A DNA stretch of 64,000 bases from Muribaculaceae bacterium (GTDB lineage: Bacteria; Bacteroidota; Bacteroidia; Bacteroidales; Muribaculaceae): NCBI GenBank assembly GCA_022510405.1, contig JAFLTP010000005.1:1-64000 (forward strand). Reading direction: 5' to 3'. The position numbers and the translations under genes are program-made. Each line of letters starts with the position of its first letter. Positions within the stretch are counted from its first letter, which is position 1. Below, piece after piece: positions 1 through 64,000 of the stretch. The notes beneath the pieces are model-generated. The model searched no databases. It saw only the letters and a program-made list of their open reading frames with translations, and was not told the origin of the DNA.

Positions 1-187
1 GTGTCCTTGAAAGTACCTCATTGCCTTCATCATCTATGAATGAAATGGGTAACAACGGAGTGCGTCTGCCATTGAGCATGTCCTGATAGACTTCTCCGGG
101 CAGATCTTCAAGCATTTCCTGTGTGAGACCGAATTTGGCGAGAGTGTCGTATGGAACCTCCGGCTGGGTGAATCTTGTTTCTGTCAT
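1..187 (-). CDS. DUF4099/DUF3945-like mobile-element protein, N-terminal part
   Basis: Only the first 62 codons lie in the window; the rest continues past base 1. The start is the ATG at 187-185, and the protein opens MTETRFTQPEVPYDTLAKFG. A conserved-looking stretch follows (LNGRRTPLLPISFIDDEGN). This resembles the DUF4099 module found in Bacteroidetes conjugative and mobilisable element proteins, where a short 'LxKLG..' helix precedes a 'LLNGRKTPxxPV' strand. The family call rests on remembered motif similarity over a short fragment. It is the first hint that the left end of the window belongs to, or flanks, an integrated element. Confidence 0.45.
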   Translation of the reverse strand, partial: MTETRFTQPEVPYDTLAKFGLTQEMLEDLPGEVYQDMLNGRRTPLLPISFIDDEGNEVLSRT

Positions 188-425
188 TATATTTTATAGG
201 ATTAGTTTTGGAGCAAAAATAATCCTATGTCAATGAATGATTGCTATGACAGAGTATAATTCATCCTCTTTTTAAATATATTTATTATATAGGATGAAAT
301 CAAACTCTATTTTCATACTCAAAACATTTAATTGTTAAAATTTAACAGAGTATGATTTTATTTTGAATCAGGTTAAAATTCCTTTAAAATAATGGAATTT
401 ATAATTGTTAGACTAATTTCGTGGA

Positions 426-1091
426 ATGATACGGAAATACTTTACATTATTGACCTTTGCCTTATTATTGTCGGCAACCATTTTTGCAAAAGGGATTGAT
501 AATAATACTTCGATTTTTCATACACTTCAACAGAAACAATCCCTATATCTAATCGAGAGGGTAGAGAACAAAATTGATACTATAGAGAATTTAGCGGATT
601 TATCTATTCCTGAAAAAGTAACTCCTGATACTGTTCAGGATAACAGACAAGAATGGATCTACCGGTATCTTTCGGTTTCTTATCCATTGAATAAAATACA
701 TATAACTTCACAATTTGGAAACCGCAAAGACCTGTTTACCGGGAAGAAAGCCAATCACGGCGGTCTCGATCTTAGAGCCAAGTATGAGGAAGTCTATGCC
801 ATGATGTATGGCCAGGTTATCAAAGTTGGAAGCGATAAGCGTTCCGGTCATTATATAACAATAAGACACGGAGAATACACCGTGTCTTACTGCCATTTAT
901 CTGAAATTCTTGTCAAAAAGGGTCAGGTAATTGCCCCGGGAGAACCAGTTGCCATTTCAGGAAACACAGGTCGTTCAACTGCTCCACATCTACATATCAC
1001 CCTTAAATATAAACGCAAACGCATCAACCCCATGATTATCCTCGATTACATCCATCAAATCCAAAAAGAATCTCTTGATCATCTTATTTAA
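426..1091 (+). CDS. Secreted M23 (LytM-type) metallopeptidase
   Basis: Predicted zinc endopeptidase of the M23 family, which cleaves peptide crosslinks in peptidoglycan. The 221-residue protein has an N-terminal signal peptide (about residues 1-21, ending near AKG), a variable linker, and an M23 domain from about residue 90 to 205. The expected ligands are visible: H111 and D115 in NHGGLD, H157 in YCHLSE, and H188/H190 in APHLHI. The catalytic set is complete, so it should be active. Single-domain secreted M23 proteins of this size are common in Bacteroidales chromosomes and conjugative elements. The ATG at 426 immediately precedes the signal peptide. Confidence 0.85.
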   Translation: MIRKYFTLLTFALLLSATIFAKGIDNNTSIFHTLQQKQSLYLIERVENKIDTIENLADLSIPEKVTPDTVQDNRQEWIYRYLSVSYPLNKIHITSQFGNRKDLFTGKKANHGGLDLRAKYEEVYAMMYGQVIKVGSDKRSGHYITIRHGEYTVSYCHLSEILVKKGQVIAPGEPVAISGNTGRSTAPHLHITLKYKRKRINPMIILDYIHQIQKESLDHLI

Positions 1092-1207
1092 AGTGAGTAA
1101 AAATTTTATTTCTAATAAATTCTAATTTGACTAAAATATAAAAAGTACAGTCACGGAATAATAAATAGTTATTTTAAATATATTAGTCAAAAGTTCTGTT
1201 AAGTATA

Positions 1208-1759
1208 TTATTCTTTGATTGACGTCAAGTCATTAAATATATTTTTATACCGGGGGATATAAAAAAATACTGAATATAATAAGCTGAGGCAAATAGTAGA
1301 AATACACAACCAAAAACCCAATAAAGAATGAGTGTAAATTTGAGGAACTAACAAAGTTAGTATAATCACGGTCATTAAAAAAGATATAACCTGTCCATTA
1401 AGAACTTTCAATTTAAATTTAGACAATTTTTTTAGGAGTTTTGAGGGTGTATCTTCATACAAATCGAATTTCCTTAATGTATTGTATAGATAAAAATACC
1501 ATATACTAGCGAGAAAGAAAAATAATGAGATAATGATTCTATATGGAAGATCTATATTTTGGTCTTCACCTCCTTTTAGCCATAAAATAAAAAATACAAT
1601 AAAAAAAATCAAATAACCTCGTATGTTCTTTTGATATTTTTTTTCGAGTTTATACTTTGCACTTTTTATACGCTCAGTATCCAATTCTATGGGATAATTA
1701 GTTTTTTCAAGTAGTGTGTCTAATAAAGACATATTTTTTTTAAGTTCTTTAATATCCAT
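1208..1759 (-). CDS. Four-helix membrane protein, possible anti-sigma partner
   Basis: I do not recognise a family. The 183-residue protein has a charged cytoplasmic-looking N-terminus (about 1-45) and four hydrophobic segments near residues 48-62, 73-92, 122-138 and 144-168. It begins one base after the stop of the ECF sigma gene, so the two are translationally coupled. In Bacteroidetes the gene directly after an ECF sigma factor is often a membrane anti-sigma factor or sensor, which is the most likely role. No zinc-finger anti-sigma motif (HxxxCxxC) is visible, so that role is inference from position. Confidence 0.6.
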   Translation of the reverse strand: MDIKELKKNMSLLDTLLEKTNYPIELDTERIKSAKYKLEKKYQKNIRGYLIFFIVFFILWLKGGEDQNIDLPYRIIISLFFFLASIWYFYLYNTLRKFDLYEDTPSKLLKKLSKFKLKVLNGQVISFLMTVIILTLLVPQIYTHSLLGFWLCISTICLSLLYSVFFYIPRYKNIFNDLTSIKE

Positions 1760-1760
1760 A

Positions 1761-2252
1761 TTATATTGATTTTGAAAGTTTTTCTTTTATTCTTCTGATT
1801 TTAGTAGCGACCGTGTTTCTATTTAAATCAACGATTTCAGCTATTTCTTCATAAGGAGTTTCGTCAAGCCATAGGAGAATAATCGCTTTTTCCATTTTAT
1901 CCAATTGATTAATTATACCATACATATGTTCAAGCCTTTCCTTTTGTTCATCATCAAAGATTGAAGAAATATCAATTCTGGTTATATCTATTGATGTTGT
2001 TTCAATCCTTGAATTAGTTGAGCGAATTGCCATCAAAACAGAATTTATAGCAACTTTATAAATCCAGGTAGACAATTTGCTTTCTCCACGGAATTTATTG
2101 ATTCCTTGCCATAAGTTTATATATACTTCTTGCCTTAAGTCTTCAAAGGGAATCTTTTCCGATGAATAAAAATAGCAAATTTGATTTATTAACCTTTTAT
2201 GGTCTTCTATTAGTTGAGTAAACTTTATTTCATTTCTGGAAAGGCTTTCCAT
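1761..2252 (-). CDS. ECF-type RNA polymerase sigma factor
   Basis: Predicted extracytoplasmic-function sigma-70 factor, 163 residues, the usual length. Region 2 lies near residues 12-75 (core contact DLRQEVYINLWQG, then the -10 recognition helix around STWIYKVAINSVL). Region 4, the -35-binding helix-turn-helix, covers about 108-160 (YEEIAEIVDLNRNTVATKIRR). It is followed with essentially no gap by a membrane protein that may be its regulator. The AT-rich surroundings and decaying neighbours suggest acquired DNA. Confidence 0.9.
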   Translation of the reverse strand: MESLSRNEIKFTQLIEDHKRLINQICYFYSSEKIPFEDLRQEVYINLWQGINKFRGESKLSTWIYKVAINSVLMAIRSTNSRIETTSIDITRIDISSIFDDEQKERLEHMYGIINQLDKMEKAIILLWLDETPYEEIAEIVDLNRNTVATKIRRIKEKLSKSI

Positions 2253-2432
2253 ATTATTTTATTTTTCTAATGAGATGCATGGAAAGTCTCAATAGTTTCA
2301 AAAGAGGTAGAAATTTTTATTTATTCTTTAGAGCTGTATCAGTTAATTCCTTTTTAAAGATCCTATCTCTTTATTAATTAATTATTTATGCTGAAGTTTA
2401 TTGTATCCATATAATTGCAAAGTTAATAATTT

Positions 2433-2823
2433 ATTTATAGAAATTCAGATGATTGGTTTAACTCCTTTGAATAAATGGATATTATATCTTAACTATATTC
2501 AAATCAATATGATTAATTTGTTAAAATAAACCTTCTTATCGGATAAAGTGTTAATTATAAAAGAAATGTCTATGGAACTTTATAAGATAGGAAGCACCTT
2601 ACTTGACATAAGTTTAGGATTTTTATTACTTGGAGCACTAATAAGAATGATCCTTACATTTACTTATTTTAAGCGTAACGGTAGCAGGACTTTAACAGAT
2701 GAACAAAAGAAGAAAATAAAGAATTGGATTATCCCCACAGCGGTGATTGCTATATTACTCGGTATCGCGTCCATAATTTTATTCATTATTTGTTTTTAAA
2801 AGAAAAGAGGATCAATCTCTAAA
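2433..2823 (+). repeat. Direct repeat, copy 1 of a ~390 bp duplicated block
   Basis: This segment (upstream region plus the small membrane gene at 2566-2799) recurs at 4104-4490 in the same orientation. Identity is high, with scattered substitutions and a few single-base indels. The match begins at a shared ATTTATAGAAATTCAGATGA and ends after GAGGATCAATCTCTAAA. The intervening 1.3 kb holds two other genes. It reads as a tandem duplication followed by drift. Confidence 0.9.
2566..2799 (+). CDS. Small two-helix membrane protein, copy 1
   Basis: Unrecognised 77-residue protein with two hydrophobic segments (about 10-31 and 54-77) around a basic loop. An in-frame GTG at 2548 exists, but the ATG at 2566 is chosen because in the duplicated copy (4234) that GTG is followed at once by a stop. 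It ends in ...IICF. Relative to copy 2 it has an extra T in a homopolymer just before the stop (TGTTTTTAAAAG versus TGTTTTAAAAG). Restoring the frame would add FKRKEDQSLN-type residues, so this copy has either lost its basic tail or shows the ancestral short form. Confidence 0.6.
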   Translation: MSMELYKIGSTLLDISLGFLLLGALIRMILTFTYFKRNGSRTLTDEQKKKIKNWIIPTAVIAILLGIASIILFIICF

Positions 2824-3159
2824 TTGATATCTCTTGATTTCCACATTAAATTGAGGATTGTTCTTTTCAATTTGCTCAAATAATGAAGGATTTAGAACAA
2901 GCTGAAAATTCATCTAATGTTACCATTCTTTAATTTGCAAAAAAAGTTAGTTCTATAGGAACTTATTAACCTCTTGATAATTTGAATGTTATTTTTCAAT
3001 GGTACAAGAGGGAAGCAAAAGGTCTTAAAAATGCAAAAATCATTTTGGATGGTTTATTTAAAGAACTTTCTTGTCTCCGTAATAAATTGTATCTTTGCGA
3101 AGTCTAAAGCAATAAGTCTGGGGTGACTCCATTCTTTAAAAACCAAATAAAAACAGACA
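2800..3159 (+). promoter_or_regulatory. Gene-free gap with a promoter-like motif
   Basis: A 360-base AT-rich stretch without a convincing gene. Near its end is an exact -7 element TATCTTTG (3090-3097), preceded 19 bases upstream by TTTC (3067-3070), a 3-of-4 match to the Bacteroidetes -33 TTTG. Transcription would begin near 3104, about 55 bases before the next start codon at 3160. A short open frame crossing 2990-3110 has no start codon and is not called. Confidence 0.4.
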
Positions 3160-3639
3160 ATGGAAGCTAACGTCAAGTTTAGTCTATTCTCAAAAATAAT
3201 AACTATAGTTGTTTTTGGATTATTAATAGGAATAGGGGTTTATTGTGCTTTTACAGGAGATTCCAAGGGTATTATAGTTTTATTAATTTGTCTGATCTTA
3301 TTAATTCCCTCTCTATATTATAGTCCCAAATCCATTAAAGTAGATGACAATACTATAACCATTAACACTTATTTAAGTAAACATAAATTGCTTCTACATA
3401 ATATAGAAAGTGTAGATTACTATTTACCGATGATGGTAAATTTTAGAATTTGTGCTTCCGGGGGACTTATGGGTTATTGGGGTATTTTTAGAGGGATGGA
3501 TATAGGAAACTATATGGCCTATTATGGGAAATCATCGGATTGTTTCCTTGTCAAAATGAAAAATGGTGATAAATATGTATTGGGTTGTGAAAATCCCGAT
3601 ATAATTATGAAATACATTGAATCTAAATTAAGTAACTAA
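3160..3639 (+). CDS. Membrane protein with PH-like domain
   Basis: Predicted 159-residue protein with two N-terminal transmembrane helices (about 10-30 and 36-55) and a C-terminal, mostly beta domain. That domain contains the motif GGLMGYWGIFRGMD and then AYYGKS...CFLVKMKNGDKYVLG, typical of small bacterial PH-like membrane proteins. The biochemical role is unknown. A truncated, frameshifted relative of the C-terminal half lies on the opposite strand at 5058-5243, so the family was present here at least twice. It is followed within 6 bases by a lipoprotein gene and probably shares its transcript. Confidence 0.65.
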   Translation: MEANVKFSLFSKIITIVVFGLLIGIGVYCAFTGDSKGIIVLLICLILLIPSLYYSPKSIKVDDNTITINTYLSKHKLLLHNIESVDYYLPMMVNFRICASGGLMGYWGIFRGMDIGNYMAYYGKSSDCFLVKMKNGDKYVLGCENPDIIMKYIESKLSN

Positions 3640-3645
3640 ATAATT

Positions 3646-4020
3646 ATGAGTAAATTAATTAGATTATTATTCATTATTTCTATTTTTATTTTAGGAGGTT
3701 GTGCTTCCGTTGTTGCCTCCACCGGTATTGACGGTAATTGGGAGGGTAAACTAATGATTAATCCTGAAATGGGTTTAAGATTAGTTATTAATATAACTGG
3801 GTCTGAAGGAGAAGACACAGTCATAACAATGGATTCTCCGGATCAAGGTGCTTATGGAATTCCGATGCAAATTGATTTTATTTCTTCCGATTCATTAAAT
3901 GTAGCTGTGCCACAGTTAATGCTCAAATATAAAGGTAAATTAGAGGGAGACTCTATAAAGGGGGATTTTTCTCAAGGTACTTTGAACCTTCCTTTAGACT
4001 TAAAGCCGAAGACACACTAA
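3646..4020 (+). CDS. Lipoprotein resembling the N-domain of alpha/beta hydrolases
   Basis: A 124-residue predicted lipoprotein: signal peptide ending in the lipobox LGGC (Cys at about 19), then a beta-rich domain (GNWEGKL, then RLVINITGSEG, MDSPDQGAYGIPM, LKYKGKLEGDSIKGDFSQG). These motifs match the accessory N-terminal domain that precedes the catalytic domain in many Bacteroidetes secreted alpha/beta hydrolases. Here the protein stops after that domain and no hydrolase follows, so it is either a stand-alone domain protein or a truncated gene whose catalytic part was lost when the 4104 repeat was inserted. Confidence 0.6.
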   Translation: MSKLIRLLFIISIFILGGCASVVASTGIDGNWEGKLMINPEMGLRLVINITGSEGEDTVITMDSPDQGAYGIPMQIDFISSDSLNVAVPQLMLKYKGKLEGDSIKGDFSQGTLNLPLDLKPKTH

Positions 4021-4103
4021 ATTGAATAGTCGATAATCTTCTTAATATCCTTTCTCTTATCTTACTGAAGAAATATCTATTCAATCATCGTTTGAACATG
4101 TCA

Positions 4104-4490
4104 ATTTATAGAAATTCAGATGATTGTTTAACTCTCTCAAATTAGTGGATATTATATTTTATCCATATTCAAATCAATATGATTAATTTGTTAAAATAAA
4201 CCTTCTTATCGGATAAAGTGTAATTATAAAAAAATGTCTATGGAACTTTATAAGTTAGGAAGCACCTTACTTGACATAAGTTTAGGATTTTTATTACTTG
4301 GAGCATTACTAAGAATGATCCTTACGTTTACTTATTTTAAGCGTAATGGTAGCAGGACTTTAACAGATGAACAAAGGAAGAAAATAAAGAATTGGATTAT
4401 TCCCACAGCGGTGATAGCAATATTAATCGGTATCGCGTCCATAATTTTATTCATTATTTGTTTTAAAAGAAAAGAGGATCAATCTCTAAA
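4104..4490 (+). repeat. Direct repeat, copy 2 of a ~390 bp duplicated block
   Basis: Second copy of the block at 2433-2823, same orientation. It begins about 80 bases after the lipoprotein stop codon. Single-base differences include loss of a G in GATTGGTTTA, loss of bases just before the start codon, and one fewer T before the end of the reading frame. Confidence 0.9.
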
Positions 4491-4506
4491 CTTAATTAAG
4501 TATTAA
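4234..4506 (+). CDS. Small two-helix membrane protein, copy 2
   Basis: Near-identical to the product at 2566-2799 over its first 77 residues (MSMELYKLGSTLLDISLGF, two hydrophobic segments), but it continues for a further KRKEDQSLNLIKY because it lacks the extra T that stops copy 1. Nearly all differences in the coding part preserve the protein, which suggests the reading frame has been under selection since duplication. Function unknown. Confidence 0.6.
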   Translation: MSMELYKLGSTLLDISLGFLLLGALLRMILTFTYFKRNGSRTLTDEQRKKIKNWIIPTAVIAILIGIASIILFIICFKRKEDQSLNLIKY

Positions 4507-4521
4507 GAAAACTGATAGTTT

Positions 4522-4617
4522 CTATTTGAGTGATTCCATTTCGTTGAAGACTTTTCTGTTATTTAGCACATAGAATGTCAGAGTGAAGGTTATGACAAAT
4601 AACAGGCTGCCAATCAT
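4522..4617 (-). CDS. Possible 31-residue single-helix membrane peptide
   Basis: A short frame whose ATG overlaps the stop (ATGA) of the upstream PAS-regulator remnant. It encodes one hydrophobic segment (IGSLLFVITFTLTFYVL) with a charged C-terminus. Start-stop overlap and a clean membrane segment argue weakly for translation. It may equally be chance in decaying DNA. Confidence 0.2.
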   Translation of the reverse strand: MIGSLLFVITFTLTFYVLNNRKVFNEMESLK

Positions 4618-4799
4618 TTATCCAAAACTATATTGACTGAAATTCCAGGGATTCGATATATGGAACGAGAAAAAGCCTCCGCGGAACGGATATACTCATC
4701 TACTCTTGAATAATCCAATTCCTCTTCCAACTTAACTTTATTTTCAGGTATAAAGAAATCCTCAGTCCTTTTCATTTTAAACAAATTAAAAAATATCAT
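4614..4799 (-). pseudogene. N-terminal remnant of a PAS/LuxR-type regulator
   Basis: The 61-residue frame contains RTEDFFIPENKVKLEEELDY and SRVDEYIRSAEAFSRSIY. This matches the opening of a Bacteroidales family of PAS-domain proteins with a C-terminal LuxR-type HTH (pattern FFIP...LEEELDYS...EAFARSxY). After about 48 residues the similarity ends (YRIPGISVNIVLDK) and a stop follows. The PAS and HTH parts are absent, so only a remnant is left. The assignment rests on remembered motif similarity. Confidence 0.45.
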
Positions 4800-4866
4800 A
4801 ATAATTAATTACAAGCTTCAGAACCACTAATCAATCTTCGTGTTGAAATATTATGTTTCCAAATTA

Positions 4867-5040
4867 TCATATCTTGATATATTTGCGTAAAAACGCAGTT
4901 ATAATCAAAACAATGCACAAAATTACTCCTCCCCATGGAAGTTTTTGTGTGGTATTTACACCGCATAGCAACAGAATGGTAAGACTCACGAAAGTAATGC
5001 CAATAAATATCAATAGCCTTATTAACGTCGATTTATTCAT
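4867..5040 (-). CDS. Small two-helix membrane protein (57 aa)
   Basis: A reading frame from ATG at 5040 to TGA at 4867 encodes MNKSTLIRLLIFIGITFVSL..., with hydrophobic segments at about 6-26 and 37-50 and a short WGG turn between them. It lies next to a truncated PH-like domain fragment (5058-5243, upstream on the same strand). It could be a free-standing peptide or part of the same decayed locus. Confidence 0.35.
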   Translation of the reverse strand: MNKSTLIRLLIFIGITFVSLTILLLCGVNTTQKLPWGGVILCIVLIITAFLRKYIKI

Positions 5041-5057
5041 TCTAAAGATTTGATTTT

Positions 5058-5243
5058 TTAATTGATGAAATTAACCATTTCTTCAGGGTTTTTCACATCC
5101 AATAACGTATTTATCTCCATTTTTCATTCTTATTAAGAAACACTCTGAAGACTTACCATAATATGCCCTATATGTTCCAATATCCATACCTCGGAAAATT
5201 CCCCAATAACCCATCAATCCTCCTGAACCAACTCTTTTTAACC
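5058..5243 (-). pseudogene. Truncated, frameshifted PH-like domain fragment
   Basis: The reverse strand reads RVGSGGLMGYWGIFRGMDIG, AYYGKSSECFLIRMKNGDKY, VIGCE and then stops. With one A removed from the run in TGTGAAAAACCC, the frame continues NPEEMVNFIN and a stop. This closely parallels the C-terminal half of the intact membrane PH-like protein at 3160-3639 (GGLMGYWGIFRGMD, GCENPD). The N-terminal membrane part is missing, so this is a decayed paralogue. Confidence 0.75.
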
Positions 5244-5260
5244 TGAGGGGGCTTGGAAAT

Positions 5261-5305
5261 TAAAAAAAATTGGACTCAACCGCATTAAACCTGCGACTGA
5301 GTCCA
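5261..5305 (-). terminator. Rho-independent terminator after KilA-N remnant
   Basis: On the minus strand an 8-base stem TGGACTCA/TGAGTCCA (5298-5305 with 5271-5278) encloses a 19-base loop and is followed directly by AATTTTTTTT. It sits about 40 bases after the stop of the KilA-N remnant and was probably its terminator. Confidence 0.7.
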
Positions 5306-5345
5306 GTATATTTAGTGTTTCCGATTTTTATCGGACAGCAATATT

Positions 5346-5796
5346 TTATTTTAGCAATTTTCTACCATTTATACCGGATTCAAGAACTGACATCTGATGA
5401 ATGGCAATCTGATTCAATTTAATCAAACGTTCGGACTGTTCCACATTGCGAATTCAAAGGCAATATCTTTATGAGCATAAGTGCCACCGTATCTACCGGC
5501 TTTGGCTTGCAGAGATATGGCATTTGTCTTTGCTACAAATTCTTTAACACTGACTTTAAAACTATTAAGGCCGGCCTGATTTCTAATTATGGCGAATTCG
5601 CCATAATTAAAATTGGGATTATACACCTTTTCCCAGATACCAATAAATTCAAGTGTATTTCTATTGCGAAGCCAATCAGTGATGAAGAAATCCCCATCTT
5701 TTGCTTTGAGCATATCTGTGATACAGATATAATCCTCTTCTCCTACTTTTACTATATTAACTTAACTTCCGTATCTTGAACTCTAATCTTTGCCAT
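5346..5796 (-). pseudogene. KilA-N domain protein, frameshifted with internal deletion
   Basis: Pieces of a KilA-N-type phage/mobile-element DNA-binding protein are visible in three frames. The N-terminus MAKIRVQDTEVKLI starts at 5796. After a shift the frame gives VKVGEEDYICITDM, then DWLRNRNTLEFIGIWEKVYN, KTNAISLQAKAGRYGGTYAH and KDIAFEFAMW. After a second junction comes EQSERLIKLNQIAIHQM and a stop at 5346. In intact relatives about 100 residues separate FEFA-W from the SERLIKLNQIA tail, so a large internal segment has been deleted. Non-functional. Confidence 0.8.
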
Positions 5797-6222
5797 CTTA
5801 AAAAGGAATTTCTGATAACATCGCAAATATACAACTTTTCAAGTAGATAACTATATTTGAAAATATTATCTTAGTACTCTTTCCTCCCCCTATCATTTCT
5901 TTTATCGAGAAAATTAAAAAAATTTTCAACTTTGTTACTATTTTGTTACTTACGATATTAGAAATATAATGTATAAGATTGAATTACATCTTTTTACATT
6001 TTATAAATTGGCTATTAACCTAATATTTTAGGTAATACGTTTGAATTGATAATCCTGAAAATTTTTCTTCATTTTGGGAAAGATAACACGCACCTTTATT
6101 TCAATACCCTTAACTTTGTCCTCGTAAAAGAATAAGAACCTTTTACGAAAGCTTTTAAGGATACCGGAAAAGTCTACCCTAGTTCTCCGAGTTCTCCTAG
6201 TCCTCCAAGAACTCTTAGTTCT

Positions 6223-6262
6223 CCAAGACTACAAGACTACCAGACTTCTAGACTACAAGACT
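6223..6262 (+). repeat. Five octamer repeats NNNAGACT
   Basis: Five consecutive 8-base units: CCAAGACT, ACAAGACT, ACCAGACT, TCTAGACT, ACAAGACT. They are preceded at 6179-6222 by looser units rich in AGTTCT and AGTCCT. The period is regular although unit sequence varies. Confidence 0.85.
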
Positions 6263-6700
6263 CCGAACCCCCTTAACAAGCCCTACTTACTGACAAACCA
6301 TACTGTGATCGATGCGGTTACGCAAGCCTACTATCCTTCACAAAACGTCGGCAACCGCTTGCCCTGCGGTTCAAAAACTGGTTCAGCCGGTATTGGCGGC
6401 AAGTCGCTGTCAAGTTCTAAGTGACGACGGAAAAACCATGGAGAGCGATCCCCGAAACTGCCGCCATCTCTTCAAAGGCCATGCCACCTCAAAGGCAAAA
6501 TCCTTTGATCTGTCCGGTTGCCGAAAGGTTGATGATGCATGATAAGCGCTTGGATTCAGTTCCCCATCCTTCAGTCCGGTGTTCGCCTCATAAATGTCAG
6601 GGGTGCCGCAGTATGGGGCTGATATGCTCGATTCAAACCCGTTCTGACAAGTCGGGTCAAGGGGTAAGTTGTGTTAACATAAGGAGTAGAAAAATATCGA

Positions 6701-6728
6701 AGACAACTCAAAACTCACATCTCACAAC
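6701..6728 (-). repeat. Four degenerate heptad repeats (GTTGTGA-like)
   Basis: Reading the minus strand from 6728: GTTGTGA, GATGTGA, GTTTTGA, GTTGTCT. The units resemble the GTTGTRA heptads at 55462-55503 on the other side of the window. Confidence 0.7.
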
Positions 6729-6868
6729 TTAAAACTCGAAAACTCGACCGAGTTCCAAGGCTGATAGGGGCCTCGGCCATACAATCATCCAAATGGTGGC
6801 AATCCGTATTTGGAATGTATACCTTGTTTCAGCAAAGTATAAAACTCCGATCGGTCATCATATCAAAA

Positions 6869-6912
6869 GGCTCCTTGAAGAATCTTTTGATTCTTCCCGG
6901 AGCCTCTTTTTT
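6869..6912. terminator. Strong hairpin terminator, probably bidirectional
   Basis: Stem GGCTCC..GAAGAATC pairs with GATTCTTC..GGAGCC (6869-6904) and is followed on the plus strand by TCTTTTTT. On the minus strand it is followed by TTTTG. It lies about 100 bases beyond the stop of the minus-strand EamA gene, which it probably terminates. It would equally stop any plus-strand transcript from the GC-rich segment. Confidence 0.8.
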
Positions 6913-7017
6913 ATTCTATTTTTCTCCTAAATATGTATACCTTATTCCCCCCTGTTCTCATAACCCATCACCAATGAGTAAAAACATAAATTATTATATA
7001 CAAGTAAATTATAGACT

Positions 7018-7971
7018 TCAATTGGACGATTGTGGCGATTTCAACCGGATGGATTCTCTTTTTGGTCGCATGGAGAAGGACACCAAAAATACTCCAAGGA
7101 AGATGAGTGCTGTGGCGAAAATTCTGTTCCAGCCGAACAAAGCCAATCCCATTATCGTTGCCAAGAGAGAAGCAACCACAGGTTGCAAATAGGCATACGT
7201 TGAAATCACCGTTGGCTTCAATAATTTTTGTGAATAGGGAATGATAAGATACGCCAAAAATGTGGGGAACAAAATGATATAGGCCAAGCCCATAATGGAT
7301 GATGTCTCCAGTTCCATCCATTGGATAGGGGGAATAAACAGAGAAATACCGGGAATGTAGGTCAAAGCCGAAAAAATAAACATCCATTTCATTATAGTGA
7401 AAGCCGGATATTTATTGATCAGTTTCAAGAAGAAGACATAATAAACCGATGCACATATCTGTGCCATCATACATAGTAGATTACCTAACATTGGATTGAC
7501 GGCTATTTCAGCCTCTTCATTACTGAATGCCATCAACAATGCTCCCGTCAATCCCAAAACCACGCCCAACACTTTAAGGGGCGTGAGAGGATTCCCAATA
7601 AAAATCGCCGCCAATAACAAGGTGAACACCGGTGTGAGCGTACACATCACAGAAGTATCGACAGGTGTAGTGTATTGTATCCCGATTATAAATAATCCCT
7701 GATTCGAGGATATCATTACCACTGAAGCAAGAAACAAGGTGAAATAGTCCTTACGGTCAACCTTCACATCCCCGGTGATCCTTTTCGGCAAAAAGGAAAA
7801 GAGAAGGAACAGAATAGCACCGCCGCCAATTCTTACCACAGACAAAGCAAGGCCGTCAAGTACACCCTGCTCCAACACACTCTTGGCTATGGGAGCCATG
7901 GCTCCCCACATAATTGTGGCCATAAGCATCGCCAAATGTCCGTAGGTTCTGTTTCCTTCTGTGCTCGGCAT
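7018..7971 (-). CDS. EamA/DMT-family metabolite transporter
   Basis: Predicted ten-helix inner-membrane exporter of the drug/metabolite transporter superfamily, 317 residues, the usual size. Two EamA repeats are visible: residues ~12-145 (start HLAMLMATIMWGAMAPIAK, end GLTGALLMAF) and ~160-300 (GNLLCMMAQICASVYYVFFL, ending ALIFLGVFLVSFS). Substrate cannot be inferred. The gene is divergent from nifJ and shares a ~107-base promoter region with it; an exact minus-strand -7 element TAACTTTG lies at 7994-8001, 23 bases before the ATG at 7971. Confidence 0.88.
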   Translation of the reverse strand: MPSTEGNRTYGHLAMLMATIMWGAMAPIAKSVLEQGVLDGLALSVVRIGGGAILFLLFSFLPKRITGDVKVDRKDYFTLFLASVVMISSNQGLFIIGIQYTTPVDTSVMCTLTPVFTLLLAAIFIGNPLTPLKVLGVVLGLTGALLMAFSNEEAEIAVNPMLGNLLCMMAQICASVYYVFFLKLINKYPAFTIMKWMFIFSALTYIPGISLFIPPIQWMELETSSIMGLAYIILFPTFLAYLIIPYSQKLLKPTVISTYAYLQPVVASLLATIMGLALFGWNRIFATALIFLGVFLVSFSMRPKRESIRLKSPQSSN

Positions 7972-7993
7972 ATTTATCCTTGCAATTTTTCTG

Positions 7994-8001
7994 CAAAGTT
8001 A
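7994..8001 (-). promoter_or_regulatory. -7 promoter element for the EamA gene
   Basis: Minus strand TAACTTTG is an exact match to the Bacteroidetes -7 consensus TAnnTTTG. No TTTG is found at the expected -33 spacing, so the match is half of the bipartite promoter. The predicted leader is about 16 bases. Confidence 0.4.
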
Positions 8002-8026
8002 ACGGGTTTATTGTTTATTATCTTAT

Positions 8027-8057
8027 TTTGCTATTCCAAAATATTAAATTATCTTTG
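8027..8057 (+). promoter_or_regulatory. Bipartite Bacteroidetes promoter for nifJ
   Basis: TTTG at 8027-8030 and TATCTTTG at 8050-8057, separated by exactly 19 bases: a full match to the sigma-ABfr consensus TTTG-N19-TAnnTTTG. Transcription would begin near 8064, about 15 bases before the ATG at 8079. That supports the ATG at 8079 over the more upstream in-frame ATG at 7980. Confidence 0.75.
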
Positions 8058-8078
8058 AGAAAATTCTATACCTCCTTA

Positions 8079-11000
8079 ATGGCGAACGCTAAGAAAATAG
8101 TGGATGGATGCACCGCAGCTGCTTATGTGGCCTACGCTTTCAGCGAGGTTGCAACCATCTACCCCATCACCCCTATTGCATCCATGGGAGAGACGGCTGA
8201 CAGATGGCACGCCCAAGGACTGAAGAATCTTTTCGGAAGCCCCATGCAGGTAAAGGAGATGGAATCGGAACTCGGAGCAGCGGGCGCAACTCATGGAGCA
8301 CTCGTAGCCGGAGCCTTGGCAACAACTTTCACAGCGTCACAGGGATTGATGCTTATGATCCCCAATATGTATAAAATCTCAGGAGAATTGCTCCCCGGGG
8401 TGTTTCATGTTGGATGTCGTTCATTGGCAACACAGGCTTTAAGCATTTTCGGTGACCATCAGGATGTGATGGCTTGCAGGGCCACGGGATTCGCCCTTCT
8501 GGCATCAGCTTCAGTACAGGAGACCCACGACTTGGCAATAGTATCACATCTTTCCGCAATAGAAGGGAGAGTGCCGGTACTGCATTTCTTCGACGGATGG
8601 CGTACATCCAACGAGATGGACACAATCTCAATGGTGGCATACGAAGACCTAAAACCGCTGGTGCCCTATGACAAAGTTCTGGAATTCCGAAAAAGGTCGA
8701 TGAATCCGGAACACCCTGACTTAAGAGGCTCGGCACAAAATTCCGATGTATATTTCCAAAATCGGGAGGCAGCCAACAAATACTACAATGCCTTTGCCGA
8801 TATCGTTCAGTCCAACATGGACAAGATAGTTCCCTTGGTGGGTAAAAATTATCATCTGTTCGACTACACGGGCGCTCCTGATGCCGACCGAATTATAATC
8901 TCAATGGGTTCAAGTTGCGACGTAATCGAAGAAACGGTGAATTACCTCAATGGCAAAGGTGAAAAGGTTGGACTGATAAAGGTAAGACTTTACCGTCCAT
9001 TTTCGGCAAAACACCTTTTGGCTGCAATACCGGAAACAGTGAAAGCAATCGCCGTGCTCGACAGAACCAAGGAACCGGGAGCCGAAGGAGAGCCGCTCTA
9101 TCAAGATGTTGCTGCAGCTCTTTATAAAGCCAAAAGACAGTTGACACTCATAGGTGGAAGATACGGTCTCAGCAGCAAGGAGTTCGATCCTTCGATGGTG
9201 AAGAGAGTGTTTGATGAATTGAAAACGGATAATCCCAAGGATGGTTTCACAATCGGAATAAACGATGACGTGACCCACACATCCTTAGACGTCACCGAAC
9301 ATATCACCACTATTTCTCCAAACATACAACAGGCAGTGTTCTACGGAATGGGTTCCGACGGATCGGTAGGAGCCGCCAAAATGGCAGCTAAAATTATCGG
9401 TGATGCGGAAAATCTTTATGCCCAGGCCTACTTCCATTATTCGGCAAAGAAATCCGGAGGTTACACACTCTCCGAACTACGCATAAGCCCCCAACCTATC
9501 ACTTCGGCTTATGGAATCGAGAATGCCGATTTCGTGATGTGCAACAAGGATACCTATACCAGCCGCTTCAACATTATAAAAAATCTCAAAGAAGGAGGAA
9601 TTCTGGTACTCAACAGCCATTGGACGGCCGATGATATGAACACCATGCTTCCGGCATCGCTAAGAAAAGGAATTTCCGACAAGAAAATCAAGCTCTATAA
9701 CCTTGACGCCACCAAGATCGCGGCCGACCATAACTTAGGGGTACGGATAAACACTATCATGCTCACGGCATTCCTTAAATTGGTGCCGATAATTCCCTTC
9801 GAGGAATCCTATTCCAAATTAAAGGATCTTATTACCGACACATACAAACACGAAGGCATGAGCGTGGTTACTAAAAACCTCGCGGCAATTGAAGCGGCTT
9901 TAAATAGTCTCATAGAAATAAATTACCCGTCTTCGTGGTCGAGTACTACGCAAACTCAAGTCGCCCATCCGGAAGAAGATTTAGAGGGAACAGCTCTATT
10001 TAATGCTAAAATTGCTGTCCCTTGCAACAAACTCGAGGGGGATGATCTGCCGGTTTCGGTTTTCACTCCCGACGGAACCATGCCGATGGGCACCACAGCA
10101 TTCGAAAAAAGAAGGATAGCGATCAACATACCGGAATGGGATGTAGACAAATGTGTGGAATGTACCCTATGCTCATACGTTTGTCCGCATGCCACTATCC
10201 GACCCTATCTGCTCGATGCCGATGAAAAGAAAAACGCACCTGCAGATATGACCACTAAAGATGCCCGTTACAAAGAACTCCGAGGATTGCAATGGCGTAT
10301 CCAGGTTTATCCTGAAGATTGCGTGGGTTGCGGTTCATGTTCAGTGATCTGCCCGGGTCATGCCCTCACAATGAAACCTTTGGAGAGTCAACTCAATACC
10401 CAGATTCCATTACTTGAATACGCACAAAAAAATATCACCATAAAGGATAACTTGCTCCCAAGAAACACCATCGCCGGTAGCCAGATGCACCAGCCTCTCC
10501 TTCAATTCTCCGGTGCTTGTGCAGGTTGCGGAGAGACACCATATGTGAAACTTCTAACACAACTTATGGGTGAGCGTCTCTTGATAGCCAATGCCACCGG
10601 TTGCAGTTCTATTTGGGGAGCCAACTATCCGAGCAACGCATATTGTACCGACAGATTCGGTAGAGGTCCCGCTTGGGGTAACTCTCTGTTTGAAGACAAC
10701 GCAGAATATGGTTTCGGAATGGCCACCGCAATTTCCCACCGTAGGCAAAGATTAGTAGAAGTGGCAAGCCAAACTGTCAAAGACAGCGATTGTCCCCCAG
10801 ATTTGAAGACCGCACTCCAAAACTGGCTCGATGTCAAGGAAGATAAAGTGAAATCCGACACCCTTGGAAAAGAGGCGATAGAAATTCTCAAAAAATATCA
10901 GGCCATTCCGGGAGTAAAAGAAATGCTCGAATGCTCCGACCTCTTCGCCAAGAAGAGTATCTGGATAATTGGAGGAGACGGATGGGCTTATGATATCGGA

Positions 11001-11609
11001 TTCGCAGGGCTCGATCATGTGCTTGCCCAGAATGTAGATGTGAATGTCTTGGTGATGGATACTGAATGCTATTCCAATACCGGTGGCCAGACATCAAAAG
11101 CTACACCATTGGGCGCTACAGCAAAATATTCCTATGATGGGAAACGTACTTATAAAAAAGATTTAGGCAGAATGATGATGACCTATGGATTCGTGTATGT
11201 GGCATCGATAGCGCTCGGAGCCAATTATATGCAAGGATTGCAGGCTCTTGAAGAGGCAGACGCGTATCCGGGTCCATCGATCGTGATTGCCTATTGTCCC
11301 TGTATCAACCATGGAATACGTGCCGGTATGTCACATTCAATAGTGGAAGAAAAACTTGCCGTGAAATGTGGTTATTGGCCCATGTATAGATACAACCCGG
11401 CAAATGTAGCCAAGGGAGAGCATCCTCTCTCAGTGGATTACAACAAGCCGGATGATTCCATGGCGGAATTCCTCGATGGCGAAGACAGGTATGCAGATTT
11501 GAAATTGCGAGCTCCGGCTGAAGCCGATATTCTGCGCCCTGAGCTTCAGGAGAGGTGTGACAACCTTTATGATCTAATGAAATATGATATAAATTCTCCA
11601 AACCTATAA
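8079..11609 (+). CDS. nifJ: Pyruvate:ferredoxin (flavodoxin) oxidoreductase
   Basis: Single-chain pyruvate:ferredoxin oxidoreductase converting pyruvate and CoA to acetyl-CoA and CO2 while reducing ferredoxin; the key anaerobic fermentation enzyme. With the ATG at 8079 it has 1176 residues, the family length. Visible domains in order: N-terminal pyruvate-binding domain (ATIYPITPIASMGE), CoA-region domain, a two-[4Fe-4S] ferredoxin module (CVECTLCSYVCP and CVGCGSCSVICP), and the C-terminal TPP domain with a further cluster cysteine pair (CAGCGETPY), GGDGWAYDIGF and TECYSNTGGQTSKATP. A perfect promoter precedes it. The GH2 gene starts 7 bases downstream, so part of the gal genes may be read through from here. 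Confidence 0.97.
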   Translation: MANAKKIVDGCTAAAYVAYAFSEVATIYPITPIASMGETADRWHAQGLKNLFGSPMQVKEMESELGAAGATHGALVAGALATTFTASQGLMLMIPNMYKISGELLPGVFHVGCRSLATQALSIFGDHQDVMACRATGFALLASASVQETHDLAIVSHLSAIEGRVPVLHFFDGWRTSNEMDTISMVAYEDLKPLVPYDKVLEFRKRSMNPEHPDLRGSAQNSDVYFQNREAANKYYNAFADIVQSNMDKIVPLVGKNYHLFDYTGAPDADRIIISMGSSCDVIEETVNYLNGKGEKVGLIKVRLYRPFSAKHLLAAIPETVKAIAVLDRTKEPGAEGEPLYQDVAAALYKAKRQLTLIGGRYGLSSKEFDPSMVKRVFDELKTDNPKDGFTIGINDDVTHTSLDVTEHITTISPNIQQAVFYGMGSDGSVGAAKMAAKIIGDAENLYAQAYFHYSAKKSGGYTLSELRISPQPITSAYGIENADFVMCNKDTYTSRFNIIKNLKEGGILVLNSHWTADDMNTMLPASLRKGISDKKIKLYNLDATKIAADHNLGVRINTIMLTAFLKLVPIIPFEESYSKLKDLITDTYKHEGMSVVTKNLAAIEAALNSLIEINYPSSWSSTTQTQVAHPEEDLEGTALFNAKIAVPCNKLEGDDLPVSVFTPDGTMPMGTTAFEKRRIAINIPEWDVDKCVECTLCSYVCPHATIRPYLLDADEKKNAPADMTTKDARYKELRGLQWRIQVYPEDCVGCGSCSVICPGHALTMKPLESQLNTQIPLLEYAQKNITIKDNLLPRNTIAGSQMHQPLLQFSGACAGCGETPYVKLLTQLMGERLLIANATGCSSIWGANYPSNAYCTDRFGRGPAWGNSLFEDNAEYGFGMATAISHRRQRLVEVASQTVKDSDCPPDLKTALQNWLDVKEDKVKSDTLGKEAIEILKKYQAIPGVKEMLECSDLFAKKSIWIIGGDGWAYDIGFAGLDHVLAQNVDVNVLVMDTECYSNTGGQTSKATPLGATAKYSYDGKRTYKKDLGRMMMTYGFVYVASIALGANYMQGLQALEEADAYPGPSIVIAYCPCINHGIRAGMSHSIVEEKLAVKCGYWPMYRYNPANVAKGEHPLSVDYNKPDDSMAEFLDGEDRYADLKLRAPAEADILRPELQERCDNLYDLMKYDINSPNL

Positions 11610-11616
11610 AACCATA

Positions 11617-14034
11617 ATGAAAAAAATAATATCACTCGGAGTGCTGGCACTCGCTTTAACTCCGGCTTTGTATGCGCAGCGATCCGACACGCTGATAAAA
11701 AATTGGGAATTCAGCAACGACAGCACACAGTGGAAAAACGTTACTATTCCCCATGACTGGGCGATCTACGGACCATTCAGTCGCGACTACGACTTACAGG
11801 AAGTGGCAATAGAACAGAACGGTGAAACCGAGGCTTCTTGGAAAACAGGTCGTACCGGTGGTCTTCCTTATGTTGGTAAAGGTTTCTACAAAACTAATAT
11901 TGAAATCAAAGACACCACCGACAAAAGCATCGCTCTTTTGTTTGACGGAGCCATGAGTCATGCAAATGTATATGTCAACGGCAAACACGTGGCTTATTGG
12001 CCTTATGGTTACAATTCATTTTATGTGAATCTTGACGGTGTGGTGAAACCCGGTGACAACGTAGTGGAAGTTTCCCTCGAAAACCCCGACAAGTCATCAC
12101 GTTGGTATCCGGGAGCCGGTCTTTACAGAAATGTCCATCTAATCGAACGCAATAAAGTTCATATTCCGGTGTGGGGAACCTATCTCACCACTCCATATGT
12201 TTCAAAAGAATATGCCAACGTGCATTTGAAGACAGAAGTTGAAGGCATCAACAAAGGAGAGGAATTCACCCTGAACACCGTGATCAAAAATGCCGAAGGA
12301 AAAGAAGTAGCATCCGACACACATAGCTATAAATTCTATCCCGGCGCTCCCATCTACCAGAACATCCGAGTTAACAATCCTTCACTCTGGACACCTGAGA
12401 CTCCTACCCTCTACACAGCCACCACGAATGTGATAAAAGATGGCAAGACAGTAGATTCCTACGACACAAGATTCGGTATCCGCACCATCGAATTCAGAGC
12501 CGGCGACGGTTTCTATCTAAATGGAGAGAAAACCAAATTCAAAGGAGTCAACAATCACCATGACCTCGGCCCTCTCGGAGCAGCCATTAACACTTCAGCC
12601 CTTCGTTATCAGATGGAAATGATGAAAGACCTTGGAGTAAACGCCATCCGCACTTCTCACAATATGCCGGCTCCGGAACTGGTGGCATTGGCAGATGAAA
12701 TGGGCTTCATGCTTATGGTGGAATCTTTCGACGACTGGGGTTTCCGTCCCAAGAGCGAGAATGGTTACGGCACTCTTTTCAACGACTGGGCCGAAAACGA
12801 TGTAGTTAACATGGTGAGAAATTATCGTAACAATCCATCGGTTGTAATCTGGTCGGTAGGTAACGAGGTTCCTTCACAATGGGGTCCCGATGGAATTTCA
12901 GAACTTTTGTTCCTTCAGGATATCGTGCATAGAGAGGATCCTACACGTCCCGTCACCAATGGCATGGATCAGTTTGACGCGGTAATCAACAACGGATTCG
13001 CAGCCTCCACAGACATCCCGAGCTTTAACTATAAAGTGAATCGTTACGAAGAGGCTATTCCAAAGTTACCGCAAGGTTTCCTTTTGGGTACTGAAACTTC
13101 TTCCACAGTATCTTCACGTGGCAAATATTATTTCCCGGTTGAATTGGGAGCGGGCGTGATGCGTCCGGACAACCAATCAAGCAGTTATGACGTGGAATAC
13201 GCAACTTGGAGTAATATTCCCGACGATGATTTCAAAGTTGATGACGATCTCGACTATAATATGGGACAGTTCGTTTGGACAGGTTTCGACTACCTTGGAG
13301 AGCCCTATCCTTATGACACTGACGCCTGGCCAAGTCATAGCTCATATTTCGGAATAATTGACCTTGCATCAATCCCAAAAGACAGATATTATCTCTACCG
13401 CTCACAATGGAATGATAAAGACAATACCCTCCATATTCTGCCCCATTGGAATTGGGAAGGAAGAGAAGGAGAAGTGACTCCGGTATTTGTTTACACCAAT
13501 TCCCCGAAGGCCGAACTCTTCATCAATGGCAAAAGTCAGGGAATGAAAGAAAAACGTAAAGATGGCAGCAATATGGAAAGATACCGCCTGATGTGGAACG
13601 ACGTGGTGTATGAACCTGGAGAGGTTATGGTGGTGGCTTATGATGAAAATGGCAATGAAACCGGAAGAAAAACAGTGAAGACGGCTGGCAAACCCGACCA
13701 TCTTGTGCTCACCCCTAATCGGACATCACTCACAGCTGATGGGGAAGACCTCGTGTATATCATGGTGCAAGTTGCCGACAAGGAAGGCAACATCGTTCCC
13801 ACAGATGAGAGAGAAGTGAAATTCACAACCAAGGGAGCGGGCACTTTCAGAGCCACGGCAAACGGAGACGCCACAAGTCTGCGTTCTTTCCAAGAACCTG
13901 TGATGGATCTTTTCTCCGGTGCTGCTACAGCAATCGTACAGAGCGGAAACACACCTGGAGAAATCACTTTCACCGCAAAAGCAAAAGGGGTGAAACCCGC
14001 AACCGTTACAATTCCGGTAAAACCACAACAATAA
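11617..14034 (+). CDS. GH2 beta-galactosidase-like exported enzyme
   Basis: Predicted glycoside hydrolase family 2 enzyme, 805 residues, with a signal peptide (MKKIISLGVLALALTPALYA), so periplasmic or surface. Domains in order: jelly-roll sugar-binding (about 25-180), Ig-like (190-290), TIM barrel (295-590) with RTSHNMPAPEL, general acid/base E417 in SVGNEVPSQ and nucleophile E493 in LLGTETSS, then a DUF4982-type domain and a C-terminal Big-like domain ending near 805. GH2 includes galactosidases and glucuronidases; placement directly before galK and galM favours beta-galactosidase. Confidence 0.85.
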   Translation: MKKIISLGVLALALTPALYAQRSDTLIKNWEFSNDSTQWKNVTIPHDWAIYGPFSRDYDLQEVAIEQNGETEASWKTGRTGGLPYVGKGFYKTNIEIKDTTDKSIALLFDGAMSHANVYVNGKHVAYWPYGYNSFYVNLDGVVKPGDNVVEVSLENPDKSSRWYPGAGLYRNVHLIERNKVHIPVWGTYLTTPYVSKEYANVHLKTEVEGINKGEEFTLNTVIKNAEGKEVASDTHSYKFYPGAPIYQNIRVNNPSLWTPETPTLYTATTNVIKDGKTVDSYDTRFGIRTIEFRAGDGFYLNGEKTKFKGVNNHHDLGPLGAAINTSALRYQMEMMKDLGVNAIRTSHNMPAPELVALADEMGFMLMVESFDDWGFRPKSENGYGTLFNDWAENDVVNMVRNYRNNPSVVIWSVGNEVPSQWGPDGISELLFLQDIVHREDPTRPVTNGMDQFDAVINNGFAASTDIPSFNYKVNRYEEAIPKLPQGFLLGTETSSTVSSRGKYYFPVELGAGVMRPDNQSSSYDVEYATWSNIPDDDFKVDDDLDYNMGQFVWTGFDYLGEPYPYDTDAWPSHSSYFGIIDLASIPKDRYYLYRSQWNDKDNTLHILPHWNWEGREGEVTPVFVYTNSPKAELFINGKSQGMKEKRKDGSNMERYRLMWNDVVYEPGEVMVVAYDENGNETGRKTVKTAGKPDHLVLTPNRTSLTADGEDLVYIMVQVADKEGNIVPTDEREVKFTTKGAGTFRATANGDATSLRSFQEPVMDLFSGAATAIVQSGNTPGEITFTAKAKGVKPATVTIPVKPQQ

Positions 14035-14073
14035 CAACATTAACAACAATAACTTTTAAAACCTAATACGCAC

Positions 14074-15225
14074 ATGACAACTGATCAAATGCAAAAAGAA
14101 ATCGAGAAAACCTTCGCTGATAAATTCGGAGGGGAAGGTTCTGTATATGCGTCTGCAGGACGTATCAACCTTATTGGCGAACATACCGACTACAACGGTG
14201 GTTTCGTGTTCCCGGGTGCCATAGACAAAGTCATTATGGCCGACATCCGTCCTAACGGAACTGACAAAGTGAGAGTGTATTCAATCGACATTAAGGAATC
14301 CGCTGAATTTGGTCTCAACGAGGAAGATGCCCCCAAGCAGTCTTGGGCAAGATATATCTTCGGTATATGCCGTGAAATAATCAAAAGAGGAGGAATTGTG
14401 AAAGGCTTTGACGCCGTTTTTGCCGGTAACGTACCTTTGGGTGCCGGCCTCAGCTCTTCTGCAGCACTTGAATCTTGCTTTGCTTTCGCACTCAACGATC
14501 TTTTCAACGACAATACTATCGACAAGTTCGAACTCGCAAAGATCGGCCAAAGCACCGAACACAACTATTGCGGAGTGAACTGCGGTATCATGGACCAGTT
14601 CGCTTCAGTTTTCGGCAAAGAAGGCAACCTCATGCGTCTTGACTGCCGCAGCCTCGAATATGAATACTTCCCGTTCAAACCGAAAGACTACCGTCTGGTG
14701 CTCGTGGATTCAAGAGTGAAACACGAACTCAAGGATTCTCCTTACAACAAACGCAGGGAATCTTGTGAAAGAGTAGCCAAACGTCTCGGCATTGAAACCC
14801 TCCGCGACGCAACAATGGATGACCTCAACAAGGTGAAAAGCGATATTACGGCTGAAGATTATATGCGTGCAAAATATGTAATCGAGGAAAAAGACAGAGT
14901 ATTGGCCGTTTGCGACGCCCTGAATGCCGGCGACTACGAGACTGTGGGTAAGAAAATGTATGAAACCCACGAAGGTCTTTCTAAAGATTATGAAGTAAGC
15001 TGCGAAGAACTCGACTATCTCAACGACCTCGCCAAAGAAATGGGCGTAACAGGTTCTCGTATCATGGGTGGCGGTTTCGGCGGCTGTACAATCAACCTTC
15101 TTCCCAATGACCTTCATGATAAATTCGTGGAGACCGTGACTGCCAAGTTCAATGACAAATATGGTCATGAACCGATGATTTATGATGTAGTGATTTCTGA
15201 CGGTGCACGTCTTGTAAAGAAATAA
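14074..15225 (+). CDS. galK: Galactokinase
   Basis: Phosphorylates alpha-D-galactose to galactose-1-phosphate with ATP, the first committed Leloir step. At 383 residues it has the expected length. The GHMP-kinase signature motifs are present: the galactose-binding GRINLIGEHTDYNGG near residue 30, the ATP-loop PLGAGLSSSAALE near residue 125, and the C-terminal GSRIMGGGFGGCT. It follows the GH2 enzyme by 39 bases and precedes galM by 8, giving a GH2-galK-galM operon for galactoside use. Confidence 0.96.
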   Translation: MTTDQMQKEIEKTFADKFGGEGSVYASAGRINLIGEHTDYNGGFVFPGAIDKVIMADIRPNGTDKVRVYSIDIKESAEFGLNEEDAPKQSWARYIFGICREIIKRGGIVKGFDAVFAGNVPLGAGLSSSAALESCFAFALNDLFNDNTIDKFELAKIGQSTEHNYCGVNCGIMDQFASVFGKEGNLMRLDCRSLEYEYFPFKPKDYRLVLVDSRVKHELKDSPYNKRRESCERVAKRLGIETLRDATMDDLNKVKSDITAEDYMRAKYVIEEKDRVLAVCDALNAGDYETVGKKMYETHEGLSKDYEVSCEELDYLNDLAKEMGVTGSRIMGGGFGGCTINLLPNDLHDKFVETVTAKFNDKYGHEPMIYDVVISDGARLVKK

Positions 15226-15233
15226 AAGGCGCT

Positions 15234-16280
15234 ATGAAAATCACAAAAAGAATATCACCCTCTCCGGAGGGTGATATCACCCTTTTCAGGATAGAGAATG
15301 CATCAGGAGCCTCTGTAGAAGTATCTTCATTAGGAGCAGGCATCACATCCGTGAGAGTTCCCGATAAATTTGGAGAAATCGCAGAGGTGGCTTTGGGTTA
15401 TGAAAATCCCGCCGACTACATGGCCGACGGACCATGTATGGGAAAAGTGCCGGGTCGTTATGCCAACCGTATCGCCAAAGGGCATCTTGAAGTGGAAGGA
15501 AAGACATATCAGCTCAACATCAACAATGGGCCAAACGCTCTGCATGGTGGTCCCACAGGTTTCCAGAACCGACTCTGGGATGCAGCATTAATTCCCAATG
15601 GGGTTCGTTTCACTTATGTGTCGAAAGATGGCGAGGAAAATTATCCGGGCACATTGAGCGTTAGCGCCGAATATACCTGGAGCGAAGACAATGTATTGAC
15701 TTTGAATCTTAAAGCCACCACCGATGCGGTTACTGTTGTGAATCTAACCAACCATGCATATTTTAATCTTGAAGGTGCAGATTCAGGTAGCGTCTTGAAG
15801 CATAAGTTGTGTATCAAATCCAATAATTATCTTCCCACAGACACTACACAGATACCCACCGGTGAATTAGCTCCTGTAAAGGGTACTCCTATGGATTTCA
15901 CATCTCCGAAAGAAATCGGTATCGATATCAATGCTGATTTCGAACCGCTCAAGATCGGAAAGGGCTACGACCATTGCTGGGCAATCGATAATTGGGAGAA
16001 AGGTAAGTTGGTGGAAGGAGCCGTAGTGCTCGCAGCTCCCTCTTCTGGTAGAATACTCACCATCAGTTCAACACAACCCGGAGTCCAGATCTACACCGGC
16101 AACTGGTTGGACGGAAGTCCTAAAAACAAAAGCGGCGTTTCATATAAAGACTATGAAGGCGTGGCAATAGAAATGCAGGGATTCCCGGATGCACCTAACA
16201 AACCGGGGTTCCCGAGTCAGGAATTAAAACCGGGTGAAACCTATAATGAAACCATCAAATTCGCTTTCTCGGTAGAATAA
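15234..16280 (+). CDS. galM: Aldose 1-epimerase (galactose mutarotase)
   Basis: Interconverts beta- and alpha-D-galactose so that galactokinase receives its alpha substrate. 348 residues. Family hallmarks seen: GRYANRIAKG near residue 80, LNINNGPNALHGG near 100 (catalytic His), NLTNHAYFNL near 175 (second His), and the C-terminal GVAIEMQGFPDAPN carrying the catalytic Glu. No signal peptide is apparent. Codons about 7-16 lie over two overlapping palindromes (15252-15282) that may influence expression. It is followed by a clear terminator. Confidence 0.95.
   Translation: MKITKRISPSPEGDITLFRIENASGASVEVSSLGAGITSVRVPDKFGEIAEVALGYENPADYMADGPCMGKVPGRYANRIAKGHLEVEGKTYQLNINNGPNALHGGPTGFQNRLWDAALIPNGVRFTYVSKDGEENYPGTLSVSAEYTWSEDNVLTLNLKATTDAVTVVNLTNHAYFNLEGADSGSVLKHKLCIKSNNYLPTDTTQIPTGELAPVKGTPMDFTSPKEIGIDINADFEPLKIGKGYDHCWAIDNWEKGKLVEGAVVLAAPSSGRILTISSTQPGVQIYTGNWLDGSPKNKSGVSYKDYEGVAIEMQGFPDAPNKPGFPSQELKPGETYNETIKFAFSVE
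15252..15282 (+). promoter_or_regulatory. Overlapping inverted repeats inside the galM start region
   Basis: ATATCACCCT (15252-15261) pairs with AGGGTGATAT (15268-15277). The second arm also forms a perfect 14-base palindrome GGGTGATATCACCC (15269-15282), followed by TTTTC. The two hairpins are mutually exclusive because they share the middle arm, an arrangement reminiscent of attenuators. It is also coding sequence for ISPSPEGDITLF, so chance cannot be excluded. Confidence 0.35.
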
Positions 16281-16291
16281 CTTGAAATAAG

Positions 16292-16333
16292 TAAGTCAGT
16301 GCAAATTAAAGGGCACTGACTTATTTATATTTG
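16292..16333 (+). terminator. Terminator of the galactose operon
   Basis: An 11-base perfect stem TAAGTCAGTGC/GCACTGACTTA (16292-16302 with 16313-16323) and a 10-base loop, followed by TTTATATTTG. It lies 12 bases after the galM stop codon. Confidence 0.8.
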
Positions 16334-16347
16334 TGGCATATTTTATT

Positions 16348-16355
16348 TATATTTG
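16348..16355 (+). promoter_or_regulatory. Candidate -7 promoter element for the Na/Pi transporter
   Basis: TATATTTG matches TAnnTTTG exactly. It lies within the second of two identical 13-mers TTATTTATATTTG (16321-16333 and 16343-16355). No TTTG at the ideal -33 spacing is present. The leader to the ATG at 16420 would be about 58 bases. Confidence 0.35.
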
Positions 16356-16419
16356 CACTCGTGACCCCGGGTTCGCCTAAGGTTGATTTCCACCCTATAA
16401 ACATATCATCACATTACCG

Positions 16420-18198
16420 ATGAATTACACAGTTATTGATTTTATAAGTCTGCTCGGAGCGATATGCCTCTTCCTCTACGGAATGAAGGTGATGAGTGAA
16501 GGTCTGCAGAAAGTAGCGGGCGATCGCTTGCGTAATATACTGGGCATTATGACCAAAAACCGGGTAACCGGTGTGCTGACAGGTATAGTGATCACCGCCC
16601 TTATTCAAAGCTCCAGTGCATCCACTGTGATGGTAGTGAGTTTCGTAAATGCCGGTCTTATGTCGCTGGCTCAATCCATGGCGGTTATATTTGGCGCTAA
16701 TGTGGGTACAACGGTCACAACCTGGATTATCTCGGCCTTCTCTTTTGAGGTCAGCATTTCCGACTATAGTATCCTTTTGCTGGCTGTGGGTGTGCCGATG
16801 CTCTTCATGAAAAAGAGCACTTACAAATCTTTGGGTGAGTTCTTGATTGGTTTCTGTTTTCTGTTCATGGGTTTGGATCTCATCAGCAAGTATGTGCCGA
16901 ATCTACAGGAAAACCCCGATTTGTTAGGGTTCGTGATTGAATATACATCTTTAGGGATCGGTTCGATTCTTATTTTCTTCGTATTCGGTATCATCCTAAC
17001 AATGGTGGCTCAGAGTTCAGCGGCAACTTTCGCCATCACCCTTATCATGTGTTCCCAAGGATGGATATCTTTCCTACTTGGTTGCGCCATTATTTTGGGA
17101 GGAAATATCGGAACCACAATCACTCCGATCTTGGCGTCGTTGAGCGGTAATCTGGCAGCGAAACGAACCGCTATGGGCCATGTGTTGTTCAATGTTTTGG
17201 GTTCGATAATAGTACTGTGTATATTCGAACCTTTCACACGTCTTGTGGGTGAAATCACCGGAGGTTGCACCGGTATTAACCCTATGGACATTCCGATGTC
17301 GCAGGAAGTGGAAATGTCGGAATCAACCCTTATCAATCCTTCAGGAGGCCTAACATCCCATGCACAAAGCGCGGTGGCTTTCGGTCTGGCTATGTTCCCT
17401 ACGGTTTTCAATGCTTGCAATCTACTTGTGATGATATGGTTTACCAAACTTTATGTTAAGATTGTGTGCTGGATAATGCCGGCAAAACATAAAGACACAG
17501 AAGAGGAATTCTCACTCAAATATATCGGCAGAGGTATGCTTTCTGCCTCCGAGCTTAATATAACCCAGGCACAAAAAGAAATCTATGTTTATTCCGAGCG
17601 TGTGGCAAGGATGTTGGCTATGGCGAGAGATATTATACATCTCTCGGACAAAGATCCCAAATTCCAGGAAACTTTTAACCGCTTGGAGAAATACGAGGAG
17701 ATTTCCGATCGTATGGAGGTTGAGATCGGTCAATTCCTCAACAGGGTTGCCGAGGGAAGGCTAAGTCCGGCCAGTAAGCATAGAATTGCAGGTATGCTAC
17801 GCATCATAAGTGAAATCGAATCGATAGCCGACGGATGCTACAATGTGGGCAGAACCATCAACCGCCAGCATCAAAACCATGTGGAGTTCGATGAATCAGT
17901 AATGAAGGAAATCGACGATATGTACTCTCTCATTTCTGGAGCCATGGAAAACATGCTCGAGATTGTGAAGGAAATGGAAACCCCCGAAGAAGTACTGGTT
18001 ATCAAGGCTTACAACAAAGAGCGTGAAATCAATAATCTGCGTAACAATTTACGTGATTCCAACATTTACAATATCAACAATCTTAAATATGGTTATCAAG
18101 AAGGTATCTTCTTTATGGACCTTATCGGAGAAGCGGAAAAGCTTGGCGACTATATGCTGAATGTAGTGGAAGGTGTGAAACACCAATTTCAGGAATAA
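16420..18198 (+). CDS. Na+/phosphate cotransporter family protein with PhoU-like tail
   Basis: Predicted PNaS-family sodium-dependent phosphate importer, 592 residues. The membrane part (about 1-360) holds the two inverted Na_Pi_cotrans repeats with the QSSSA signatures (ALIQSSSASTVMVV near 65, MVAQSSAATFAITL near 195) and GANVGTTVTTW / GGNIGTTITPI. The soluble C-terminal part (about 385-590) is helical with periodic Glu and resembles PhoU-like helical repeats. It sits after the gal-operon terminator with its own candidate promoter. Confidence 0.9.
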   Translation: MNYTVIDFISLLGAICLFLYGMKVMSEGLQKVAGDRLRNILGIMTKNRVTGVLTGIVITALIQSSSASTVMVVSFVNAGLMSLAQSMAVIFGANVGTTVTTWIISAFSFEVSISDYSILLLAVGVPMLFMKKSTYKSLGEFLIGFCFLFMGLDLISKYVPNLQENPDLLGFVIEYTSLGIGSILIFFVFGIILTMVAQSSAATFAITLIMCSQGWISFLLGCAIILGGNIGTTITPILASLSGNLAAKRTAMGHVLFNVLGSIIVLCIFEPFTRLVGEITGGCTGINPMDIPMSQEVEMSESTLINPSGGLTSHAQSAVAFGLAMFPTVFNACNLLVMIWFTKLYVKIVCWIMPAKHKDTEEEFSLKYIGRGMLSASELNITQAQKEIYVYSERVARMLAMARDIIHLSDKDPKFQETFNRLEKYEEISDRMEVEIGQFLNRVAEGRLSPASKHRIAGMLRIISEIESIADGCYNVGRTINRQHQNHVEFDESVMKEIDDMYSLISGAMENMLEIVKEMETPEEVLVIKAYNKEREINNLRNNLRDSNIYNINNLKYGYQEGIFFMDLIGEAEKLGDYMLNVVEGVKHQFQE

Positions 18199-18228
18199 AG
18201 GAAAAAATACTTACAAAAACTACTTACA

Positions 18229-19320
18229 ATGAATACAATGAACCATCGATATTGCGTAATAATGTGCGGGGGTGTAGGCACCCGTTTCTGGCCATTCAGC
18301 CGCCATGACCGCCCAAAACAATTTTTGGATTTTTTCGGCACCGGTAAAAGCCTTCTCCAGATGACTGTTGACCGGATATGTCCTTCCGTAAGCGTGGACA
18401 ATATCATATTGGTGACCAACAAGGAATATCTACATATAATAAAGGAGCAGTTGCCTCAGATAAAAGACTCCAATATACTTCTGGAACCTGCACGAAGAAA
18501 TACTGCCCCATGCGTATGTTGGGCAGCCAAACATATATATGCTATGGATCCCGATGCGGTTATCGTGACGCTTCCTTCAGATCATATGGTGCTTAAGGAA
18601 CCCGAATTCTGCAAGGCTATCGATGAGGGATTTGACTTTGTTGAGAAAGGAAACAGACTGCTTACTTTAGGGATCAAACCTTCAGGTCCGAATACCGGCT
18701 ACGGCTATATTCAGCAAGGTTCTGCGGAAAAGGATTTTCCCGGAATTTTCAGGGTCAAGGCTTTTGTGGAGAAACCCAATATTGAAATGGCCGAGATGTT
18801 TGTGGCAACCGGAGAATTCTTTTGGAACGCAGGTATCTTCCTATGGTCGGCCCATGCAATTCTGGAGGCTTTCGACAAACTTGCTCCTGAAATAGCCCAG
18901 ACACTTGACGCTCCTCGTGATGTTTATGCCACTCCCAAGGAGCCGGAATTCATTGACAGGCATTTCCCTGACTGTGTGAATATCTCCATTGACTATGCCA
19001 TTATGGAAAAGGCTTCCAATGTGTATGTAAAGACTGTGGAATTTGGATGGAGCGACCTGGGTACATGGAAAGCGCTTTATGAAACTTCACCAAGAAACAG
19101 TGAAGGAAACGTGACTCAAAACTGCCAGGTAATTCTCTCCGACTGTTCAGGTTCAATCTTTGCAGCCGAAGGCAAAAAGATAATCGTGGCAGCAGGCCTC
19201 AAAGATTACATTGTAGCCGATACAGGAAAAGCACTCTTGATCTATCCAATCAACGAGGAGCAAAAGATCCGCAATATTGTCAACGATGTCCGCTCTCGTT
19301 TCGGCGAAGACTTCGTTTAA
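18229..19320 (+). CDS. manC: Mannose-1-phosphate guanylyltransferase
   Basis: Makes GDP-mannose from mannose-1-phosphate and GTP, feeding GDP-fucose and surface glycan synthesis. 363 residues: the single-domain nucleotidyltransferase form without the fused isomerase. Signature pyrophosphorylase motif MCGGVGTRFWPFSR at residues 10-23 with RPKQFL following, PSDHMV near 125, VEKPN near 180 and FFWNAGIF near 198. ATG at 18229 is used; a second ATG four codons in would give almost the same protein. It marks the left boundary of the accessory island. Confidence 0.93.
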   Translation: MNTMNHRYCVIMCGGVGTRFWPFSRHDRPKQFLDFFGTGKSLLQMTVDRICPSVSVDNIILVTNKEYLHIIKEQLPQIKDSNILLEPARRNTAPCVCWAAKHIYAMDPDAVIVTLPSDHMVLKEPEFCKAIDEGFDFVEKGNRLLTLGIKPSGPNTGYGYIQQGSAEKDFPGIFRVKAFVEKPNIEMAEMFVATGEFFWNAGIFLWSAHAILEAFDKLAPEIAQTLDAPRDVYATPKEPEFIDRHFPDCVNISIDYAIMEKASNVYVKTVEFGWSDLGTWKALYETSPRNSEGNVTQNCQVILSDCSGSIFAAEGKKIIVAAGLKDYIVADTGKALLIYPINEEQKIRNIVNDVRSRFGEDFV

Positions 19321-19331
19321 AGATGTCAATA

Positions 19332-19730
19332 TTATAATACGAGCTGGATAAAGAGGCGTTCAAATTCTCTTTCCATGGAACAATCCTTCATGGAGTCTTG
19401 AGAATCGTTCAATAAGCCGGGATGTGAGGGGGAAACTTGAAGGCACGCGCTTTTAACGGCTGTGAGCCACCGGTATTTTTCTTCGACTGGAATCTCTTTG
19501 TCGGGCACGTCTTTCATCTCGAAAAGGCGACTTTGGTTCTTCAAGCAATCAATATCGGCCTTTGGGAACAAAGCCTTAATTCTGTTTTCGTCAAGAATTA
19601 CAAGCGCCTTCAGCCATTTGCGACGTTTATTCATCATTATGAGCCCAATGTTGACAAACTCCTCTCTGTCAACCTTGGGCACATACCTTATCACGGCATA
19701 TTCATACAACTTATCGTCGGGAACTGTCAT
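19332..19730 (-). CDS. DUF3037 protein, partner of HipA-like kinase
   Basis: 132-residue cytosolic protein matching DUF3037: it opens LYEYAVIRYVPKVDREEFVN, then IGLIMM and RRKWLKALVI, and ends in a helix with LERLF-like spacing. Its biochemical function is unknown. It starts 4 bases after the stop of the HipA-like kinase gene (19735), and this pairing recurs in bacteria, so the two products probably act together. Confidence 0.8.
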   Translation of the reverse strand: MTVPDDKLYEYAVIRYVPKVDREEFVNIGLIMMNKRRKWLKALVILDENRIKALFPKADIDCLKNQSRLFEMKDVPDKEIPVEEKYRWLTAVKSACLQVSPSHPGLLNDSQDSMKDCSMEREFERLFIQLVL

Positions 19731-19734
19731 TTCT

Positions 19735-20526
19735 TTATCTTCCGTTAATAAGTTTATTCCTTTCCTCTATCGCCTTATCTACAAAATTCTTTGAATTGGC
19801 AAGACGTTTTGTGAGGAATGTTTTATAGCCTTCTCTCTTCTCAGCAACAGTTTGACTCATCCCCTCCTCTATCAACCATTCATCGGGAATTAAGTCCACT
19901 ATCTTGTTAAGTGTTCGTGGAGTTATAGCCTGTCTCATTAACCGGTCGGCCTCTTCAAGCCTATCGGCATAAGGCAATAAGGCATGACTTTTAATATAGG
20001 GGAAAGGATCCAAGGCTGCCTCCCCGGGATCTCTTCCTGAATGATGGAAATATAGCGATGCGCCATGGTCGATCAACCATAGTTCCCTGTTCCAAATCAT
20101 CATGTTCGGATTCTGACGGGTTCGGTCTACATTAACCAAGAAAGCATCGAGCCATACGATTTTGGATGCAGTGAGACTGTCAATAGTATTCACTGCCGGA
20201 TCGAAAGTAAAGGCGCCTTCCAAGAAATGCAATCCGATATTGGTGCCTTCCGATTTCCTAAGCAAGTCTTGAATTTCTTGGTCGGGTTCAGTTATACCGA
20301 AAAGATGACTCAGATCCAAGAGGACATTCTCCGGCACTTTGAACTTGAAAGCTTTTGCTACGAGACCTCCTATAAGTTCGGAAATAAGAGATTTTGAGCC
20401 ATGGCCTGCGCCTTTCAGTTTCACTGCATATTTGAACCCGTCGCTTGCCTCACCCAGAGCCGGCAAAGATCCACCCTCCCTGAGTGGCGCTATGTATCGG
20501 GTGAGTTTCTCATGCCTCAATTCCAT
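19735..20526 (-). CDS. HipA-like kinase family protein
   Basis: Predicted protein kinase-like enzyme, 263 residues, shorter than HipA toxins (about 430). Visible are a glycine-rich nucleotide loop (LKGAGHGSKSLISELIGG near 35-52), a catalytic-loop-like VNVDRTRQNPNMMIW (about 130-145) and a metal-binding IDHGASLYFH (DFG equivalent). It lacks the HipB-type HTH partner upstream; instead a DUF3037 gene follows, as in the HipA-like/DUF3037 pairs known elsewhere. Whether it is a toxin is unknown. Confidence 0.8.
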   Translation of the reverse strand: MELRHEKLTRYIAPLREGGSLPALGEASDGFKYAVKLKGAGHGSKSLISELIGGLVAKAFKFKVPENVLLDLSHLFGITEPDQEIQDLLRKSEGTNIGLHFLEGAFTFDPAVNTIDSLTASKIVWLDAFLVNVDRTRQNPNMMIWNRELWLIDHGASLYFHHSGRDPGEAALDPFPYIKSHALLPYADRLEEADRLMRQAITPRTLNKIVDLIPDEWLIEEGMSQTVAEKREGYKTFLTKRLANSKNFVDKAIEERNKLINGR

Positions 20527-20544
20527 TGGCTCTTTTTATAACTT

Positions 20545-20766
20545 TCAATTATGTTTACAATTTTTCAATGACGAAACCATCAAGACATTTCTTTTCAGTA
20601 GAAATGTGGAAAGAAAGAGGCTTTTCCCAAATCGTCTGGGACGACTCAGAAAATAACACTTGGATCTGCTTAACAACAAAGGTATGTAATTTGTCTTGTC
20701 AACATACACATACCCTCCGTCGCGTAAGCTGCTAAAATCCTGCATCCCTATCGCATATCTTTCCAT
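20545..20766 (-). pseudogene. Fragment of an AAA-ATPase-like (DUF1703-type) protein
   Basis: Only the N-terminus of a common Bacteroidales AAA-ATPase-like protein remains: YAIGMQDFSSLRDGGYVYVD, then LSRPRRFGKSLFLSTF with the Walker-A-like RRFGKS. After that the frame is wrong; a neighbouring frame gives EKKCLDGFVIEKL, which fits the family pattern LFxGLxIEKL. The remaining ~450 residues are absent. Such genes are often scattered remnants, so this marks island turnover. Confidence 0.7.
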
Positions 20767-20855
20767 GAATTCATTGTTTAGACTCCAAATATAATGCTAA
20801 AAATTTAGTATTCAAAAAAACCACCAAATTAATGGAAATAAAGGGAAAGAAGGAA

Positions 20856-21965
20856 CTAACTGTTGATCTTTTCACCTTTTTCATTGATAAGGATGGATTG
20901 GCAAGCGTCCGGAATCTCACAAAGATAAACTCCGGGTGCTACCGACTCAATGGTATTATAAAGCGGGGGCGTGACAGGGATTCCTTTCCGGGTCATAAGT
21001 CCGTAATAATTCCCAACGGAATATGCTAACATATTTATGTCGATAGCTTTTTTCTGGTTTCCATCGTCATCGAATTCATTAATAAAATAGGCGAGTTCGA
21101 AGACTTCGTCAAATACAAATTTATCAATAAGGGAACCATCGTAATCGTAACGGCTTTGTGAGTTGTCATTGTTAGTCAAGGTAATTCCATTGTTGGAATG
21201 GATCGTGACATTTTGAAATTCCACCGGGAAAACAAACTGAGCCTTATCATTTAGCACACCCCATTTATCATTGGACAGTACATACCACATATTGTTTGGA
21301 CCGATATGGATGTTATCGTATGTTGGAGCAATTGTCCAATCACCATTCCTGTCTATTAAGCCAAAACGTCCCTCTAAAGGAATTGCAGCAAAATTCCCAT
21401 GATACACATAACTTCCATATTTTGGATCTCTTTTAAATTTCTTGTCATTGATAGGAGTGCCGGAATGGTCGATGAAAAATATGGAATCACCTAAACTTAC
21501 TGCTGCCACACCATCTGTGAAAGACCATGCGGCATCATAGATGAAAGGGATTGAGATTTCCGCAGTGAACATGTTCACGAAACCCCTTTTACCTTTTTTT
21601 GCAACTACAATGAGACTATCTGGATCTTCCGGAAATGCAATCCAATCGATATCCTTAATCACTTTTTTCTTGGTTCTGACATCATATATGAAGGAGCTTC
21701 CACTATTGTATCCCGTGTCTTTGAATTTAAAATTAGAACTTAAGGAAGAGTCGTAGCTATAAAGGTTGGAGTTATCGTAAATAAATTCTTTATAGAATGC
21801 GTAAGCCAACATAGAAGTGAAGGCCACACAGCAAAGTGTAATAATAGCCCAAACTACTCTCCAGAACGGTGCTTTATTTTCCCAAGAAAAAATATTACAG
21901 ATAAATTGCCAGATACCTCCGAAGAATATGGAGAGCCAGATTTTGAAAGAGATATTACGTTTCAT
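20856..21965 (-). CDS. Membrane-anchored WG-repeat protein
   Basis: 369 residues. Two N-terminal hydrophobic segments (about 8-26 and 34-58) are followed by an extracytoplasmic-looking region of WG-type repeats, e.g. KRGFVNMFTAEISIPFIYDA, RFGLIDRNGDWTIAPTYDNI and KWGVLNDKAQFVFPVEF, with a last YGLMTRKGIPVTPPLYNTI. WG repeats are beta-rich binding modules; the ligand is unknown. It is the last gene of the minus-strand run that begins with the sigma factor at 26766, with a ~60-base gap to the preceding gene. Confidence 0.75.
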   Translation of the reverse strand: MKRNISFKIWLSIFFGGIWQFICNIFSWENKAPFWRVVWAIITLCCVAFTSMLAYAFYKEFIYDNSNLYSYDSSLSSNFKFKDTGYNSGSSFIYDVRTKKKVIKDIDWIAFPEDPDSLIVVAKKGKRGFVNMFTAEISIPFIYDAAWSFTDGVAAVSLGDSIFFIDHSGTPINDKKFKRDPKYGSYVYHGNFAAIPLEGRFGLIDRNGDWTIAPTYDNIHIGPNNMWYVLSNDKWGVLNDKAQFVFPVEFQNVTIHSNNGITLTNNDNSQSRYDYDGSLIDKFVFDEVFELAYFINEFDDDGNQKKAIDINMLAYSVGNYYGLMTRKGIPVTPPLYNTIESVAPGVYLCEIPDACQSILINEKGEKINS

Positions 21966-22025
21966 AATAGATCAGTTTTTATTTTAATAATAAAGAGTAA
22001 ACTGATCTGGAAAATCTATCAAACT

Positions 22026-22478
22026 TCAGGAATCCTCAAAAGTTTTTCCGGTGATATGGTTGCCAGTGATTTCTTCGAGAAAATCGAGACGCATAATCAT
22101 GAGCAATTCTTTGGTATAATTATAGAGAAGACCTTTGTAAAAAGTGACATCTTCATTATTGGAATTAGTTATTCGTTCCCAAAGAGTAATTCTTTCGGCA
22201 TCCTTATAAGCCTCCTCTACTTTATCACGTAAATTCTCTGTGAGGTTCTTTCTCAAATTTACTTCTTCCAAAACGAGAGGTTGGTCGGAAAAATCCTTCC
22301 ATAAATCCGCAAGGAAATCTCTAAATTCCGATTCAATCTTAAGGGGTAGGTCTTTTGTATAATTGCCTATATGTTCGGGGTCCGGATCACATAAAGAAAA
22401 AGTAATTCCGTTAGGAAAGTATTTTTCAAGTAATTCTTTCTCTTTTTCTCTGACAATATTTTCAATATCTTTCTCCAT
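22026..22478 (-). CDS. Hypothetical charged helical protein (150 aa)
   Basis: No family recognised. The product is acidic and mostly helical, with no membrane segment, opening MEKDIENIVREKEKELLEKY and containing LWKDFSDQP and YNYTKELLMIMRLDFLEEITG. Codon use is like its neighbours. It lies 197 bases downstream of the TIR protein and 60 bases upstream of the WG-repeat protein, so it may belong to the same system. Confidence 0.55.
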   Translation of the reverse strand: MEKDIENIVREKEKELLEKYFPNGITFSLCDPDPEHIGNYTKDLPLKIESEFRDFLADLWKDFSDQPLVLEEVNLRKNLTENLRDKVEEAYKDAERITLWERITNSNNEDVTFYKGLLYNYTKELLMIMRLDFLEEITGNHITGKTFEDS

Positions 22479-22675
22479 AATAAAAAATACCCTTAGATTT
22501 TACTGATGCAAATCTACTCAAATTAAATGAGAATGTCGCACAATATAATTATATTTGCCTTAGAAATAAACCTGAAGTTCCATTGCCAAACAATATAATT
22601 GAAACCTCTAATTTCAGAAACCCTATAGTAGAGAAAAAGCTTTTATCAAGGAAGAATTGTTTAATTCACATTTTT

Positions 22676-25240
22676 TTAATCTAAATAATAGATTCGTCTT
22701 TCACCGGCCGATAAAGGCAATTTCCGACTTTGTTCTCTTGCCTTTCTTATAAGGTCATCCAAAGGTTCAATTTCAGTAAAATATGTAGCATTGGTAGTGG
22801 TTACTATGACATATCTATCCTCTACTACCTTTATATCAAAAATGGAGATATTATCTGTATTAAATAATTTTCTTTCCAATAATTTTGTTTCAGAATCTAA
22901 ATCATAAAGCGTGAGAAGTCCATCCTCAGAAATAATCACAATTTTATTTTCATTCTTAAAAAAAGCATAAAACAGTTCGGTATCTTTCTGCCGATTAGTG
23001 ACCTCAACACTATAATCTCTTGAATTTTCAATATCATAAATAAAAATAGACTTAGCATCCTTATTAATTACATATCTTCCACTTGGGTTTATATCTCCAT
23101 GAATGGTTCGTGGGAGTTTGAATATTTGTTTTTCTTTCAATTCCGAATCTAATCTCACCAATTCCTTTGTTGTTAATATAATAATTCTATCTTTCTGAAA
23201 ATTCACACTGATACATTGATCTTTTATTGGATAGACTTTATTTATATCGCCTTGATCCGTAAAAAGATATATAATTTGATCATCCATTGCCAATATATTA
23301 TCTCCTATAAATCCCAGAACAAATGCTTTGAATCTTTTTTTAGAATCTTTTTCTATATAAACGTCATGAATTTCATTCTTGACTAAATCTAATAAACGCC
23401 AACCATCATTCAACTTATCGTTTCCAGAATATAAATAGAACAAAAGTATATCCCCGGAATTGGATAACTCAATATCATGAACAGAAAACTCATTTGGAAA
23501 TTCATAAACCGTTTCCCAATCGTTATCAATCATATGTTGTTTCAAAATCCTATTTCTATTGTCATAAAATAAAACTGAATTTGATAAATTATAATCAAGC
23601 GAATAAGGACTTCCAACATCATGCAAAATATAATCACGTGGTCTTGGATAAATTTTAAACAGAGACCATTTAGACATAGCATATAATTCTTCCGAATTAT
23701 TTCCCCAGCATAAATCTTTAAGTTGTGGAATCTTGAATTCATTTTGAAGTTTTCCTTCCTCATCTAATATTAATAAAGTTCCATCTAAATAGCCAATAGC
23801 CACCATAGAACCTTCGGGATTTTCTTTGATAATTTCAACATAACTATCAGATCTCTCGTAAATTTTTTTTGAATAACCATTATGATAGTAAAAAATAGTA
23901 TCAAAATTATTATAATAATAATCCAATCCGTTCTTGCTAAATTTTTGAGAATGGGCAACATGAGTGATGACGGCTTTTCCAAATGTATTTTTATGAATAA
24001 TGTTGCCTGTTTCATTATCCATTACTGAAATTTGGTTATAATCAGTAATAAAGTAACTATACTTTTTATTGTTAGAAATATCAGATAAATTAGTATTTTT
24101 CTTTAATGAGGAATCGTTAAATTGATATAATGACCATTTTTCATCTCTTGATTGTGAAGAAAGTTTCAGTCCGAAATTTAATAAATCAATGGAATCGGAA
24201 TCATTAGAAAGTGGTATAAATAAATCATTTTCTTTATCATATTTTGCAATTTGATTATATTCTTCATTATACACAAATAAAGTATCATTTTTCACAGAAC
24301 TGACCGATATTTGAGGATTAAGAGAAATCGTTTCATCTTGGATATCGAATAAAGCTGTTCCTTTGGAATCATTCAAAACAAGAGTAACACTATCTAAAAA
24401 TTCTAATGATTGTAATTCGAAATTAGACAAGGGATACTTAACCATATATCCTTCAAAAGATTGCCGTATAACCCATTCTAACTCCGAAGAAAAAGGTCGT
24501 GTGGGTTGGTCTAAGAGTTCCAAGACCACCTTTCTTGCTGTTAGAACATTTCCATCTTCTATCAACTCCATCATCTTATGAGAAACCGCCCTATTTATGG
24601 AAATATAAAGTTTTTGATTTTGTGACAAAATATAAATCAGGACCCCAATAATGATTAAGAGTAATAGGGATAAACCAATTATAGTTTGAAAAATTCTTTT
24701 TTTTCTTTGCCTTTCAAATCGTTTCCAAAGTGTATCAAAACGCAAACTTAAAAGTTGAGATATAACTTTAATCAAAGCAGCCTCTCTTCCATGCTCTTGT
24801 AGGCTTATTCCCAATAGTTCTTTTTCATCAGTTAATTTACGTAATGCTTTAGGAAAACACTCCTCATCTGGATTTACTGCATTGGGGGAACCATCTATTA
24901 TGAATGGGATAATAAATTTTTCTCGACCATGATCGATAAAATATTGAGCTTCTTTAGAAACCCAAGGACTCTTTGATGCTCTTGGAGAACATATTACAAT
25001 AAGAAATTTTGATTCAGATAAAGCCTTTTCAATTTCCTCTTTAAGTGTTCCACCCGACAAATCAGATTGATCCCGGAAAATAGGACTTATTTTTTTAGGT
25101 AAAGTGGAATTTTCTTTTTTTAATTCGGTGGGTATTTTGTAAGATTCCAATTTTTTCTGGAGCCATTTTGCCCATTTTATATCCTCATGATTATAACTTA
25201 TAAAAGCGATAAATTTAAATTCTTTGTTTCCTGATTCCAT
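22676..25240 (-). CDS. TIR domain-transmembrane-beta-propeller protein
   Basis: 854 residues. An N-terminal TIR-like domain (about 8-165) shows FIAFISYNHED at strand A, the BB-loop region FRDQSDLSGG, and SPRASKSPWVSKEAQYF with E97 at the position of the catalytic NADase glutamate in enzymatic TIRs. A single transmembrane helix (about 186-206) follows, then a helical linker with HKMMELIEDGNVLTARKVVLELL and a long WD40/beta-propeller-like region to the end. The arrangement suggests a cytosolic TIR effector with a propeller on the other side of, or attached to, the membrane. NAD+ cleavage is family-based inference. It starts 28 bases after the RyR protein's stop. Confidence 0.8.
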   Translation of the reverse strand: MESGNKEFKFIAFISYNHEDIKWAKWLQKKLESYKIPTELKKENSTLPKKISPIFRDQSDLSGGTLKEEIEKALSESKFLIVICSPRASKSPWVSKEAQYFIDHGREKFIIPFIIDGSPNAVNPDEECFPKALRKLTDEKELLGISLQEHGREAALIKVISQLLSLRFDTLWKRFERQRKKRIFQTIIGLSLLLLIIIGVLIYILSQNQKLYISINRAVSHKMMELIEDGNVLTARKVVLELLDQPTRPFSSELEWVIRQSFEGYMVKYPLSNFELQSLEFLDSVTLVLNDSKGTALFDIQDETISLNPQISVSSVKNDTLFVYNEEYNQIAKYDKENDLFIPLSNDSDSIDLLNFGLKLSSQSRDEKWSLYQFNDSSLKKNTNLSDISNNKKYSYFITDYNQISVMDNETGNIIHKNTFGKAVITHVAHSQKFSKNGLDYYYNNFDTIFYYHNGYSKKIYERSDSYVEIIKENPEGSMVAIGYLDGTLLILDEEGKLQNEFKIPQLKDLCWGNNSEELYAMSKWSLFKIYPRPRDYILHDVGSPYSLDYNLSNSVLFYDNRNRILKQHMIDNDWETVYEFPNEFSVHDIELSNSGDILLFYLYSGNDKLNDGWRLLDLVKNEIHDVYIEKDSKKRFKAFVLGFIGDNILAMDDQIIYLFTDQGDINKVYPIKDQCISVNFQKDRIIILTTKELVRLDSELKEKQIFKLPRTIHGDINPSGRYVINKDAKSIFIYDIENSRDYSVEVTNRQKDTELFYAFFKNENKIVIISEDGLLTLYDLDSETKLLERKLFNTDNISIFDIKVVEDRYVIVTTTNATYFTEIEPLDDLIRKAREQSRKLPLSAGERRIYYLD

Positions 25241-25268
25241 ATTTGCGATATCTCAGGTTTTCTAAATA

Positions 25269-26219
25269 TTACGTTTGAGGCAAGGTGTTTTCGATTTTGA
25301 AACCGAGGCGATGGACGAGACGGAGGGTATTCATTGCCATTAGTCGGTCGTATTCTTTTTCGCTTTCAGGGAGACGGGAATAGGGGACAAGATCGGGATG
25401 TTGCTTTAACGCATCATTTCTTACAGGACCATAAGTCCACCCTTCGTCCATTCGGGCCCGGGCCCAGATGTCATGTGCATTTTCTGCTATTGCTTCTGTC
25501 AATTCTTCGAGATCTGAATCCAGAATAATATCCTCCACATCTATAGGTTGAGGGTTGTAGCCCTCTTTATCACAAGAGGATGTAACCATGAAGTTACCGC
25601 TATGTTTCCATGACTGGAGAAAAATTTCCTTTTCAATCCTTTCCTCCTGTAACGTTTCTAAATTTAAAAATATGACATCTCCGTTATCTTCAACTCTTCT
25701 CACAAACACTGCATGATATGCATCTATATTGGTATTAAAAGCAGGCCTTAACATATTTGAGTTGACCACTGCGATGATCTCTTTGCCCGAATGCAAAGCT
25801 TTTTGAATATCTTCAAACTCGGAATCAAAACGACGATTCACATTAAGTCCTTTCAACTCAAGAAGTCTTCCTACGTGGAAGAGCGGAGCCCCCTCTTCAT
25901 TCAACCAATTGTTGGCTTTAGCTGTCTCAAGCAGTGACCAATGGTCTACGTCAAATCCATGGCGACGAAGAATGAATAATTCACATTCAAAAGAGCATAG
26001 ATTACTTGAATTTGATGCCGCAAGTGCGTTTATGGGAAGCACCTTACATTTTCCTGATTCAATTTCATTGTCCACATTAGAAATCACATCAAGCAATTCT
26101 CTCAATTCCTCGTCTTTTCCGATTGAAGATAAAACCCTTAGCGTTTCTTCCTTATTTACCTTGCCGTCAAGGAAAGATGCCAGAAGTTCGTCGGATATTC
26201 TTTGCTTGTTATCTTCCAT
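25269..26219 (-). CDS. Anti-sigma-like/C39-like peptidase/RyR domain fusion
   Basis: 316 residues from the ATG at 26219, which overlaps the sigma gene's end by 11 bases; the ORF extends further upstream but only within the sigma gene. Residues 1-50 (RISDELLASFLDGKVNKEET) resemble the N-terminus of Bacteroidetes anti-sigma proteins. Residues ~75-215 look like a C39-type papain-fold cysteine peptidase: C79 in SFECELFILRRHGF, H169 in DAYHAVFVRRV, and N186 as possible third residue. Residues ~245-308 are an RyR domain (AHDIWARARMDEGWTYGP, ending MNTLRLVHRLGF). No membrane segment is seen. Possibly a sigma-binding regulator whose peptidase or RyR ligand controls release. Confidence 0.75.
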   Translation of the reverse strand: MEDNKQRISDELLASFLDGKVNKEETLRVLSSIGKDEELRELLDVISNVDNEIESGKCKVLPINALAASNSSNLCSFECELFILRRHGFDVDHWSLLETAKANNWLNEEGAPLFHVGRLLELKGLNVNRRFDSEFEDIQKALHSGKEIIAVVNSNMLRPAFNTNIDAYHAVFVRRVEDNGDVIFLNLETLQEERIEKEIFLQSWKHSGNFMVTSSCDKEGYNPQPIDVEDIILDSDLEELTEAIAENAHDIWARARMDEGWTYGPVRNDALKQHPDLVPYSRLPESEKEYDRLMAMNTLRLVHRLGFKIENTLPQT

Positions 26220-26766
26220 AGCTATAATATTTGGCAGCAATTTGAGCCAATGCTTGTAAAGCCCGTTTCTTAATATTATAAAGATTGTCTGTCGTAACCC
26301 CTAATTTTTTTGCCAGCTCCTTTGGATCCCTGTCATTCAACACAAGTTCTCTTATCGTTTCAACGAAACGAGGATTATTCATCAAAGAAAGAAGATTATC
26401 AATGTCAATCCTAATGTCGACAGAAGTCAAAGATTCGCAGTTGGAGGTATCTTTTTCTTCTGCCCTGAAGTTTTCTTCTAAAATACCTTCTCGGTATTTG
26501 TCACGATAACTGATAAAGAAACGTGTCGCTACAACTTTAATCCATTGGTAGACCGAACTCTTGTATTGAAAATTCCGGAGTTTATGTCCATCCTGATCCA
26601 TGAGATAACCATAGAATTCTGCTATCATTTCATCATAATCCACAGGATGAGAAAACACTACTTTGAAGATAGACAAGAACAAAGGTCTGCACTGGGAGTA
26701 CAAGAATTGCTTTGTAATATCATTGTCACGATTAAGTAACCCTTGTACTATCTCCGGATCTGACAT
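26209..26766 (-). CDS. Sigma-70 family (ECF-like) RNA polymerase sigma factor
   Basis: 185 residues. Region 2 is around 20-95 (YDEMIAEFYGYLMDQDG, FQYKSSVYQWIKVVATRFFI) and region 4 around 135-175 (ELVLNDRDPKELAKKLGVTT, with the recognition helix DNLYNIKKRALQAL). It is the first gene of the sigma/RyR-peptidase/TIR operon and overlaps the next gene, so it is probably its own operon's regulator. A minus-strand -7-like TAAATTTG lies at 26844-26851. Confidence 0.85.
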   Translation of the reverse strand: MSDPEIVQGLLNRDNDITKQFLYSQCRPLFLSIFKVVFSHPVDYDEMIAEFYGYLMDQDGHKLRNFQYKSSVYQWIKVVATRFFISYRDKYREGILEENFRAEEKDTSNCESLTSVDIRIDIDNLLSLMNNPRFVETIRELVLNDRDPKELAKKLGVTTDNLYNIKKRALQALAQIAAKYYSYGR

Positions 26767-27051
26767 ATCAATAGTGCATATAATCTTAATCCCTATATAG
26801 AGTATAAAGTGATGCTAACTTCGGGATATTGCGCTGCGTGGCACAAATTTAGTAAATTATTTTGAGATATGGGGTCTTAGGGTTTTCTTAATTTTTTATC
26901 AGACATTTAATTTTCGCAAGTTTATAAATCCTTTTATCTTAAATCTCTATGATGTTCCTAACAAGCTGTTAATTAATTTGAACTTCTCCTAAGTTTTCAA
27001 ACTTAGGATTTAGTTCATAGCTATTTATAACTTGCGAAAGATGAGAAAATT
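26767..27051. other. Intergenic region with palindrome and recurring CGCAAGTT motifs
   Basis: Between the sigma operon and the 126-aa gene. Contains TAAATTTG (26844-26851, minus) as a candidate -7 element, TTTTCGCAAGTTTATAAA at 26911-26928, a palindrome CCTAAGTTT-TC-AAACTTAGG at 26988-27007, and an inverted copy TTATAACTTGCGAAA at 27026-27039 region, next to the stop of the 126-aa gene. No gene. Confidence 0.5.
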
Positions 27052-27432
27052 TTATAATTCTCTTTTTAAAAGAAGGTTTTTCTGATTATCGAAACCTAAA
27101 CCATAAATTTCAAAATCAATTTCTTCACCTGTTGCAGGAACCACCAACACACAGTCTTTTTCTATAAGACGGTATTCAAAGCAAGTTCGATTCTTATCCG
27201 GTAGAAAGTATTTTTTTATAAGATGAAGTCCATGCCCCATAGCTGCCTGCACATCTTCATATTTTTCAAATTTTGGATGACAATTCATGGCATCTTCTGT
27301 GGTCCAATTCCCTTGATGACACACAATTATTTTTTCAAGGATTTGCTCATTCTCCATCACTCCTTGTTTTATATCAAAAAGAGCGAAAGTGTCATTCCAT
27401 CCTTTAAAGTTAACCATATTTACATCTCCCAT
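27052..27432 (-). CDS. Hypothetical protein (126 aa)
   Basis: No family recognised. Soluble, with WTTEDAMNCHPKFEKYEDV, a GHGLHLIKKYFLP stretch and a beta-rich C-terminus (EYRLIEKDCVLVVPATGEEI). The alternative start MVNFKGW is 5 codons in. The gene is bracketed by inverted CGCAAGTT-type motifs (27026 and 27529), so it may be a small cassette. It lies 135 bases downstream of the DUF262/DUF1524 gene and is probably not needed for that operon. Confidence 0.55.
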   Translation of the reverse strand: MGDVNMVNFKGWNDTFALFDIKQGVMENEQILEKIIVCHQGNWTTEDAMNCHPKFEKYEDVQAAMGHGLHLIKKYFLPDKNRTCFEYRLIEKDCVLVVPATGEEIDFEIYGLGFDNQKNLLLKREL

Positions 27433-27566
27433 CTTAATTCAATGTGTATATATTATTACAAATTGTCCAGTTGAGCTCTTCATATAAGACCCCATTGCCA
27501 AAAGTTAATAAAAATTATATACTTTAAGTTTCGCAAGTTAAATAAGTTATTTAATTAACTGACTAT

Positions 27567-29390
27567 TCAATTTTGATATAGATTTTCTAGAAATTGATAC
27601 ATTTCATTCTCATGTTGGATAACTTTATCCTTGGTCCAAGTATCAGAGGTGTCGTTTTCATTAGATTCCTTGTATTTTGTCCACATATCCAACATCTTTA
27701 GGCTTTGAAGTTGAGAAGTCTCTATCTGATGATGAATTCTCTCCATTTTCATTCCTGCCGGATCATTGCTTTGTTGGGAATTGAAGGAAGAAGAAATCAT
27801 AGCCAGATTACCAAACCGGTTGAGTTCATACCCTTCCCATTTATCAGATTTTGAATCAGTCGGAGTCTGAGGATGTAAATGTTCTATTGACCTGTTGGAT
27901 CGGAATACATACCTTTTAACAGCCTCCTTATACTGAGGATAGTCTTTCAACCATTCTTTGTCAACGTGATCCCATAGTTCAAAATCTAATCTCCAAAACC
28001 AATATCGCTCCACTTTCCCACTTTCTACCGATTGATATGTCAATTCTGCTTTTTTGGGTAAATTGGGGTGCAAAGATCTGTCTATATCAAAAAGTGCTTT
28101 AAATTCCTGTTCCGGTTTAGGTGAGGGATTGTCTATTATCCATTTAATGTATGGTTTCAACCATCTATAAAATTGGTTTTGGTTAGAAACATGTAACATA
28201 GATTGAAATTTTTCAATCTTATGATTGATGTCCAAGGTTATAAGATTATAATCATAGTCACCCTCCGTTTCTTGCCAAATAATTTTATAATCCAATATCA
28301 ATCTGCACTTTATAAGGTTTTCAAAAAATTCGTCAATTAAATTCTTTTCTTTTAAATTGGCATCGCGAAAACGGGTTAAAAGATGATCTGTTTTATAAAA
28401 AGAACTGCTATATTCACTACCAATAGTTAAATCTAAAGCCATCAATAATAACTCTTCAAAAGAAATGATCATTTTTTGAAAAACATCCCCCAAATTGGAT
28501 TCATAGAATTTATTTGATTTAGGTTCTATTTCTTCAATAGATGAAAACTCTGTTGCAAGTTTATCATTATTTTTCAAAAGGGTTTGATAATTCTGCATAA
28601 TATCTTCATACCGTAGTCTATAATTATCTATAGACTCTTCTTCTCCTCGGCTTAATATTCTTTTGTATTCATCCCCTATTTTATTCCATAAGATTGATAG
28701 GCTTTCTGACTGCGGATGGCCATTAATAAGATCAACGAGAAGAATTTCATGCTGTTGAAGTTGCTTCCCTGTGGCATTCATAGCCTCGAAATATTTGTTT
28801 AATCCTCTTGGGTTATTTAGATAACTTTCCGGAAGATAACTACAAAAAAAGATTAGATTGTTCCAAATAAAATCGGAAAAATCTTTAATGTCATTATAAT
28901 CTAAAATGTTATCTTCTTTTAAAAACTGAGTTTGTAACCAAATTTTTATATCATTTATTGATTGTTCCATCATCTTGTTGGGATAAAGGGTCTCATTTAT
29001 TCCACAAGATCGTTGATAGAAGTATTGAGTGTCTTTTTCCCGGGCGGAAAATTCGATCCTCTTGCCAAAATTTAAAAACTTATCCCAATATTTTAATTCA
29101 TCCTCATATAATTCTTTTAATGCAATAGCGATAAGGGACACCACGGTCATACGTTGTTGCCCATCAATCAGGTCAAGTTGTTGATTGGTATTTTTTGACA
29201 CAGTCAGAATTCCAATGTAATAATTAGACTCTTTATTTTTCCAACATTCGGTCAAATCTTCCAAAAGTTTATAAATCTGTTTTTTCTCCCATGCAAAAAG
29301 GCGTTGATAGATTGGAATATTAAACACTACATCAGGGTGGTCTTCAGCAAGGGTTTTTGGTGTAAAATTATTTATATTGTCCGATTTCAT
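27567..29390 (-). CDS. DUF262/DUF1524 (GmrSD-like) nuclease protein
   Basis: 607 residues from the ATG at 29390, chosen over 29432 because it reduces the overlap with the preceding gene to 23 bases. The N-terminal DUF262 (ParB-like NTPase) has IPIYQRLFAWEKKQIYKLLE, YIGILTVS and the hallmark LIDGQQRMTVVSLIAIALK. The C-terminal DUF1524 region contains SNRSIEHLHPQTP and RFGNLAMISSSFN, the HNH-like catalytic pattern with HLHPQ. GmrSD proteins are type IV restriction systems cutting modified DNA; here it pairs with a second DUF262 protein upstream. Confidence 0.85.
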   Translation of the reverse strand: MKSDNINNFTPKTLAEDHPDVVFNIPIYQRLFAWEKKQIYKLLEDLTECWKNKESNYYIGILTVSKNTNQQLDLIDGQQRMTVVSLIAIALKELYEDELKYWDKFLNFGKRIEFSAREKDTQYFYQRSCGINETLYPNKMMEQSINDIKIWLQTQFLKEDNILDYNDIKDFSDFIWNNLIFFCSYLPESYLNNPRGLNKYFEAMNATGKQLQQHEILLVDLINGHPQSESLSILWNKIGDEYKRILSRGEEESIDNYRLRYEDIMQNYQTLLKNNDKLATEFSSIEEIEPKSNKFYESNLGDVFQKMIISFEELLLMALDLTIGSEYSSSFYKTDHLLTRFRDANLKEKNLIDEFFENLIKCRLILDYKIIWQETEGDYDYNLITLDINHKIEKFQSMLHVSNQNQFYRWLKPYIKWIIDNPSPKPEQEFKALFDIDRSLHPNLPKKAELTYQSVESGKVERYWFWRLDFELWDHVDKEWLKDYPQYKEAVKRYVFRSNRSIEHLHPQTPTDSKSDKWEGYELNRFGNLAMISSSFNSQQSNDPAGMKMERIHHQIETSQLQSLKMLDMWTKYKESNENDTSDTWTKDKVIQHENEMYQFLENLYQN

Positions 29391-31200
29391 ACATTTCCGA
29401 AATTTTTTGTTTAATACTGTTTTCTGTAACAAGTGGATAAATCATTCCAATGGCTTTTCTTAATTCCTGATAAAATTGCTCCCGTCTACCTTTGAAATCT
29501 TCATCCGGAAGTGTATTAGGATTTATCTTAATATGTGACAATACTTCTGCCAGAAAGAAAGTTGGTGATGTGGCTTGATCTATCATCATTACCATTCTAC
29601 TGTCTTTGGCATGCTGCCATAATCTTTTCCTTCTCATTTGACTAAAGGAATACCTATCATCGGCGATTAAAGAGGTTATACAGAAAAATGCTTCAGGAAG
29701 GTATTGCATATGAAACTTTAAAAAATATGCGAATAAGAGTGTTTCGATCACTTGTTTGTAATATATATGAGAAGAATAGGATAATACTTGGTCCAGCGCT
29801 TTAAAGACTTCTGTATCCTGGAATAGTTTATATTCACCAACAAAATTTTCTGTATAAGCGAAAAAATGTGTTCCTCCTTGTATTTTTTCATAAAAATCAA
29901 ATTTTTCTCCAAAAGGAGGAATTGCATCTATAATTGGAGCGGCTATAAATTCATTTTTTACTATATGTGTGGTTTCCGGTACATCTAATAGTCGCATCCA
30001 TTTACGTAATTTTAATAAATGGGAACCCAATGTAACTTTTAAGTCATGGCCTTTTGATTTAGAATCTTTCTTATTGTCAATTGAACTATCATAATTCTGT
30101 GACACCATATCATCCCATCTCGAGGCAAGGTGGTGTGCTTGCATGGGTTTAATAATATATTGAAGATGATGAGCTTTCAAAAGGTCATAATCAGTCAATG
30201 GAATTCCCTTGTTATTATTACTGTTGAAAAAAGTATATGCAAGGTCAAGACTTGTATTTTTCCCTAATATTAAAAGTCCAAATTTAATTTTTTTCCCACC
30301 CTCGTTATGAAATATTTCTCTCATTCTATTGTCTCTTCTTTGATAAAGGTTTTTTATTAGATTTTTAGCCGATGCTATGTTTTTGAGAGATTGGGTGGAG
30401 CGTATCTTTTCTTTGAGCAATGGAAGAGTGTATTGATAACCTAAAACCATTGCCATGAGACTTAAGGTGATCAAACGTTGTTGACCATCTATTATATCAA
30501 ATTGATTATCTATATTTTGTAAGATAATATTGCCTAATTGAATTTCCCCCTGACTTGAAGCCATTGAATCCCAAAGGGTAATAATATTGCTATCGGTCCA
30601 ACAATAATTTCTTTGATAAGATGGAATACGGAGATTTAAAGACATCAAATCATGAAAAGAACATTCATAAAACTTTACATCATAATTACTTTCTATTTCT
30701 CTTTTAAAGCTGGTCTCCGTATCATATGGTTTTAATTCTGATGGGGTGTGAGAAGTGAGTAATTTGTCTACTGATGGTGCTTCATTGAATGCCTCATTTA
30801 TTATAGGATCTAAAATAGTCATTAATCTCTCAAACTCTTTCACGATAGTTTCCAAAGAATCAAACCCTTGGTCTTTTATGACACATTGGCAATTTGGATG
30901 ACCCTGGAAATCCGTCCATTCCAAATTAGGGCATTTTTCTTTAGATTTTTGTATTATATATTTTCGGAAAGAAGAATAACTTGGTGAATTATAAGGTGAT
31001 TCAAAATGAAATCCCACTTTTGATTCAGTGAATTCATAATGTATTCCTCCGATTTTATCGTTGGCATTCAATACTGACACTTGTATATGTCTGTACCACT
31101 TTGAACTGCTGTCATCGGTATAATTTGAAACAACAGTTCTGTCAGGGAAGGCTTTTTGCAAATATTTAGTTACCCATGTTTTTATTCTTATAAAACTCAT
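29368..31200 (-). CDS. DUF262 protein with extra N-terminal domain, HNH part absent
   Basis: 610 residues. Residues 1-140 form a separate domain (IKTWVTKYLQKAFPDR, GIHYEFTESKVGFHFES), perhaps nuclease-like or DUF4268-like, which I cannot place firmly. From about 180 comes a DUF262 domain: NLRIPSYQRNYCWTDSNIIT, LGNIILQ, FDIIDGQQRLITLSLMA, then SNNNKGIPLTDYDLLKAHHL. The C-terminus is helical and shows no HNH EHxxP motif, so it may be the NTPase (GmrS-like) partner of the protein encoded just downstream, which overlaps it. It starts 23 bases after the PLD gene. Confidence 0.8.
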   Translation of the reverse strand: MSFIRIKTWVTKYLQKAFPDRTVVSNYTDDSSSKWYRHIQVSVLNANDKIGGIHYEFTESKVGFHFESPYNSPSYSSFRKYIIQKSKEKCPNLEWTDFQGHPNCQCVIKDQGFDSLETIVKEFERLMTILDPIINEAFNEAPSVDKLLTSHTPSELKPYDTETSFKREIESNYDVKFYECSFHDLMSLNLRIPSYQRNYCWTDSNIITLWDSMASSQGEIQLGNIILQNIDNQFDIIDGQQRLITLSLMAMVLGYQYTLPLLKEKIRSTQSLKNIASAKNLIKNLYQRRDNRMREIFHNEGGKKIKFGLLILGKNTSLDLAYTFFNSNNNKGIPLTDYDLLKAHHLQYIIKPMQAHHLASRWDDMVSQNYDSSIDNKKDSKSKGHDLKVTLGSHLLKLRKWMRLLDVPETTHIVKNEFIAAPIIDAIPPFGEKFDFYEKIQGGTHFFAYTENFVGEYKLFQDTEVFKALDQVLSYSSHIYYKQVIETLLFAYFLKFHMQYLPEAFFCITSLIADDRYSFSQMRRKRLWQHAKDSRMVMMIDQATSPTFFLAEVLSHIKINPNTLPDEDFKGRREQFYQELRKAIGMIYPLVTENSIKQKISEMYEIGQYK

Positions 31201-31223
31201 ATGTCAATAATTTTCAAAATATT

Positions 31224-31742
31224 TCAGTTAATTGGGTCTCCACAGAAATCTCTGCGACCACATTTTTTGCAATGATCACCTCGCCACACGCTATCGAATT
31301 GTTCCATAGCAGATTCAACCAATGATGGTTCATCAGTAAATATGCCGGCTTCGAAATTTCTTCTATTACTGCTTTTCATACCCATTCCTGCACCGGTTAA
31401 GTTGGCTGAACCGATATAAGCATATTTTCCGTCGATAATAATAATCTTGAAATGGACTCTAGGACATAAAACTCTTTCAAGCATAGTTTTCAGAACCGGA
31501 TATTTGTCAAAATCTTCCCTGAAAGCTTGTCCCGGTTCTTTAGCATGAATCAATCTCACGTCTACACTTTGTTTTATCAAATTGGCAATAACGCTTAAGA
31601 ACGGTTCTGAATGCAATCCTGACTTGACATAAAGATCCTTTATGTCAGCTGTGCCGACCCATAAAAGTGATTTGGATGTCTTGACTTTTTCCAATACTAC
31701 CTTATAATGGTCTATGTTAGCAATGAATTGAATCATGAACAA
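31224..31742 (-). CDS. Phospholipase D-like nuclease with C-terminal cysteine motif
   Basis: 172 residues with a single PLD motif: H97-x-K99 ...D104-G in RVHFKIIIIDGKYAYIGSAN followed by LTGAGMG. Single-HKD members (Nuc/BfiI type) act as dimers on DNA phosphodiesters or lipids. The tail GDHCKKCGRRDFCGDP adds three cysteines spaced like a metal-binding knuckle. It starts 2 bases after the metallopeptidase gene's stop, inside the MoxR/vWA operon, so it is likely its effector or processing nuclease. Confidence 0.8.
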   Translation of the reverse strand: MFMIQFIANIDHYKVVLEKVKTSKSLLWVGTADIKDLYVKSGLHSEPFLSVIANLIKQSVDVRLIHAKEPGQAFREDFDKYPVLKTMLERVLCPRVHFKIIIIDGKYAYIGSANLTGAGMGMKSSNRRNFEAGIFTDEPSLVESAMEQFDSVWRGDHCKKCGRRDFCGDPIN

Positions 31743-31744
31743 AA

Positions 31745-32371
31745 TTACTTATTTTTGGTAAGATAGAGATAATAACCGTAATAAGGCGATAAGGCTATAT
31801 CGTGTTTAACCTTTGCAAGTTTGGAATCTTCACCGATTAGCTTAGATAAAAAATCCCAAAAGCTTTTCCGGTGATGTTTATATTTGTAATGAGCCATTTC
31901 ATGAAGTATAACTCCGTCCATCCATTCCTCTTTGAAAATGACAAGAAATGGTTGTAAAGTTATATGATTTGAGTGAGAACATTGACCTAAAATATTTTTT
32001 CTTAATCTTCTTACCGTTACTCCGGAACCCTTTAAACCTTTAATGTTCTCCCAATATTTAACCCTATCAGGAAGAATCTGTTTTGCCGTATTCAAGATTA
32101 CATCCCGCAATAAATCCCTTAACCATTTCTGAATTTTCTTTGATTCAAAGTCAGTCGCAGGGCAATAGATTAAATCTAACTGTGCTTCCGAATATTGAGC
32201 CAAGATAACAGGTTTTTGTTTTACACTAAACAATGACCTTCCCTGAAATTCAATAGCCGATTCACATTCGAGGGTGTAATCGTCAACCAGATACCAATCG
32301 ACTGAGAGATACTTGCTTTTCAATCGGAAGTTAGGATTTATTTTATATGTCGGTTCCCTTATATTACCCAT
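31745..32371 (-). CDS. YgjP-like (DUF45/M48-type) zinc metallopeptidase
   Basis: 208 residues. C-terminal half matches the YgjP/DUF45 family: VRRLRKNILGQCSHSNHITL, then the gluzincin HEMAH (H157, E158, H161) in DGVILHEMAHYKYKHHRKSF with a later His/Glu context. In this family the pattern is GxCsxxxxIxLxPxLv...vixHExaHxxxxxHsxxFW, which is followed well. The N-terminal ~75 residues are a beta-rich extension not typical of YgjP. It overlaps the vWA gene by 13 bases. Substrate unknown; may process an operon partner. Confidence 0.75.
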   Translation of the reverse strand: MGNIREPTYKINPNFRLKSKYLSVDWYLVDDYTLECESAIEFQGRSLFSVKQKPVILAQYSEAQLDLIYCPATDFESKKIQKWLRDLLRDVILNTAKQILPDRVKYWENIKGLKGSGVTVRRLRKNILGQCSHSNHITLQPFLVIFKEEWMDGVILHEMAHYKYKHHRKSFWDFLSKLIGEDSKLAKVKHDIALSPYYGYYLYLTKNK

Positions 32372-33690
32372 ATCTTATCAAGAATTTTATCGTAGGAATG
32401 TTTCCATTTGCCGATTTGCAAAGCATAAAATTTAGTTCCCAAAGTTTTTTCTTTTTCAATCTTTTCCTGCGTTTCAGTTATCGGTTCCGGGAACTGTAGG
32501 TCAGATATTATAAGGACATCCGCCATTTCATAAGTCCCTTTATTTAATACCTCTAAGGATTGCTTGAACATTTCCTCTCCGTCAGTTCCTCCGGAATAAA
32601 ATTCAGTCAAAAAATTTTCAAGCCTTCCCCAGTTTTGAGGTTTTGCCAGGTCAATTGATTTGGCTCTTACGGAATAAGTAATAAGAAAACAAGGTCTCTT
32701 TTGAGATTTGGCTGTCTTTATAAGCTGCCTTAATAAAGAAAAAGCTATTTGTAACGGTCGACCATCCATTGAACCGCTTGTATCAACACTAACTATTATC
32801 GGGCCTTTGTTCAAGCGGGGATCTTTTTGAGTCGATTCAATTTTTTTAGGCTTATCTTTACCGGGACTGCTAAGTTCTTGAAGTCCCTTAGTGAGATATT
32901 TTTTAAAGAACATATCTTCCGGCATAGCAAATTCTACCGGCATCACTCTTTCAAGATTATTTCCAAGTGAAACCCTATCAATCTCTTCCACGCAATGATT
33001 TCTTGAAACTGAAGTTGGCATAAATTTATAAATCACCTTATCCATCTCCTCCTTGGAAGACTTTTGTTCACGGCCTATCATCTCAATTATCTCTTTGAGT
33101 TGAGGATAATGGAAAACAAATTTTTCAACTTTCTTTCGCTCTTCATAATCCTGGGTTCCGGCTCTCTGTGATGATAATTCAAAATCTCTTTTTGAACGTT
33201 GCAATACTTGCAATTCCTTTGTTTCAAGCCTGGAAATGCAGGAATCCTTCCAATCATTTGTCAGTGACTGAAAGATGGCGTCACGGTTTTCTGTCTTAAA
33301 CTGTTCCACATAGCCTGGAAGGTTCACTTCAAATTTAGAATAATTGTCTTCAATATGCTTGATGACATCTTTCCACATTTCCCTTTTCTGCTCAATACCG
33401 GCAATTTGAAAAGATTGAATAAAAGCCAGTTCTTTCATTGCCTCCAATTGTAGTTCACGATATATTTCCAGAAGCCTTGCAAAATATGAAATTATGTTGT
33501 CTTTCATAATCTCCACCCATAAAGGATCCGTGAAATCCACTTGTGGATTATTGTCGATGACATCTTTCATATAACCTATAAGGATATCTTCAGGAGACGA
33601 TGTTTCAGGAATTTCCTCTTTATCCATATAGAAATCGAATACATCACTGTATTCTTCCAATTTTGCATCTATGTCGGTATAGTCAATCAT
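32359..33690 (-). CDS. vWA domain protein (ViaA/CoxE-like)
   Basis: 443 residues. Long helical N-terminal part (about 1-285), then a von Willebrand factor A domain from about 296 with an intact MIDAS DTSGS at 303-307 (PIIVSVDTSGSMDGRPLQIA), a later SGGTDGEEMF threonine loop, and ADVLIISDLQFPEP. The layout matches ViaA and other vWA partners of MoxR AAA+ ATPases. Its start overlaps the MoxR stop (ATGA), the typical coupling for such pairs, so the two should form a chaperone-like complex. Confidence 0.88.
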   Translation of the reverse strand: MIDYTDIDAKLEEYSDVFDFYMDKEEIPETSSPEDILIGYMKDVIDNNPQVDFTDPLWVEIMKDNIISYFARLLEIYRELQLEAMKELAFIQSFQIAGIEQKREMWKDVIKHIEDNYSKFEVNLPGYVEQFKTENRDAIFQSLTNDWKDSCISRLETKELQVLQRSKRDFELSSQRAGTQDYEERKKVEKFVFHYPQLKEIIEMIGREQKSSKEEMDKVIYKFMPTSVSRNHCVEEIDRVSLGNNLERVMPVEFAMPEDMFFKKYLTKGLQELSSPGKDKPKKIESTQKDPRLNKGPIIVSVDTSGSMDGRPLQIAFSLLRQLIKTAKSQKRPCFLITYSVRAKSIDLAKPQNWGRLENFLTEFYSGGTDGEEMFKQSLEVLNKGTYEMADVLIISDLQFPEPITETQEKIEKEKTLGTKFYALQIGKWKHSYDKILDKIWVI

Positions 33691-35279
33691 TTCCTGTTTA
33701 TCATCAGCAGAATATTATTAATCTTGACTTCCGTTGTCTTAATAGATTCCTCGATATCTTTGTTAATTTCCATCACCAATGCAAGGTCTTGGGGAGAAAG
33801 GAAGATATTGTCACAATTTCGCCAATTGTTTAAGACTATGTCATCCCAATCTTGAACAATTTTACGGAACGTCTCTTGTGCTAAAGTAATTTTCGAAAAG
33901 AGAGAAATATTTTTATCATTTGATTCTGTTTCCGAATTTGATTTACTTTTGAAAGAGTAAGGTACGGAATCAATAATGACTCCTCCGGGACATTTTCTTA
34001 CATGAACCTTTGTCATTTTTGAGGCATTGGGAAGCCTTCCCTCGAATGGCTTTCCCGGTACCAAAATATGGATAATGTTATAGTTCCTTTTGGAATCAAA
34101 GTATTTTATTCCTTCTCGTACCGATTCATCAAGGGAATTATAATCCCATTTTGAGAAATAAGTATTCTGTTCCGGATAATTTTCTATGAGGTAATAGAAA
34201 TAATCATAAACAACAAAGGCTGAATCTTTATTTGAAGAAACATTTGATTGGCCATCAGTTGGCCCCGATTGAGAAACCATTAATGACTTGAAGGTCTTGT
34301 CTAATTTCCTTAAAGATTTTTGTATTTGAGACGTAATGCTATTTACGATTGCTTTCAGAATAGTTGGCATGGTTTCAACATCATTCCAGAAACAATGTGT
34401 CAGCAGCAGATAATCTGTAAGGTTGATTTCTTTTCTTCCATTCAGGTATGCTGATGTCTGCATCAATCGATAAGCCTTCCTCCAACGTCTGTCTGAAATG
34501 TAATATCTGAGTTGATTATTGTCTTCCTTTTCAAGGTTGTTCATTTGTTTCCTTAACGCTTTAATGGCTGTTATCACAGATTCGTTCATCGTAACAGATT
34601 TTGATTCCGTCTGCCATTTGGAAAATAAATCTTCAGTGAGTAACAAAGATTCCGGCAATGACTCATTTTTTTCATTATCAGATTTAAGCATTTTAAAGAA
34701 TGAAGAATCACTTTCGATACAATTGGAAACCATTCTAACAAGAAACCTGTCCCAGAGAGCCTCGAGACCTTCATCTTTTGCAGGAAGTTCATTGCTGGCT
34801 GCGATAAGAACCTTCAAAGGAACTTTAACAACTTCTCCACCGTTATGGAAAAGGTGTTCATTAATTACGGTAAGAAGTGTATTTTGTATTGAAGGACCCG
34901 CTTTCCATATTTCATCAAGGAAAACAACATCCGCATCAGGTAGATATCCATCGGTTAGACGTAGATATTTATCCTCGTTTTTGAGTTTTGATATTGAAAC
35001 AGGTCCAAATATCTCGTCAGGAGTTGAGAAACGAGACATTAGGTAATCGAAAGATTTCCCTGCTTTAAAAACGGATTTAAGACGTGAAGCTACCATACTT
35101 TTGGCCGTTCCCGGAGGCCCTAAAAGAAAAATATTTTCTCCGGCAATGGCACAAAGTAAAGACATGGCGATAATGTGGTCTTTCTCATAGATACCTTTTG
35201 CCATCCAATTACATAGTTCCTGGATATGGTCTTTAATATTTAGATCAAAAATATCTTTTGTCCTTAATTTTTTAGCCAT
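33687..35279 (-). CDS. MoxR-family AAA+ ATPase (RavA-like)
   Basis: 530 residues. AAA+ core about 25-330 with Walker A GPPGTAKS (54-61), MSRFSTPDEIFGPVSI, Walker B DVVFLDEI (117-124), sensor-1 region IAASNELPAKDEGLEALWDR with arginine finger context FLVRM. The C-terminal 200 residues (from about 340) are less conserved and may carry the RavA-like LARA-type substrate domain. It is preceded by the FtsZ-like gene (26-base gap) and coupled to the vWA gene. MoxR ATPases usually remodel protein complexes in tandem with a vWA protein. Confidence 0.9.
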   Translation of the reverse strand: MAKKLRTKDIFDLNIKDHIQELCNWMAKGIYEKDHIIAMSLLCAIAGENIFLLGPPGTAKSMVASRLKSVFKAGKSFDYLMSRFSTPDEIFGPVSISKLKNEDKYLRLTDGYLPDADVVFLDEIWKAGPSIQNTLLTVINEHLFHNGGEVVKVPLKVLIAASNELPAKDEGLEALWDRFLVRMVSNCIESDSSFFKMLKSDNEKNESLPESLLLTEDLFSKWQTESKSVTMNESVITAIKALRKQMNNLEKEDNNQLRYYISDRRWRKAYRLMQTSAYLNGRKEINLTDYLLLTHCFWNDVETMPTILKAIVNSITSQIQKSLRKLDKTFKSLMVSQSGPTDGQSNVSSNKDSAFVVYDYFYYLIENYPEQNTYFSKWDYNSLDESVREGIKYFDSKRNYNIIHILVPGKPFEGRLPNASKMTKVHVRKCPGGVIIDSVPYSFKSKSNSETESNDKNISLFSKITLAQETFRKIVQDWDDIVLNNWRNCDNIFLSPQDLALVMEINKDIEESIKTTEVKINNILLMINRK

Positions 35280-35305
35280 TATTATTTAGAAATTAATATG
35301 TTAGT

Positions 35306-36034
35306 TTAGAAATTAAGATTTTGACCGGAAAAGAATGTAATCATCTTTATTTGATTGTCTTTAAATTTTTCATCAATTACTATTTGCCATCTAACATATG
35401 TAGTTTCGGGTAAAGTTCTGGTAGTTTCTTGCACTATCCTTAAATCATTTGTGGTGGTAGATTGATATGTTTTATAATTAAAAGATAATATTATAGCCAC
35501 ATTATCTATGGTTCCACTTTGTTTTATAACTTCTTTAAAATGTAACATTAAAGAATCCAATTTCTTATCACTTTTTTCGCTAACATCAGTATAGATCTTA
35601 AATTTCCCTTGGCCTTTCATTAGTCTCAGCATGTCATCGAAATCAAATTCAATATAACCATGGTGGAATAAGGGATAGAGGATTCCCAAAACCGTATTTT
35701 TTATAAATGTTTGCTCTGTAAGACAAACTGCATCATAACTACTTGTAATTTCGTTGAATCCAGCAGAAGCTATAACAAGGATTAAAATGTCAGCTTGAAA
35801 AAATAATTGGGTCAATAAAGAGATATCATAATTATCCGGATTTATGAAAATGACCATTTCGTCCTCTTCAGATGGACTGATTTCTTCTTTGCCAAAAATA
35901 ATTGTTTTAACGCCCTGATAGCCCCAAGAATCTATTTCATTTAAAATAGATAGAGTTTTCTCTCCAATCCCGAAGACTCGAAAACTTACCGGAGGTATTG
36001 TTAACTCCCTTTCCTGAAAATATTGATCTATCAT
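35306..36034 (-). CDS. Degenerate FtsZ/tubulin-like protein
   Basis: 242 residues. The chain follows the FtsZ GTPase order but lacks key loops. Residues 17-34 (SFRVFGIGEKTLSILNEI) take the place of the first strand and glycine-rich loop. Residues 82-96 (DILILVIASAGFNEI) replace the strand and GGGTG loop. Residues 126-147 (YIEFDFDDMLRLMKGQGKF) parallel FtsZ 'IN.DFADV..VM...G.A', then a helix and DNVAIILSFN resembles 'A..VLVNI.G'. The GGGTGxG signature is gone, so GTP hydrolysis is doubtful. It opens the MoxR/vWA operon and could be the remodelled client. Fold assignment is by pattern only. Confidence 0.5.
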   Translation of the reverse strand: MIDQYFQERELTIPPVSFRVFGIGEKTLSILNEIDSWGYQGVKTIIFGKEEISPSEEDEMVIFINPDNYDISLLTQLFFQADILILVIASAGFNEITSSYDAVCLTEQTFIKNTVLGILYPLFHHGYIEFDFDDMLRLMKGQGKFKIYTDVSEKSDKKLDSLMLHFKEVIKQSGTIDNVAIILSFNYKTYQSTTTNDLRIVQETTRTLPETTYVRWQIVIDEKFKDNQIKMITFFSGQNLNF

Positions 36035-36046
36035 GATAAAATATAA

Positions 36047-36086
36047 TGGCGATTAATTAAAACATTCTTTTTTATAAAAATCGCCA
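36047..36086 (-). promoter_or_regulatory. Inverted repeat upstream of the MoxR operon
   Basis: TGGCGATT (36047-36054) and AATCGCCA (36079-36086) are perfect 8-base inverted arms separated by 24 AT-rich bases, ending 13 bases before the ATG at 36034. This is a plausible operator or leader hairpin. No exact TAnnTTTG is found between it and the gene. Confidence 0.4.
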
Positions 36087-36132
36087 CTAAAATAAAAAGT
36101 AGGTGTATCAGTTTTGGTGACAAGATAGAAAA

Positions 36133-36378
36133 TTAATCGTCTTTTTGATTTTTGATTCCAAGCATATTATCTATCCATATAAAGAAATCCTTAAACGCGG
36201 AGATCATATAATCTCCTAATATTATTGCTGCTAATGTAAATCCAATGAATATTTTGATAAATATATGACGATCAGGGCCAATATAACAAGCAGCTATTCC
36301 GAAAACAAACAATACAAAAAGATTAATTGATAGACTTTTAATTACTTGAGCTGAAGGTTTCATACACAATATGTGCAA
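36133..36378 (-). CDS. Small two-helix membrane protein (81 aa)
   Basis: Unrecognised. Two hydrophobic helices (about 14-34 and 42-60) and a short amphipathic, charged C-terminus (FFIWIDNMLGIKNQKDD). An internal ATG (MKPSAQV) would shorten it by 5 residues. It lies 98 bases upstream of the FtsZ-like gene on the same strand and could be a membrane anchor or the first gene of the MoxR operon. Confidence 0.5.
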   Translation of the reverse strand: MHILCMKPSAQVIKSLSINLFVLFVFGIAACYIGPDRHIFIKIFIGFTLAAIILGDYMISAFKDFFIWIDNMLGIKNQKDD

Positions 36379-36558
36379 GATTATTTATAGCTTCATCTTT
36401 GTTATACTGTATTCTTTACAGAATGTTTTCATTTCATTTAAAGTAATTATTGATTCCGGGACCCTTGGCAAGAAACATCCAATATTCCTTAGACGGGTTA
36501 AATTCCCAATGAGAACCTATAATGTCTCCAACCACTGCTCCAACATGGTACAATATTT

Positions 36559-37398
36559 CTATATATCTAAAAAATTATCAGGATGGTGTATTAATTCTTT
36601 TATAAACTGCTTATATTTATCAAGCATATTTATAGCGTCTTGTAGATCCTGTTTTGTTATCCAGGGTTCATGAACCTCAATGGAATCTTGCATAGTTTCT
36701 CTCAATTCAATTTCAGTTTCCATAATGTCTGTCATAACTTTGATCTCAGATTCTATTTTTTTGAAATTATCTTGAGATTTAACCAGAGAAGGGAGTTCAT
36801 TCAGAAATTCTTTAAAATGGTATTTATTGAAAATACCTTCCATACACTTATTAAATCTTGAAATATAAGTCCATTTAGAAGTCGAAGAATATTTTCTACC
36901 TGTAAGATATTTTGCAAATTCTTTTTTGAATGGGAATTTAAATGAGGGAGAATAAGGTGGACAAGAGTCTCCTAAAATCTCATGTCTAAAATTTATAAAC
37001 TTGAATTCCAGAAATAGCATATAGGTTCTAAGAGCCTGGACCCAGTTTTGAACAACTGCAATTTTCCATTCTTCCTTTTTTTCATTAAAAATAGCGATCC
37101 CATTATTTAGGCTGACTAAATCTTTTATATATGCATCTAAATATTCCAATGCATATTCAATATCCCATACCGCAATGATTTTTTGGAAAAGGTTTTCAGA
37201 CGGTCGTACTATAGGTTTGAAAGACGTTTCTATAACTCTAAACAAATCCTTATAAGTATAGCAAAAATTATCATATGCAGTCCTTATGTTTGAAAGATAA
37301 ATATTGACTGACTCTTTGGAAAGACCATGTCTTTCAATGCACCATTCTTTGAATTCCTCTTGAAATGGAGGGATTCCCTTATTTGTTTTCTTTTCCAT
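36559..37398 (-). CDS. Protein with integrase N-terminal (SAM-like) domain resemblance
   Basis: 279 residues. The N-terminal ~60 residues (FKEWCIERHGLSKESVNIYL, then SNIRTAYDNFC) resemble the core-binding domain of tyrosine recombinases, with the usual 'Y...L..F' helix. The C-terminal half contains a second similar helical stretch (RKYSSTSKWTYISRFNKCME), but the catalytic R-H-x-x-R-Y set of a recombinase is not visible, so it is at most a DNA-binding relative. Its promoter region carries an 11-8-11 inverted repeat (37411-37440), either an autoregulatory operator or a recombinase-type site. Function unknown. Confidence 0.5.
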   Translation of the reverse strand: MEKKTNKGIPPFQEEFKEWCIERHGLSKESVNIYLSNIRTAYDNFCYTYKDLFRVIETSFKPIVRPSENLFQKIIAVWDIEYALEYLDAYIKDLVSLNNGIAIFNEKKEEWKIAVVQNWVQALRTYMLFLEFKFINFRHEILGDSCPPYSPSFKFPFKKEFAKYLTGRKYSSTSKWTYISRFNKCMEGIFNKYHFKEFLNELPSLVKSQDNFKKIESEIKVMTDIMETEIELRETMQDSIEVHEPWITKQDLQDAINMLDKYKQFIKELIHHPDNFLDI

Positions 37399-37410
37399 GA
37401 GAGTATAAAA

Positions 37411-37440
37411 TTTGGTATATGCAAAGTTACATATACCAAA
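37411..37440 (-). promoter_or_regulatory. Palindromic operator/promoter (11-bp arms, 8-bp spacer)
   Basis: TTTGGTATATG (37411-37421) and CATATACCAAA (37430-37440) are perfect inverted arms. The 8-base spacer read on the minus strand is TAACTTTG, an exact Bacteroidetes -7 element, with TTTC 19 bases upstream as an imperfect -33. A dimeric regulator bound here would cover the promoter. Transcription would start near 37415, about 17 bases before the ATG at 37398. Confidence 0.7.
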
Positions 37441-37499
37441 AAGTTTTTGAAATTAATTCCTTGACGAACTGAAACTTCTTATAATTTTCTAATTTATAG

Positions 37500-37549
37500 C
37501 ATATTATAAGTATAATTTATTCAACATATTATAAGTATAATTTATTCAA
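37500..37549 (+). repeat. Perfect 25-bp tandem duplication
   Basis: Two exact copies of a 25-base unit starting CATATTATAAGTATAATTTA (37500-37524 and 37525-37549). Each contains the near-palindrome TTATAAGTATAA. They lie 60-110 bases upstream of the palindromic promoter of the 279-aa gene. Confidence 0.9.
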
Positions 37550-37602
37550 TATGAATAAAGTTCTCTAATAATATCTCTTATCGGATACCACAATCTCACA
37601 GT

Positions 37603-37874
37603 CTATTCTTCATCTTCTTCGAAAACTTTGGCATGATTGAGAGAACCAAAATTTTTCATCTGGTTATAGTTTTTATCAAAAATATTAAATTCTTCCGGAT
37701 AAAGTGTTTCGAATTCATCCCTTAACATATCGAGAAAAACTCCATTTTCACCGTTATTACTCAGCTTCATAAAAAGACTTAGAATACGAGAATTAATCTG
37801 GACTTTTCTCCCTTTCCTTAAGAAGACACGTCTTTCAACTTTATCTATTTCTTCCTAATTTGGAAATCTTCCAT
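37603..37874 (-). pseudogene. Frameshifted remnant of a small ORF
   Basis: A continuous protein-like stretch (EEIDKVERRVFLRKGRKVQI, NSRILSLFMKLSNNGENGVF, LNHAKVFEEDEE) ends at the TAG at 37603 but has no start in frame. An ATG at 37874 gives MEDFQI in another frame, just before an in-frame TAG, so a single shift separates start from body. An internal ATG would leave about 51 residues (MKLSNNG...). Family unknown; possibly a truncated regulator. Confidence 0.4.
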
Positions 37875-38016
37875 GATTATATAGGTTAAAAATATTTTAT
37901 CTACTCGTTTTTAAGTATTAATATTATTCCTATTCTACTGAAAGAATGCTTGCAACAATCAATTTTTATTTTAATTGATTGATTACTGTTTTGTTATTAT
38001 TAAAATAACAATCGTC

Positions 38017-38559
38017 TTAATATCCAATCACTAATATACCTTTTAAAGGTATCATATTCCTTACACGAGATTTATATAATGCATCTATATAATTTTTTAC
38101 ATTTTCATAATCCTTCTTTTCCGGTTGATTACTTATTTGATAGATTTTTTTTACAGCTATTATTAGATATTCAATATCAGGTAAAACACAGGCTTCAAAG
38201 AGATCCTTTAAAAATTGATTATTCGCCCATCCTCTACCAGCTTCTATTTCGATTATAGTTTTGGTATTTTCATTATAAGCATCCACATCAAATTTTTGAT
38301 CTGTACCATCCACTGTAAAGGTAATTTTATGCTTGGAAGACTTCCCTTTTTCTACTTTATAACCAATACCTTCCAAGTCATTAGACAGAATTTTTAAAAC
38401 ATCATTACTTTTTAAATTTTTATTTTTACCCATATGAGTTTCCGAAGAAATTTCTGCATTATGTTTTTCAAAAATTTCAACTACTTCATTGAGAAAGCTC
38501 TCTCCTGAGGGAAAACAAGAGCTCAAGATCTTAGAATGTTTAAATTGTTTTTTACTCAT
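38017..38559 (-). CDS. Predicted PD-(D/E)XK restriction-type nuclease
   Basis: 180 residues. The core FDVDAYNENTKTIIEIEAGRG matches a PD-(D/E)XK-fold active site: D93, then E104-I-E106 at the usual spacing, the second half being E-x-E rather than E-x-K as in BglII-like enzymes. Downstream strand LPDIEYLIIAVKKIY fits the next core strand. The N-terminal 80 residues are helical. No methyltransferase is adjacent, so if it is a nuclease it is either solitary or works with another system. Confidence 0.55.
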   Translation of the reverse strand: MSKKQFKHSKILSSCFPSGESFLNEVVEIFEKHNAEISSETHMGKNKNLKSNDVLKILSNDLEGIGYKVEKGKSSKHKITFTVDGTDQKFDVDAYNENTKTIIEIEAGRGWANNQFLKDLFEACVLPDIEYLIIAVKKIYQISNQPEKKDYENVKNYIDALYKSRVRNMIPLKGILVIGY

Positions 38560-38620
38560 TTTAAATTTTTTAATTAGAATATTGATTTTAAATTAAAATG
38601 CTGACACTAATAATAACTAA

Positions 38621-39109
38621 TTATAAAAGTTTCAAGGCAATGGCGGCACAAGCTTCGGCATCTGCTAATGCATGGTGGTGGTTGTCCAAGTCATAGCCAC
38701 AAGCCGCTGCTACTGTATGAAGCTGATGGTTCGGGAGTTTAAGGCATCTCCGCGAAGCCGCCAGAGTACAATGGAATTCATATCCCGGATATTCCAGTCC
38801 ATATTCTAAAAATACAGCTTTCAGACAACTTTCATCAAAAGGTTTGTTATGAGCTACCAAAGGCAAGCCTTCAAGTCGATTGCTTATTCTTGCCCATACC
38901 TCCGGGAAATTTTCTTCATAATCCGTGTCGTAATGGTCAAGACCATGTATGGAAGTTGTCCATTCCGTATAGTAATTGGGTCGGGGACGAATAAGACTAT
39001 AAAACCGGTCTACTATCTCACCATTTTTTACTATGACGATACCTACACTGCAAACACTTGAACGTCGACCATTCGCTGTTTCAAAATCTATTGCTGCAAA
39101 ATCTGTCAT
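38621..39109 (-). CDS. DEDDh 3'-5' exonuclease (DnaQ-like)
   Basis: 162 residues, the single-domain DnaQ form. DEDDh motifs: ExoI D8/E10 in AAIDFETANGRRSSVCS, ExoII around LVAHNKPFDESCL with the Asp, ExoIII in NHHHALADAEACAAIAL with H and D. Proofreading or RNA-trimming nuclease in the cytoplasm. Close relatives are common housekeeping or phage-linked proteins in Bacteroidales, so its placement in the island may be incidental. Confidence 0.9.
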   Translation of the reverse strand: MTDFAAIDFETANGRRSSVCSVGIVIVKNGEIVDRFYSLIRPRPNYYTEWTTSIHGLDHYDTDYEENFPEVWARISNRLEGLPLVAHNKPFDESCLKAVFLEYGLEYPGYEFHCTLAASRRCLKLPNHQLHTVAAACGYDLDNHHHALADAEACAAIALKLL

Positions 39110-39515
39110 CTTTGATTAATGTTAATAGTCTAATGAATTTATATTATTTCATAGATAAAGTCTTCCAATTTGAAATGAAACCTTTTATGGCATTAGGAAC
39201 AGACAACAGCAAAATAACCTATCTCTTACTTCCTAAATGAACCTAAATCAACTTGAGCCATCTTAAGAGGTCATTCATTATGGGTGCGAAGATAATAAAA
39301 ACATGTATCGATTTACGTGTCAGGCTAAATTAGATAAGGTATTTAATGTTAAAAATACTTAATTTAAAATCTTAATATTTTCAAGTAAAACATTAAAGAT
39401 TAAAAAGATAAATAAAATAATAATTAAATTTATTAACGTTTATTTACTAAAAACAATTCCGGTAAAATTTCAAATTCGTATTATAGTATATAAACTGAAA
39501 CTAAAAAATACTCAA
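39110..39515. other. Gene-free AT-rich divergent region
   Basis: About 400 AT-rich bases between the minus-strand exonuclease and the plus-strand cluster beginning at 39516. It must hold promoters for one or both, but no exact TAnnTTTG with proper spacing stands out. A 60-aa frame at 39058-39240 has no recognisable content and overlaps the exonuclease gene antisense. Confidence 0.4.
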
Positions 39516-39827
39516 ATGAATCTGGAAGAAAGAAACAATAATGGTGAAATGGACCAAAACGAACCAAAAAAGAAATTACAAATAAAGTTGGAGAAAAATA
39601 TTAGGTGCATGTGGGTACCTGGCAAAAAGGGAGTACTTGCAAAGGTAGGGAATGCCCAAGAAATTTCAAAAGCATTTGGACTCGTCCACCCAATGTCTTT
39701 TAAAGAACTCAAAGAAAACGCCAGGTTTGTAACCCTGTCAGATTCAGCTGAACTCATCTCAGTCAAGGAGATGATGTCTCGTAAAAAAGAAATGGAGGAA
39801 AAAGGGCTCACGATAAGTATCGTATAA
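39516..39827 (+). CDS. Hypothetical protein (103 aa)
   Basis: No family recognised. Basic N-terminus (KKKLQIKLEKNIRCMWVPGK) followed by KVGNAQEISKAFGLVHPMSF and an acidic/basic coiled tail ending MEEKGLTISIV. First gene of the plus-strand run. No membrane segment. Confidence 0.5.
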   Translation: MNLEERNNNGEMDQNEPKKKLQIKLEKNIRCMWVPGKKGVLAKVGNAQEISKAFGLVHPMSFKELKENARFVTLSDSAELISVKEMMSRKKEMEEKGLTISIV

Positions 39828-39858
39828 TTATTTTTCATTGTGGTTAAAAAAAATTTGA

Positions 39859-40539
39859 ATGGAGGATATTTATAGAAAACGAATGGAATGGTGGTTTGCA
39901 GAGTTTTGTGCTGCAAACCAGGTAGATCATTTTCTTGAATTATTCCCTGAATTAAATGGTCGTTTATCAAAGTTTGGTGTCGGGATACTTCAATGGGGCC
40001 TGGGTGGATTGATTGATATTGAAAATCCTGATGATGTGAGTCGTGTAAGAATGATTTTAAAAGTTATTGATTCTACTCCCGGATTCGATTTCTTTGATCA
40101 AAGTTTCAACGAATGTAGCCCGGATGTCGTATGCGAAATACTTGGAATGTCTTCTAAGGTGTCAAGATTAGAACAAAAAATAGCGTATGATTACGTCGTA
40201 ACACCAATTAAGACATATGAAGAAGCCAAGGAATACGAGGAGATGGTTTCTTGGTGCATTGTAATTTCAAAAGAAGCTTTTGAGGAGTACACTAAGAACG
40301 GTAATAGATTCTACTTCTTAAACAATGGGGAATGGTGGGATGTACCGTGTATTCCAGGGATAGAATTTCCCTACGATAGTTATGGATATTCCCTAATTGC
40401 AGTTGAAGTTTCTCAGGATAATGAGATTGTGTCGGTTACTTCAAGATGGAACGAGTATGGTGAAAAATCAGGTAACTTTCTTATGGCAAGCCAATTAAAA
40501 GACATTCTTGGCGATAAATTTAATCATTTATTAAAATAA
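39859..40539 (+). CDS. Hypothetical protein (226 aa) with Trp-rich C-terminal domain
   Basis: Unnamed. The C-terminal half (about 115-220) reads VSWCIVISKEAFEEYTKNGN, RFYFLNNGEWWDVPCIPG, FPYDSYGYSLIAVEVSQDN and VTSRWNEYGEKSG. I recognise this style from phage- and plasmid-borne proteins of many bacteria, where 'WCI...F..Y...G..FYF' and 'D.YG.S..AV.V' recur, but not a function. It follows the 103-aa gene by 31 bases and precedes the next gene by 4, indicating an operon. Confidence 0.55.
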   Translation: MEDIYRKRMEWWFAEFCAANQVDHFLELFPELNGRLSKFGVGILQWGLGGLIDIENPDDVSRVRMILKVIDSTPGFDFFDQSFNECSPDVVCEILGMSSKVSRLEQKIAYDYVVTPIKTYEEAKEYEEMVSWCIVISKEAFEEYTKNGNRFYFLNNGEWWDVPCIPGIEFPYDSYGYSLIAVEVSQDNEIVSVTSRWNEYGEKSGNFLMASQLKDILGDKFNHLLK

Positions 40540-40543
40540 ATGT

Positions 40544-40876
40544 ATGAGCAGGATATCAAACTTTTTTAGATCAGAAATTCAAGGGAAAGAGGGTATAATA
40601 AGTATTGACGAAAAAGATTTTATTAACTTTTCATCTAAAGCTAAAATAAAGACATTTGAACAAAATTGTAAACCTAAGGAATGGTTGAATAAGAAAACAT
40701 TAAAAGTCCAAAGGCTAATAATTTGTATTTTTATACCAAAAAGAGAAATAAAGAAATTTAAGATTGAATGGATTTCTAATATTTTGACTATATTTGAATC
40801 TATAAAGCAACCAATATTTGGCATTTACATAAATAATAAACAAAAAAGAATAAAAATAACCTTAATTTCTGAATAA
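40544..40876 (+). CDS. Hypothetical protein (110 aa)
   Basis: Unrecognised, Lys/Ile-rich, 4 bases after the previous gene and 2 before the next. It contains FRSEIQGKEGIISIDEKDFI and an Ile-rich C-terminal strand region. No membrane helix or catalytic motif is visible. Confidence 0.45.
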   Translation: MSRISNFFRSEIQGKEGIISIDEKDFINFSSKAKIKTFEQNCKPKEWLNKKTLKVQRLIICIFIPKREIKKFKIEWISNILTIFESIKQPIFGIYINNKQKRIKITLISE

Positions 40877-40878
40877 CT

Positions 40879-41073
40879 ATGGCTCTTTACCTTGTAGAAT
40901 ATGCCACGCTTATGAGATTTGGTGGCAGAAATTATTATACTAAGTTATTGGAACTCACATCTGGCTCTGAAAGTGAGGCGTTGGCAAAACTGAGGCAGGA
41001 AATGCTTCCAATACATAAAAATCAAGATAAATATGTAGATGACCTTTTCATTGTGAAAATAAAGAAGCCATAA
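40879..41073 (+). CDS. Small hypothetical protein (64 aa)
   Basis: Starts 2 bases after the preceding stop. MALYLVEYATLMRFGGRNYY suggests a small alpha/beta fold; it ends in DDLFIVKIKKP. Length and tight spacing suggest a real gene of the same transcript. Role unknown. Confidence 0.45.
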   Translation: MALYLVEYATLMRFGGRNYYTKLLELTSGSESEALAKLRQEMLPIHKNQDKYVDDLFIVKIKKP

Positions 41074-41175
41074 TCTATAATTATTTTGGATCTTGTCAAG
41101 ACAATTAAAAACGTCAATTAAAACAAGGAGTAAAAATTATACTTAATTGATAAATCAGAAAAAATTTAAAGTAAT

Positions 41176-42195
41176 ATGGAATCTTCAGAACTGATTAAAG
41201 CCATTGAGGAAAAGGTTAAATTTGTTAATAATTCCCTTGAAACTAATATAGGTTGGAAAAATATATACTTAAGAAGAGCAGATGAAATTATTGCCGTTAT
41301 GAATTCCGATAAGTATCTTATACAACCTATATGTTTTTCAAAAAATCTAACCTTTTATACAAATCATACTAAACTCACTTCCCATGATGATAACACCAAA
41401 GAGTTTGATTTAAGATTTTTGGGTCAAAGTGTGGCAAGTATTATAATGAGAAAAATAGTAATCAACGGTGTAGAGGAATGGAGTTCATATATTCTAACAT
41501 CTACTAAACAAGATAAAAGTAATAAAGATTTTTTTGGTTTAAATCTTTCATTCCCTAAAGAAGAATTATGTGTTTCTGATAAGGCAAAACAATTCTTTGA
41601 ATTTTTCAATAAAAGTGATAATAATACCGGTCATAGTCCGGAACATGAAATTGAGAATTTTTTACTTAAAGCCTTTTCAGTAAAGAAAGGATCCAAAAAA
41701 TTATTACGTAATATTCAACCAGTAGTCATAGATAATGCATATTTTCAATTAATAACTCCCTTTTCAGCCAGTAAGTCACAACATACATTTTCATCTAGAT
41801 ATAAAGGAGGAGGAATAGATATTTTAGGCAGAATACGAACAAAAGATAACCAAATTGCTTTAGTAGTTTTTGAATTAAAAGATAAATATGAAAATCCTCA
41901 AAAAGTAATTCAACAAGCATCCACGTATGCAGCCTTTCTTGGAAACTTGCTAACAGAAGAGACATTCGGGGAAAAATGGTGGAAAATATTCGGTTATTCC
42001 AGAAAACCAACCAAAATAAAGTTGATAGCTTGTACTTTAATGCCAAAAGCAGCTAAACCAAAAAAATATTTACATGGAGCAGAAGGTTTTGAAACGAAAA
42101 TAAATGATAAAATTTCTTTGGAATTACATTCATTATTTTTTGATAAAACAAATAATGTTTTTCTTGGATCTTTAAAAGATTTAATGAAAGAATAA
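41176..42195 (+). CDS. Predicted PD-(D/E)XK nuclease-like protein
   Basis: 339 residues. The central motif set HEIENFLLKAF (E158/E160), GGGIDILGRIR (D215) and ALVVFELKDKYENP (E233-x-K235) is the E...D...ExK order of PD-(D/E)XK nucleases of the kind that bind and process nucleic acids. A helical stretch with PQKVIQQASTYAAFLGNLL follows, as in related bacterial nucleases. N-terminal 150 residues are not assigned. It ends 5 bases before the beta-CASP gene. Confidence 0.6.
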   Translation: MESSELIKAIEEKVKFVNNSLETNIGWKNIYLRRADEIIAVMNSDKYLIQPICFSKNLTFYTNHTKLTSHDDNTKEFDLRFLGQSVASIIMRKIVINGVEEWSSYILTSTKQDKSNKDFFGLNLSFPKEELCVSDKAKQFFEFFNKSDNNTGHSPEHEIENFLLKAFSVKKGSKKLLRNIQPVVIDNAYFQLITPFSASKSQHTFSSRYKGGGIDILGRIRTKDNQIALVVFELKDKYENPQKVIQQASTYAAFLGNLLTEETFGEKWWKIFGYSRKPTKIKLIACTLMPKAAKPKKYLHGAEGFETKINDKISLELHSLFFDKTNNVFLGSLKDLMKE

Positions 42196-42200
42196 AAGAA

Positions 42201-44057
42201 ATGAAGATTACGATCCATAGGGGAAGCGACCAGATTGGTGGATGCATCACTGAATATGAGATAAACGGGTGGAAATTGTTTGTTGACTATGGGGACACAT
42301 TACAAGGTAATGAACAAACAGAACTTAAAATAGAGGGGTTAAACACGGGAGACCTTTCTAAAAGTGCTTTATTAATTACCCATTATCACAATGATCATGT
42401 GGGTAATATTTATGAACTTTCAGAGGAGCTTCCTATTTATATGGGAGAACTAACGAAAGACATCCTATCTGAACTATCGAATCATTTATCTTCAGTTAGT
42501 GAGACCAAGGCTCAAATAGCTATAAAACTTGAATCAGTAAAGACTTTTAAAGCCGGAGAGGAAATCCATTTTGGAGATTTCCTAATTACTCCTTTCACTC
42601 TTGATCATTCTGCTTTTGATTCTTACGCATTCAAGATTGAAGCAGAAGGATTGAAAGTTTTTCATACCGGAGATTTCAGAACTCATGGATTTAGAAGTGG
42701 AAACCTTTTCAAGTTGCTTGATAAACATGTTGGCAGTGTCGATTATGTAGTATGCGAAGGGACAAATGTTGCAAGACCCGAAGTGTCGAATAAGTCTGAA
42801 CCGGAACTTCAGAAGGAATTTGAGGAGACCTTCAGAAAGAATAACGGTAATATTGTCTATGTATCCACCACCAATATTGACAGACTGTTCTCACTTTATC
42901 ATGCAGCCTTAAGAACCGGCAGGCCCTTCTATGTGGATCCATTCCAAAAGAGGATAATGGATATAGTGACTCAAAGAGATAACTTATGGGGGAAATCAAG
43001 GTTTTATAAATATGGCAAGTATGAACCCATTGCATTGAAATATGACTCCATCGAATATCTTTTCACCAATGAGTTTAAAGATTTTCTAGATGAAAAAGGT
43101 TATGTATTAATTGCAAGGGCTACGGATAGATTTGATAATTTGATTGAGAAATTGCCCGGTGAGAAGAAAAAGTATCTATCCATGTGGAAAGGCTATATAA
43201 AACCCGAAAGTACCGGATTCAGCCCAAGATTGGCAAAATCGATTGGTGAGGATGCCATTTATCTTCATACAAGCGGCCATACCGATATGGGAAGTCTGTT
43301 TAAGTTCTTTGAGGCTTTAAAACCAAAAGCGATAATTCCTATACATACAGATAATCCAAATAATTTTGCTGATGTGTTTTCAAATCGATGGCCGATTATA
43401 TTATTGAAAGATGGTGAATATTTCAATCCGATAAAAGATCCGGGATATGACAACACCACTTCTTCGATTCTTGCAGTAAAGAATTTGGATGAAGAAATTC
43501 AAATAATTTCAGTTGAGGATGATGAAAAGTGTTATTCTCTTGATGAAAAGACAATCGGAGAATTCCGAACCAAGGAAGATGCGTTATATGTTCTTAAGGC
43601 AGTTCAATATGCACCTGACAGATTAATCGGTTATAGCTATGAAGAGGTGGAAGATATGGAGCCTTGGGTAACAAAAACTTACACCTCAAATCTATCTGTT
43701 AATGCCGAATATAAGAATGGTGCCCATTCTCCGGAGGGTGCAGAATTTCAAACTCCGACCCGTTTCCAGACTGGGGATAAAGTATTATGCATTCTTTATC
43801 AGGGTTTAAATATCGTTTTCCCCGCTATCTATGAAAGTCCGATTACAATAGACTATCTACAAGAAATGTATGAGAATGATGAACTGCTTCAAATCCACTA
43901 TGACAGTTTCGATGATTATATAAAAGAAGGATTGTGGGATTGTGATAGGGATTCAGTAATTGTTTGTCCTTTAGTGAAGATAGATAATGAAGAATGGTAT
44001 GAAAGAATGTTAGTGCGTCGTCCATTCGTTTTTCCATATAAAAAATTCGACATTTGA
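42201..44057 (+). CDS. Beta-CASP metallo-beta-lactamase fold protein with C-terminal extension
   Basis: 618 residues. MBL core: motif 2 HYHNDH with H61/H63/D65/H66 in LLITHYHNDHVGN, motif 3 LDHSAFDSYAF, motif 4 VFHTGDFRTHG. Beta-CASP motifs: A in VVCEGTN, B in LHTSGHTDMG (His), C in IPIHTDN. Such enzymes (RNase J, CPSF-73-like) cut RNA; RNase J itself normally has IPVHGE at motif C, which is altered here. From about 415 a ~200-residue extension of unknown fold follows, unlike the usual RNase J C-terminus. Likely partner of the nuclease-like protein just upstream. Confidence 0.8.
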   Translation: MKITIHRGSDQIGGCITEYEINGWKLFVDYGDTLQGNEQTELKIEGLNTGDLSKSALLITHYHNDHVGNIYELSEELPIYMGELTKDILSELSNHLSSVSETKAQIAIKLESVKTFKAGEEIHFGDFLITPFTLDHSAFDSYAFKIEAEGLKVFHTGDFRTHGFRSGNLFKLLDKHVGSVDYVVCEGTNVARPEVSNKSEPELQKEFEETFRKNNGNIVYVSTTNIDRLFSLYHAALRTGRPFYVDPFQKRIMDIVTQRDNLWGKSRFYKYGKYEPIALKYDSIEYLFTNEFKDFLDEKGYVLIARATDRFDNLIEKLPGEKKKYLSMWKGYIKPESTGFSPRLAKSIGEDAIYLHTSGHTDMGSLFKFFEALKPKAIIPIHTDNPNNFADVFSNRWPIILLKDGEYFNPIKDPGYDNTTSSILAVKNLDEEIQIISVEDDEKCYSLDEKTIGEFRTKEDALYVLKAVQYAPDRLIGYSYEEVEDMEPWVTKTYTSNLSVNAEYKNGAHSPEGAEFQTPTRFQTGDKVLCILYQGLNIVFPAIYESPITIDYLQEMYENDELLQIHYDSFDDYIKEGLWDCDRDSVIVCPLVKIDNEEWYERMLVRRPFVFPYKKFDI

Positions 44058-44415
44058 AGATTCTGCATATTTCTGACACTCTTATATCTCATCGCTGAAT
44101 GAGAGGACTTCCTGAACGATGACTGTACTAATCTACAGTCACCAATAATAACCGAAATATTATTATCCCGAATATTATCCCAATCAGCATTGGTAGGGAC
44201 GACAGGTCTTTGCGTCAACTGAGAATCAAGGAATTAATCTTTTAAATTTGGGTGCATGAGCCGTGTGACCCTACATTTTTGGCAATTCCTTTATTGGGGG
44301 TATTTATGAGGATAGTCATTTAATCGATATATGATTTTGCATTTTTCCTTAAGGTGTATCGGAGAATGATACAGCATAGGGATAATTTTGCAATGAAATC
44401 AGAAAAAACATTGTT
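44058..44415. other. Intergenic stretch with hairpin and promoter-like element
   Basis: 358 bases between the beta-CASP and AAA genes. It holds a hairpin GACTGTA/TACAGTC (44120s-44137) with a 6-base loop but no T-tract, and an exact -7 element TAATTTTG at 44384-44391, 25 bases before the AAA start codon. A minus-strand frame across 43916-44218 is not supported. Confidence 0.4.
44384..44391 (+). promoter_or_regulatory. -7 promoter element for the AAA+ gene
   Basis: TAATTTTG matches TAnnTTTG. The -33 TTTG is absent at the expected position, so this is a half match. Confidence 0.35.
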
Positions 44416-46104
44416 ATGAGAGAATTGAAAAACTCCCGTCCCCAAAGAGAAAACTCTGTTTCCAAATCCAAAATTCAAGTTGCTCCTAAATCTATTTTGG
44501 AAGCATTCGAGAACATCGTGGAACTTGCCAAGGGTTCAAATCTTGATGCAAAATTCCTTAAAAAAGCCGCTCCACAAATATCTTTTGCTTCAGAAAAATT
44601 GGGGCTTACCGATCAGCAGACTGTCCTTCTGGCCCTCTTCCTGGATAACAGTGAAAGCAACAGAATCTTAATTTCTGAAATCGCTGAGTTCATAGGTTGT
44701 ACCACCACCAGGATTCTTCGTCTCTCAAAAGACGTGGACACCCTTGTGGATCTAAACTATCTCAAGGTATCGAAATCACACAGAAATGTGTCATATCGTA
44801 TGCCCTGGGAAGTGATAGAAGCGTTAAAAAATGATACGCCATTCATTCAAGTTAAGGAAGAAATTTCTGATACCGCATCTTTCTTTGATGAGTTTGCAAA
44901 ACTCATGAAAGAAAAAGACGATGATGAAATCACATACGATAAGATAAAGCAACGTGCCGATGAATTGCTTGATTCAATCAAGGATTCTACTTTTGCCAAA
45001 GAATTGAGAAAGTATAATCTTTGCGGCGATGATCGCATACTTTTCATTTTCATGGCTCACCTGTATGTAGAAAATGATGACAACTGTATCGGTTTTCATG
45101 ATATTGATGATCTTTACGACAACTGCGATATCCCCACATGGTGCAAACGAGAATTACGAAAGGGAGAATCGGATTTGTTCCATTACCAACTCATAGAATT
45201 TGTAAATGAGGATGGCATGGCAAGAACCGACAGTTACAAACTTACTGACCAGGCTAAGGAAACAATGCTTTCTGAGATTCAAAATAATAATATCGGAAAA
45301 TCACAAAAAGGACTTATCAAACATGATTCCTTAACGGCCAAAGAGTTAATATATAATTCCGATGAAAGGGTTAGTATTGAAGAACTGACTTCTATCTTGA
45401 CTCGGGAACGTTTTAACGGTGTTCAGGAAAGACTTCATAAAGCCGGGATGCGGAAGGGTTTCTGCTGCTTGTTCTATGGAGCACCGGGTACCGGAAAGAC
45501 AGAGACCGTTTATCAGATAGCACGGAAGACAGGACGAAACATTATGAAAGTCGACGTCGACAAGGTTAAGAGTTGCTGGGTAGGCGAAAGTGAGAAGAAT
45601 ATAAAAGCCATTTTTGATCGTTACCGTAATATGTGTAGCAACACTGATTTGGCTCCTATTCTGCTTTTCAACGAAGCTGATGCCGTTCTTGGAGTCAGAA
45701 TGGAAGGAGCCGCAAGAGCAGTTGACAAGATGGAAAACTCTATCCAGAACATCATTCTTCAGGAAATGGAAAGTCTGGACGGAATAATGATTGCCACAAC
45801 CAATCTTACCAACAATCTTGATAAAGCCTTCGAGAGACGATTCCTTTATAAAGTTCGTTACGAGAAACCAACAGTTGAAGCCCGTAAAAAAATCTGGAAA
45901 ATTATGTTACCCGGCATTTCTTCAGAGGCAGCCCACTCATTATCCACTCGATTCGATATGTCGGGTGGCGAAATTGAGAATATCGCCCGTAAGCACACAG
46001 TCAATGCAATTCTTTCCGGTGACGAAACCATTGATCTCGACAAAATATCAGAAATGTGTCAGAAAGAACGAATCGCTTCCAGTACAAAACGAGTCGGATT
46101 TTAA
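44416..46104 (+). CDS. AAA+ ATPase with winged-helix-like N-terminus
   Basis: 562 residues. N-terminal half helical, including a winged-helix-like stretch (ISEIAEFIGCTTTRILRLSK). AAA+ core from about 340: Walker A GAPGTGKT at 355-362 in CLFYGAPGTGKTETVY, pore-region CWVGESEKNIKAIF, Walker B-like ILLFNEADAVLG, sensor ATTNLTNNLDKAFERRFLYK with arginine finger. The Walker B has Asn where Asp is canonical (LFNEAD); I believe this occurs in related Bacteroidetes ATPases. Cytosolic remodeller; closes the island. Confidence 0.8.
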   Translation: MRELKNSRPQRENSVSKSKIQVAPKSILEAFENIVELAKGSNLDAKFLKKAAPQISFASEKLGLTDQQTVLLALFLDNSESNRILISEIAEFIGCTTTRILRLSKDVDTLVDLNYLKVSKSHRNVSYRMPWEVIEALKNDTPFIQVKEEISDTASFFDEFAKLMKEKDDDEITYDKIKQRADELLDSIKDSTFAKELRKYNLCGDDRILFIFMAHLYVENDDNCIGFHDIDDLYDNCDIPTWCKRELRKGESDLFHYQLIEFVNEDGMARTDSYKLTDQAKETMLSEIQNNNIGKSQKGLIKHDSLTAKELIYNSDERVSIEELTSILTRERFNGVQERLHKAGMRKGFCCLFYGAPGTGKTETVYQIARKTGRNIMKVDVDKVKSCWVGESEKNIKAIFDRYRNMCSNTDLAPILLFNEADAVLGVRMEGAARAVDKMENSIQNIILQEMESLDGIMIATTNLTNNLDKAFERRFLYKVRYEKPTVEARKKIWKIMLPGISSEAAHSLSTRFDMSGGEIENIARKHTVNAILSGDETIDLDKISEMCQKERIASSTKRVGF

Positions 46105-46121
46105 CCCTAAAAGTTTAGGGT
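46104..46121 (+). other. Short palindrome right after the AAA+ stop codon
   Basis: ACCCTAAA-AG-TTTAGGGT, perfect 8-base arms around a 2-base centre, starting at the last base of the stop codon. No T-tract follows, so a simple terminator is unlikely. It marks the right edge of the island. Confidence 0.4.
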
Positions 46122-46294
46122 CCATAAACTCCACCGAATAACTAATTACAGGTACTAATTCTCCCCATTCCGAAGATCCCTCATTCCACAAAAAATGGGG
46201 TCTTGGATTGGGGATTGAAATTTTAGCATGAACCTTATATGGAAGTTATATGTTTTTAATTCATAAACCTTTACCACTTATAAAAAACTAACTT

Positions 46295-47233
46295 ATGAGA
46301 AAACATTACTTTTCATTGACTTTATTTGCTTTAATGGTGTCAATAACAGGCTCGGGTTGTTCCAATAATGATTCTTTGGCCACCGATGATTTATTGCAGA
46401 CAGATCTGATATCTCAACAGAATGATGAAACAACAGAGGAAATCTCAGAAGATGAGGGTTATACCGATGCTCCCTCCACAAATGGCAAGGAGATAATCTT
46501 TGAGGATGATTTCGAGAATTCCACCGGAATTCCTGACCCGGAAAAATGGGTGCTTTGCGAAAAAACTTCTTCCGACTGGGCACGTTATCTGTCCGGTTCC
46601 TACGATCAGGCCTATACCAAGGATGGCTCCCTATTTCTCATTGGAGAACAAAAAGACGGAGAATACCTCACCGGAGCAATAGAGACTCGTGGCAAATTCG
46701 ATTTTGAACATGGAGTGGTGCAATGCCGTGCCCGATTCGTTGAAATGCCGATGGGTGGTCACACCGGTATCTGGATGATGCCTTCTCCTCCTGCTGAACA
46801 ATGGCCCAAAAGCGGAGAAATCGACATTATGGAACACCTTAACAAAGAAGACATTATTTATGAAACCATCCATTCATGGTATGCAGACGATATGGGACAC
46901 AAGGATGATCCTGTGTCGCAAAAGACAGTAAGCATCAACAAAGATGACTGGAATATCTATGGTGTGGAATGGACTGAAGACAAAATCACTTACACTGTAA
47001 ATGGAGAATCATATCTTGAATATCCCAATTTAAAACTTGAAGGCGAAGATGGAGATTATCAATGGCCGTTCAACCATCCTTTCTATTTAATACTTAGCCA
47101 ATCATTAGGAGGCGAAGGCACCTGGGCAGGCCCCATCGACGATGCTGAACTTCCGGCCATATTTGAGATAGATTGGATAAGAGTGCTCCAACCACATGAA
47201 GAAGCCTCAGTGCCAATGATTACAGTCGACTAA
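46295..47233 (+). CDS. GH16 beta-glucanase lipoprotein
   Basis: 312 residues. Lipoprotein signal (MRKHYFSLTLFALMV, then GSGC) followed by an acidic linker, so surface-anchored. GH16 jelly-roll from about 65 with the catalytic EXDXXE as E175-I-D177-I-M-E180 in SGEIDIMEHL, and flanking ARFVEMPMGGHTGIWMMP and TIHSWYADD. The family hydrolyses beta-1,3/1,4-glucans, laminarin and some galactans; substrate cannot be fixed. The GH53 galactanase is 78 bases downstream with its own promoter. Confidence 0.9.
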   Translation: MRKHYFSLTLFALMVSITGSGCSNNDSLATDDLLQTDLISQQNDETTEEISEDEGYTDAPSTNGKEIIFEDDFENSTGIPDPEKWVLCEKTSSDWARYLSGSYDQAYTKDGSLFLIGEQKDGEYLTGAIETRGKFDFEHGVVQCRARFVEMPMGGHTGIWMMPSPPAEQWPKSGEIDIMEHLNKEDIIYETIHSWYADDMGHKDDPVSQKTVSINKDDWNIYGVEWTEDKITYTVNGESYLEYPNLKLEGEDGDYQWPFNHPFYLILSQSLGGEGTWAGPIDDAELPAIFEIDWIRVLQPHEEASVPMITVD

Positions 47234-47250
47234 GATATCATTATACAAAT

Positions 47251-47282
47251 TTTGTAAGAAAATAGTTTTTTATTTATTTTTG
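47251..47282 (+). promoter_or_regulatory. Bipartite Bacteroidetes promoter for the GH53 gene
   Basis: TTTG at 47251-47254, 20-base spacer, TATTTTTG at 47275-47282. Predicted start near 47288, 24 bases before the ATG at 47312. Confidence 0.7.
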
Positions 47283-47311
47283 AAGGGTAATATACATTAT
47301 GTGACCCCTAT

Positions 47312-48379
47312 ATGAAAAAATTATTTTTTAGTTTAGCGCTGATTGCTTTTTTAAATGTATTGAATAGTGAAGCCAAACGACCGGAACATCTTTGGCTCGG
47401 AGGTGATATCAGTGGTACCACATCCGACGAGGCTCGCGGTATATTTTCGGCCGACACCACCGGAAAAGTTACAGAAAACACCCAACTCATGAAGAACTAT
47501 GGGATGAATGCCGTGAGATTGCGTGTCTGGGTAAATCCGAAAGATGGTTGGAGTTCCAAGGAAGATGTATTGACAATGGCAAAAAGAGCCAAAGATCTTG
47601 GAATGGAAATAATGATAGATTTTCATTATTCCGACTGGTGGGCCGACCCCGGGAAACAGAACATACCGGCTGCATGGGTAGACTATGATTTGCCGCAAAT
47701 GAAAGAAGCTTTGGCAAATCATACCAAGGAGACCTTGCAATTATTAAAAGACAACGACATAAACGTGAAATGGGTACAGGTAGGCAATGAGACGCGTGAC
47801 GGTATGCTATGGCCAATGGGTCAAATTTCGAAAGGCAATTTCAAAAACTATGCTGAATTGTCGCAAGCCGGTTATGATGCGATTAAAGAAATTTATCCCG
47901 ACGCCAAAGTGATAGTGCATATCGACAACGGTTATGACAACGAAGTCTACAATTATATCTTCGACGGCTTAAAAGAGAATAATTCTCAATGGGATATAAT
48001 TGGAATGAGCGTATATCCTTATTGGGCAATGGATGCCGGAAAGGAACCTGATGCGGAATCCACATTGAGAGATGCAGCAGACAATATCAGGAAACTCAAA
48101 GCCAAATACGGAAGCGAGATAATGATAACCGAAGTAGGGGTGGAATCTGAAAAACCCGAAGAAGGAGAAGCCATCATGAACCAACTGTTTGATTTGGTTA
48201 TCAATGATGTAGAGGGTGCATGCACAGCGGTGTTTTATTGGGCTCCCGAAATGTTCCAGACTACAGATTTTTATGGAAATAAACATGGATACGCCTTGGG
48301 AGCATTTCAGAATGCCCGACCCACAAAAATCATGAATTCATTTAAGCGGGCCTCCGAAATCATGAAGCAAGAAAAATAA
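47312..48379 (+). CDS. GH53 arabinogalactan endo-beta-1,4-galactanase
   Basis: 355 residues with a signal peptide (MKKLFFSLALIAFLNVLNSEA), so exported. GH53 TIM barrel: DISGTTSDEARGI, AVRLRVWVNP, DFHYSDWWADPGKQ, acid/base E160 in VQVGNETRDGMLWP, GMSVYPYW, nucleophile E274 in MITEVGVESE. Endo-acting on beta-1,4-galactan side chains of pectin; products would feed the GH2/galK/galM operon. It converges with nadK and its terminator overlaps the nadK 3' end. Confidence 0.93.
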   Translation: MKKLFFSLALIAFLNVLNSEAKRPEHLWLGGDISGTTSDEARGIFSADTTGKVTENTQLMKNYGMNAVRLRVWVNPKDGWSSKEDVLTMAKRAKDLGMEIMIDFHYSDWWADPGKQNIPAAWVDYDLPQMKEALANHTKETLQLLKDNDINVKWVQVGNETRDGMLWPMGQISKGNFKNYAELSQAGYDAIKEIYPDAKVIVHIDNGYDNEVYNYIFDGLKENNSQWDIIGMSVYPYWAMDAGKEPDAESTLRDAADNIRKLKAKYGSEIMITEVGVESEKPEEGEAIMNQLFDLVINDVEGACTAVFYWAPEMFQTTDFYGNKHGYALGAFQNARPTKIMNSFKRASEIMKQEK

Positions 48380-48383
48380 TGTT

Positions 48384-49256
48384 TTATGGAGTGGCGCTCC
48401 AAAGAAGTTTTTGACGAAGGATATCCGGAAATCCTTCGTCTTTTTTACGTATCACGAGGGTAGAGAAAGGAGCCTTCCTGATGCAAAACTCACCTTTTGC
48501 CGGGAGAACCATCGACTGATCGTCGATGGTGAGTATGAAATTGGAGGCTCGGCTTTCCGGTTTAAGACGTATTTCGGAACCGGCCCCTGTGACAAGGGGA
48601 CGAAGTGTAAGTGTGTGTGGCGCCACAGGACAAAGACATATACAATCTATAGTGGGTTCAATTATCGGCCCTCCCGCAGAAAGGCTGTAAGCCGTGCTGC
48701 CGGTTGGCGTTGCGGTTATCAGTCCGTCTCCTCTATATTCTGCGAGGAAACTATTGTTGACAGAGGCGTTCACGGTAAGCATGGAGGACCCATAGCGCAT
48801 GAAAGCTATTTCATTGAGGGCATATTTCCATTTGTCTTGTGGAATAGCATCGGAAGAAACTTCGATCAACATTCTTTTTTCTATACGGATATTCCCTCTA
48901 CACACTTCTTCAATCATTTCCTCTGAATCCGACAAACCACATGATGCCAGATAACCCAAATGACCAGTATTGACTCCCAAAATTGGAATTTCCCTATCCC
49001 CTATCCAACGTGCGGCTCGAAGAAAAGTACCGTCTCCGCCTAAACTCATAACCAAAGAAGTGCCCGTCGGAATATTGTCAATCGGTATTGAAGCAGCCAT
49101 CTCCACATCATTATCCTCTAAATATTCCGCGAATTTTGTCTGAACATACACACGGAAACCTTTTTGATTCAAATATTTGAAAAGCCGCGGCAAGTCCTCT
49201 AAAGAATCGGGTTGCGTGCGGCTTCCATATATTGCTATCTTGTTGGATGAATTCAT
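48384..49256 (-). CDS. nadK: NAD kinase
   Basis: Phosphorylates NAD+ to NADP+; essential, cytosolic. 290 residues from the ATG at 49256 (MNSSNKIAIYGS); a TTG 5 codons upstream is rejected. Diagnostic motifs: MSLGGDGTFLRAAR (GGDG nucleotide site), GVNTGHLGYLA, ALNEIAFMRYG and GDGLITATPTGSTAYSLSAGGPI. The last ~20 codons contain, antisense, the plus-strand terminator of the GH53 gene. Confidence 0.95.
   Translation of the reverse strand: MNSSNKIAIYGSRTQPDSLEDLPRLFKYLNQKGFRVYVQTKFAEYLEDNDVEMAASIPIDNIPTGTSLVMSLGGDGTFLRAARWIGDREIPILGVNTGHLGYLASCGLSDSEEMIEEVCRGNIRIEKRMLIEVSSDAIPQDKWKYALNEIAFMRYGSSMLTVNASVNNSFLAEYRGDGLITATPTGSTAYSLSAGGPIIEPTIDCICLCPVAPHTLTLRPLVTGAGSEIRLKPESRASNFILTIDDQSMVLPAKGEFCIRKAPFSTLVIRKKDEGFPDILRQKLLWSATP
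48413..48446 (+). terminator. Intrinsic terminator of GH53, inside the nadK 3' end
   Basis: GACGAAGGAT (48413-48422) pairs perfectly with ATCCTTCGTC (48431-48440), followed by TTTTTT. It acts on plus-strand transcripts leaving the GH53 gene and lies wholly within nadK coding sequence. Confidence 0.8.
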
Positions 49257-49303
49257 AATTTTGGTTTTCAAATTCTCCGGTTAGGGAACTCCGTTTTTAC
49301 CGG

Positions 49304-49813
49304 TTATACATTCATGAGTGCCTGTAGAGAAAGCAGCCTTTCAGTAGCAATCTCCATACTCTGGATGTTGTCGCCAGAAGAATGGGCTTCCAACACATGG
49401 AAATCATATCTTTCCAAACTTCTAACGGCCGCCGTAGGATCGGAATGACGCACTCTCAAAGTCACTTTTACCTGACCGTTTTCACCCGGCACAGAAAAAA
49501 GGTCGACCAAATGAGCATCCGAGTCCTCCACAGCATGAGCCAATATGCTGGCACTGTAGTCTTCCGGGGCACATTCCACCGTGATTACACTACAATCATC
49601 ACGGGCCGCGATCATTCTTCCGATACCCTCGAGCAAAGAAGTTTGATCTATAATCCCCAACTCTTCGCCGTCTTCCACCACTGTCAACTCACGATTTTTA
49701 CTATCCAAAAGCCGTGGAATTACATCCAGAAGTGGCATCTCTGACTCAACTTGTGAATTTGATACCGGTGAATTTTCAGATTTTCTAATTGATAATATAT
49801 CTTTTGCTGTCAT
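49304..49813 (-). CDS. CBS domain protein
   Basis: 169 residues. N-terminal CBS-like region: two motif copies around MPLLDVIPRLLDSKNRELTV and the partner GIIDQTSLLEGIGRMIAARD. The C-terminal half (about 75-150) is beta-alpha with VKVTLRVRHSDPTAAVRSLE and YDFHVLEAHS, resembling an ACT-type ligand-binding domain. Probably an adenine-nucleotide or small-molecule sensor; target unknown. Divergent from pdxJ and immediately upstream of nadK on the same strand. Confidence 0.75.
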   Translation of the reverse strand: MTAKDILSIRKSENSPVSNSQVESEMPLLDVIPRLLDSKNRELTVVEDGEELGIIDQTSLLEGIGRMIAARDDCSVITVECAPEDYSASILAHAVEDSDAHLVDLFSVPGENGQVKVTLRVRHSDPTAAVRSLERYDFHVLEAHSSGDNIQSMEIATERLLSLQALMNV

Positions 49814-49846
49814 ATTCTATCTTCTCTCCCTTATCCCTTTTTTCTT

Positions 49847-49867
49847 GGCACCCGGCACCTGGCACAG
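49847..49867 (+). repeat. Three heptads GGCACNN
   Basis: GGCACCC, GGCACCT, GGCACAG in exact 7-base register, just upstream of the pdxJ promoter. Confidence 0.75.
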
Positions 49868-49877
49868 GGTACTTTAA

Positions 49878-49909
49878 ATTGTCTTTTAGGCCTTTTTTTG
49901 CTAATTTTG
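49878..49909 (+). promoter_or_regulatory. Bipartite promoter for pdxJ
   Basis: ATTG at 49878-49881 (3 of 4 to TTTG), 20-base spacer, TAATTTTG at 49902-49909. Predicted start near 49915, about 68 bases before the ATG at 49983. Confidence 0.6.
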
Positions 49910-49982
49910 CACTTCAAATTTACAAATTTTATGCCGAATTTTCCGTTTGATTATAAAAAAGCGGAAATTTATATTAAAAAGA

Positions 49983-50702
49983 ATGACTAATCTAAGTGTA
50001 AATATCAATAAAGTAGCCACTTTACGTAATGCCAGAGGGGAAAACCATCCCGACGTGGTGAAATTTGCAATGGATTGTGAAAAATTCGGTGCAAACGGCA
50101 TCACAGTGCATCCGCGTCCCGACCAGCGACACATCACCTTCAAGGATGTGAGGGACTTGCGTAAGGTGGTCACAACAGAATATAACATAGAGGGTTTCCC
50201 TTCAAAAGAATTCTTGGATCTTGTTTTGGAAGTGAAACCTGATCAGGTGACTTTGGTGCCCGACCTGCCCGGTGCCCTAACATCCAGCCAAGGTTGGGAT
50301 ACAATGGAAAATCTGGAGACACTGAAAAAAATCTGCAGTCTGCTTCGAGACAACGGTATCAGAAGTTCAATATTTGTTAATCCATCCTCACAAATGATTG
50401 TGGGCGCAGCGAACGCAGGTGCCGACCGGGTGGAACTTTACACCAAACCATACGCAGACATGTTCAACCAAGACCGGGAATTTGCAATTGCAACCTATAT
50501 TGAGGCAGCCACTCTCGCACGTGAAGCCGGATTGGGAGTTAATGCAGGCCATGATTTAAATCTTGAAAACTTAGGTTATTTTGCCGAAATGATACCTTGG
50601 CTCGACGAAGTGAGCATCGGCCACGCTTTGATTTCAGATGCTCTTTACTACGGCATTGAGGACACCATCCGTCGCTATAAAAACGAATTGAAACAATCAT
50701 GA
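49983..50702 (+). CDS. pdxJ: Pyridoxine 5'-phosphate synthase
   Basis: Condenses 1-deoxyxylulose-5-phosphate with 3-amino-1-hydroxyacetone phosphate to pyridoxine phosphate (vitamin B6). 239 residues from the ATG at 49983; the upstream in-frame ATG would add an unusual basic leader and lies close to the promoter. Motifs: LSVNINKVATLRNARG, GITVHPRPDQRHI, GVNAGHDLNLEN and EVSIGHALISDALY. The ExbB-like gene overlaps its stop (ATGA). Confidence 0.95.
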   Translation: MTNLSVNINKVATLRNARGENHPDVVKFAMDCEKFGANGITVHPRPDQRHITFKDVRDLRKVVTTEYNIEGFPSKEFLDLVLEVKPDQVTLVPDLPGALTSSQGWDTMENLETLKKICSLLRDNGIRSSIFVNPSSQMIVGAANAGADRVELYTKPYADMFNQDREFAIATYIEAATLAREAGLGVNAGHDLNLENLGYFAEMIPWLDEVSIGHALISDALYYGIEDTIRRYKNELKQS

Positions 50703-51313
50703 CCTTCTGGGAGACAGTAGAACGTGGTGAATATGTAATGATAGCCCTGGCTGTGCTATTCATCCTCTCGATTATTATCTGGTGGGTGAGGTCTGCGAAA
50801 TTGGGAAGGGATCGAAAAACATATCCTGACCTTATGCATAGGGTGAGAGACCACGTGATAGAAGGAGATATCGACAACGCCAGACAATTATGTGATACCA
50901 TAGCCACGCCTGGCGCTAAGGTGGTTGAAACCGGATTAAGTCGGGTAGGCAAATCTATGCTTGAGGTCACAACCTCTATGCAGGAAACGGCACTAATTGA
51001 GAAAGACTCAATGACCAGGGGGATCAGATGGCTTCGTTTCATTGCTGTTATCTCCCCTCTTTTAGGATTGGGGGGCACATTGGTGGGGATAATCGACAGG
51101 CTACGCGACTTAGGTGAACTTGGACCAACAGTAGACTTATCAATGCTATGCGGTGCCATTTCTCCTACAATCGTCACCACAGTGGCAGGTCTGGGAGTAG
51201 GTATTTTCGCACTTGTAGCCATCACTTGTCTTGATGCACGTATTGATTCTTCCCGACGAAGGCTGGATGAATTGACAGTCGAATTCACAGATCTCTTAAA
51301 TGAGCCCGCTTAG
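50699..51313 (+). CDS. MotA/TolQ/ExbB-family proton channel protein
   Basis: 204 residues with three membrane segments: one near 12-32, and a pair near 110-130 and 153-175 flanking conserved ISPLLGLGGTLVGIIDRL and ISPTIVTTVAGLGVGIFALV. The family powers TonB-dependent uptake or motility together with an ExbD/TolR partner. It is coupled to pdxJ, as in many Bacteroidetes, but the next gene is a DUF2723 protein rather than exbD, so its partner must be encoded elsewhere. Confidence 0.85.
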   Translation: MTFWETVERGEYVMIALAVLFILSIIIWWVRSAKLGRDRKTYPDLMHRVRDHVIEGDIDNARQLCDTIATPGAKVVETGLSRVGKSMLEVTTSMQETALIEKDSMTRGIRWLRFIAVISPLLGLGGTLVGIIDRLRDLGELGPTVDLSMLCGAISPTIVTTVAGLGVGIFALVAITCLDARIDSSRRRLDELTVEFTDLLNEPA

Positions 51314-51331
51314 GGTTTATTAGAATTTAAA

Positions 51332-51359
51332 GTTTAGGGTATAGGGGATAGAGTTTAGA
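51332..51359 (+). repeat. Four heptads (GTTTAGG-like)
   Basis: GTTTAGG, GTATAGG, GGATAGA, GTTTAGA in exact 7-base register, filling most of the gap between the ExbB-like and DUF2723 genes. Confidence 0.75.
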
Positions 51360-51367
51360 AAAAGATT

Positions 51368-54300
51368 ATGCTTTCAAAAAAATATAACCTCATCAACAAT
51401 ATAGGCGGATGGCTCGTTTTTGCCATCGCGCTTATCACCTATTGGTGTACACTTGAACCCACCGCTTCATATTGGGATTGCGGTGAGTTTATCATCCAGG
51501 CCGACAAACTTGAAGTGGGTCACCCGCCGGGCAACCCTATCTTTATGCTAACGGCACGTTTCTTCGCCAATTTTGCATCCACAGCCGGCAGCATCTCTGT
51601 GATGGTGAACGCTATGAGCGGCTTGCTCAGCGCCCTCACAATACTGCTCCTTTTCTGGACTATCACTCATCTTGTGCGTAGACTCGTAGTGAAAGACGGC
51701 CAACGTAAAGAGATTTCCATTCAGCAGTATATGGCCATTATAGGAAGCGGAATCGTGGGTTCTCTGGCTTATTGTTGGAGCGACACTTTCTGGTTCTCAG
51801 CCGTAGAAGGTGAGGTTTATGCATTTTCTTCATTCTGCACCGCATTGGTCTTCTGGCTAATCCTGAAATGGGAAGACCACGCGGATTCACCTCATTCCGA
51901 CCGTTATCTTATTCTGATTGCCTATATCATCGGTGTGAGTGTGGCTGTCCACTTGCTCAACCTCCTTTGTATACCTGCCATCGTTTTGGTGTTCGCATTC
52001 CGAAAATGGAAGGACATGACGCTCGCCAAAACTCTGGTGGTACTGGTGATTTCCTTCGTAATAATTGCACTTGTGCTCTTCGGTCTGGTGCCAGGATTTA
52101 TCAAAGTGGCACAACAGTTCGAACTCTTGTTCGTCAATGGATTCCATCTGGGCTACAACAGTGGAGCGATATTCTATGCACTCCTAACAGTTGTTATCTT
52201 TATCTGGACTCTAAACGAACTCTACCGCCAAAGAAACGGTTTCTGGATACGATTCTCGTTCCTTGTGTCTCTCGCCATCTCCGGTATCTTCTTTTTCGGC
52301 GATACCTTCATAATCGGATATTTCATCTTAGCTTTTGTAGCCTTCCTGCTTTTCTCCAAATATGGAAGGAATCTTTCAGTAAGGGTTTTGACTGTAATCA
52401 TGTGGAGCATTGCTGTGATATTTGTGGGATACTCAAGCTATGCCTTGATATTGATTCGATCTACAGCCGACACTCCGATGAACCAGAATTCACCCGACAA
52501 TGTGTTCGATCTTGCGAGTTACCTTAACCGTGAGCAGTATGGTGAAAATCCTCTGATTTATGGAGAGACTCTCTACTCTTCCCCGATGAAACAGGTGAAT
52601 TTTGTGCAACGTGACACAATCGGTTATCGGGAAGACGGAAGCGCGGTGACTTTGGCCACTCCTTATTACTCGTCTGTTATCGAAAAGGGCAAAGCTCAAT
52701 ATGGCAAAGGAGTTCCGGGTGCATCGCCGGTTTCGGAATATGGCTTCCTTTCAGATGAGGAAATGAGAAATAATGCAAATCTGGCTAACCGGAGTGGTGA
52801 TTATTATGTGAAAAAAGACTACAAACCGGAGGCAAAACTGAATCCGGAACTCAACATGTTCTTCCCGCGTATCTACAGTCGAATGCATAGGGAATACTAC
52901 AAGCAATGGGTAAACCTGGACTCTGCTTCCGGTAATTTCGTCACACTCCATGCGTTGGACCCGGTGACAGGAGAAAAAATTCCCGAATATGATATCCAGA
53001 GAGAACCTCAGTACAATCAGTTTACCGGAAGATATGCTTATCCGGAAAAGATGGCATACAAACCGACTTTCGGTCAAAACTTAGCATATTTCTTCAACTA
53101 CCAATTGACACATATGTATCTGCGTTATTTCATGTGGAATTTCGCGGGACGTCAAAATGATATAAACAATCAACAGGGGGAACTTGATGCCGGCAACTGG
53201 ATATCAGGTATTCCGTTTATTGATAATGCCCGACTTGGCGACCAAAGCCTGCTTCCCGATGATCTCGGCAAAAACAATCAGGGTCATAACAAGTATTATA
53301 TGCTCCCGCTAATCTTAGGCATCATCGGACTGTTGTGGCAATCATTCGCCGGCAAGAGAGGTATCGAACAGTTCTGGATTGTATTCTTCCTCTTCTTCAT
53401 GACAGGTATCGCCATTGTGCTTTATCTAAACCAACCGCCCAACCAACCGCGTGAGCGTGATTATGCCTTCGCCGGTTCTTTCTATGCTTTTGCCATTTGG
53501 ATAGGCATGGGGGTAGCGGCACTGTGGAGAATTCTTATGTTCACCTCAGGTTCTTTTATCAACAAGCAATTGGAGAAGAAAAAAAATCCCGGCTTCCCTA
53601 CCGACACACCCGAAGGTAAAGAACTCGAAGAAAAAGAGGAGGCATTGGAAGAAATCAATCCCAAATCATCTACTGAGGAACCTGAACAGATTGATGCCAT
53701 TATCAACGAACCCAAACCGCTTTATCCTTTCTCTCGATATTGCGCTGCACTTGCATGCCTCATAGGTATCATCATCCCTATACAGATGGTGAGTCAGACG
53801 TGGGATGACCATGACCGCTCCGGACGTTATGCCGCAAGAGACTTCGCGATAAATTATCTTGAAAGTCTTGAACCGAATGCCATTGTATTCTGCAATGGTG
53901 ACAACGATACTTTCCCGCTTTGGTATGCGCAGGAAGTGGAAGGTGTGCGTCCTGACGTGAAGATTATAAATCTCAGTTACCTGAACTCCGACTGGTATGC
54001 CAACCAAATGCTCAAAAAGTCGTATGACGCCGAACCCATAAACATAACCGCTACTCCGGCTGATTATGCCTATGGTAAATCGGATGTTGCTTTGTTGGGC
54101 CGAGAGAATGCACCTTCAGATCTTCTCTCAAGTCTCAAACTCTTCTATCAAGGTTATGGACGTGAAACCACAGGTTATCCATCCTTGCCGAGTGCAGTGG
54201 TTTCAATACCTGTAGATAAAGAGGCCGTAATGGAAAGAGGACTTGTGGCTGCCAAAGACACCGCGGATATTGTGGACAAGATTGTGATTAATCTCCGCAA

Positions 54301-55468
54301 CACCAATTCATATAATTCCAAAGGTTACTTGAGTCTCGGAGAAATCCTGATGCTCGATATCATTGCCACAAATGCGGCTGAAGGATGGCCAAGACCAATC
54401 TATTGGGTAACAACCGTGGGTGATGACTATCATTTGGGCTTTACTCCTTATCTGCGTTCCACCGGTATGGCTCACCAATTGGTGCCGACAATGCAGGACG
54501 GCATTCCGGCACGCTCCGACAGGGCATATGATGTAGTGACCAAGAAATACCGTTGGGGTGGTGTTGACTTTGAAAAAGGGAAGGCACCATACTTCGACGA
54601 AACAGCAAGACGTATGCTTCTTACTACCCGTTCTTCAATGTTGGATGTAGTTTCCGAACTTATTTACGAAGGTGACCGTATCCAATATCCGGAAAGAAAG
54701 TCAGGGATGTCGGAAAAAGAACTTCATATTTACTTGGGAGACCGCAGCCGTGACTCTCTTGAAAAGAGGGATTATTATGAGAAAGCTTTAGAAGTAGCGA
54801 ACTTGCTTGACCAAAAACTCGATGAACGTACCGCTCCGTACGGGCTGAGCATCGGAAGTTCTCTCGGTGAGGTATATTGTGAACTTGGTGAGCCGTCTCG
54901 TCTTGATAACAAAGAGCTCACAGAAAAGGGTCTTGGAATTCTTTGGAAACTCCTTGAACAATATGCTCCTTATCTGGCCTACAACAGAATGGTTGCCTAT
55001 AACTTCGGGGCACCGGCTCTCACTCCTGAAACACGTCTTATTCCGTATCAATACTATCATTTCGCAGAGATGTATCAACGATATGGAGGCAATATGGACG
55101 ATGTGGAGAATCTAGTAAACAAGTATGGAATAACAATGGCGGAACTCGAAGAAAACTATAACAATCTTTACCGCCGTGGTTACACCACTTCTTCCGGTCC
55201 GGATGAAGAAACCATAAAGAGCTATGCCGAGGAAATCGCAAAATATTGCGAGATCGCAAACGAACTCTCGAAACTATCACCCGCTGAATATGCAGCCAGA
55301 AGCGAGGATGAAAAATTGGTTGACTCCATGCTCTACGTGGCAATAGAATACTACAAGAGCATAGATCCTGATCTTAAATATCTTGAACATTATGAAAACT
55401 TTAAGAAGTTGGATATGGCCAGGACCATAAGATTAGGAGAAGAGTACGAGAAGAATAACGAGTTGTAA
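51368..55468 (+). CDS. DUF2723 large membrane protein (mannosyltransferase-like)
   Basis: 1366 residues. N-terminal membrane half with roughly 12 helices (1-370 and again near 650-780), containing the DUF2723 signature WCTLEPTASYWDCGEFI and LEVGHPPGNPIF near residue 25-60. The topology is that of GT-C glycosyltransferases. The large soluble part (from about 800) has CNGDNDTFPLWYAQEVEGVR and TPR-like C-terminal helices. In Bacteroidetes this family has been tied to protein O-mannosylation-like glycosylation; the exact reaction is inference. Confidence 0.85.
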   Translation: MLSKKYNLINNIGGWLVFAIALITYWCTLEPTASYWDCGEFIIQADKLEVGHPPGNPIFMLTARFFANFASTAGSISVMVNAMSGLLSALTILLLFWTITHLVRRLVVKDGQRKEISIQQYMAIIGSGIVGSLAYCWSDTFWFSAVEGEVYAFSSFCTALVFWLILKWEDHADSPHSDRYLILIAYIIGVSVAVHLLNLLCIPAIVLVFAFRKWKDMTLAKTLVVLVISFVIIALVLFGLVPGFIKVAQQFELLFVNGFHLGYNSGAIFYALLTVVIFIWTLNELYRQRNGFWIRFSFLVSLAISGIFFFGDTFIIGYFILAFVAFLLFSKYGRNLSVRVLTVIMWSIAVIFVGYSSYALILIRSTADTPMNQNSPDNVFDLASYLNREQYGENPLIYGETLYSSPMKQVNFVQRDTIGYREDGSAVTLATPYYSSVIEKGKAQYGKGVPGASPVSEYGFLSDEEMRNNANLANRSGDYYVKKDYKPEAKLNPELNMFFPRIYSRMHREYYKQWVNLDSASGNFVTLHALDPVTGEKIPEYDIQREPQYNQFTGRYAYPEKMAYKPTFGQNLAYFFNYQLTHMYLRYFMWNFAGRQNDINNQQGELDAGNWISGIPFIDNARLGDQSLLPDDLGKNNQGHNKYYMLPLILGIIGLLWQSFAGKRGIEQFWIVFFLFFMTGIAIVLYLNQPPNQPRERDYAFAGSFYAFAIWIGMGVAALWRILMFTSGSFINKQLEKKKNPGFPTDTPEGKELEEKEEALEEINPKSSTEEPEQIDAIINEPKPLYPFSRYCAALACLIGIIIPIQMVSQTWDDHDRSGRYAARDFAINYLESLEPNAIVFCNGDNDTFPLWYAQEVEGVRPDVKIINLSYLNSDWYANQMLKKSYDAEPINITATPADYAYGKSDVALLGRENAPSDLLSSLKLFYQGYGRETTGYPSLPSAVVSIPVDKEAVMERGLVAAKDTADIVDKIVINLRNTNSYNSKGYLSLGEILMLDIIATNAAEGWPRPIYWVTTVGDDYHLGFTPYLRSTGMAHQLVPTMQDGIPARSDRAYDVVTKKYRWGGVDFEKGKAPYFDETARRMLLTTRSSMLDVVSELIYEGDRIQYPERKSGMSEKELHIYLGDRSRDSLEKRDYYEKALEVANLLDQKLDERTAPYGLSIGSSLGEVYCELGEPSRLDNKELTEKGLGILWKLLEQYAPYLAYNRMVAYNFGAPALTPETRLIPYQYYHFAEMYQRYGGNMDDVENLVNKYGITMAELEENYNNLYRRGYTTSSGPDEETIKSYAEEIAKYCEIANELSKLSPAEYAARSEDEKLVDSMLYVAIEYYKSIDPDLKYLEHYENFKKLDMARTIRLGEEYEKNNEL

Positions 55469-55538
55469 GTTGTGAGTTGTGAGTTGTAAGTTGTGAGTTG
55501 TAGGTAACTTCTTTAAACTTTAATCTTTAAACTTTAAA
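55462..55538 (+). repeat. Eleven consecutive heptads filling an intergenic region
   Basis: Six GTTGTRA/G units (55462-55503), one GTAACTT (55504-55510) and four CTTTAAA/T units (55511-55538) run in unbroken 7-base register. The first unit includes the stop codon of the DUF2723 gene, and the last ends at the base before the ATG of the deacetylase gene. Confidence 0.9.
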
Positions 55539-56165
55539 ATGTTTATCGAAAGACCTCCAAAGTGGTTCAGAATGCTCTTTCCGGGTGCTGTTTTTAGAAT
55601 GCCCGAAAGCAATATGTCACCCGGCAAGGTCTACATAACATTCGATGACGGACCAATCCCGGAAGTGACACCTTGGGTGCTTGATACGCTGGAACAATTC
55701 AACATAAAGGCCACATTCTTCATGGTGGGACAGAATGTGGAAAGACATCCGGAACTTTTAGAAGAAGTGAAAAGAAAAGGTCATATGGCTGGCAACCACA
55801 CTCTTCATCACATAAGGGGGTTTGGTATTTCCCCAGAAGATTACATCGCAGACGCTGAGGCCTGTGAAAAATATACAGCATCCGGATTATTTCGCCCTCC
55901 ACATGGCTGGCTCTCCCCTTCTCAGTTGAAGGAAGCGAAAAAACGATATAAAGTGGTGATGTACGATCTTGTGACCCGTGATTATAGTAAAAAGGTTAAT
56001 GCCGAAAAAATCTTGGATAATGTGAAGGAACTTACCCGAGATGGCTCTATCATAGTATTCCATGATTCGTTGAAAAGTTATGACAAACTGAAGACGGCAT
56101 TACCGCAAGCCCTTCGTTGGCTTCAGGATCAGGGTTATGAATTCGGCTTGCTATCCCTTCAATAA
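55539..56165 (+). CDS. NodB-type polysaccharide deacetylase
   Basis: 208 residues. NodB domain: motif 1 ITFDDGPIPEVTPWVLD (catalytic base and metal Asp), motif 2 HMAGNHTLHH (metal His pair), motif 3 GLFRPPHGWL, motif 5 IVFHDS. No clear signal peptide, only a short N-terminal hydrophobic patch. CE4 enzymes remove acetyl groups from peptidoglycan, chitin oligomers or other glycans. Its start codon abuts the heptad repeats. Confidence 0.9.
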   Translation: MFIERPPKWFRMLFPGAVFRMPESNMSPGKVYITFDDGPIPEVTPWVLDTLEQFNIKATFFMVGQNVERHPELLEEVKRKGHMAGNHTLHHIRGFGISPEDYIADAEACEKYTASGLFRPPHGWLSPSQLKEAKKRYKVVMYDLVTRDYSKKVNAEKILDNVKELTRDGSIIVFHDSLKSYDKLKTALPQALRWLQDQGYEFGLLSLQ

Positions 56166-56200
56166 AACATCAATAACAATATAACGACAACAATTCCATA

Positions 56201-57205
56201 ATGAAGAAAGTGCTCGTGGTTGGTGCCGGTGGTTTTGCCGGTGGTTTCATCGTAGAGGAAGGTCTCCGAAGGGGTTATGAAGTTTATGCAGGTGTGCGAG
56301 AAACAACTTCAAGAAAGTATCTCTCGGATTCCAAAATAAAATTTGTGAATTTCGATTTCGATGAGCCGGATTCCTTGAAAAAAACTCTTTCCGAGACACT
56401 TCCGGCAGAGGAGAAATGGGATTGGATGGTATATAACCTCGGAGCAACAAAAGCAATTTCATTTTCCGATTTTTCAAAGATAAATTACGAATACCTCCGG
56501 GAATTTCTCAATGCTTTGAAAGAAACCGATAAAGTGCCGGAGAAGTTTTTGCTCATGAGTTCACTTTCCGTTCATGGACCTCGCCATGAAAAGGATGGAG
56601 GCAAGTTTGTCGAGACCGACATTCCGGCTCCCAATACACGATATGGCGCTTCAAAACTCAAGGCTGAGATGCTCTTGAATATGGACAAGATTCCATATAT
56701 AATTTTCCGTCCCACAGGAATTTATGGTCCACGTGACAAGGACTATTTCCTTATGCTGCAGACAATCTCCAAAGGATTCGATTTCTCCGCAGGGTATAAG
56801 AAACAATTGCTGACCTTCATCTATGTGGAAGATTTGGCAAGAGCGGTGTATGATGCATTGGAGAAGGCACCCGTAAACCAGACTTACTTAATATCTGAAG
56901 AAGCTGCTTATTCTCAGAAAGAATTCCGAAAGTTAGCGGCCGAAGCCTTGGGCAAAAAAGGTGTGTTTTCTCTTCCACTACCATTGTGGGCAGTGAAAGG
57001 CGTCTCAACTGTGGCAGAAAAATGGGGTGTGGCACGTATGAAGCCATCCACACTCAATCGCGATAAATACAACATAATGAAACAACGAAATTGGGATGTG
57101 GACGTTAGCAAGGCAAAAAATGATTTCGGATTCCATCCCCAGGTTTCTCTTAAAGAAGGTATTAAAAGAGCCACTGAATGGTACAAGAAGGAGAAGTGGC
57201 TTTAA
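56201..57205 (+). CDS. NAD(P)-dependent epimerase/dehydratase (extended SDR)
   Basis: 334 residues. N-terminal Rossmann motif VLVVGAGGFAGGFI (GxxGxxG), catalytic YGASK (Y near residue 149) after SSLSVHGP, and FRPTGIYGPRDKDY. Such SDR enzymes modify nucleotide sugars or other alcohols; substrate unknown. It overlaps the next gene by 28 bases. Confidence 0.88.
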   Translation: MKKVLVVGAGGFAGGFIVEEGLRRGYEVYAGVRETTSRKYLSDSKIKFVNFDFDEPDSLKKTLSETLPAEEKWDWMVYNLGATKAISFSDFSKINYEYLREFLNALKETDKVPEKFLLMSSLSVHGPRHEKDGGKFVETDIPAPNTRYGASKLKAEMLLNMDKIPYIIFRPTGIYGPRDKDYFLMLQTISKGFDFSAGYKKQLLTFIYVEDLARAVYDALEKAPVNQTYLISEEAAYSQKEFRKLAAEALGKKGVFSLPLPLWAVKGVSTVAEKWGVARMKPSTLNRDKYNIMKQRNWDVDVSKAKNDFGFHPQVSLKEGIKRATEWYKKEKWL

Positions 57206-57993
57206 CCCTCGCACCCACACCACATGAGGATTCATATTCAGTTTCTGATTCCGACTCAGTCACTGCAGCAGAACCTGTGTATGGAATTATCCTCACACCT
57301 CCTCCGCCCTCCGAGGTAACGCCGTTGCGACAACAAGACTCCTTAGGCGTATCGTTCATCCTCAGCGGTATGTTTTTACTCTTCCTCACAATTGCCCTTC
57401 GTTTCCACAATAATATCAAATATGCAGTGAAAATGTTCAGGAATATTGTGGAGACCCGCACACGTCAAAATATATTTGATGACACTGTGAGAGAAACAAG
57501 CCTAATTGTTTTGTTGAATATTCTCTGGTGTGTTTGTGTGGGAATCATCGGCTATAGCATTTATCAGTTTCAATTTCCTTCGGAGATGACATTCCACCAT
57601 AGGAGTATCGGAATGCTTTGGGGTATGGCAGTCGCTGTGGTTTATTCACTTTTCATGTGGTGGGCGTATTCCGGAGTGGGATGGGTTTTCAGCGATAAGT
57701 CACATTCAGAATTATGGGTGAAGGGCTTCGCTTCAAGCCAGGCTCTTATGACCCCTGCTTTATTTATCACGTCGCTTTTAAGTATCTGTCGCCCTGAAAC
57801 TGCCATAGGAGCGGGTGTTGCCTCAGCAATTGTCTTTATTTTGGTTAAATTAGTGTTTATCTGGAAAGGATATAGGATTTTTTTCAGTCAATTTTCGTCT
57901 TGGGTGCTTTTTTTATGCTACCTTTGCAGTCTGGAAATAGTTCCTTTGATTTTGTGTTACCGGTGTGCCCTCTTCCTCGGAAAAGAGTTTTAA
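57178..57993 (+). CDS. DUF4271 membrane protein
   Basis: 271 residues. A Pro/Ser-rich N-terminus (about 1-55) is followed by seven or so hydrophobic helices with FHNNIKYAVKMFRNIVETRT and SGVGWVFSDKSHSELWVKGF, as in Bacteroidetes DUF4271 proteins. The ATG at 57178 lies inside the end of the epimerase gene (28-base overlap); no later ATG precedes the first helix. The family usually sits directly before hemD, as here. Function unknown. Confidence 0.8.
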   Translation: MVQEGEVALTLAPTPHEDSYSVSDSDSVTAAEPVYGIILTPPPPSEVTPLRQQDSLGVSFILSGMFLLFLTIALRFHNNIKYAVKMFRNIVETRTRQNIFDDTVRETSLIVLLNILWCVCVGIIGYSIYQFQFPSEMTFHHRSIGMLWGMAVAVVYSLFMWWAYSGVGWVFSDKSHSELWVKGFASSQALMTPALFITSLLSICRPETAIGAGVASAIVFILVKLVFIWKGYRIFFSQFSSWVLFLCYLCSLEIVPLILCYRCALFLGKEF

Positions 57994-58034
57994 AAATTCC
58001 GGTTTAATATTGGACTCTGAGATTATTCTTGGAT

Positions 58035-58796
58035 ATGAAGATTAAGAAAATATTAGTTTCCCAGCCGCAACCTACTTCGGAAAAATCTCCTTATTTTGAT
58101 ATAGCAAAACGCCACGATGTGGAAATCGTGTTCAGGCCAATGATAAAAGTTGAGCCTCTTACTGTAAAGGAATTCCGCCAATCCAAAATCAATTTGTCTG
58201 ACTACACCGCTGTGATCTTTACTGCTCGCACCGCAGTGGATAATTTCTTCCGTCTTTGCGAGGAAACACGGGTGAATGTGCCCGATACGATGCGATATTT
58301 TTGCACCACCGAACAGATAGCCCTGTATCTTCAAAAATACATTGTGTATCGAAAAAGGAAGATTTCTTACGGGCTCACGGGAAGATTGGACGATCCTCAA
58401 TTTCTAAGCGCCATTCAAAAAAACCATAAGGAGAAATTTCTTATGCCGGTATCGGATATTTTACCCGAACATATGGACTCACTGACAGCCCTCAAAATCA
58501 ATATCACACCGGCCATGATGTATCGCACTGTAAGCAATGATTTCCGCCCGGATGAAAAGTGTGATTATGACTTGATGCTTTTCTTCAGTCCCGTGGGTAT
58601 ACATTCATTGCTTAAAAATGTTCCGGATTTCATGGTAGACGGCAAGCAAAAGGCAGCTATCGGTACCTTCGGAGCGCCCACAGCACAAGCTGTGAAAGAT
58701 TCCGGCCTGGAATTAGCCATTGAAGCCCCTACAAAGGAAATGCCTTCTATGACATCGGCCCTGGATGATTATCTCACCCGCTGCAATAAGGAATGA
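58035..58796 (+). CDS. hemD: Uroporphyrinogen-III synthase
   Basis: 253 residues from the ATG at 58035 (a TTG two codons upstream is rejected). Cyclises hydroxymethylbilane with D-ring inversion. The family is sequence-diverse; recognisable are KKILVSQPQPTSEKSPYFDI, FTARTAVDNFFRL, YDLMLFFSPVGIHSLLKNV and IGTFGAPTAQAVKDSGLELA, the two-domain HemD layout. The next gene starts within its stop codon (ATGA). Bacteroidetes DUF4271-hemD pairing supports the call. Confidence 0.85.
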   Translation: MKIKKILVSQPQPTSEKSPYFDIAKRHDVEIVFRPMIKVEPLTVKEFRQSKINLSDYTAVIFTARTAVDNFFRLCEETRVNVPDTMRYFCTTEQIALYLQKYIVYRKRKISYGLTGRLDDPQFLSAIQKNHKEKFLMPVSDILPEHMDSLTALKINITPAMMYRTVSNDFRPDEKCDYDLMLFFSPVGIHSLLKNVPDFMVDGKQKAAIGTFGAPTAQAVKDSGLELAIEAPTKEMPSMTSALDDYLTRCNKE

Positions 58797-61735
58797 GGTC
58801 GCTTAAGGAAACCGAGTTTCAAAAACTCATGCAGAAGCGCATTTTTACCGTGCTTCTCATCGCCACACCTTATGATTCCTTCATGCTTGAAGAAGACGGA
58901 AGAGTGGAGGAACAAGTATATTTTGAATATGTAGGCCTACACCTCTCTTCACCTCCACGATTCGTAAAGGCCGCTACCTATGAAGAGGCTAAACGTCTCC
59001 TAAAGGAGATGGAATTCGATCTTATAATCGCAATGCCCGGTGTGGATGTGAGTGAAACTTTCCGGGAAGCCAAAATCATCGATGCCGAATATCCTCATAT
59101 TCCTTTTGTGGTGCTCACACCTTTTTCAAAGGAGGTGAGAAGACGCATAGCGGGTGAAGACCTCGCAGGAGTAGACTATGTATTTTCATGGCTTGGGGAG
59201 GTAGACCTAATCCTTGCTATTATAAAACTGATAGAAGACAGGATGAACGCCGACAATGATATTCTCAATATCGGCGTGCAATGTATAGTGGTGGTGGAAG
59301 ACTCCATACGCTTCTATTCCTCGGTTTTACCTCACCTCTATAAATATCTTCTCACACAAAGCCGTTTTTTCTCCACAGAGGCCCTCAACGAGCATGAACG
59401 AATGCTCAGAATGAGAGGGCGACCTAAAGTGCTTTTGGCTCGTGATTTCGAAGAGGCTCAGGCTTTGTGTGATAAATTCGGAAACAACATTCTCGGTATC
59501 ATTTCTGATATGAGGTTCCCTCACGCCGGAGTCAAGGATCCCGATGCCGGACTTTCTCTGGCAGAAGAAATCAGAGAGAAACATCCTTTCACCCCAATAA
59601 TAATCGAAAGCCAGGAAAGCGAAAACCGTACCCGGGTGGAACAGGTGGGTTATATTTTCCTTGACAAGAATTCGAAGACTTTTCCTCAGGAACTTCGGAA
59701 AGCTGTGGAAAAGAATTTCGGGTTCGGCGACTTTATAGTGAAGGATCCGGTGTCGGGGAAAGAGATTATGCGAATCCCGGATCTCAAGACTTTACAGAAA
59801 GAAATTTTCAATATACCAGACGACGCCCTCTTTGCACATTGCCGCAACAATGACATCTCCCGATGGCTGTATTCACGTGCCTTATTCCCGATTGCAGACA
59901 AGGTGAGGGATCACTATTTCAACCGTATCGAGGAAGCTCCTGAAGTGAGGGAACTTATCTTCGACTGCATCGTGAAATACCGCAAGATGAAGAATCGTGG
60001 TGTAGTGGCTGTTTTCCTTAAAGACCGATACGACCGCTACAGCAATTTCCAACGCATCGGTGAAGGCTCTTTAGGTGGCAAAGGACGTGGTCTTGCTTTC
60101 ATCGACCAGATAATAAAGAAATACCCGGAGTGTGACGACCTTATGGGCGTACAGATCACCATTCCACGCACCATCGTGCTTTGTACCGATATCTTCGACC
60201 AGTTTATGGAATATAACGGTCTCTATAGAATCGGTTTGTCTCAAAGCCCCGATTCCGAAATTTTGGCAGAATTCATAAAGGCAACACTGCCTGCCCATAT
60301 CATAGATGATTTCAGGGCACTTTTTGACGTGCTCGACAAACCTTTGGCAGTGAGATCCTCCTCTCTCTTGGAAGACTCCCACTATCAACCTTTTGCCGGA
60401 ATATATTCCACCTATATGATCCCATATCTCCAGGATAGAGAGGAGATGTTGCGGCTTTTATGTGATGCTGTGAAAAGTGTTTATGCCTCAGTATTCTTCA
60501 AGGATTCAAAGGCATACATGAACGCCACAAGCAATGTGATTGAGCAAGAGAAAATGGCGATTATCATTCAGGAAGTCGTGGGGGAATGGCATGGCGATTA
60601 CTATTACCCTTCGTTCTCGGGTGTGGGGCGTTCAATCAATTATTATCCGGTAGGTGAGGAAAAATCGGAAGACGGAGTCGTGGAAGTGGCTGCCGGCCTT
60701 GGAAAATACATTGTGGATGGCGGTATGGCATTACGGTTCTCACCAAAACATCCCAATCATGTGTTGCAAACCTCAACTGTGGAACTTGCAATGAGAGACA
60801 CTCAGAAAAATCTCTATGGTTTAAGTTCTACGCCGCCGGACAGCGATGAATTCTCCACGGATGAGGGATTCAATATCAAGAAAATTACGGTGGCTGATGC
60901 TTTCAAGACAGATGCTCTCCGTTATCTGGTTTCCACATTTGATCCAAACGATCGAATGTTGCGCGACACCGACTGGGGACCGGGAAGGAAAGTACTCACA
61001 TTTGCCAATGTTTTGAAACAAGGTGTCTTCCCTCTTGCCAATGTGGTGGATTTCATGCTCTCTACCGGTCAATATGCCATGGGACGTCCTGTCGAAATAG
61101 AATTCGCCGGCCTTATAAATCCTGATGCTGTCACCTCTGAAAAAAAAGGCACACTTTATTGGCTGCAGATCCGACCCATTGTCGATAAAAAAGAAATGCT
61201 CGACGATTCTATAATGGCAGCCGAAGACTCTGAACTGATATTGCGTTCCGAGACTGCCTTAGGTCATGGTGTCATGGACAATGTGAAACACATTGTATAC
61301 GTAAAACCTCAAAATTTCAACAGTATCCATAATCCGGCTTTGGCATTGGAAGTTGAAAAACTTAATAAGGGGTTCATCGACAATTCCGAGCCTTATATAT
61401 TGATCGGGCCGGGAAGATGGGGTTCTTCTGATTCAGCTTTGGGTATTCCTGTAAAATGGCCCCAGATCGCCGGGGCAAGACTCATTGTGGAAACCGCATT
61501 GCCCGGATATCGTATCGAACCTTCCCAAGGCACTCATTTCTTTCAAAATCTCACATCTTTCGGCGTAGGATACTTCACCATCGATCCTTCTGCCGGCAAC
61601 GGTTATTTTGATATAGAATATCTTGATTCCCTTCCTGCAAAATATGAAAGCGACCACTTAAGGGTGGTGGAATTCCCAAATCCTCTCACCATCGCCATCA
61701 ACGGCAGAAAAGGAAAAGGAATTGTAAAGAAATAG
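58793..61735 (+). CDS. Receiver-domain/PEP-pyruvate-binding (PEP synthase-like) protein
   Basis: 980 residues. The N-terminal ~320 residues hold two receiver-like domains (FDLIIAMPGVDVSETFREAK and ILGIISDMRFPHAGVKDPDA). From about 420 comes the PPDK/PEP-synthase nucleotide-binding fold with GEGSLGGKGRGLAFID, LAVRSSSLLEDSHYQPFAGI and YWLQIRPI. The canonical swivelling phosphohistidine domain (GG.tsHaa) and PEP-binding barrel are not evident; instead ~160 residues including LIGPGRWGSSDSALGIPVKW follow. It may be a regulatory or phosphotransfer relative rather than true PEP synthase. Coupled to hemD. Confidence 0.75.
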   Translation: MRSLKETEFQKLMQKRIFTVLLIATPYDSFMLEEDGRVEEQVYFEYVGLHLSSPPRFVKAATYEEAKRLLKEMEFDLIIAMPGVDVSETFREAKIIDAEYPHIPFVVLTPFSKEVRRRIAGEDLAGVDYVFSWLGEVDLILAIIKLIEDRMNADNDILNIGVQCIVVVEDSIRFYSSVLPHLYKYLLTQSRFFSTEALNEHERMLRMRGRPKVLLARDFEEAQALCDKFGNNILGIISDMRFPHAGVKDPDAGLSLAEEIREKHPFTPIIIESQESENRTRVEQVGYIFLDKNSKTFPQELRKAVEKNFGFGDFIVKDPVSGKEIMRIPDLKTLQKEIFNIPDDALFAHCRNNDISRWLYSRALFPIADKVRDHYFNRIEEAPEVRELIFDCIVKYRKMKNRGVVAVFLKDRYDRYSNFQRIGEGSLGGKGRGLAFIDQIIKKYPECDDLMGVQITIPRTIVLCTDIFDQFMEYNGLYRIGLSQSPDSEILAEFIKATLPAHIIDDFRALFDVLDKPLAVRSSSLLEDSHYQPFAGIYSTYMIPYLQDREEMLRLLCDAVKSVYASVFFKDSKAYMNATSNVIEQEKMAIIIQEVVGEWHGDYYYPSFSGVGRSINYYPVGEEKSEDGVVEVAAGLGKYIVDGGMALRFSPKHPNHVLQTSTVELAMRDTQKNLYGLSSTPPDSDEFSTDEGFNIKKITVADAFKTDALRYLVSTFDPNDRMLRDTDWGPGRKVLTFANVLKQGVFPLANVVDFMLSTGQYAMGRPVEIEFAGLINPDAVTSEKKGTLYWLQIRPIVDKKEMLDDSIMAAEDSELILRSETALGHGVMDNVKHIVYVKPQNFNSIHNPALALEVEKLNKGFIDNSEPYILIGPGRWGSSDSALGIPVKWPQIAGARLIVETALPGYRIEPSQGTHFFQNLTSFGVGYFTIDPSAGNGYFDIEYLDSLPAKYESDHLRVVEFPNPLTIAINGRKGKGIVKK

Positions 61736-61736
61736 C

Positions 61737-61767
61737 AAAGGCGACTTGAGGGTCGCCTTTATTGTTT
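61737..61767 (+). terminator. Intrinsic terminator after the PEP synthase-like gene
   Basis: AAAGGCGAC (61737-61745) pairs with GTCGCCTTT (61752-61760) around a 6-base loop, then ATTGTTT. It separates this operon from the convergent CoA-transferase gene. Confidence 0.75.
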
Positions 61768-61792
61768 GAAGTGATACGCTCTTTCATTCCTT

Positions 61793-63286
61793 TCAGGCAT
61801 ACTTCGAGAAATCTGTGAGTCTCATATCTCCGGTTTCTGCAAATGTATTATACATCGCGAAGGCTGCCTGCAGATTATGGGGTGTCTGGCCTTTTTTGGC
61901 AATCTTCAAATAATCCCACATCAATTGCTTATAATCCGGATGCACACAGTTCTCGATAATGGCGTGGGCCTTTTGCTTAGGCGATAGGTTTCTCAAGTCT
62001 GCCACACCCTGCTCGGTCACTATTACTTTCACACTATGCTCGCTATGATCCACATGGCTCACCATCGGCACAATAGTGGACAAAGCACCGTTCTTTTGAG
62101 TAGACGGACATAAGAAGATACTTATATATGAGTTCCTACTGAAGTCTGCGGATCCACCTATGCCATTCATCATTTTTGTGCCGTTCACATGCGTGGAATT
62201 TACATTGCCATAGATATCACATTCCAAGGCTGTGTTCATTGCGATGAGACCCAGCCGCCTCACTATTTCAGGATGATTTGTAATCTCAGCAGGCCGCATC
62301 AACAGTTTGTCACGGAAGAAATTGATATGGTCCATGAAATGCAACATGGCCTCGTCGGAAAAAGCCAATGCACAAGTTGAGGCGTAGCTGCATTTGCCTT
62401 TTTCCATCATCTCCATCACGGCATCCTGCACCACCTCGGTATACATTTCGAATTTCGGTATTCCCGGATGATCCGCAAGACCATAAAGAGCCGCGTTCGC
62501 GATATTACCTACTCCGCTTTGAATCGGTAAAAATTCTTTCGGTATCTTACCCTTCTTCAATTCCATAGCCAGAAAATCAGCCACATTCGCACCAATCGCT
62601 CTGGTGGTATCCGACAAAGATGTGAAAGCACTGATACTCTCCGATTCATTTGAAGGCACCACCCCGATAATTTTCTTAGGGTCTATCTTTATAACAGTGC
62701 TGCCGATTCTGTCGGAGGGTTTGTAGATTGGTATTTCTCTCCTGTGAGGAGGATCCAATGGTATGTAATTGTCATGGAAACCTCTGAACGAGGTCTGATA
62801 ATAGGAACTGTATTCGAGAATTACTTTTTTGGCAAGTTTGGCAAATGTTGGAGTCATCCCGATACCCGCACCCAACACTACTTCACCGGAAGGGTTCATT
62901 TCGGTGACTTCAATGATGGCAACATCAATGTCGCCCATGAATCCATATCGGAGATCTTGGGCCATATGGCTCAAATGGGGATCATAATAATCCATTTCCC
63001 CATTATTTACCCCGGCCCGAGCATCGGGAGTGCCTTGATATGGGGTTCTAATGCCTATTGCTTTTGCTCGAGACAGCGCTCCGTCGACGTAATCATTGGT
63101 CGAGGCCCCGGTGTAGAGATTCACTTTGAAAGGCTCTCCTTTTTCATGGTAACTTTTTGCTCGTTCCGCCAAAGCCACCGGAACTATCTTTGGTGTTCCC
63201 GATGCTGTGAAGCCTGACGTTGCCACAGTGTCTCCATGGTGAATGTGAGCAGCCGCTTCTTCAGCGCTAATAAACGGAAAACTCAT
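61793..63286 (-). CDS. Acetyl-CoA hydrolase/transferase (succinate CoA-transferase type)
   Basis: 497 residues, typical for the Cat1/ScpC group that moves CoA between acetate, propionate, succinate or related acids. Motifs: FISAEEAAAHIHHGDTVATS with GFTASG, IEVTEMNPSGEVVLGAGIGM, PIQSGVGNIANAALYGLADH, NSTHVNGTKMMNGIGGSADF and ECDIYGNVNS, with catalytic Glu in the central domain. In a succinate/propionate-fermenting Bacteroidales it would recycle CoA in acid production. A perfect minus-strand promoter precedes it. Confidence 0.93.
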   Translation of the reverse strand: MSFPFISAEEAAAHIHHGDTVATSGFTASGTPKIVPVALAERAKSYHEKGEPFKVNLYTGASTNDYVDGALSRAKAIGIRTPYQGTPDARAGVNNGEMDYYDPHLSHMAQDLRYGFMGDIDVAIIEVTEMNPSGEVVLGAGIGMTPTFAKLAKKVILEYSSYYQTSFRGFHDNYIPLDPPHRREIPIYKPSDRIGSTVIKIDPKKIIGVVPSNESESISAFTSLSDTTRAIGANVADFLAMELKKGKIPKEFLPIQSGVGNIANAALYGLADHPGIPKFEMYTEVVQDAVMEMMEKGKCSYASTCALAFSDEAMLHFMDHINFFRDKLLMRPAEITNHPEIVRRLGLIAMNTALECDIYGNVNSTHVNGTKMMNGIGGSADFSRNSYISIFLCPSTQKNGALSTIVPMVSHVDHSEHSVKVIVTEQGVADLRNLSPKQKAHAIIENCVHPDYKQLMWDYLKIAKKGQTPHNLQAAFAMYNTFAETGDMRLTDFSKYA

Positions 63287-63319
63287 TTGTAAACTTTAGA
63301 TTTAAGGATTAAATTTGCA

Positions 63320-63350
63320 CAAAAATACCATTTTTGTTCAATTTTTCAAA
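63320..63350 (-). promoter_or_regulatory. Perfect bipartite promoter for the CoA-transferase gene
   Basis: On the minus strand TTTG (63350-63347), exactly 19 bases, then TATTTTTG (63327-63320), the consensus TTTG-N19-TAnnTTTG. Predicted start near 63313, 27 bases before the ATG at 63286. Confidence 0.8.
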
Positions 63351-63361
63351 GAATATTAGAG

Positions 63362-64000
63362 TTGTTAAAAAACACTAATTTAAAACCATTTCAGCTTCCG
63401 GAGAGTTCTTCTTCGGTTTCTCATGATAAAAAACTCCGTATCGAGACATATGGTTGCCAAATGAATGTGGCTGATTCTGAAACAGTTGCTGCTGTGATGG
63501 AAATGGCCGGTTATTCCCTTACCAACAAGGATGAAGAGGCCGACGCTGTCTTCTTGAACACTTGTTCCATTCGCGACAATGCCGAACAGAAAATCTTTTC
63601 ACGACTTGCATACTGGAGGTCGCTGCGTAATAAAACCCGGAAAAACATCCTTATCGGTGTCATCGGCTGTATGGCCGAACGTCTCAAACATCAACTCATC
63701 GAGCAACATGGGGTCAATCTTGTGGCCGGTCCGGATGCCTATCTCGATCTTCCAAATCTTATTTCCGCAGCTGAAAATGGCGAAGAGGCTATAAACATCG
63801 ATCTATCCACCACAGAAACCTATCGTGACATTATCCCCTCCAGGACTGCCGCTAACGGCATAAGCGGATTTATCTCTATCATGAGAGGTTGCAACAATTT
63901 CTGCTCTTACTGCATAGTGCCTTATACACGCGGAAGGGAACGCAGCCGAGAACCTCAGAGCATTCTCCGGGAACTCCAAGACTTACGCCAAAGAGGGTTT
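63362..64000 (+). CDS. miaB: tRNA-2-methylthio-N6-dimethylallyladenosine synthase, N-terminal part
   Basis: Radical-SAM methylthiotransferase acting on tRNA i6A37. The first 213 codons are in the window. Motifs: IETYGCQMNVADSETVAAVM and FLNTCSIRDNAEQKIFSRL (first-cluster cysteines of the UPF0004 domain), GVIGCMAERLK, then radical SAM GFISIMRGCNNFCSYCIVP (CxxxCxxC). No ATG opens the frame before KKLRIETYG; the frame is open upstream past 63330. TTG at 63362 is the first plausible alternative start, but the true start is uncertain. Confidence 0.93.
   Translation, partial: MLKNTNLKPFQLPESSSSVSHDKKLRIETYGCQMNVADSETVAAVMEMAGYSLTNKDEEADAVFLNTCSIRDNAEQKIFSRLAYWRSLRNKTRKNILIGVIGCMAERLKHQLIEQHGVNLVAGPDAYLDLPNLISAAENGEEAINIDLSTTETYRDIIPSRTAANGISGFISIMRGCNNFCSYCIVPYTRGRERSREPQSILRELQDLRQRGF

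Follow-up and report, generated by a model that had tools for sequence, protein, structure and literature searches.

Operon layout and gene content

The window (a 64,000-nucleotide stretch of Muribaculaceae contig JAFLTP010000005.1, from a gut-type Bacteroidales bacterium) carries at 27567-36034 seven minus-strand genes with mutual overlaps or gaps of no more than 26 bases, as a sequence-only reading of this DNA had described (Table 1). The FtsZ-like gene is followed after 26 bases by MoxR, which overlaps the vWA gene by 4 bases; the vWA and YgjP genes overlap by 13 bases, gaps of 2 and 23 bases separate YgjP from PLD and PLD from the GmrS-like DUF262 gene, and the two DUF262 genes overlap by 65 bases with the first TTG as start or by 23 bases with the ATG at 29390. 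The domains named in that reading were borne out, by Pfam for GmrSD_N/_C, PLDc_2, YgjP-like and bpMoxR and by the ViaA model for the ViaA-like vWA protein, and the end it gave for the span matches that of an eighth, small ORF that it had left unnamed.

Table 1. Features of the operon and its surroundings in the window.
Position	Strand	Feature	Evidence
27567..29432	-	GmrSD-like DUF262-DUF1524 protein, DGQQR + EHLHP (HNH)	PF03235, PF07510, SspE 6jiv, motifs
29368..31200	-	GmrS-like DUF262 protein + DUF7834, DGQQR motif	PF03235, PF25202, motifs
31224..31742	-	PLD-superfamily protein, one HKD motif	PF13091; weak DrmC models; HKD
31745..32371	-	YgjP-like minigluzincin metallopeptidase, HEMAH	PF01863, 4jiu, HExxH
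32359..33690	-	vWA protein, ViaA-like C-terminal part, MIDAS DTSGS + GGTD	ViaA model, motifs
33687..35279	-	MoxR AAA+ ATPase, RavA-like, 530 aa, Walker A + B intact	RavA model, 3nbx, motifs
35306..36034	-	FtsZl, degenerate FtsZ relative, 242 aa	Family profile, Foldseek, T7 aspartates
36133..36378	-	81-aa small ORF product with two hydrophobic segments; a likely FtsZl partner at the membrane	Relatives beside FtsZl genes
36559..37398	-	279-aa protein, phage-integrase SAM-like domain	PF13102 1.5e-5
38017..38559	-	180-aa protein located between FtsZl and Exo; D..ExE pattern resembling a nuclease, seen by eye only	Inference
38621..39109	-	RNase T/Rv2179c-like 3'-5' exonuclease (Exo); probable island member	PF00929 1.4e-17, PF16473 4.4e-13
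39859..40539	+	226-aa protein, family k21, first named gene of divergent arm	k21 in L066, L089; 2e-96 in L116
41176..42195	+	339-aa protein adjoining MBL protein	Homologue of L089 325-aa protein, 2e-30
42201..44057	+	Metallo-beta-lactamase (MBL) fold + RMMBL (RNase J-like)	PF12706 1.7e-10, PF07521 5.1e-5; family k14 in L042, L066, L089
44416..46104	+	AAA ATPase, 562 aa, recurrent near core	PF00004 8.3e-23

The MoxR-vWA-YgjP core

Widespread as chaperones, MoxR-vWA pairs have, to our knowledge, few known clients. The operon ATPase falls in the MoxR AAA+ clade by its MoxR-type AAA domain, Walker A/B motifs and lid, and it matches bpMoxR at 2.1e-54 (with Pfam PF20030, PF07728 and PF17868 all matched), the RavA model PRK13531 at 5.6e-109 (365.4 bits) and the solved RavA structure 3nbx at 8.9e-90 across residues 17-311, beyond which the likeness stops; Walker A and B are kept in 17/17 full-length members. 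The vWA protein matches the ViaA model at 6.6e-38 over residues 170-441 (131.1 bits), and among relatives the MIDAS motif DxSxS is present in 17 of 19 full-length members and absent from two, while GGTD is absent from 4/19. We rejected RavA proper and ViaA proper as identities for the two proteins, the equivalog cut-offs being 681 and 500 bits. YgjP matches PF01863 at 2.9e-18 (67 bits, cut-off 26) and proabylysin 4jiu at 5.1e-5, with HExxH in all 10 full-length members. A full-length YgjP gene directly follows vWA in half of the 20 loci with window-type MoxR-vWA (window included) and in none of 19 MoxR loci outside the clade; two of the 12 YgjP matches near the core are remnants, one with its first 62 residues fused to DUF262 and HExxH absent (L064), the other of 127 aa and apart from vWA (L068).

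The core resembles RavA-ViaA in its adjacent MoxR and vWA genes, its AAA+ module and the C-terminal part of its vWA protein, but neither the remainder of MoxR nor the vWA N-terminal region aligns, a protease follows, and the core is patchy (6/111 genomes of the genus) and in some relatives plasmid-borne. It likewise shares the MoxR-vWA core of the ternary conflict systems, among which Kaur et al. 2020 (PMC7159879) noted FtsZ/tubulin effector domains as a rare occurrence; compared with the systems described there, the operon has separate YgjP, GmrSD and PLD genes and a stand-alone degenerate FtsZ. Pfam matched no beta-propeller, VMAP or iSTAND partner in the operon, Exo and divergent-arm genes, a search that a fast-evolving iSTAND could escape. 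Group 2.2 jumbo phages (PMC7824862) also couple a metallopeptidase to MoxR-vWA, there fused to the vWA protein and proposed for virion assembly, whereas YgjP here is a separate bacterial gene. The pairing of a minigluzincin with an AAA+ unfoldase recalls Wss1-Cdc48 (PMC4559962), and the gene order suggests such a partnership for MoxR-vWA and YgjP.

The DUF262 pair and PLD

The protein of the last gene bears GmrSD marks, a DUF262 domain with DGQQR (GmrSD_N, PF03235, 4.1e-24) and a DUF1524 domain with HNH (GmrSD_C, PF07510, 5.3e-10), plus a match to SspE 6jiv (0.0062). Its neighbor matches GmrSD_N at 2.8e-26 and DUF7834 (PF25202) at 7.6e-22, and our motif check found no HNH motif in it. By these domains and motifs the pair looks akin to the GmrSD/SspE/BrxU type IV restriction enzymes, from which it differs in its tandem DUF262 proteins, one lacking HNH and carrying DUF7834. 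PLD matches PLDc_2 (PF13091) at 6.6e-13 with HKD kept in 10/10 full-length members, and has a single such motif; going by its family, it is presumably a dimer. Its identification as DrmC of DISARM was discarded (40.5 bits, equivalog cut-off 133), and neither DrmA nor DrmB was among the 10 proteins scanned against PADLOC models.

PADLOC 2.0.0, a check that the sequence-only reading had proposed, returned mostly generic matches for the DUF262 proteins (HEC-06, Orf5, SspE) and weak RtcR-type matches only for MoxR; at 0.01 it matched none of FtsZl, vWA or YgjP. Our literature searches returned no description of the MoxR-vWA/YgjP/GmrSD/PLD/FtsZ-like combination.

A degenerate FtsZ relative

FtsZl is the most surprising component of the island. 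Its assignment to FtsZ was weak in our first domain search (0.0012) and was then upheld by a family profile, which matches the host's own FtsZ at 1.5e-15, and by predicted fold: a medium-confidence model built from five sequences (pLDDT 67, pTM 0.62) matched FtsZ 1rlu in Foldseek (E 1.9e-10, TM 0.69 by query length), consistent with an FtsZ/tubulin fold. Both T7-loop catalytic aspartates are present in 12/12 members and the T7 asparagine in two, and within the C-domain T7-H8 comes closest to FtsZ (47% identity vs 18% elsewhere in it). The T4 GTP-binding signature GGGTGTG is lost (0/55 aligned residues identical, 29/84 cells gapped). Compared with FtsZ, FtsZl is a truncated relative that keeps the fold, C-terminal domain and T7 aspartates and lacks the GTP-binding loops, the C-terminal tail and some of the N-terminal domain. 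Because dN/dS is 0.19-0.30 (in 9 of 15 pairs, those with finite dS), the gene is evidently under purifying selection. Relatives of the small ORF adjoin FtsZl in L120 and also in L088 and L089; in the latter two they overlap the FtsZl ORF and are less strongly hydrophobic.

Recurrence of the core with a shuffled set of modules

Members of the MoxR-vWA clade, followed by YgjP in about half of loci, recur in Bacteroidales next to modules in shuffled combinations: a WYL regulator, an exonuclease, the GmrS/GmrSD pair, PLD, FtsZ-like and RNA-repair genes. The sequence-only reading had held that a core and DUF262 pair that rarely co-occur would be two neighboring systems. Comparing the 20 window-type loci with 19 MoxR loci outside the clade, and taking loci and genomes as independent with shared ancestry ignored, we found GmrSD-like genes no more than 12 kb from the core in 10/20 vs 0/19 (Fisher P 0.0004); co-occurrence of the two is not rare. 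At one locus, L066, an out-of-clade MoxR-vWA copy akin to L049/L050 sits ~2 kb from the DUF262 pair, and the vWA belonging to the clade is reduced to a remnant of 119 residues; the comparison gives 8/18 vs 0/19 (P 0.0011) with L066 and the window left out, and 9/19 vs 1/20 (P 0.0033) with the L066 out-of-clade copy as control. The other modules showed the same contrast: WYL in 14/20 (11 full-length, 3 fragments), PLD in 10 (7 full-length), the 562-aa AAA ATPase family in 8, Exo in 6 and FtsZl in 5 (the L042 copy being the C-half only), each against 0/19.

Across 111 genomes of the genus, the core and DUF262N (in 5/111) share two genomes (P 0.023), the core and FtsZl share four (0.65 expected, P 0.0011), and DUF262N and FtsZl share four (0.54 expected, P 0.00039). 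The parts are also separable, the DUF262 pair occurring without the core (seven mapped DUF262 loci lack the core, with WYL in four, PLD in three and an FtsZ-like gene in two); at 6/13 mapped FtsZl loci, core, DUF262 and PLD were all absent from the DNA examined there. The sequence-only reading had proposed a search for the same gene order in other genomes; relatives show at least six orders of core and modules. Because orders differ and parts are separable, its proposal of one multi-effector defence system finds only partial support: the comparisons establish a modular island that recurs, but not one defence system of fixed make-up.

The wider island also recruits RNA-repair genes and has defence-type neighbors (TIR, RyR and HipA-like genes). 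HAD_SAK_2 stands beside FtsZl in L088, L089 and, by similarity, L116, and near the core in L043; RtcB is in L071 (PF01139 8.6e-56) and, by similarity, L063 and L066, and a LigT-type protein in L092. WYL and Exo are neighbors in L042, L046, L069, L089 and L120, and the divergent arm is common to the window, L066, L089 and L116. Near the window operon we found no WYL regulator (unlinked paralogues only); Pfam gave no significant match for the 180-aa protein and no catalytic integrase domain in the 279-aa protein.

A candidate conflict- or stress-response island

Because relatives of the operon occur in many arrangements, these sequence comparisons suggest a mix-and-match stress or phage-conflict system, uncharacterised so far, and a modular conflict- or stress-response island is our best explanation, though we hold it at somewhat under an even chance. 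The MoxR ring would act as unfoldase and the vWA protein, through its MIDAS, as peptide adaptor, passing clients to YgjP much as in Cdc48-Wss1, whose AAA+ is presumably of a different clade. Upon sensing an invader or damage, MoxR-vWA-YgjP would remodel or cut target or inhibitor proteins and so license or limit the GmrSD-like and PLD nucleases, which would attack foreign or modified nucleic acid. FtsZl, probably unable to bind GTP in the manner of FtsZ, may keep a T7 face able to dock onto the nucleotide in a host FtsZ subunit; with its small hydrophobic partner tethering it to the membrane, it could cap host filaments and stall division until the threat is over. We regard this combined picture, a GTPase-dead, membrane-held decoy acting as a novel cell-cycle effector by capping filaments while MoxR-vWA-YgjP and the nucleases clear invader or damaged RNA, as possible and rather doubtful.

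A serious competitor, which we judge plausible yet short of probable, is that independent systems (a RavA-ViaA-like chaperone, a GmrSD type IV restriction pair, PLD and a WYL-FtsZl cassette) converged on the same insertion sites and came under one promoter through the chance of where they inserted. Islands do pile up unrelated systems, gene orders are shuffled, the DUF262 pair, WYL-FtsZl and core are each found without the others, core and DUF262N share just the two genomes, and the out-of-clade copy in L066 adjoins the same genes; yet none of the 19 other out-of-clade MoxR loci carries any module, genes overlap in the window operon, and links of the core to the pair recur across several gene orders and MoxR lineages. 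It is less probable still that the island serves RNA-damage repair and recovery instead of DNA restriction, with WYL sensing damage, Exo, MBL, PLD, RtcB, HAD_SAK_2 and phosphoesterases trimming and resealing RNA, MoxR-vWA-YgjP remodeling stalled complexes and FtsZl delaying division until repair is complete. The RNA-repair genes listed above and the window's RNase T-like Exo and RMMBL protein speak for it, and the neighbors fit RNA-damage recovery as well as DNA restriction, but RtcB is in only 2/20 and SAK in 1/20 window-type loci, single-sequence searches found no relative of either in the window, and DNA is the expected substrate of GmrSD-like nucleases. That the operon is a RavA-ViaA respiratory or envelope chaperone with passenger genes, as matches to both models might imply, we consider very improbable given scores far under the equivalog cut-offs, a likeness to solved RavA that covers little more than half the protein, patchy presence and plasmid-borne relatives.

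Under the modular-island explanation, a small operon would suffice to test a conflict role for MoxR-vWA, given a clade that keeps recurring next to a protease and to GmrSD, PLD or RNA-repair enzymes. If FtsZl does act as a decoy, natural evolution would have made a Z-ring inhibitor out of FtsZ itself, one that couples division arrest to defence or to RNA repair, and manipulation of the division ring would be a theme shared across the island family, given the FtsZ GTPase-domain-only protein of L046, its relatives in L066 and L116, and a ZapA-like protein in the L042 island.

Organization of the operon

The sequence-only reading had described seven tightly packed minus-strand genes, and all seven exist as named; neighbours are separated by 26, 2 or 23 bases or overlap by 4, 13 or as much as 65, and an eighth small open reading frame sits inside the block. 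Pfam and NCBIfam bore out the domains of the operon genes; the FtsZ assignment was weak initially (TIGR00065, E = 0.0012 for the window's FtsZ-like protein, FtsZl). Motifs are intact in MoxR (GPPGTAKS, VVFLDEI), the vWA protein (DTSGS, GGTD), the YgjP-like metallopeptidase (HEMAH), the PLD nuclease-like protein (HKD) and both DUF262 proteins (DGQQR), the second of which also carries EHLHP. The nearest solved relative of YgjP is proabylysin (5.1e-5), with Pfam WLM and SprT matches below cut-off. Among known systems, plain RavA-ViaA was ruled out because equivalog cut-offs were missed, and DISARM because the DrmC cut-off was missed. PADLOC had no model matching FtsZl, vWA or YgjP, PHROGs gave no match to FtsZl, YgjP or PLD, and the PDB returned neither a sequence match to vWA at E 0.1 nor, for the GmrS-like protein modelled with AF2 (pLDDT 67, pTM 0.43), a match at E 0.001.

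Coordinates of features in the window and in related loci (prefix L)
Locus	Feature	Location	Strand	Evidence or remark
Window	HipA-like kinase	19735-20526		PF20613, 3.8e-15
Window	185-aa protein, sigma-like by eye	cassette 22676-26766	-	only a sub-cut-off KORA Pfam match
Window	RyR-domain protein, overlapped by the 185-aa protein	cassette 22676-26766	-	PF02026, 6.1e-33
Window	854-aa TIR and possible beta-propeller protein, after the RyR-domain protein	cassette 22676-26766	-	PF13676, 2.9e-17
Window	FtsZl, 242 aa	35306-36034	-
Window	eighth small open reading frame	36133-36378
Window	180-aa protein	38017-38559		D...ExE pattern by eye; no significant Pfam match
L042	ZapA-like protein	8688-8963		PF05164, 6.2e-6
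L046	FtsZ GTPase-domain-only protein, after YgjP	12122-12880		PF00091, 1.6e-28
L064	YgjP-DUF262 fusion	8205-9647		single open frame
L066	relative of the L046 GTPase-only protein	2483-3004
L066	remnant of window-type vWA, between FtsZl and PLD	10760-11119		119 residues
L066	full vWA	18278-19729		483 aa
L116	relative of the L046 GTPase-only protein	17440-17955
L125	WYL regulator	10630-11532		own genome, contig C24

Neighbours of the MoxR-vWA core

Querying genome contigs with MoxR returned 18 loci, with further matches from other genomes and plasmids; loci were collected with MoxR or vWA queries, and mapping set aside short duplicates (L001-L006, L025, L026, L038-L041), distant vWA loci (L027-L037) and plasmid hits beyond H1-H4. 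Neighbour maps and protein clustering revealed a common neighbour pool at 20 loci, the window and 19 others of its type, a set first drawn after full-length vWA/MoxR similarity and the neighbour maps had been seen, and checked with a MoxR tree afterwards. In that tree, a single clade (support 0.961) unites the 18 window-type loci whose MoxR was usable and includes none of 19 controls; L065 and L066 were assigned by vWA only.

Using E-value thresholds and profiles made from close loci and then run on all loci, with several loci having less than 12 kb on one side, we found within 12 kb of the core a WYL regulator in 14 of the 20 (11 full-length; split in L010 and fragmentary in L048 and L067), PLD in 10 (7 full-length), an AAA ATPase in 8, an RNase T-like exonuclease in 6 (the L048 match is a fragment without motifs), FtsZl in 5 (C-terminal half only in L042), a calcineurin-type phosphoesterase in 5, DUF6557 in 3, a metallo-beta-lactamase fold protein in 2, RtcB in 2 and HAD_SAK_2 in 1. 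A full-length YgjP gene directly follows vWA in half of the set (10/20), and two further matches are partial: a 127-aa fragment elsewhere in L068, and in L064 the first 62 YgjP residues (without HExxH) fused to a GmrS-like DUF262 protein and probably left over from a deletion.

The 19 out-of-clade MoxR loci, of which 18 have vWA in view, showed none of these neighbour families. Core and DUF262 genes are not rare partners, the case in which the sequence-only reading would have seen two neighbouring systems: GmrSD-like genes lie near the core in 10/20 window-type versus 0/19 out-of-clade loci (Fisher, P = 0.0004; controls include non-Bacteroidales), a contrast that persisted with near-identical loci collapsed (L009/L013; L068-L070) at 9/17 versus 0/19 (P = 0.0003) and versus 0/6 controls counted as Bacteroidales (P = 0.048). 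Counter-evidence comes from L066, which has two vWA genes: its full copy is related to those of controls L049/L050 and lies ~2 kb from a DUF262 pair, so that one out-of-clade copy (outside the 19) adjoins module genes. The 12-kb neighbour count for L066 was centred on that copy. With the locus moved to the controls, the contrast is 9/19 versus 1/20 for GmrSD-like genes (P = 0.0033) and 13/19 versus 1/20 for WYL (P = 4e-5). The recurrent linkage of the modules is very probably real. A scan of viral contigs with MoxR found no relative, and MoxR matches in phage records were below 60% identity and none spanned 80% of the query; the four best lie in short unannotated records.

Gene order and separability

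Gene order varies: core-PLD-pair in the window, pair-core in L009 and L013, pair-several genes-core in L042, pair-PLD-two genes-core in L046, core-PLD-gene-pair in L071, vWA-pair without PLD in L064 and a pair on the opposite strand in L067. For L064, the YgjP remnant fused to DUF262 suggests deletion from a window-like order. The pair itself has two types, one window-like (DUF7834 GmrS plus HNH GmrSD) and the other with a second protein of 700-800 aa (L042, L046, L066, L067, L070, L071).

Among 111 genomes of the window's genus (incomplete ones included), the core occurs in 6, the window's DUF262 in 5 and a roughly full-length FtsZl in 12; it is interrupted, deleted or partial in G797, G801 and G791. 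Tested without regard to relatedness, co-occurrence exceeds expectation for core and FtsZl (4 genomes versus 0.65, P = 0.0011; in G810 just a remnant of vWA is left, and in G791 ~10 kb separate the two), DUF262 and FtsZl (4 versus 0.54, P = 0.00039) and core and DUF262 (2 versus 0.27, P = 0.023). Another family, sampled in 250 genomes, has a close core in 6 and an L046-type DUF262 in 30; in the same test the two coincide in 3 versus 0.72 expected (P = 0.024). Seven of 12 DUF262 matches in core-less genomes were mapped; none of the seven has MoxR, vWA or YgjP nearby, and they include WYL in 4, PLD in 3, exonuclease in 2, FtsZl in 2 and HAD_SAK_2 in 2. The parts therefore attract each other, yet also occur apart and no pair is obligate; one obligate system is ruled out by the separability of the modules.

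A degenerate FtsZ relative

A five-member FtsZl profile recovered, besides the family, ordinary FtsZ: 101/111 genus genomes match at E 1e-6 or better, mostly through the C-terminal domain of a ~450-560-aa open reading frame, and the window genome's own 454-aa FtsZ scores 1.5e-15. The AF2 model of FtsZl (pLDDT 67, pTM 0.62) resembles FtsZ structures (best 1rlu, E 1.9e-10, TM 0.69). An alignment to host FtsZ covered 12 members, among them L088, which has an internal deletion, and two containing unread bases. All 12 are missing portions of the N-terminal domain, stop shortly past the C-domain and have no T4 signature (0/55 aligned residues identical, 29/84 cells gapped); with T4 lost, a GTP-binding FtsZ is ruled out. 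All 12 members keep both T7 aspartates (host D220, D223) and 2/12 the T7 asparagine (N218), and T7-H8 is the C-domain stretch closest to FtsZ (47% identity versus 18% elsewhere in that domain). In FtsZ, the T7 aspartates reach the nucleotide of the next subunit. Across six members, dN/dS is 0.19-0.30 in 9/15 pairs, the remaining six being saturated.

Of 13 mapped FtsZl loci, all but the window and L118 (11 loci) have WYL next to FtsZl or a few genes away. A small hydrophobic protein adjoins FtsZl in the window, L088, L089 and L120, its reading frame overlapping FtsZl in L088 and L089. C-terminal-half relatives sit beside MoxR in L042 and, weakly (4e-4), L043; plasmid tblastn with FtsZl gave no match. 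In L066 and L116, a GTPase-only FtsZ protein lies on the strand opposite the C-terminal-type FtsZl, making two complementary FtsZ halves, and L042, on a Prevotella plasmid, encodes a ZapA-like protein a few genes before MoxR.

Relation to published systems

In the literature searched (subscription papers outside scope), no paper joined MoxR, DUF262 and vWA. Judged by titles and abstract openings, the combination was likewise not found under MoxR with FtsZ-like proteins or defence, RtcB-MoxR-WYL, GmrSD-MoxR, RNA repair, FtsZ paralogues with WYL, RavA-ViaA with phage defence, or YgjP. As far as the available portions of these articles go, the closest relatives include the rare FtsZ/tubulin effectors in MoxR-vWA systems of Kaur et al. 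2020 (PMC7159879), a jumbo-phage MoxR-vWA-metallopeptidase system (PMC7824862), a GmrSD census whose main text lacks the word MoxR (PMC4619093) and a BREX survey (PMC12839542); PMC4012209 and PMC11090510 were also consulted.

Interpretation

The operon and its relatives are real, recurrent and modular, a form of MoxR-vWA conflict island that differs from those described. The proposal of one multi-effector defence system is partly supported: linkage recurs in several orders, but the modules are separable and no pair is obligate. The odds that the parts act as one programme in defence or in the response to damage are about even. Our best explanation overall, held tentatively, is a modular conflict- or stress-response island. 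A substantial possibility is that independent systems have accumulated at insertion sites; this would account for the separability of the modules and for L066, but leaves the modules' absence around the 19 other out-of-clade loci unaccounted for. An RNA-repair island, improbable in our view, would fit HAD_SAK_2, which adjoins FtsZl in L088 (1e-16) and L089 (1.5e-18) and in L043 (1.6e-26) lies close to the core, RtcB in L071 (8.6e-56) and a LigT-type protein in L092 (9.5e-9), whereas in the window itself the theme is limited to the exonuclease (38621-39109) and the RNase J-like metallo-beta-lactamase fold protein (42201-44057). 'Swiss Army Knife' RNA-repair domains were reportedly defined in one earlier paper, and overlap with the present island is possible.

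For the modular island, a mechanism can be sketched from two observations, the intact motifs and the recurrent linkage. MoxR rings are described as remodelling proteins bound at the vWA MIDAS site (PMC7159879), and we infer that YgjP may act on the remodelled client, by analogy with Wss1 and Cdc48 (PMC4559962). The GmrSD-like pair and PLD would be the nucleic-acid effectors, and FtsZl would occupy FtsZ ends and so halt division, a capping step that we consider rather unlikely. The degenerate FtsZ is the part of the operon most worth experiment.

Other genes around the operon

A WYL regulator elsewhere in the window's genome (L125) is 71% identical to that of L089; the surrounding 16.8 kb yielded no match to any island family searched for. 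RtcB-type RNA ligases occur near the core or core remnants in L063, L066 and L071. The 180-aa protein could, from its sequence pattern, be a PD-(D/E)XK-like nuclease. A separate minus-strand cassette encoding RyR-domain and TIR proteins looks like another conflict system, and the HipA-like kinase is a further sign of a defence-type island.
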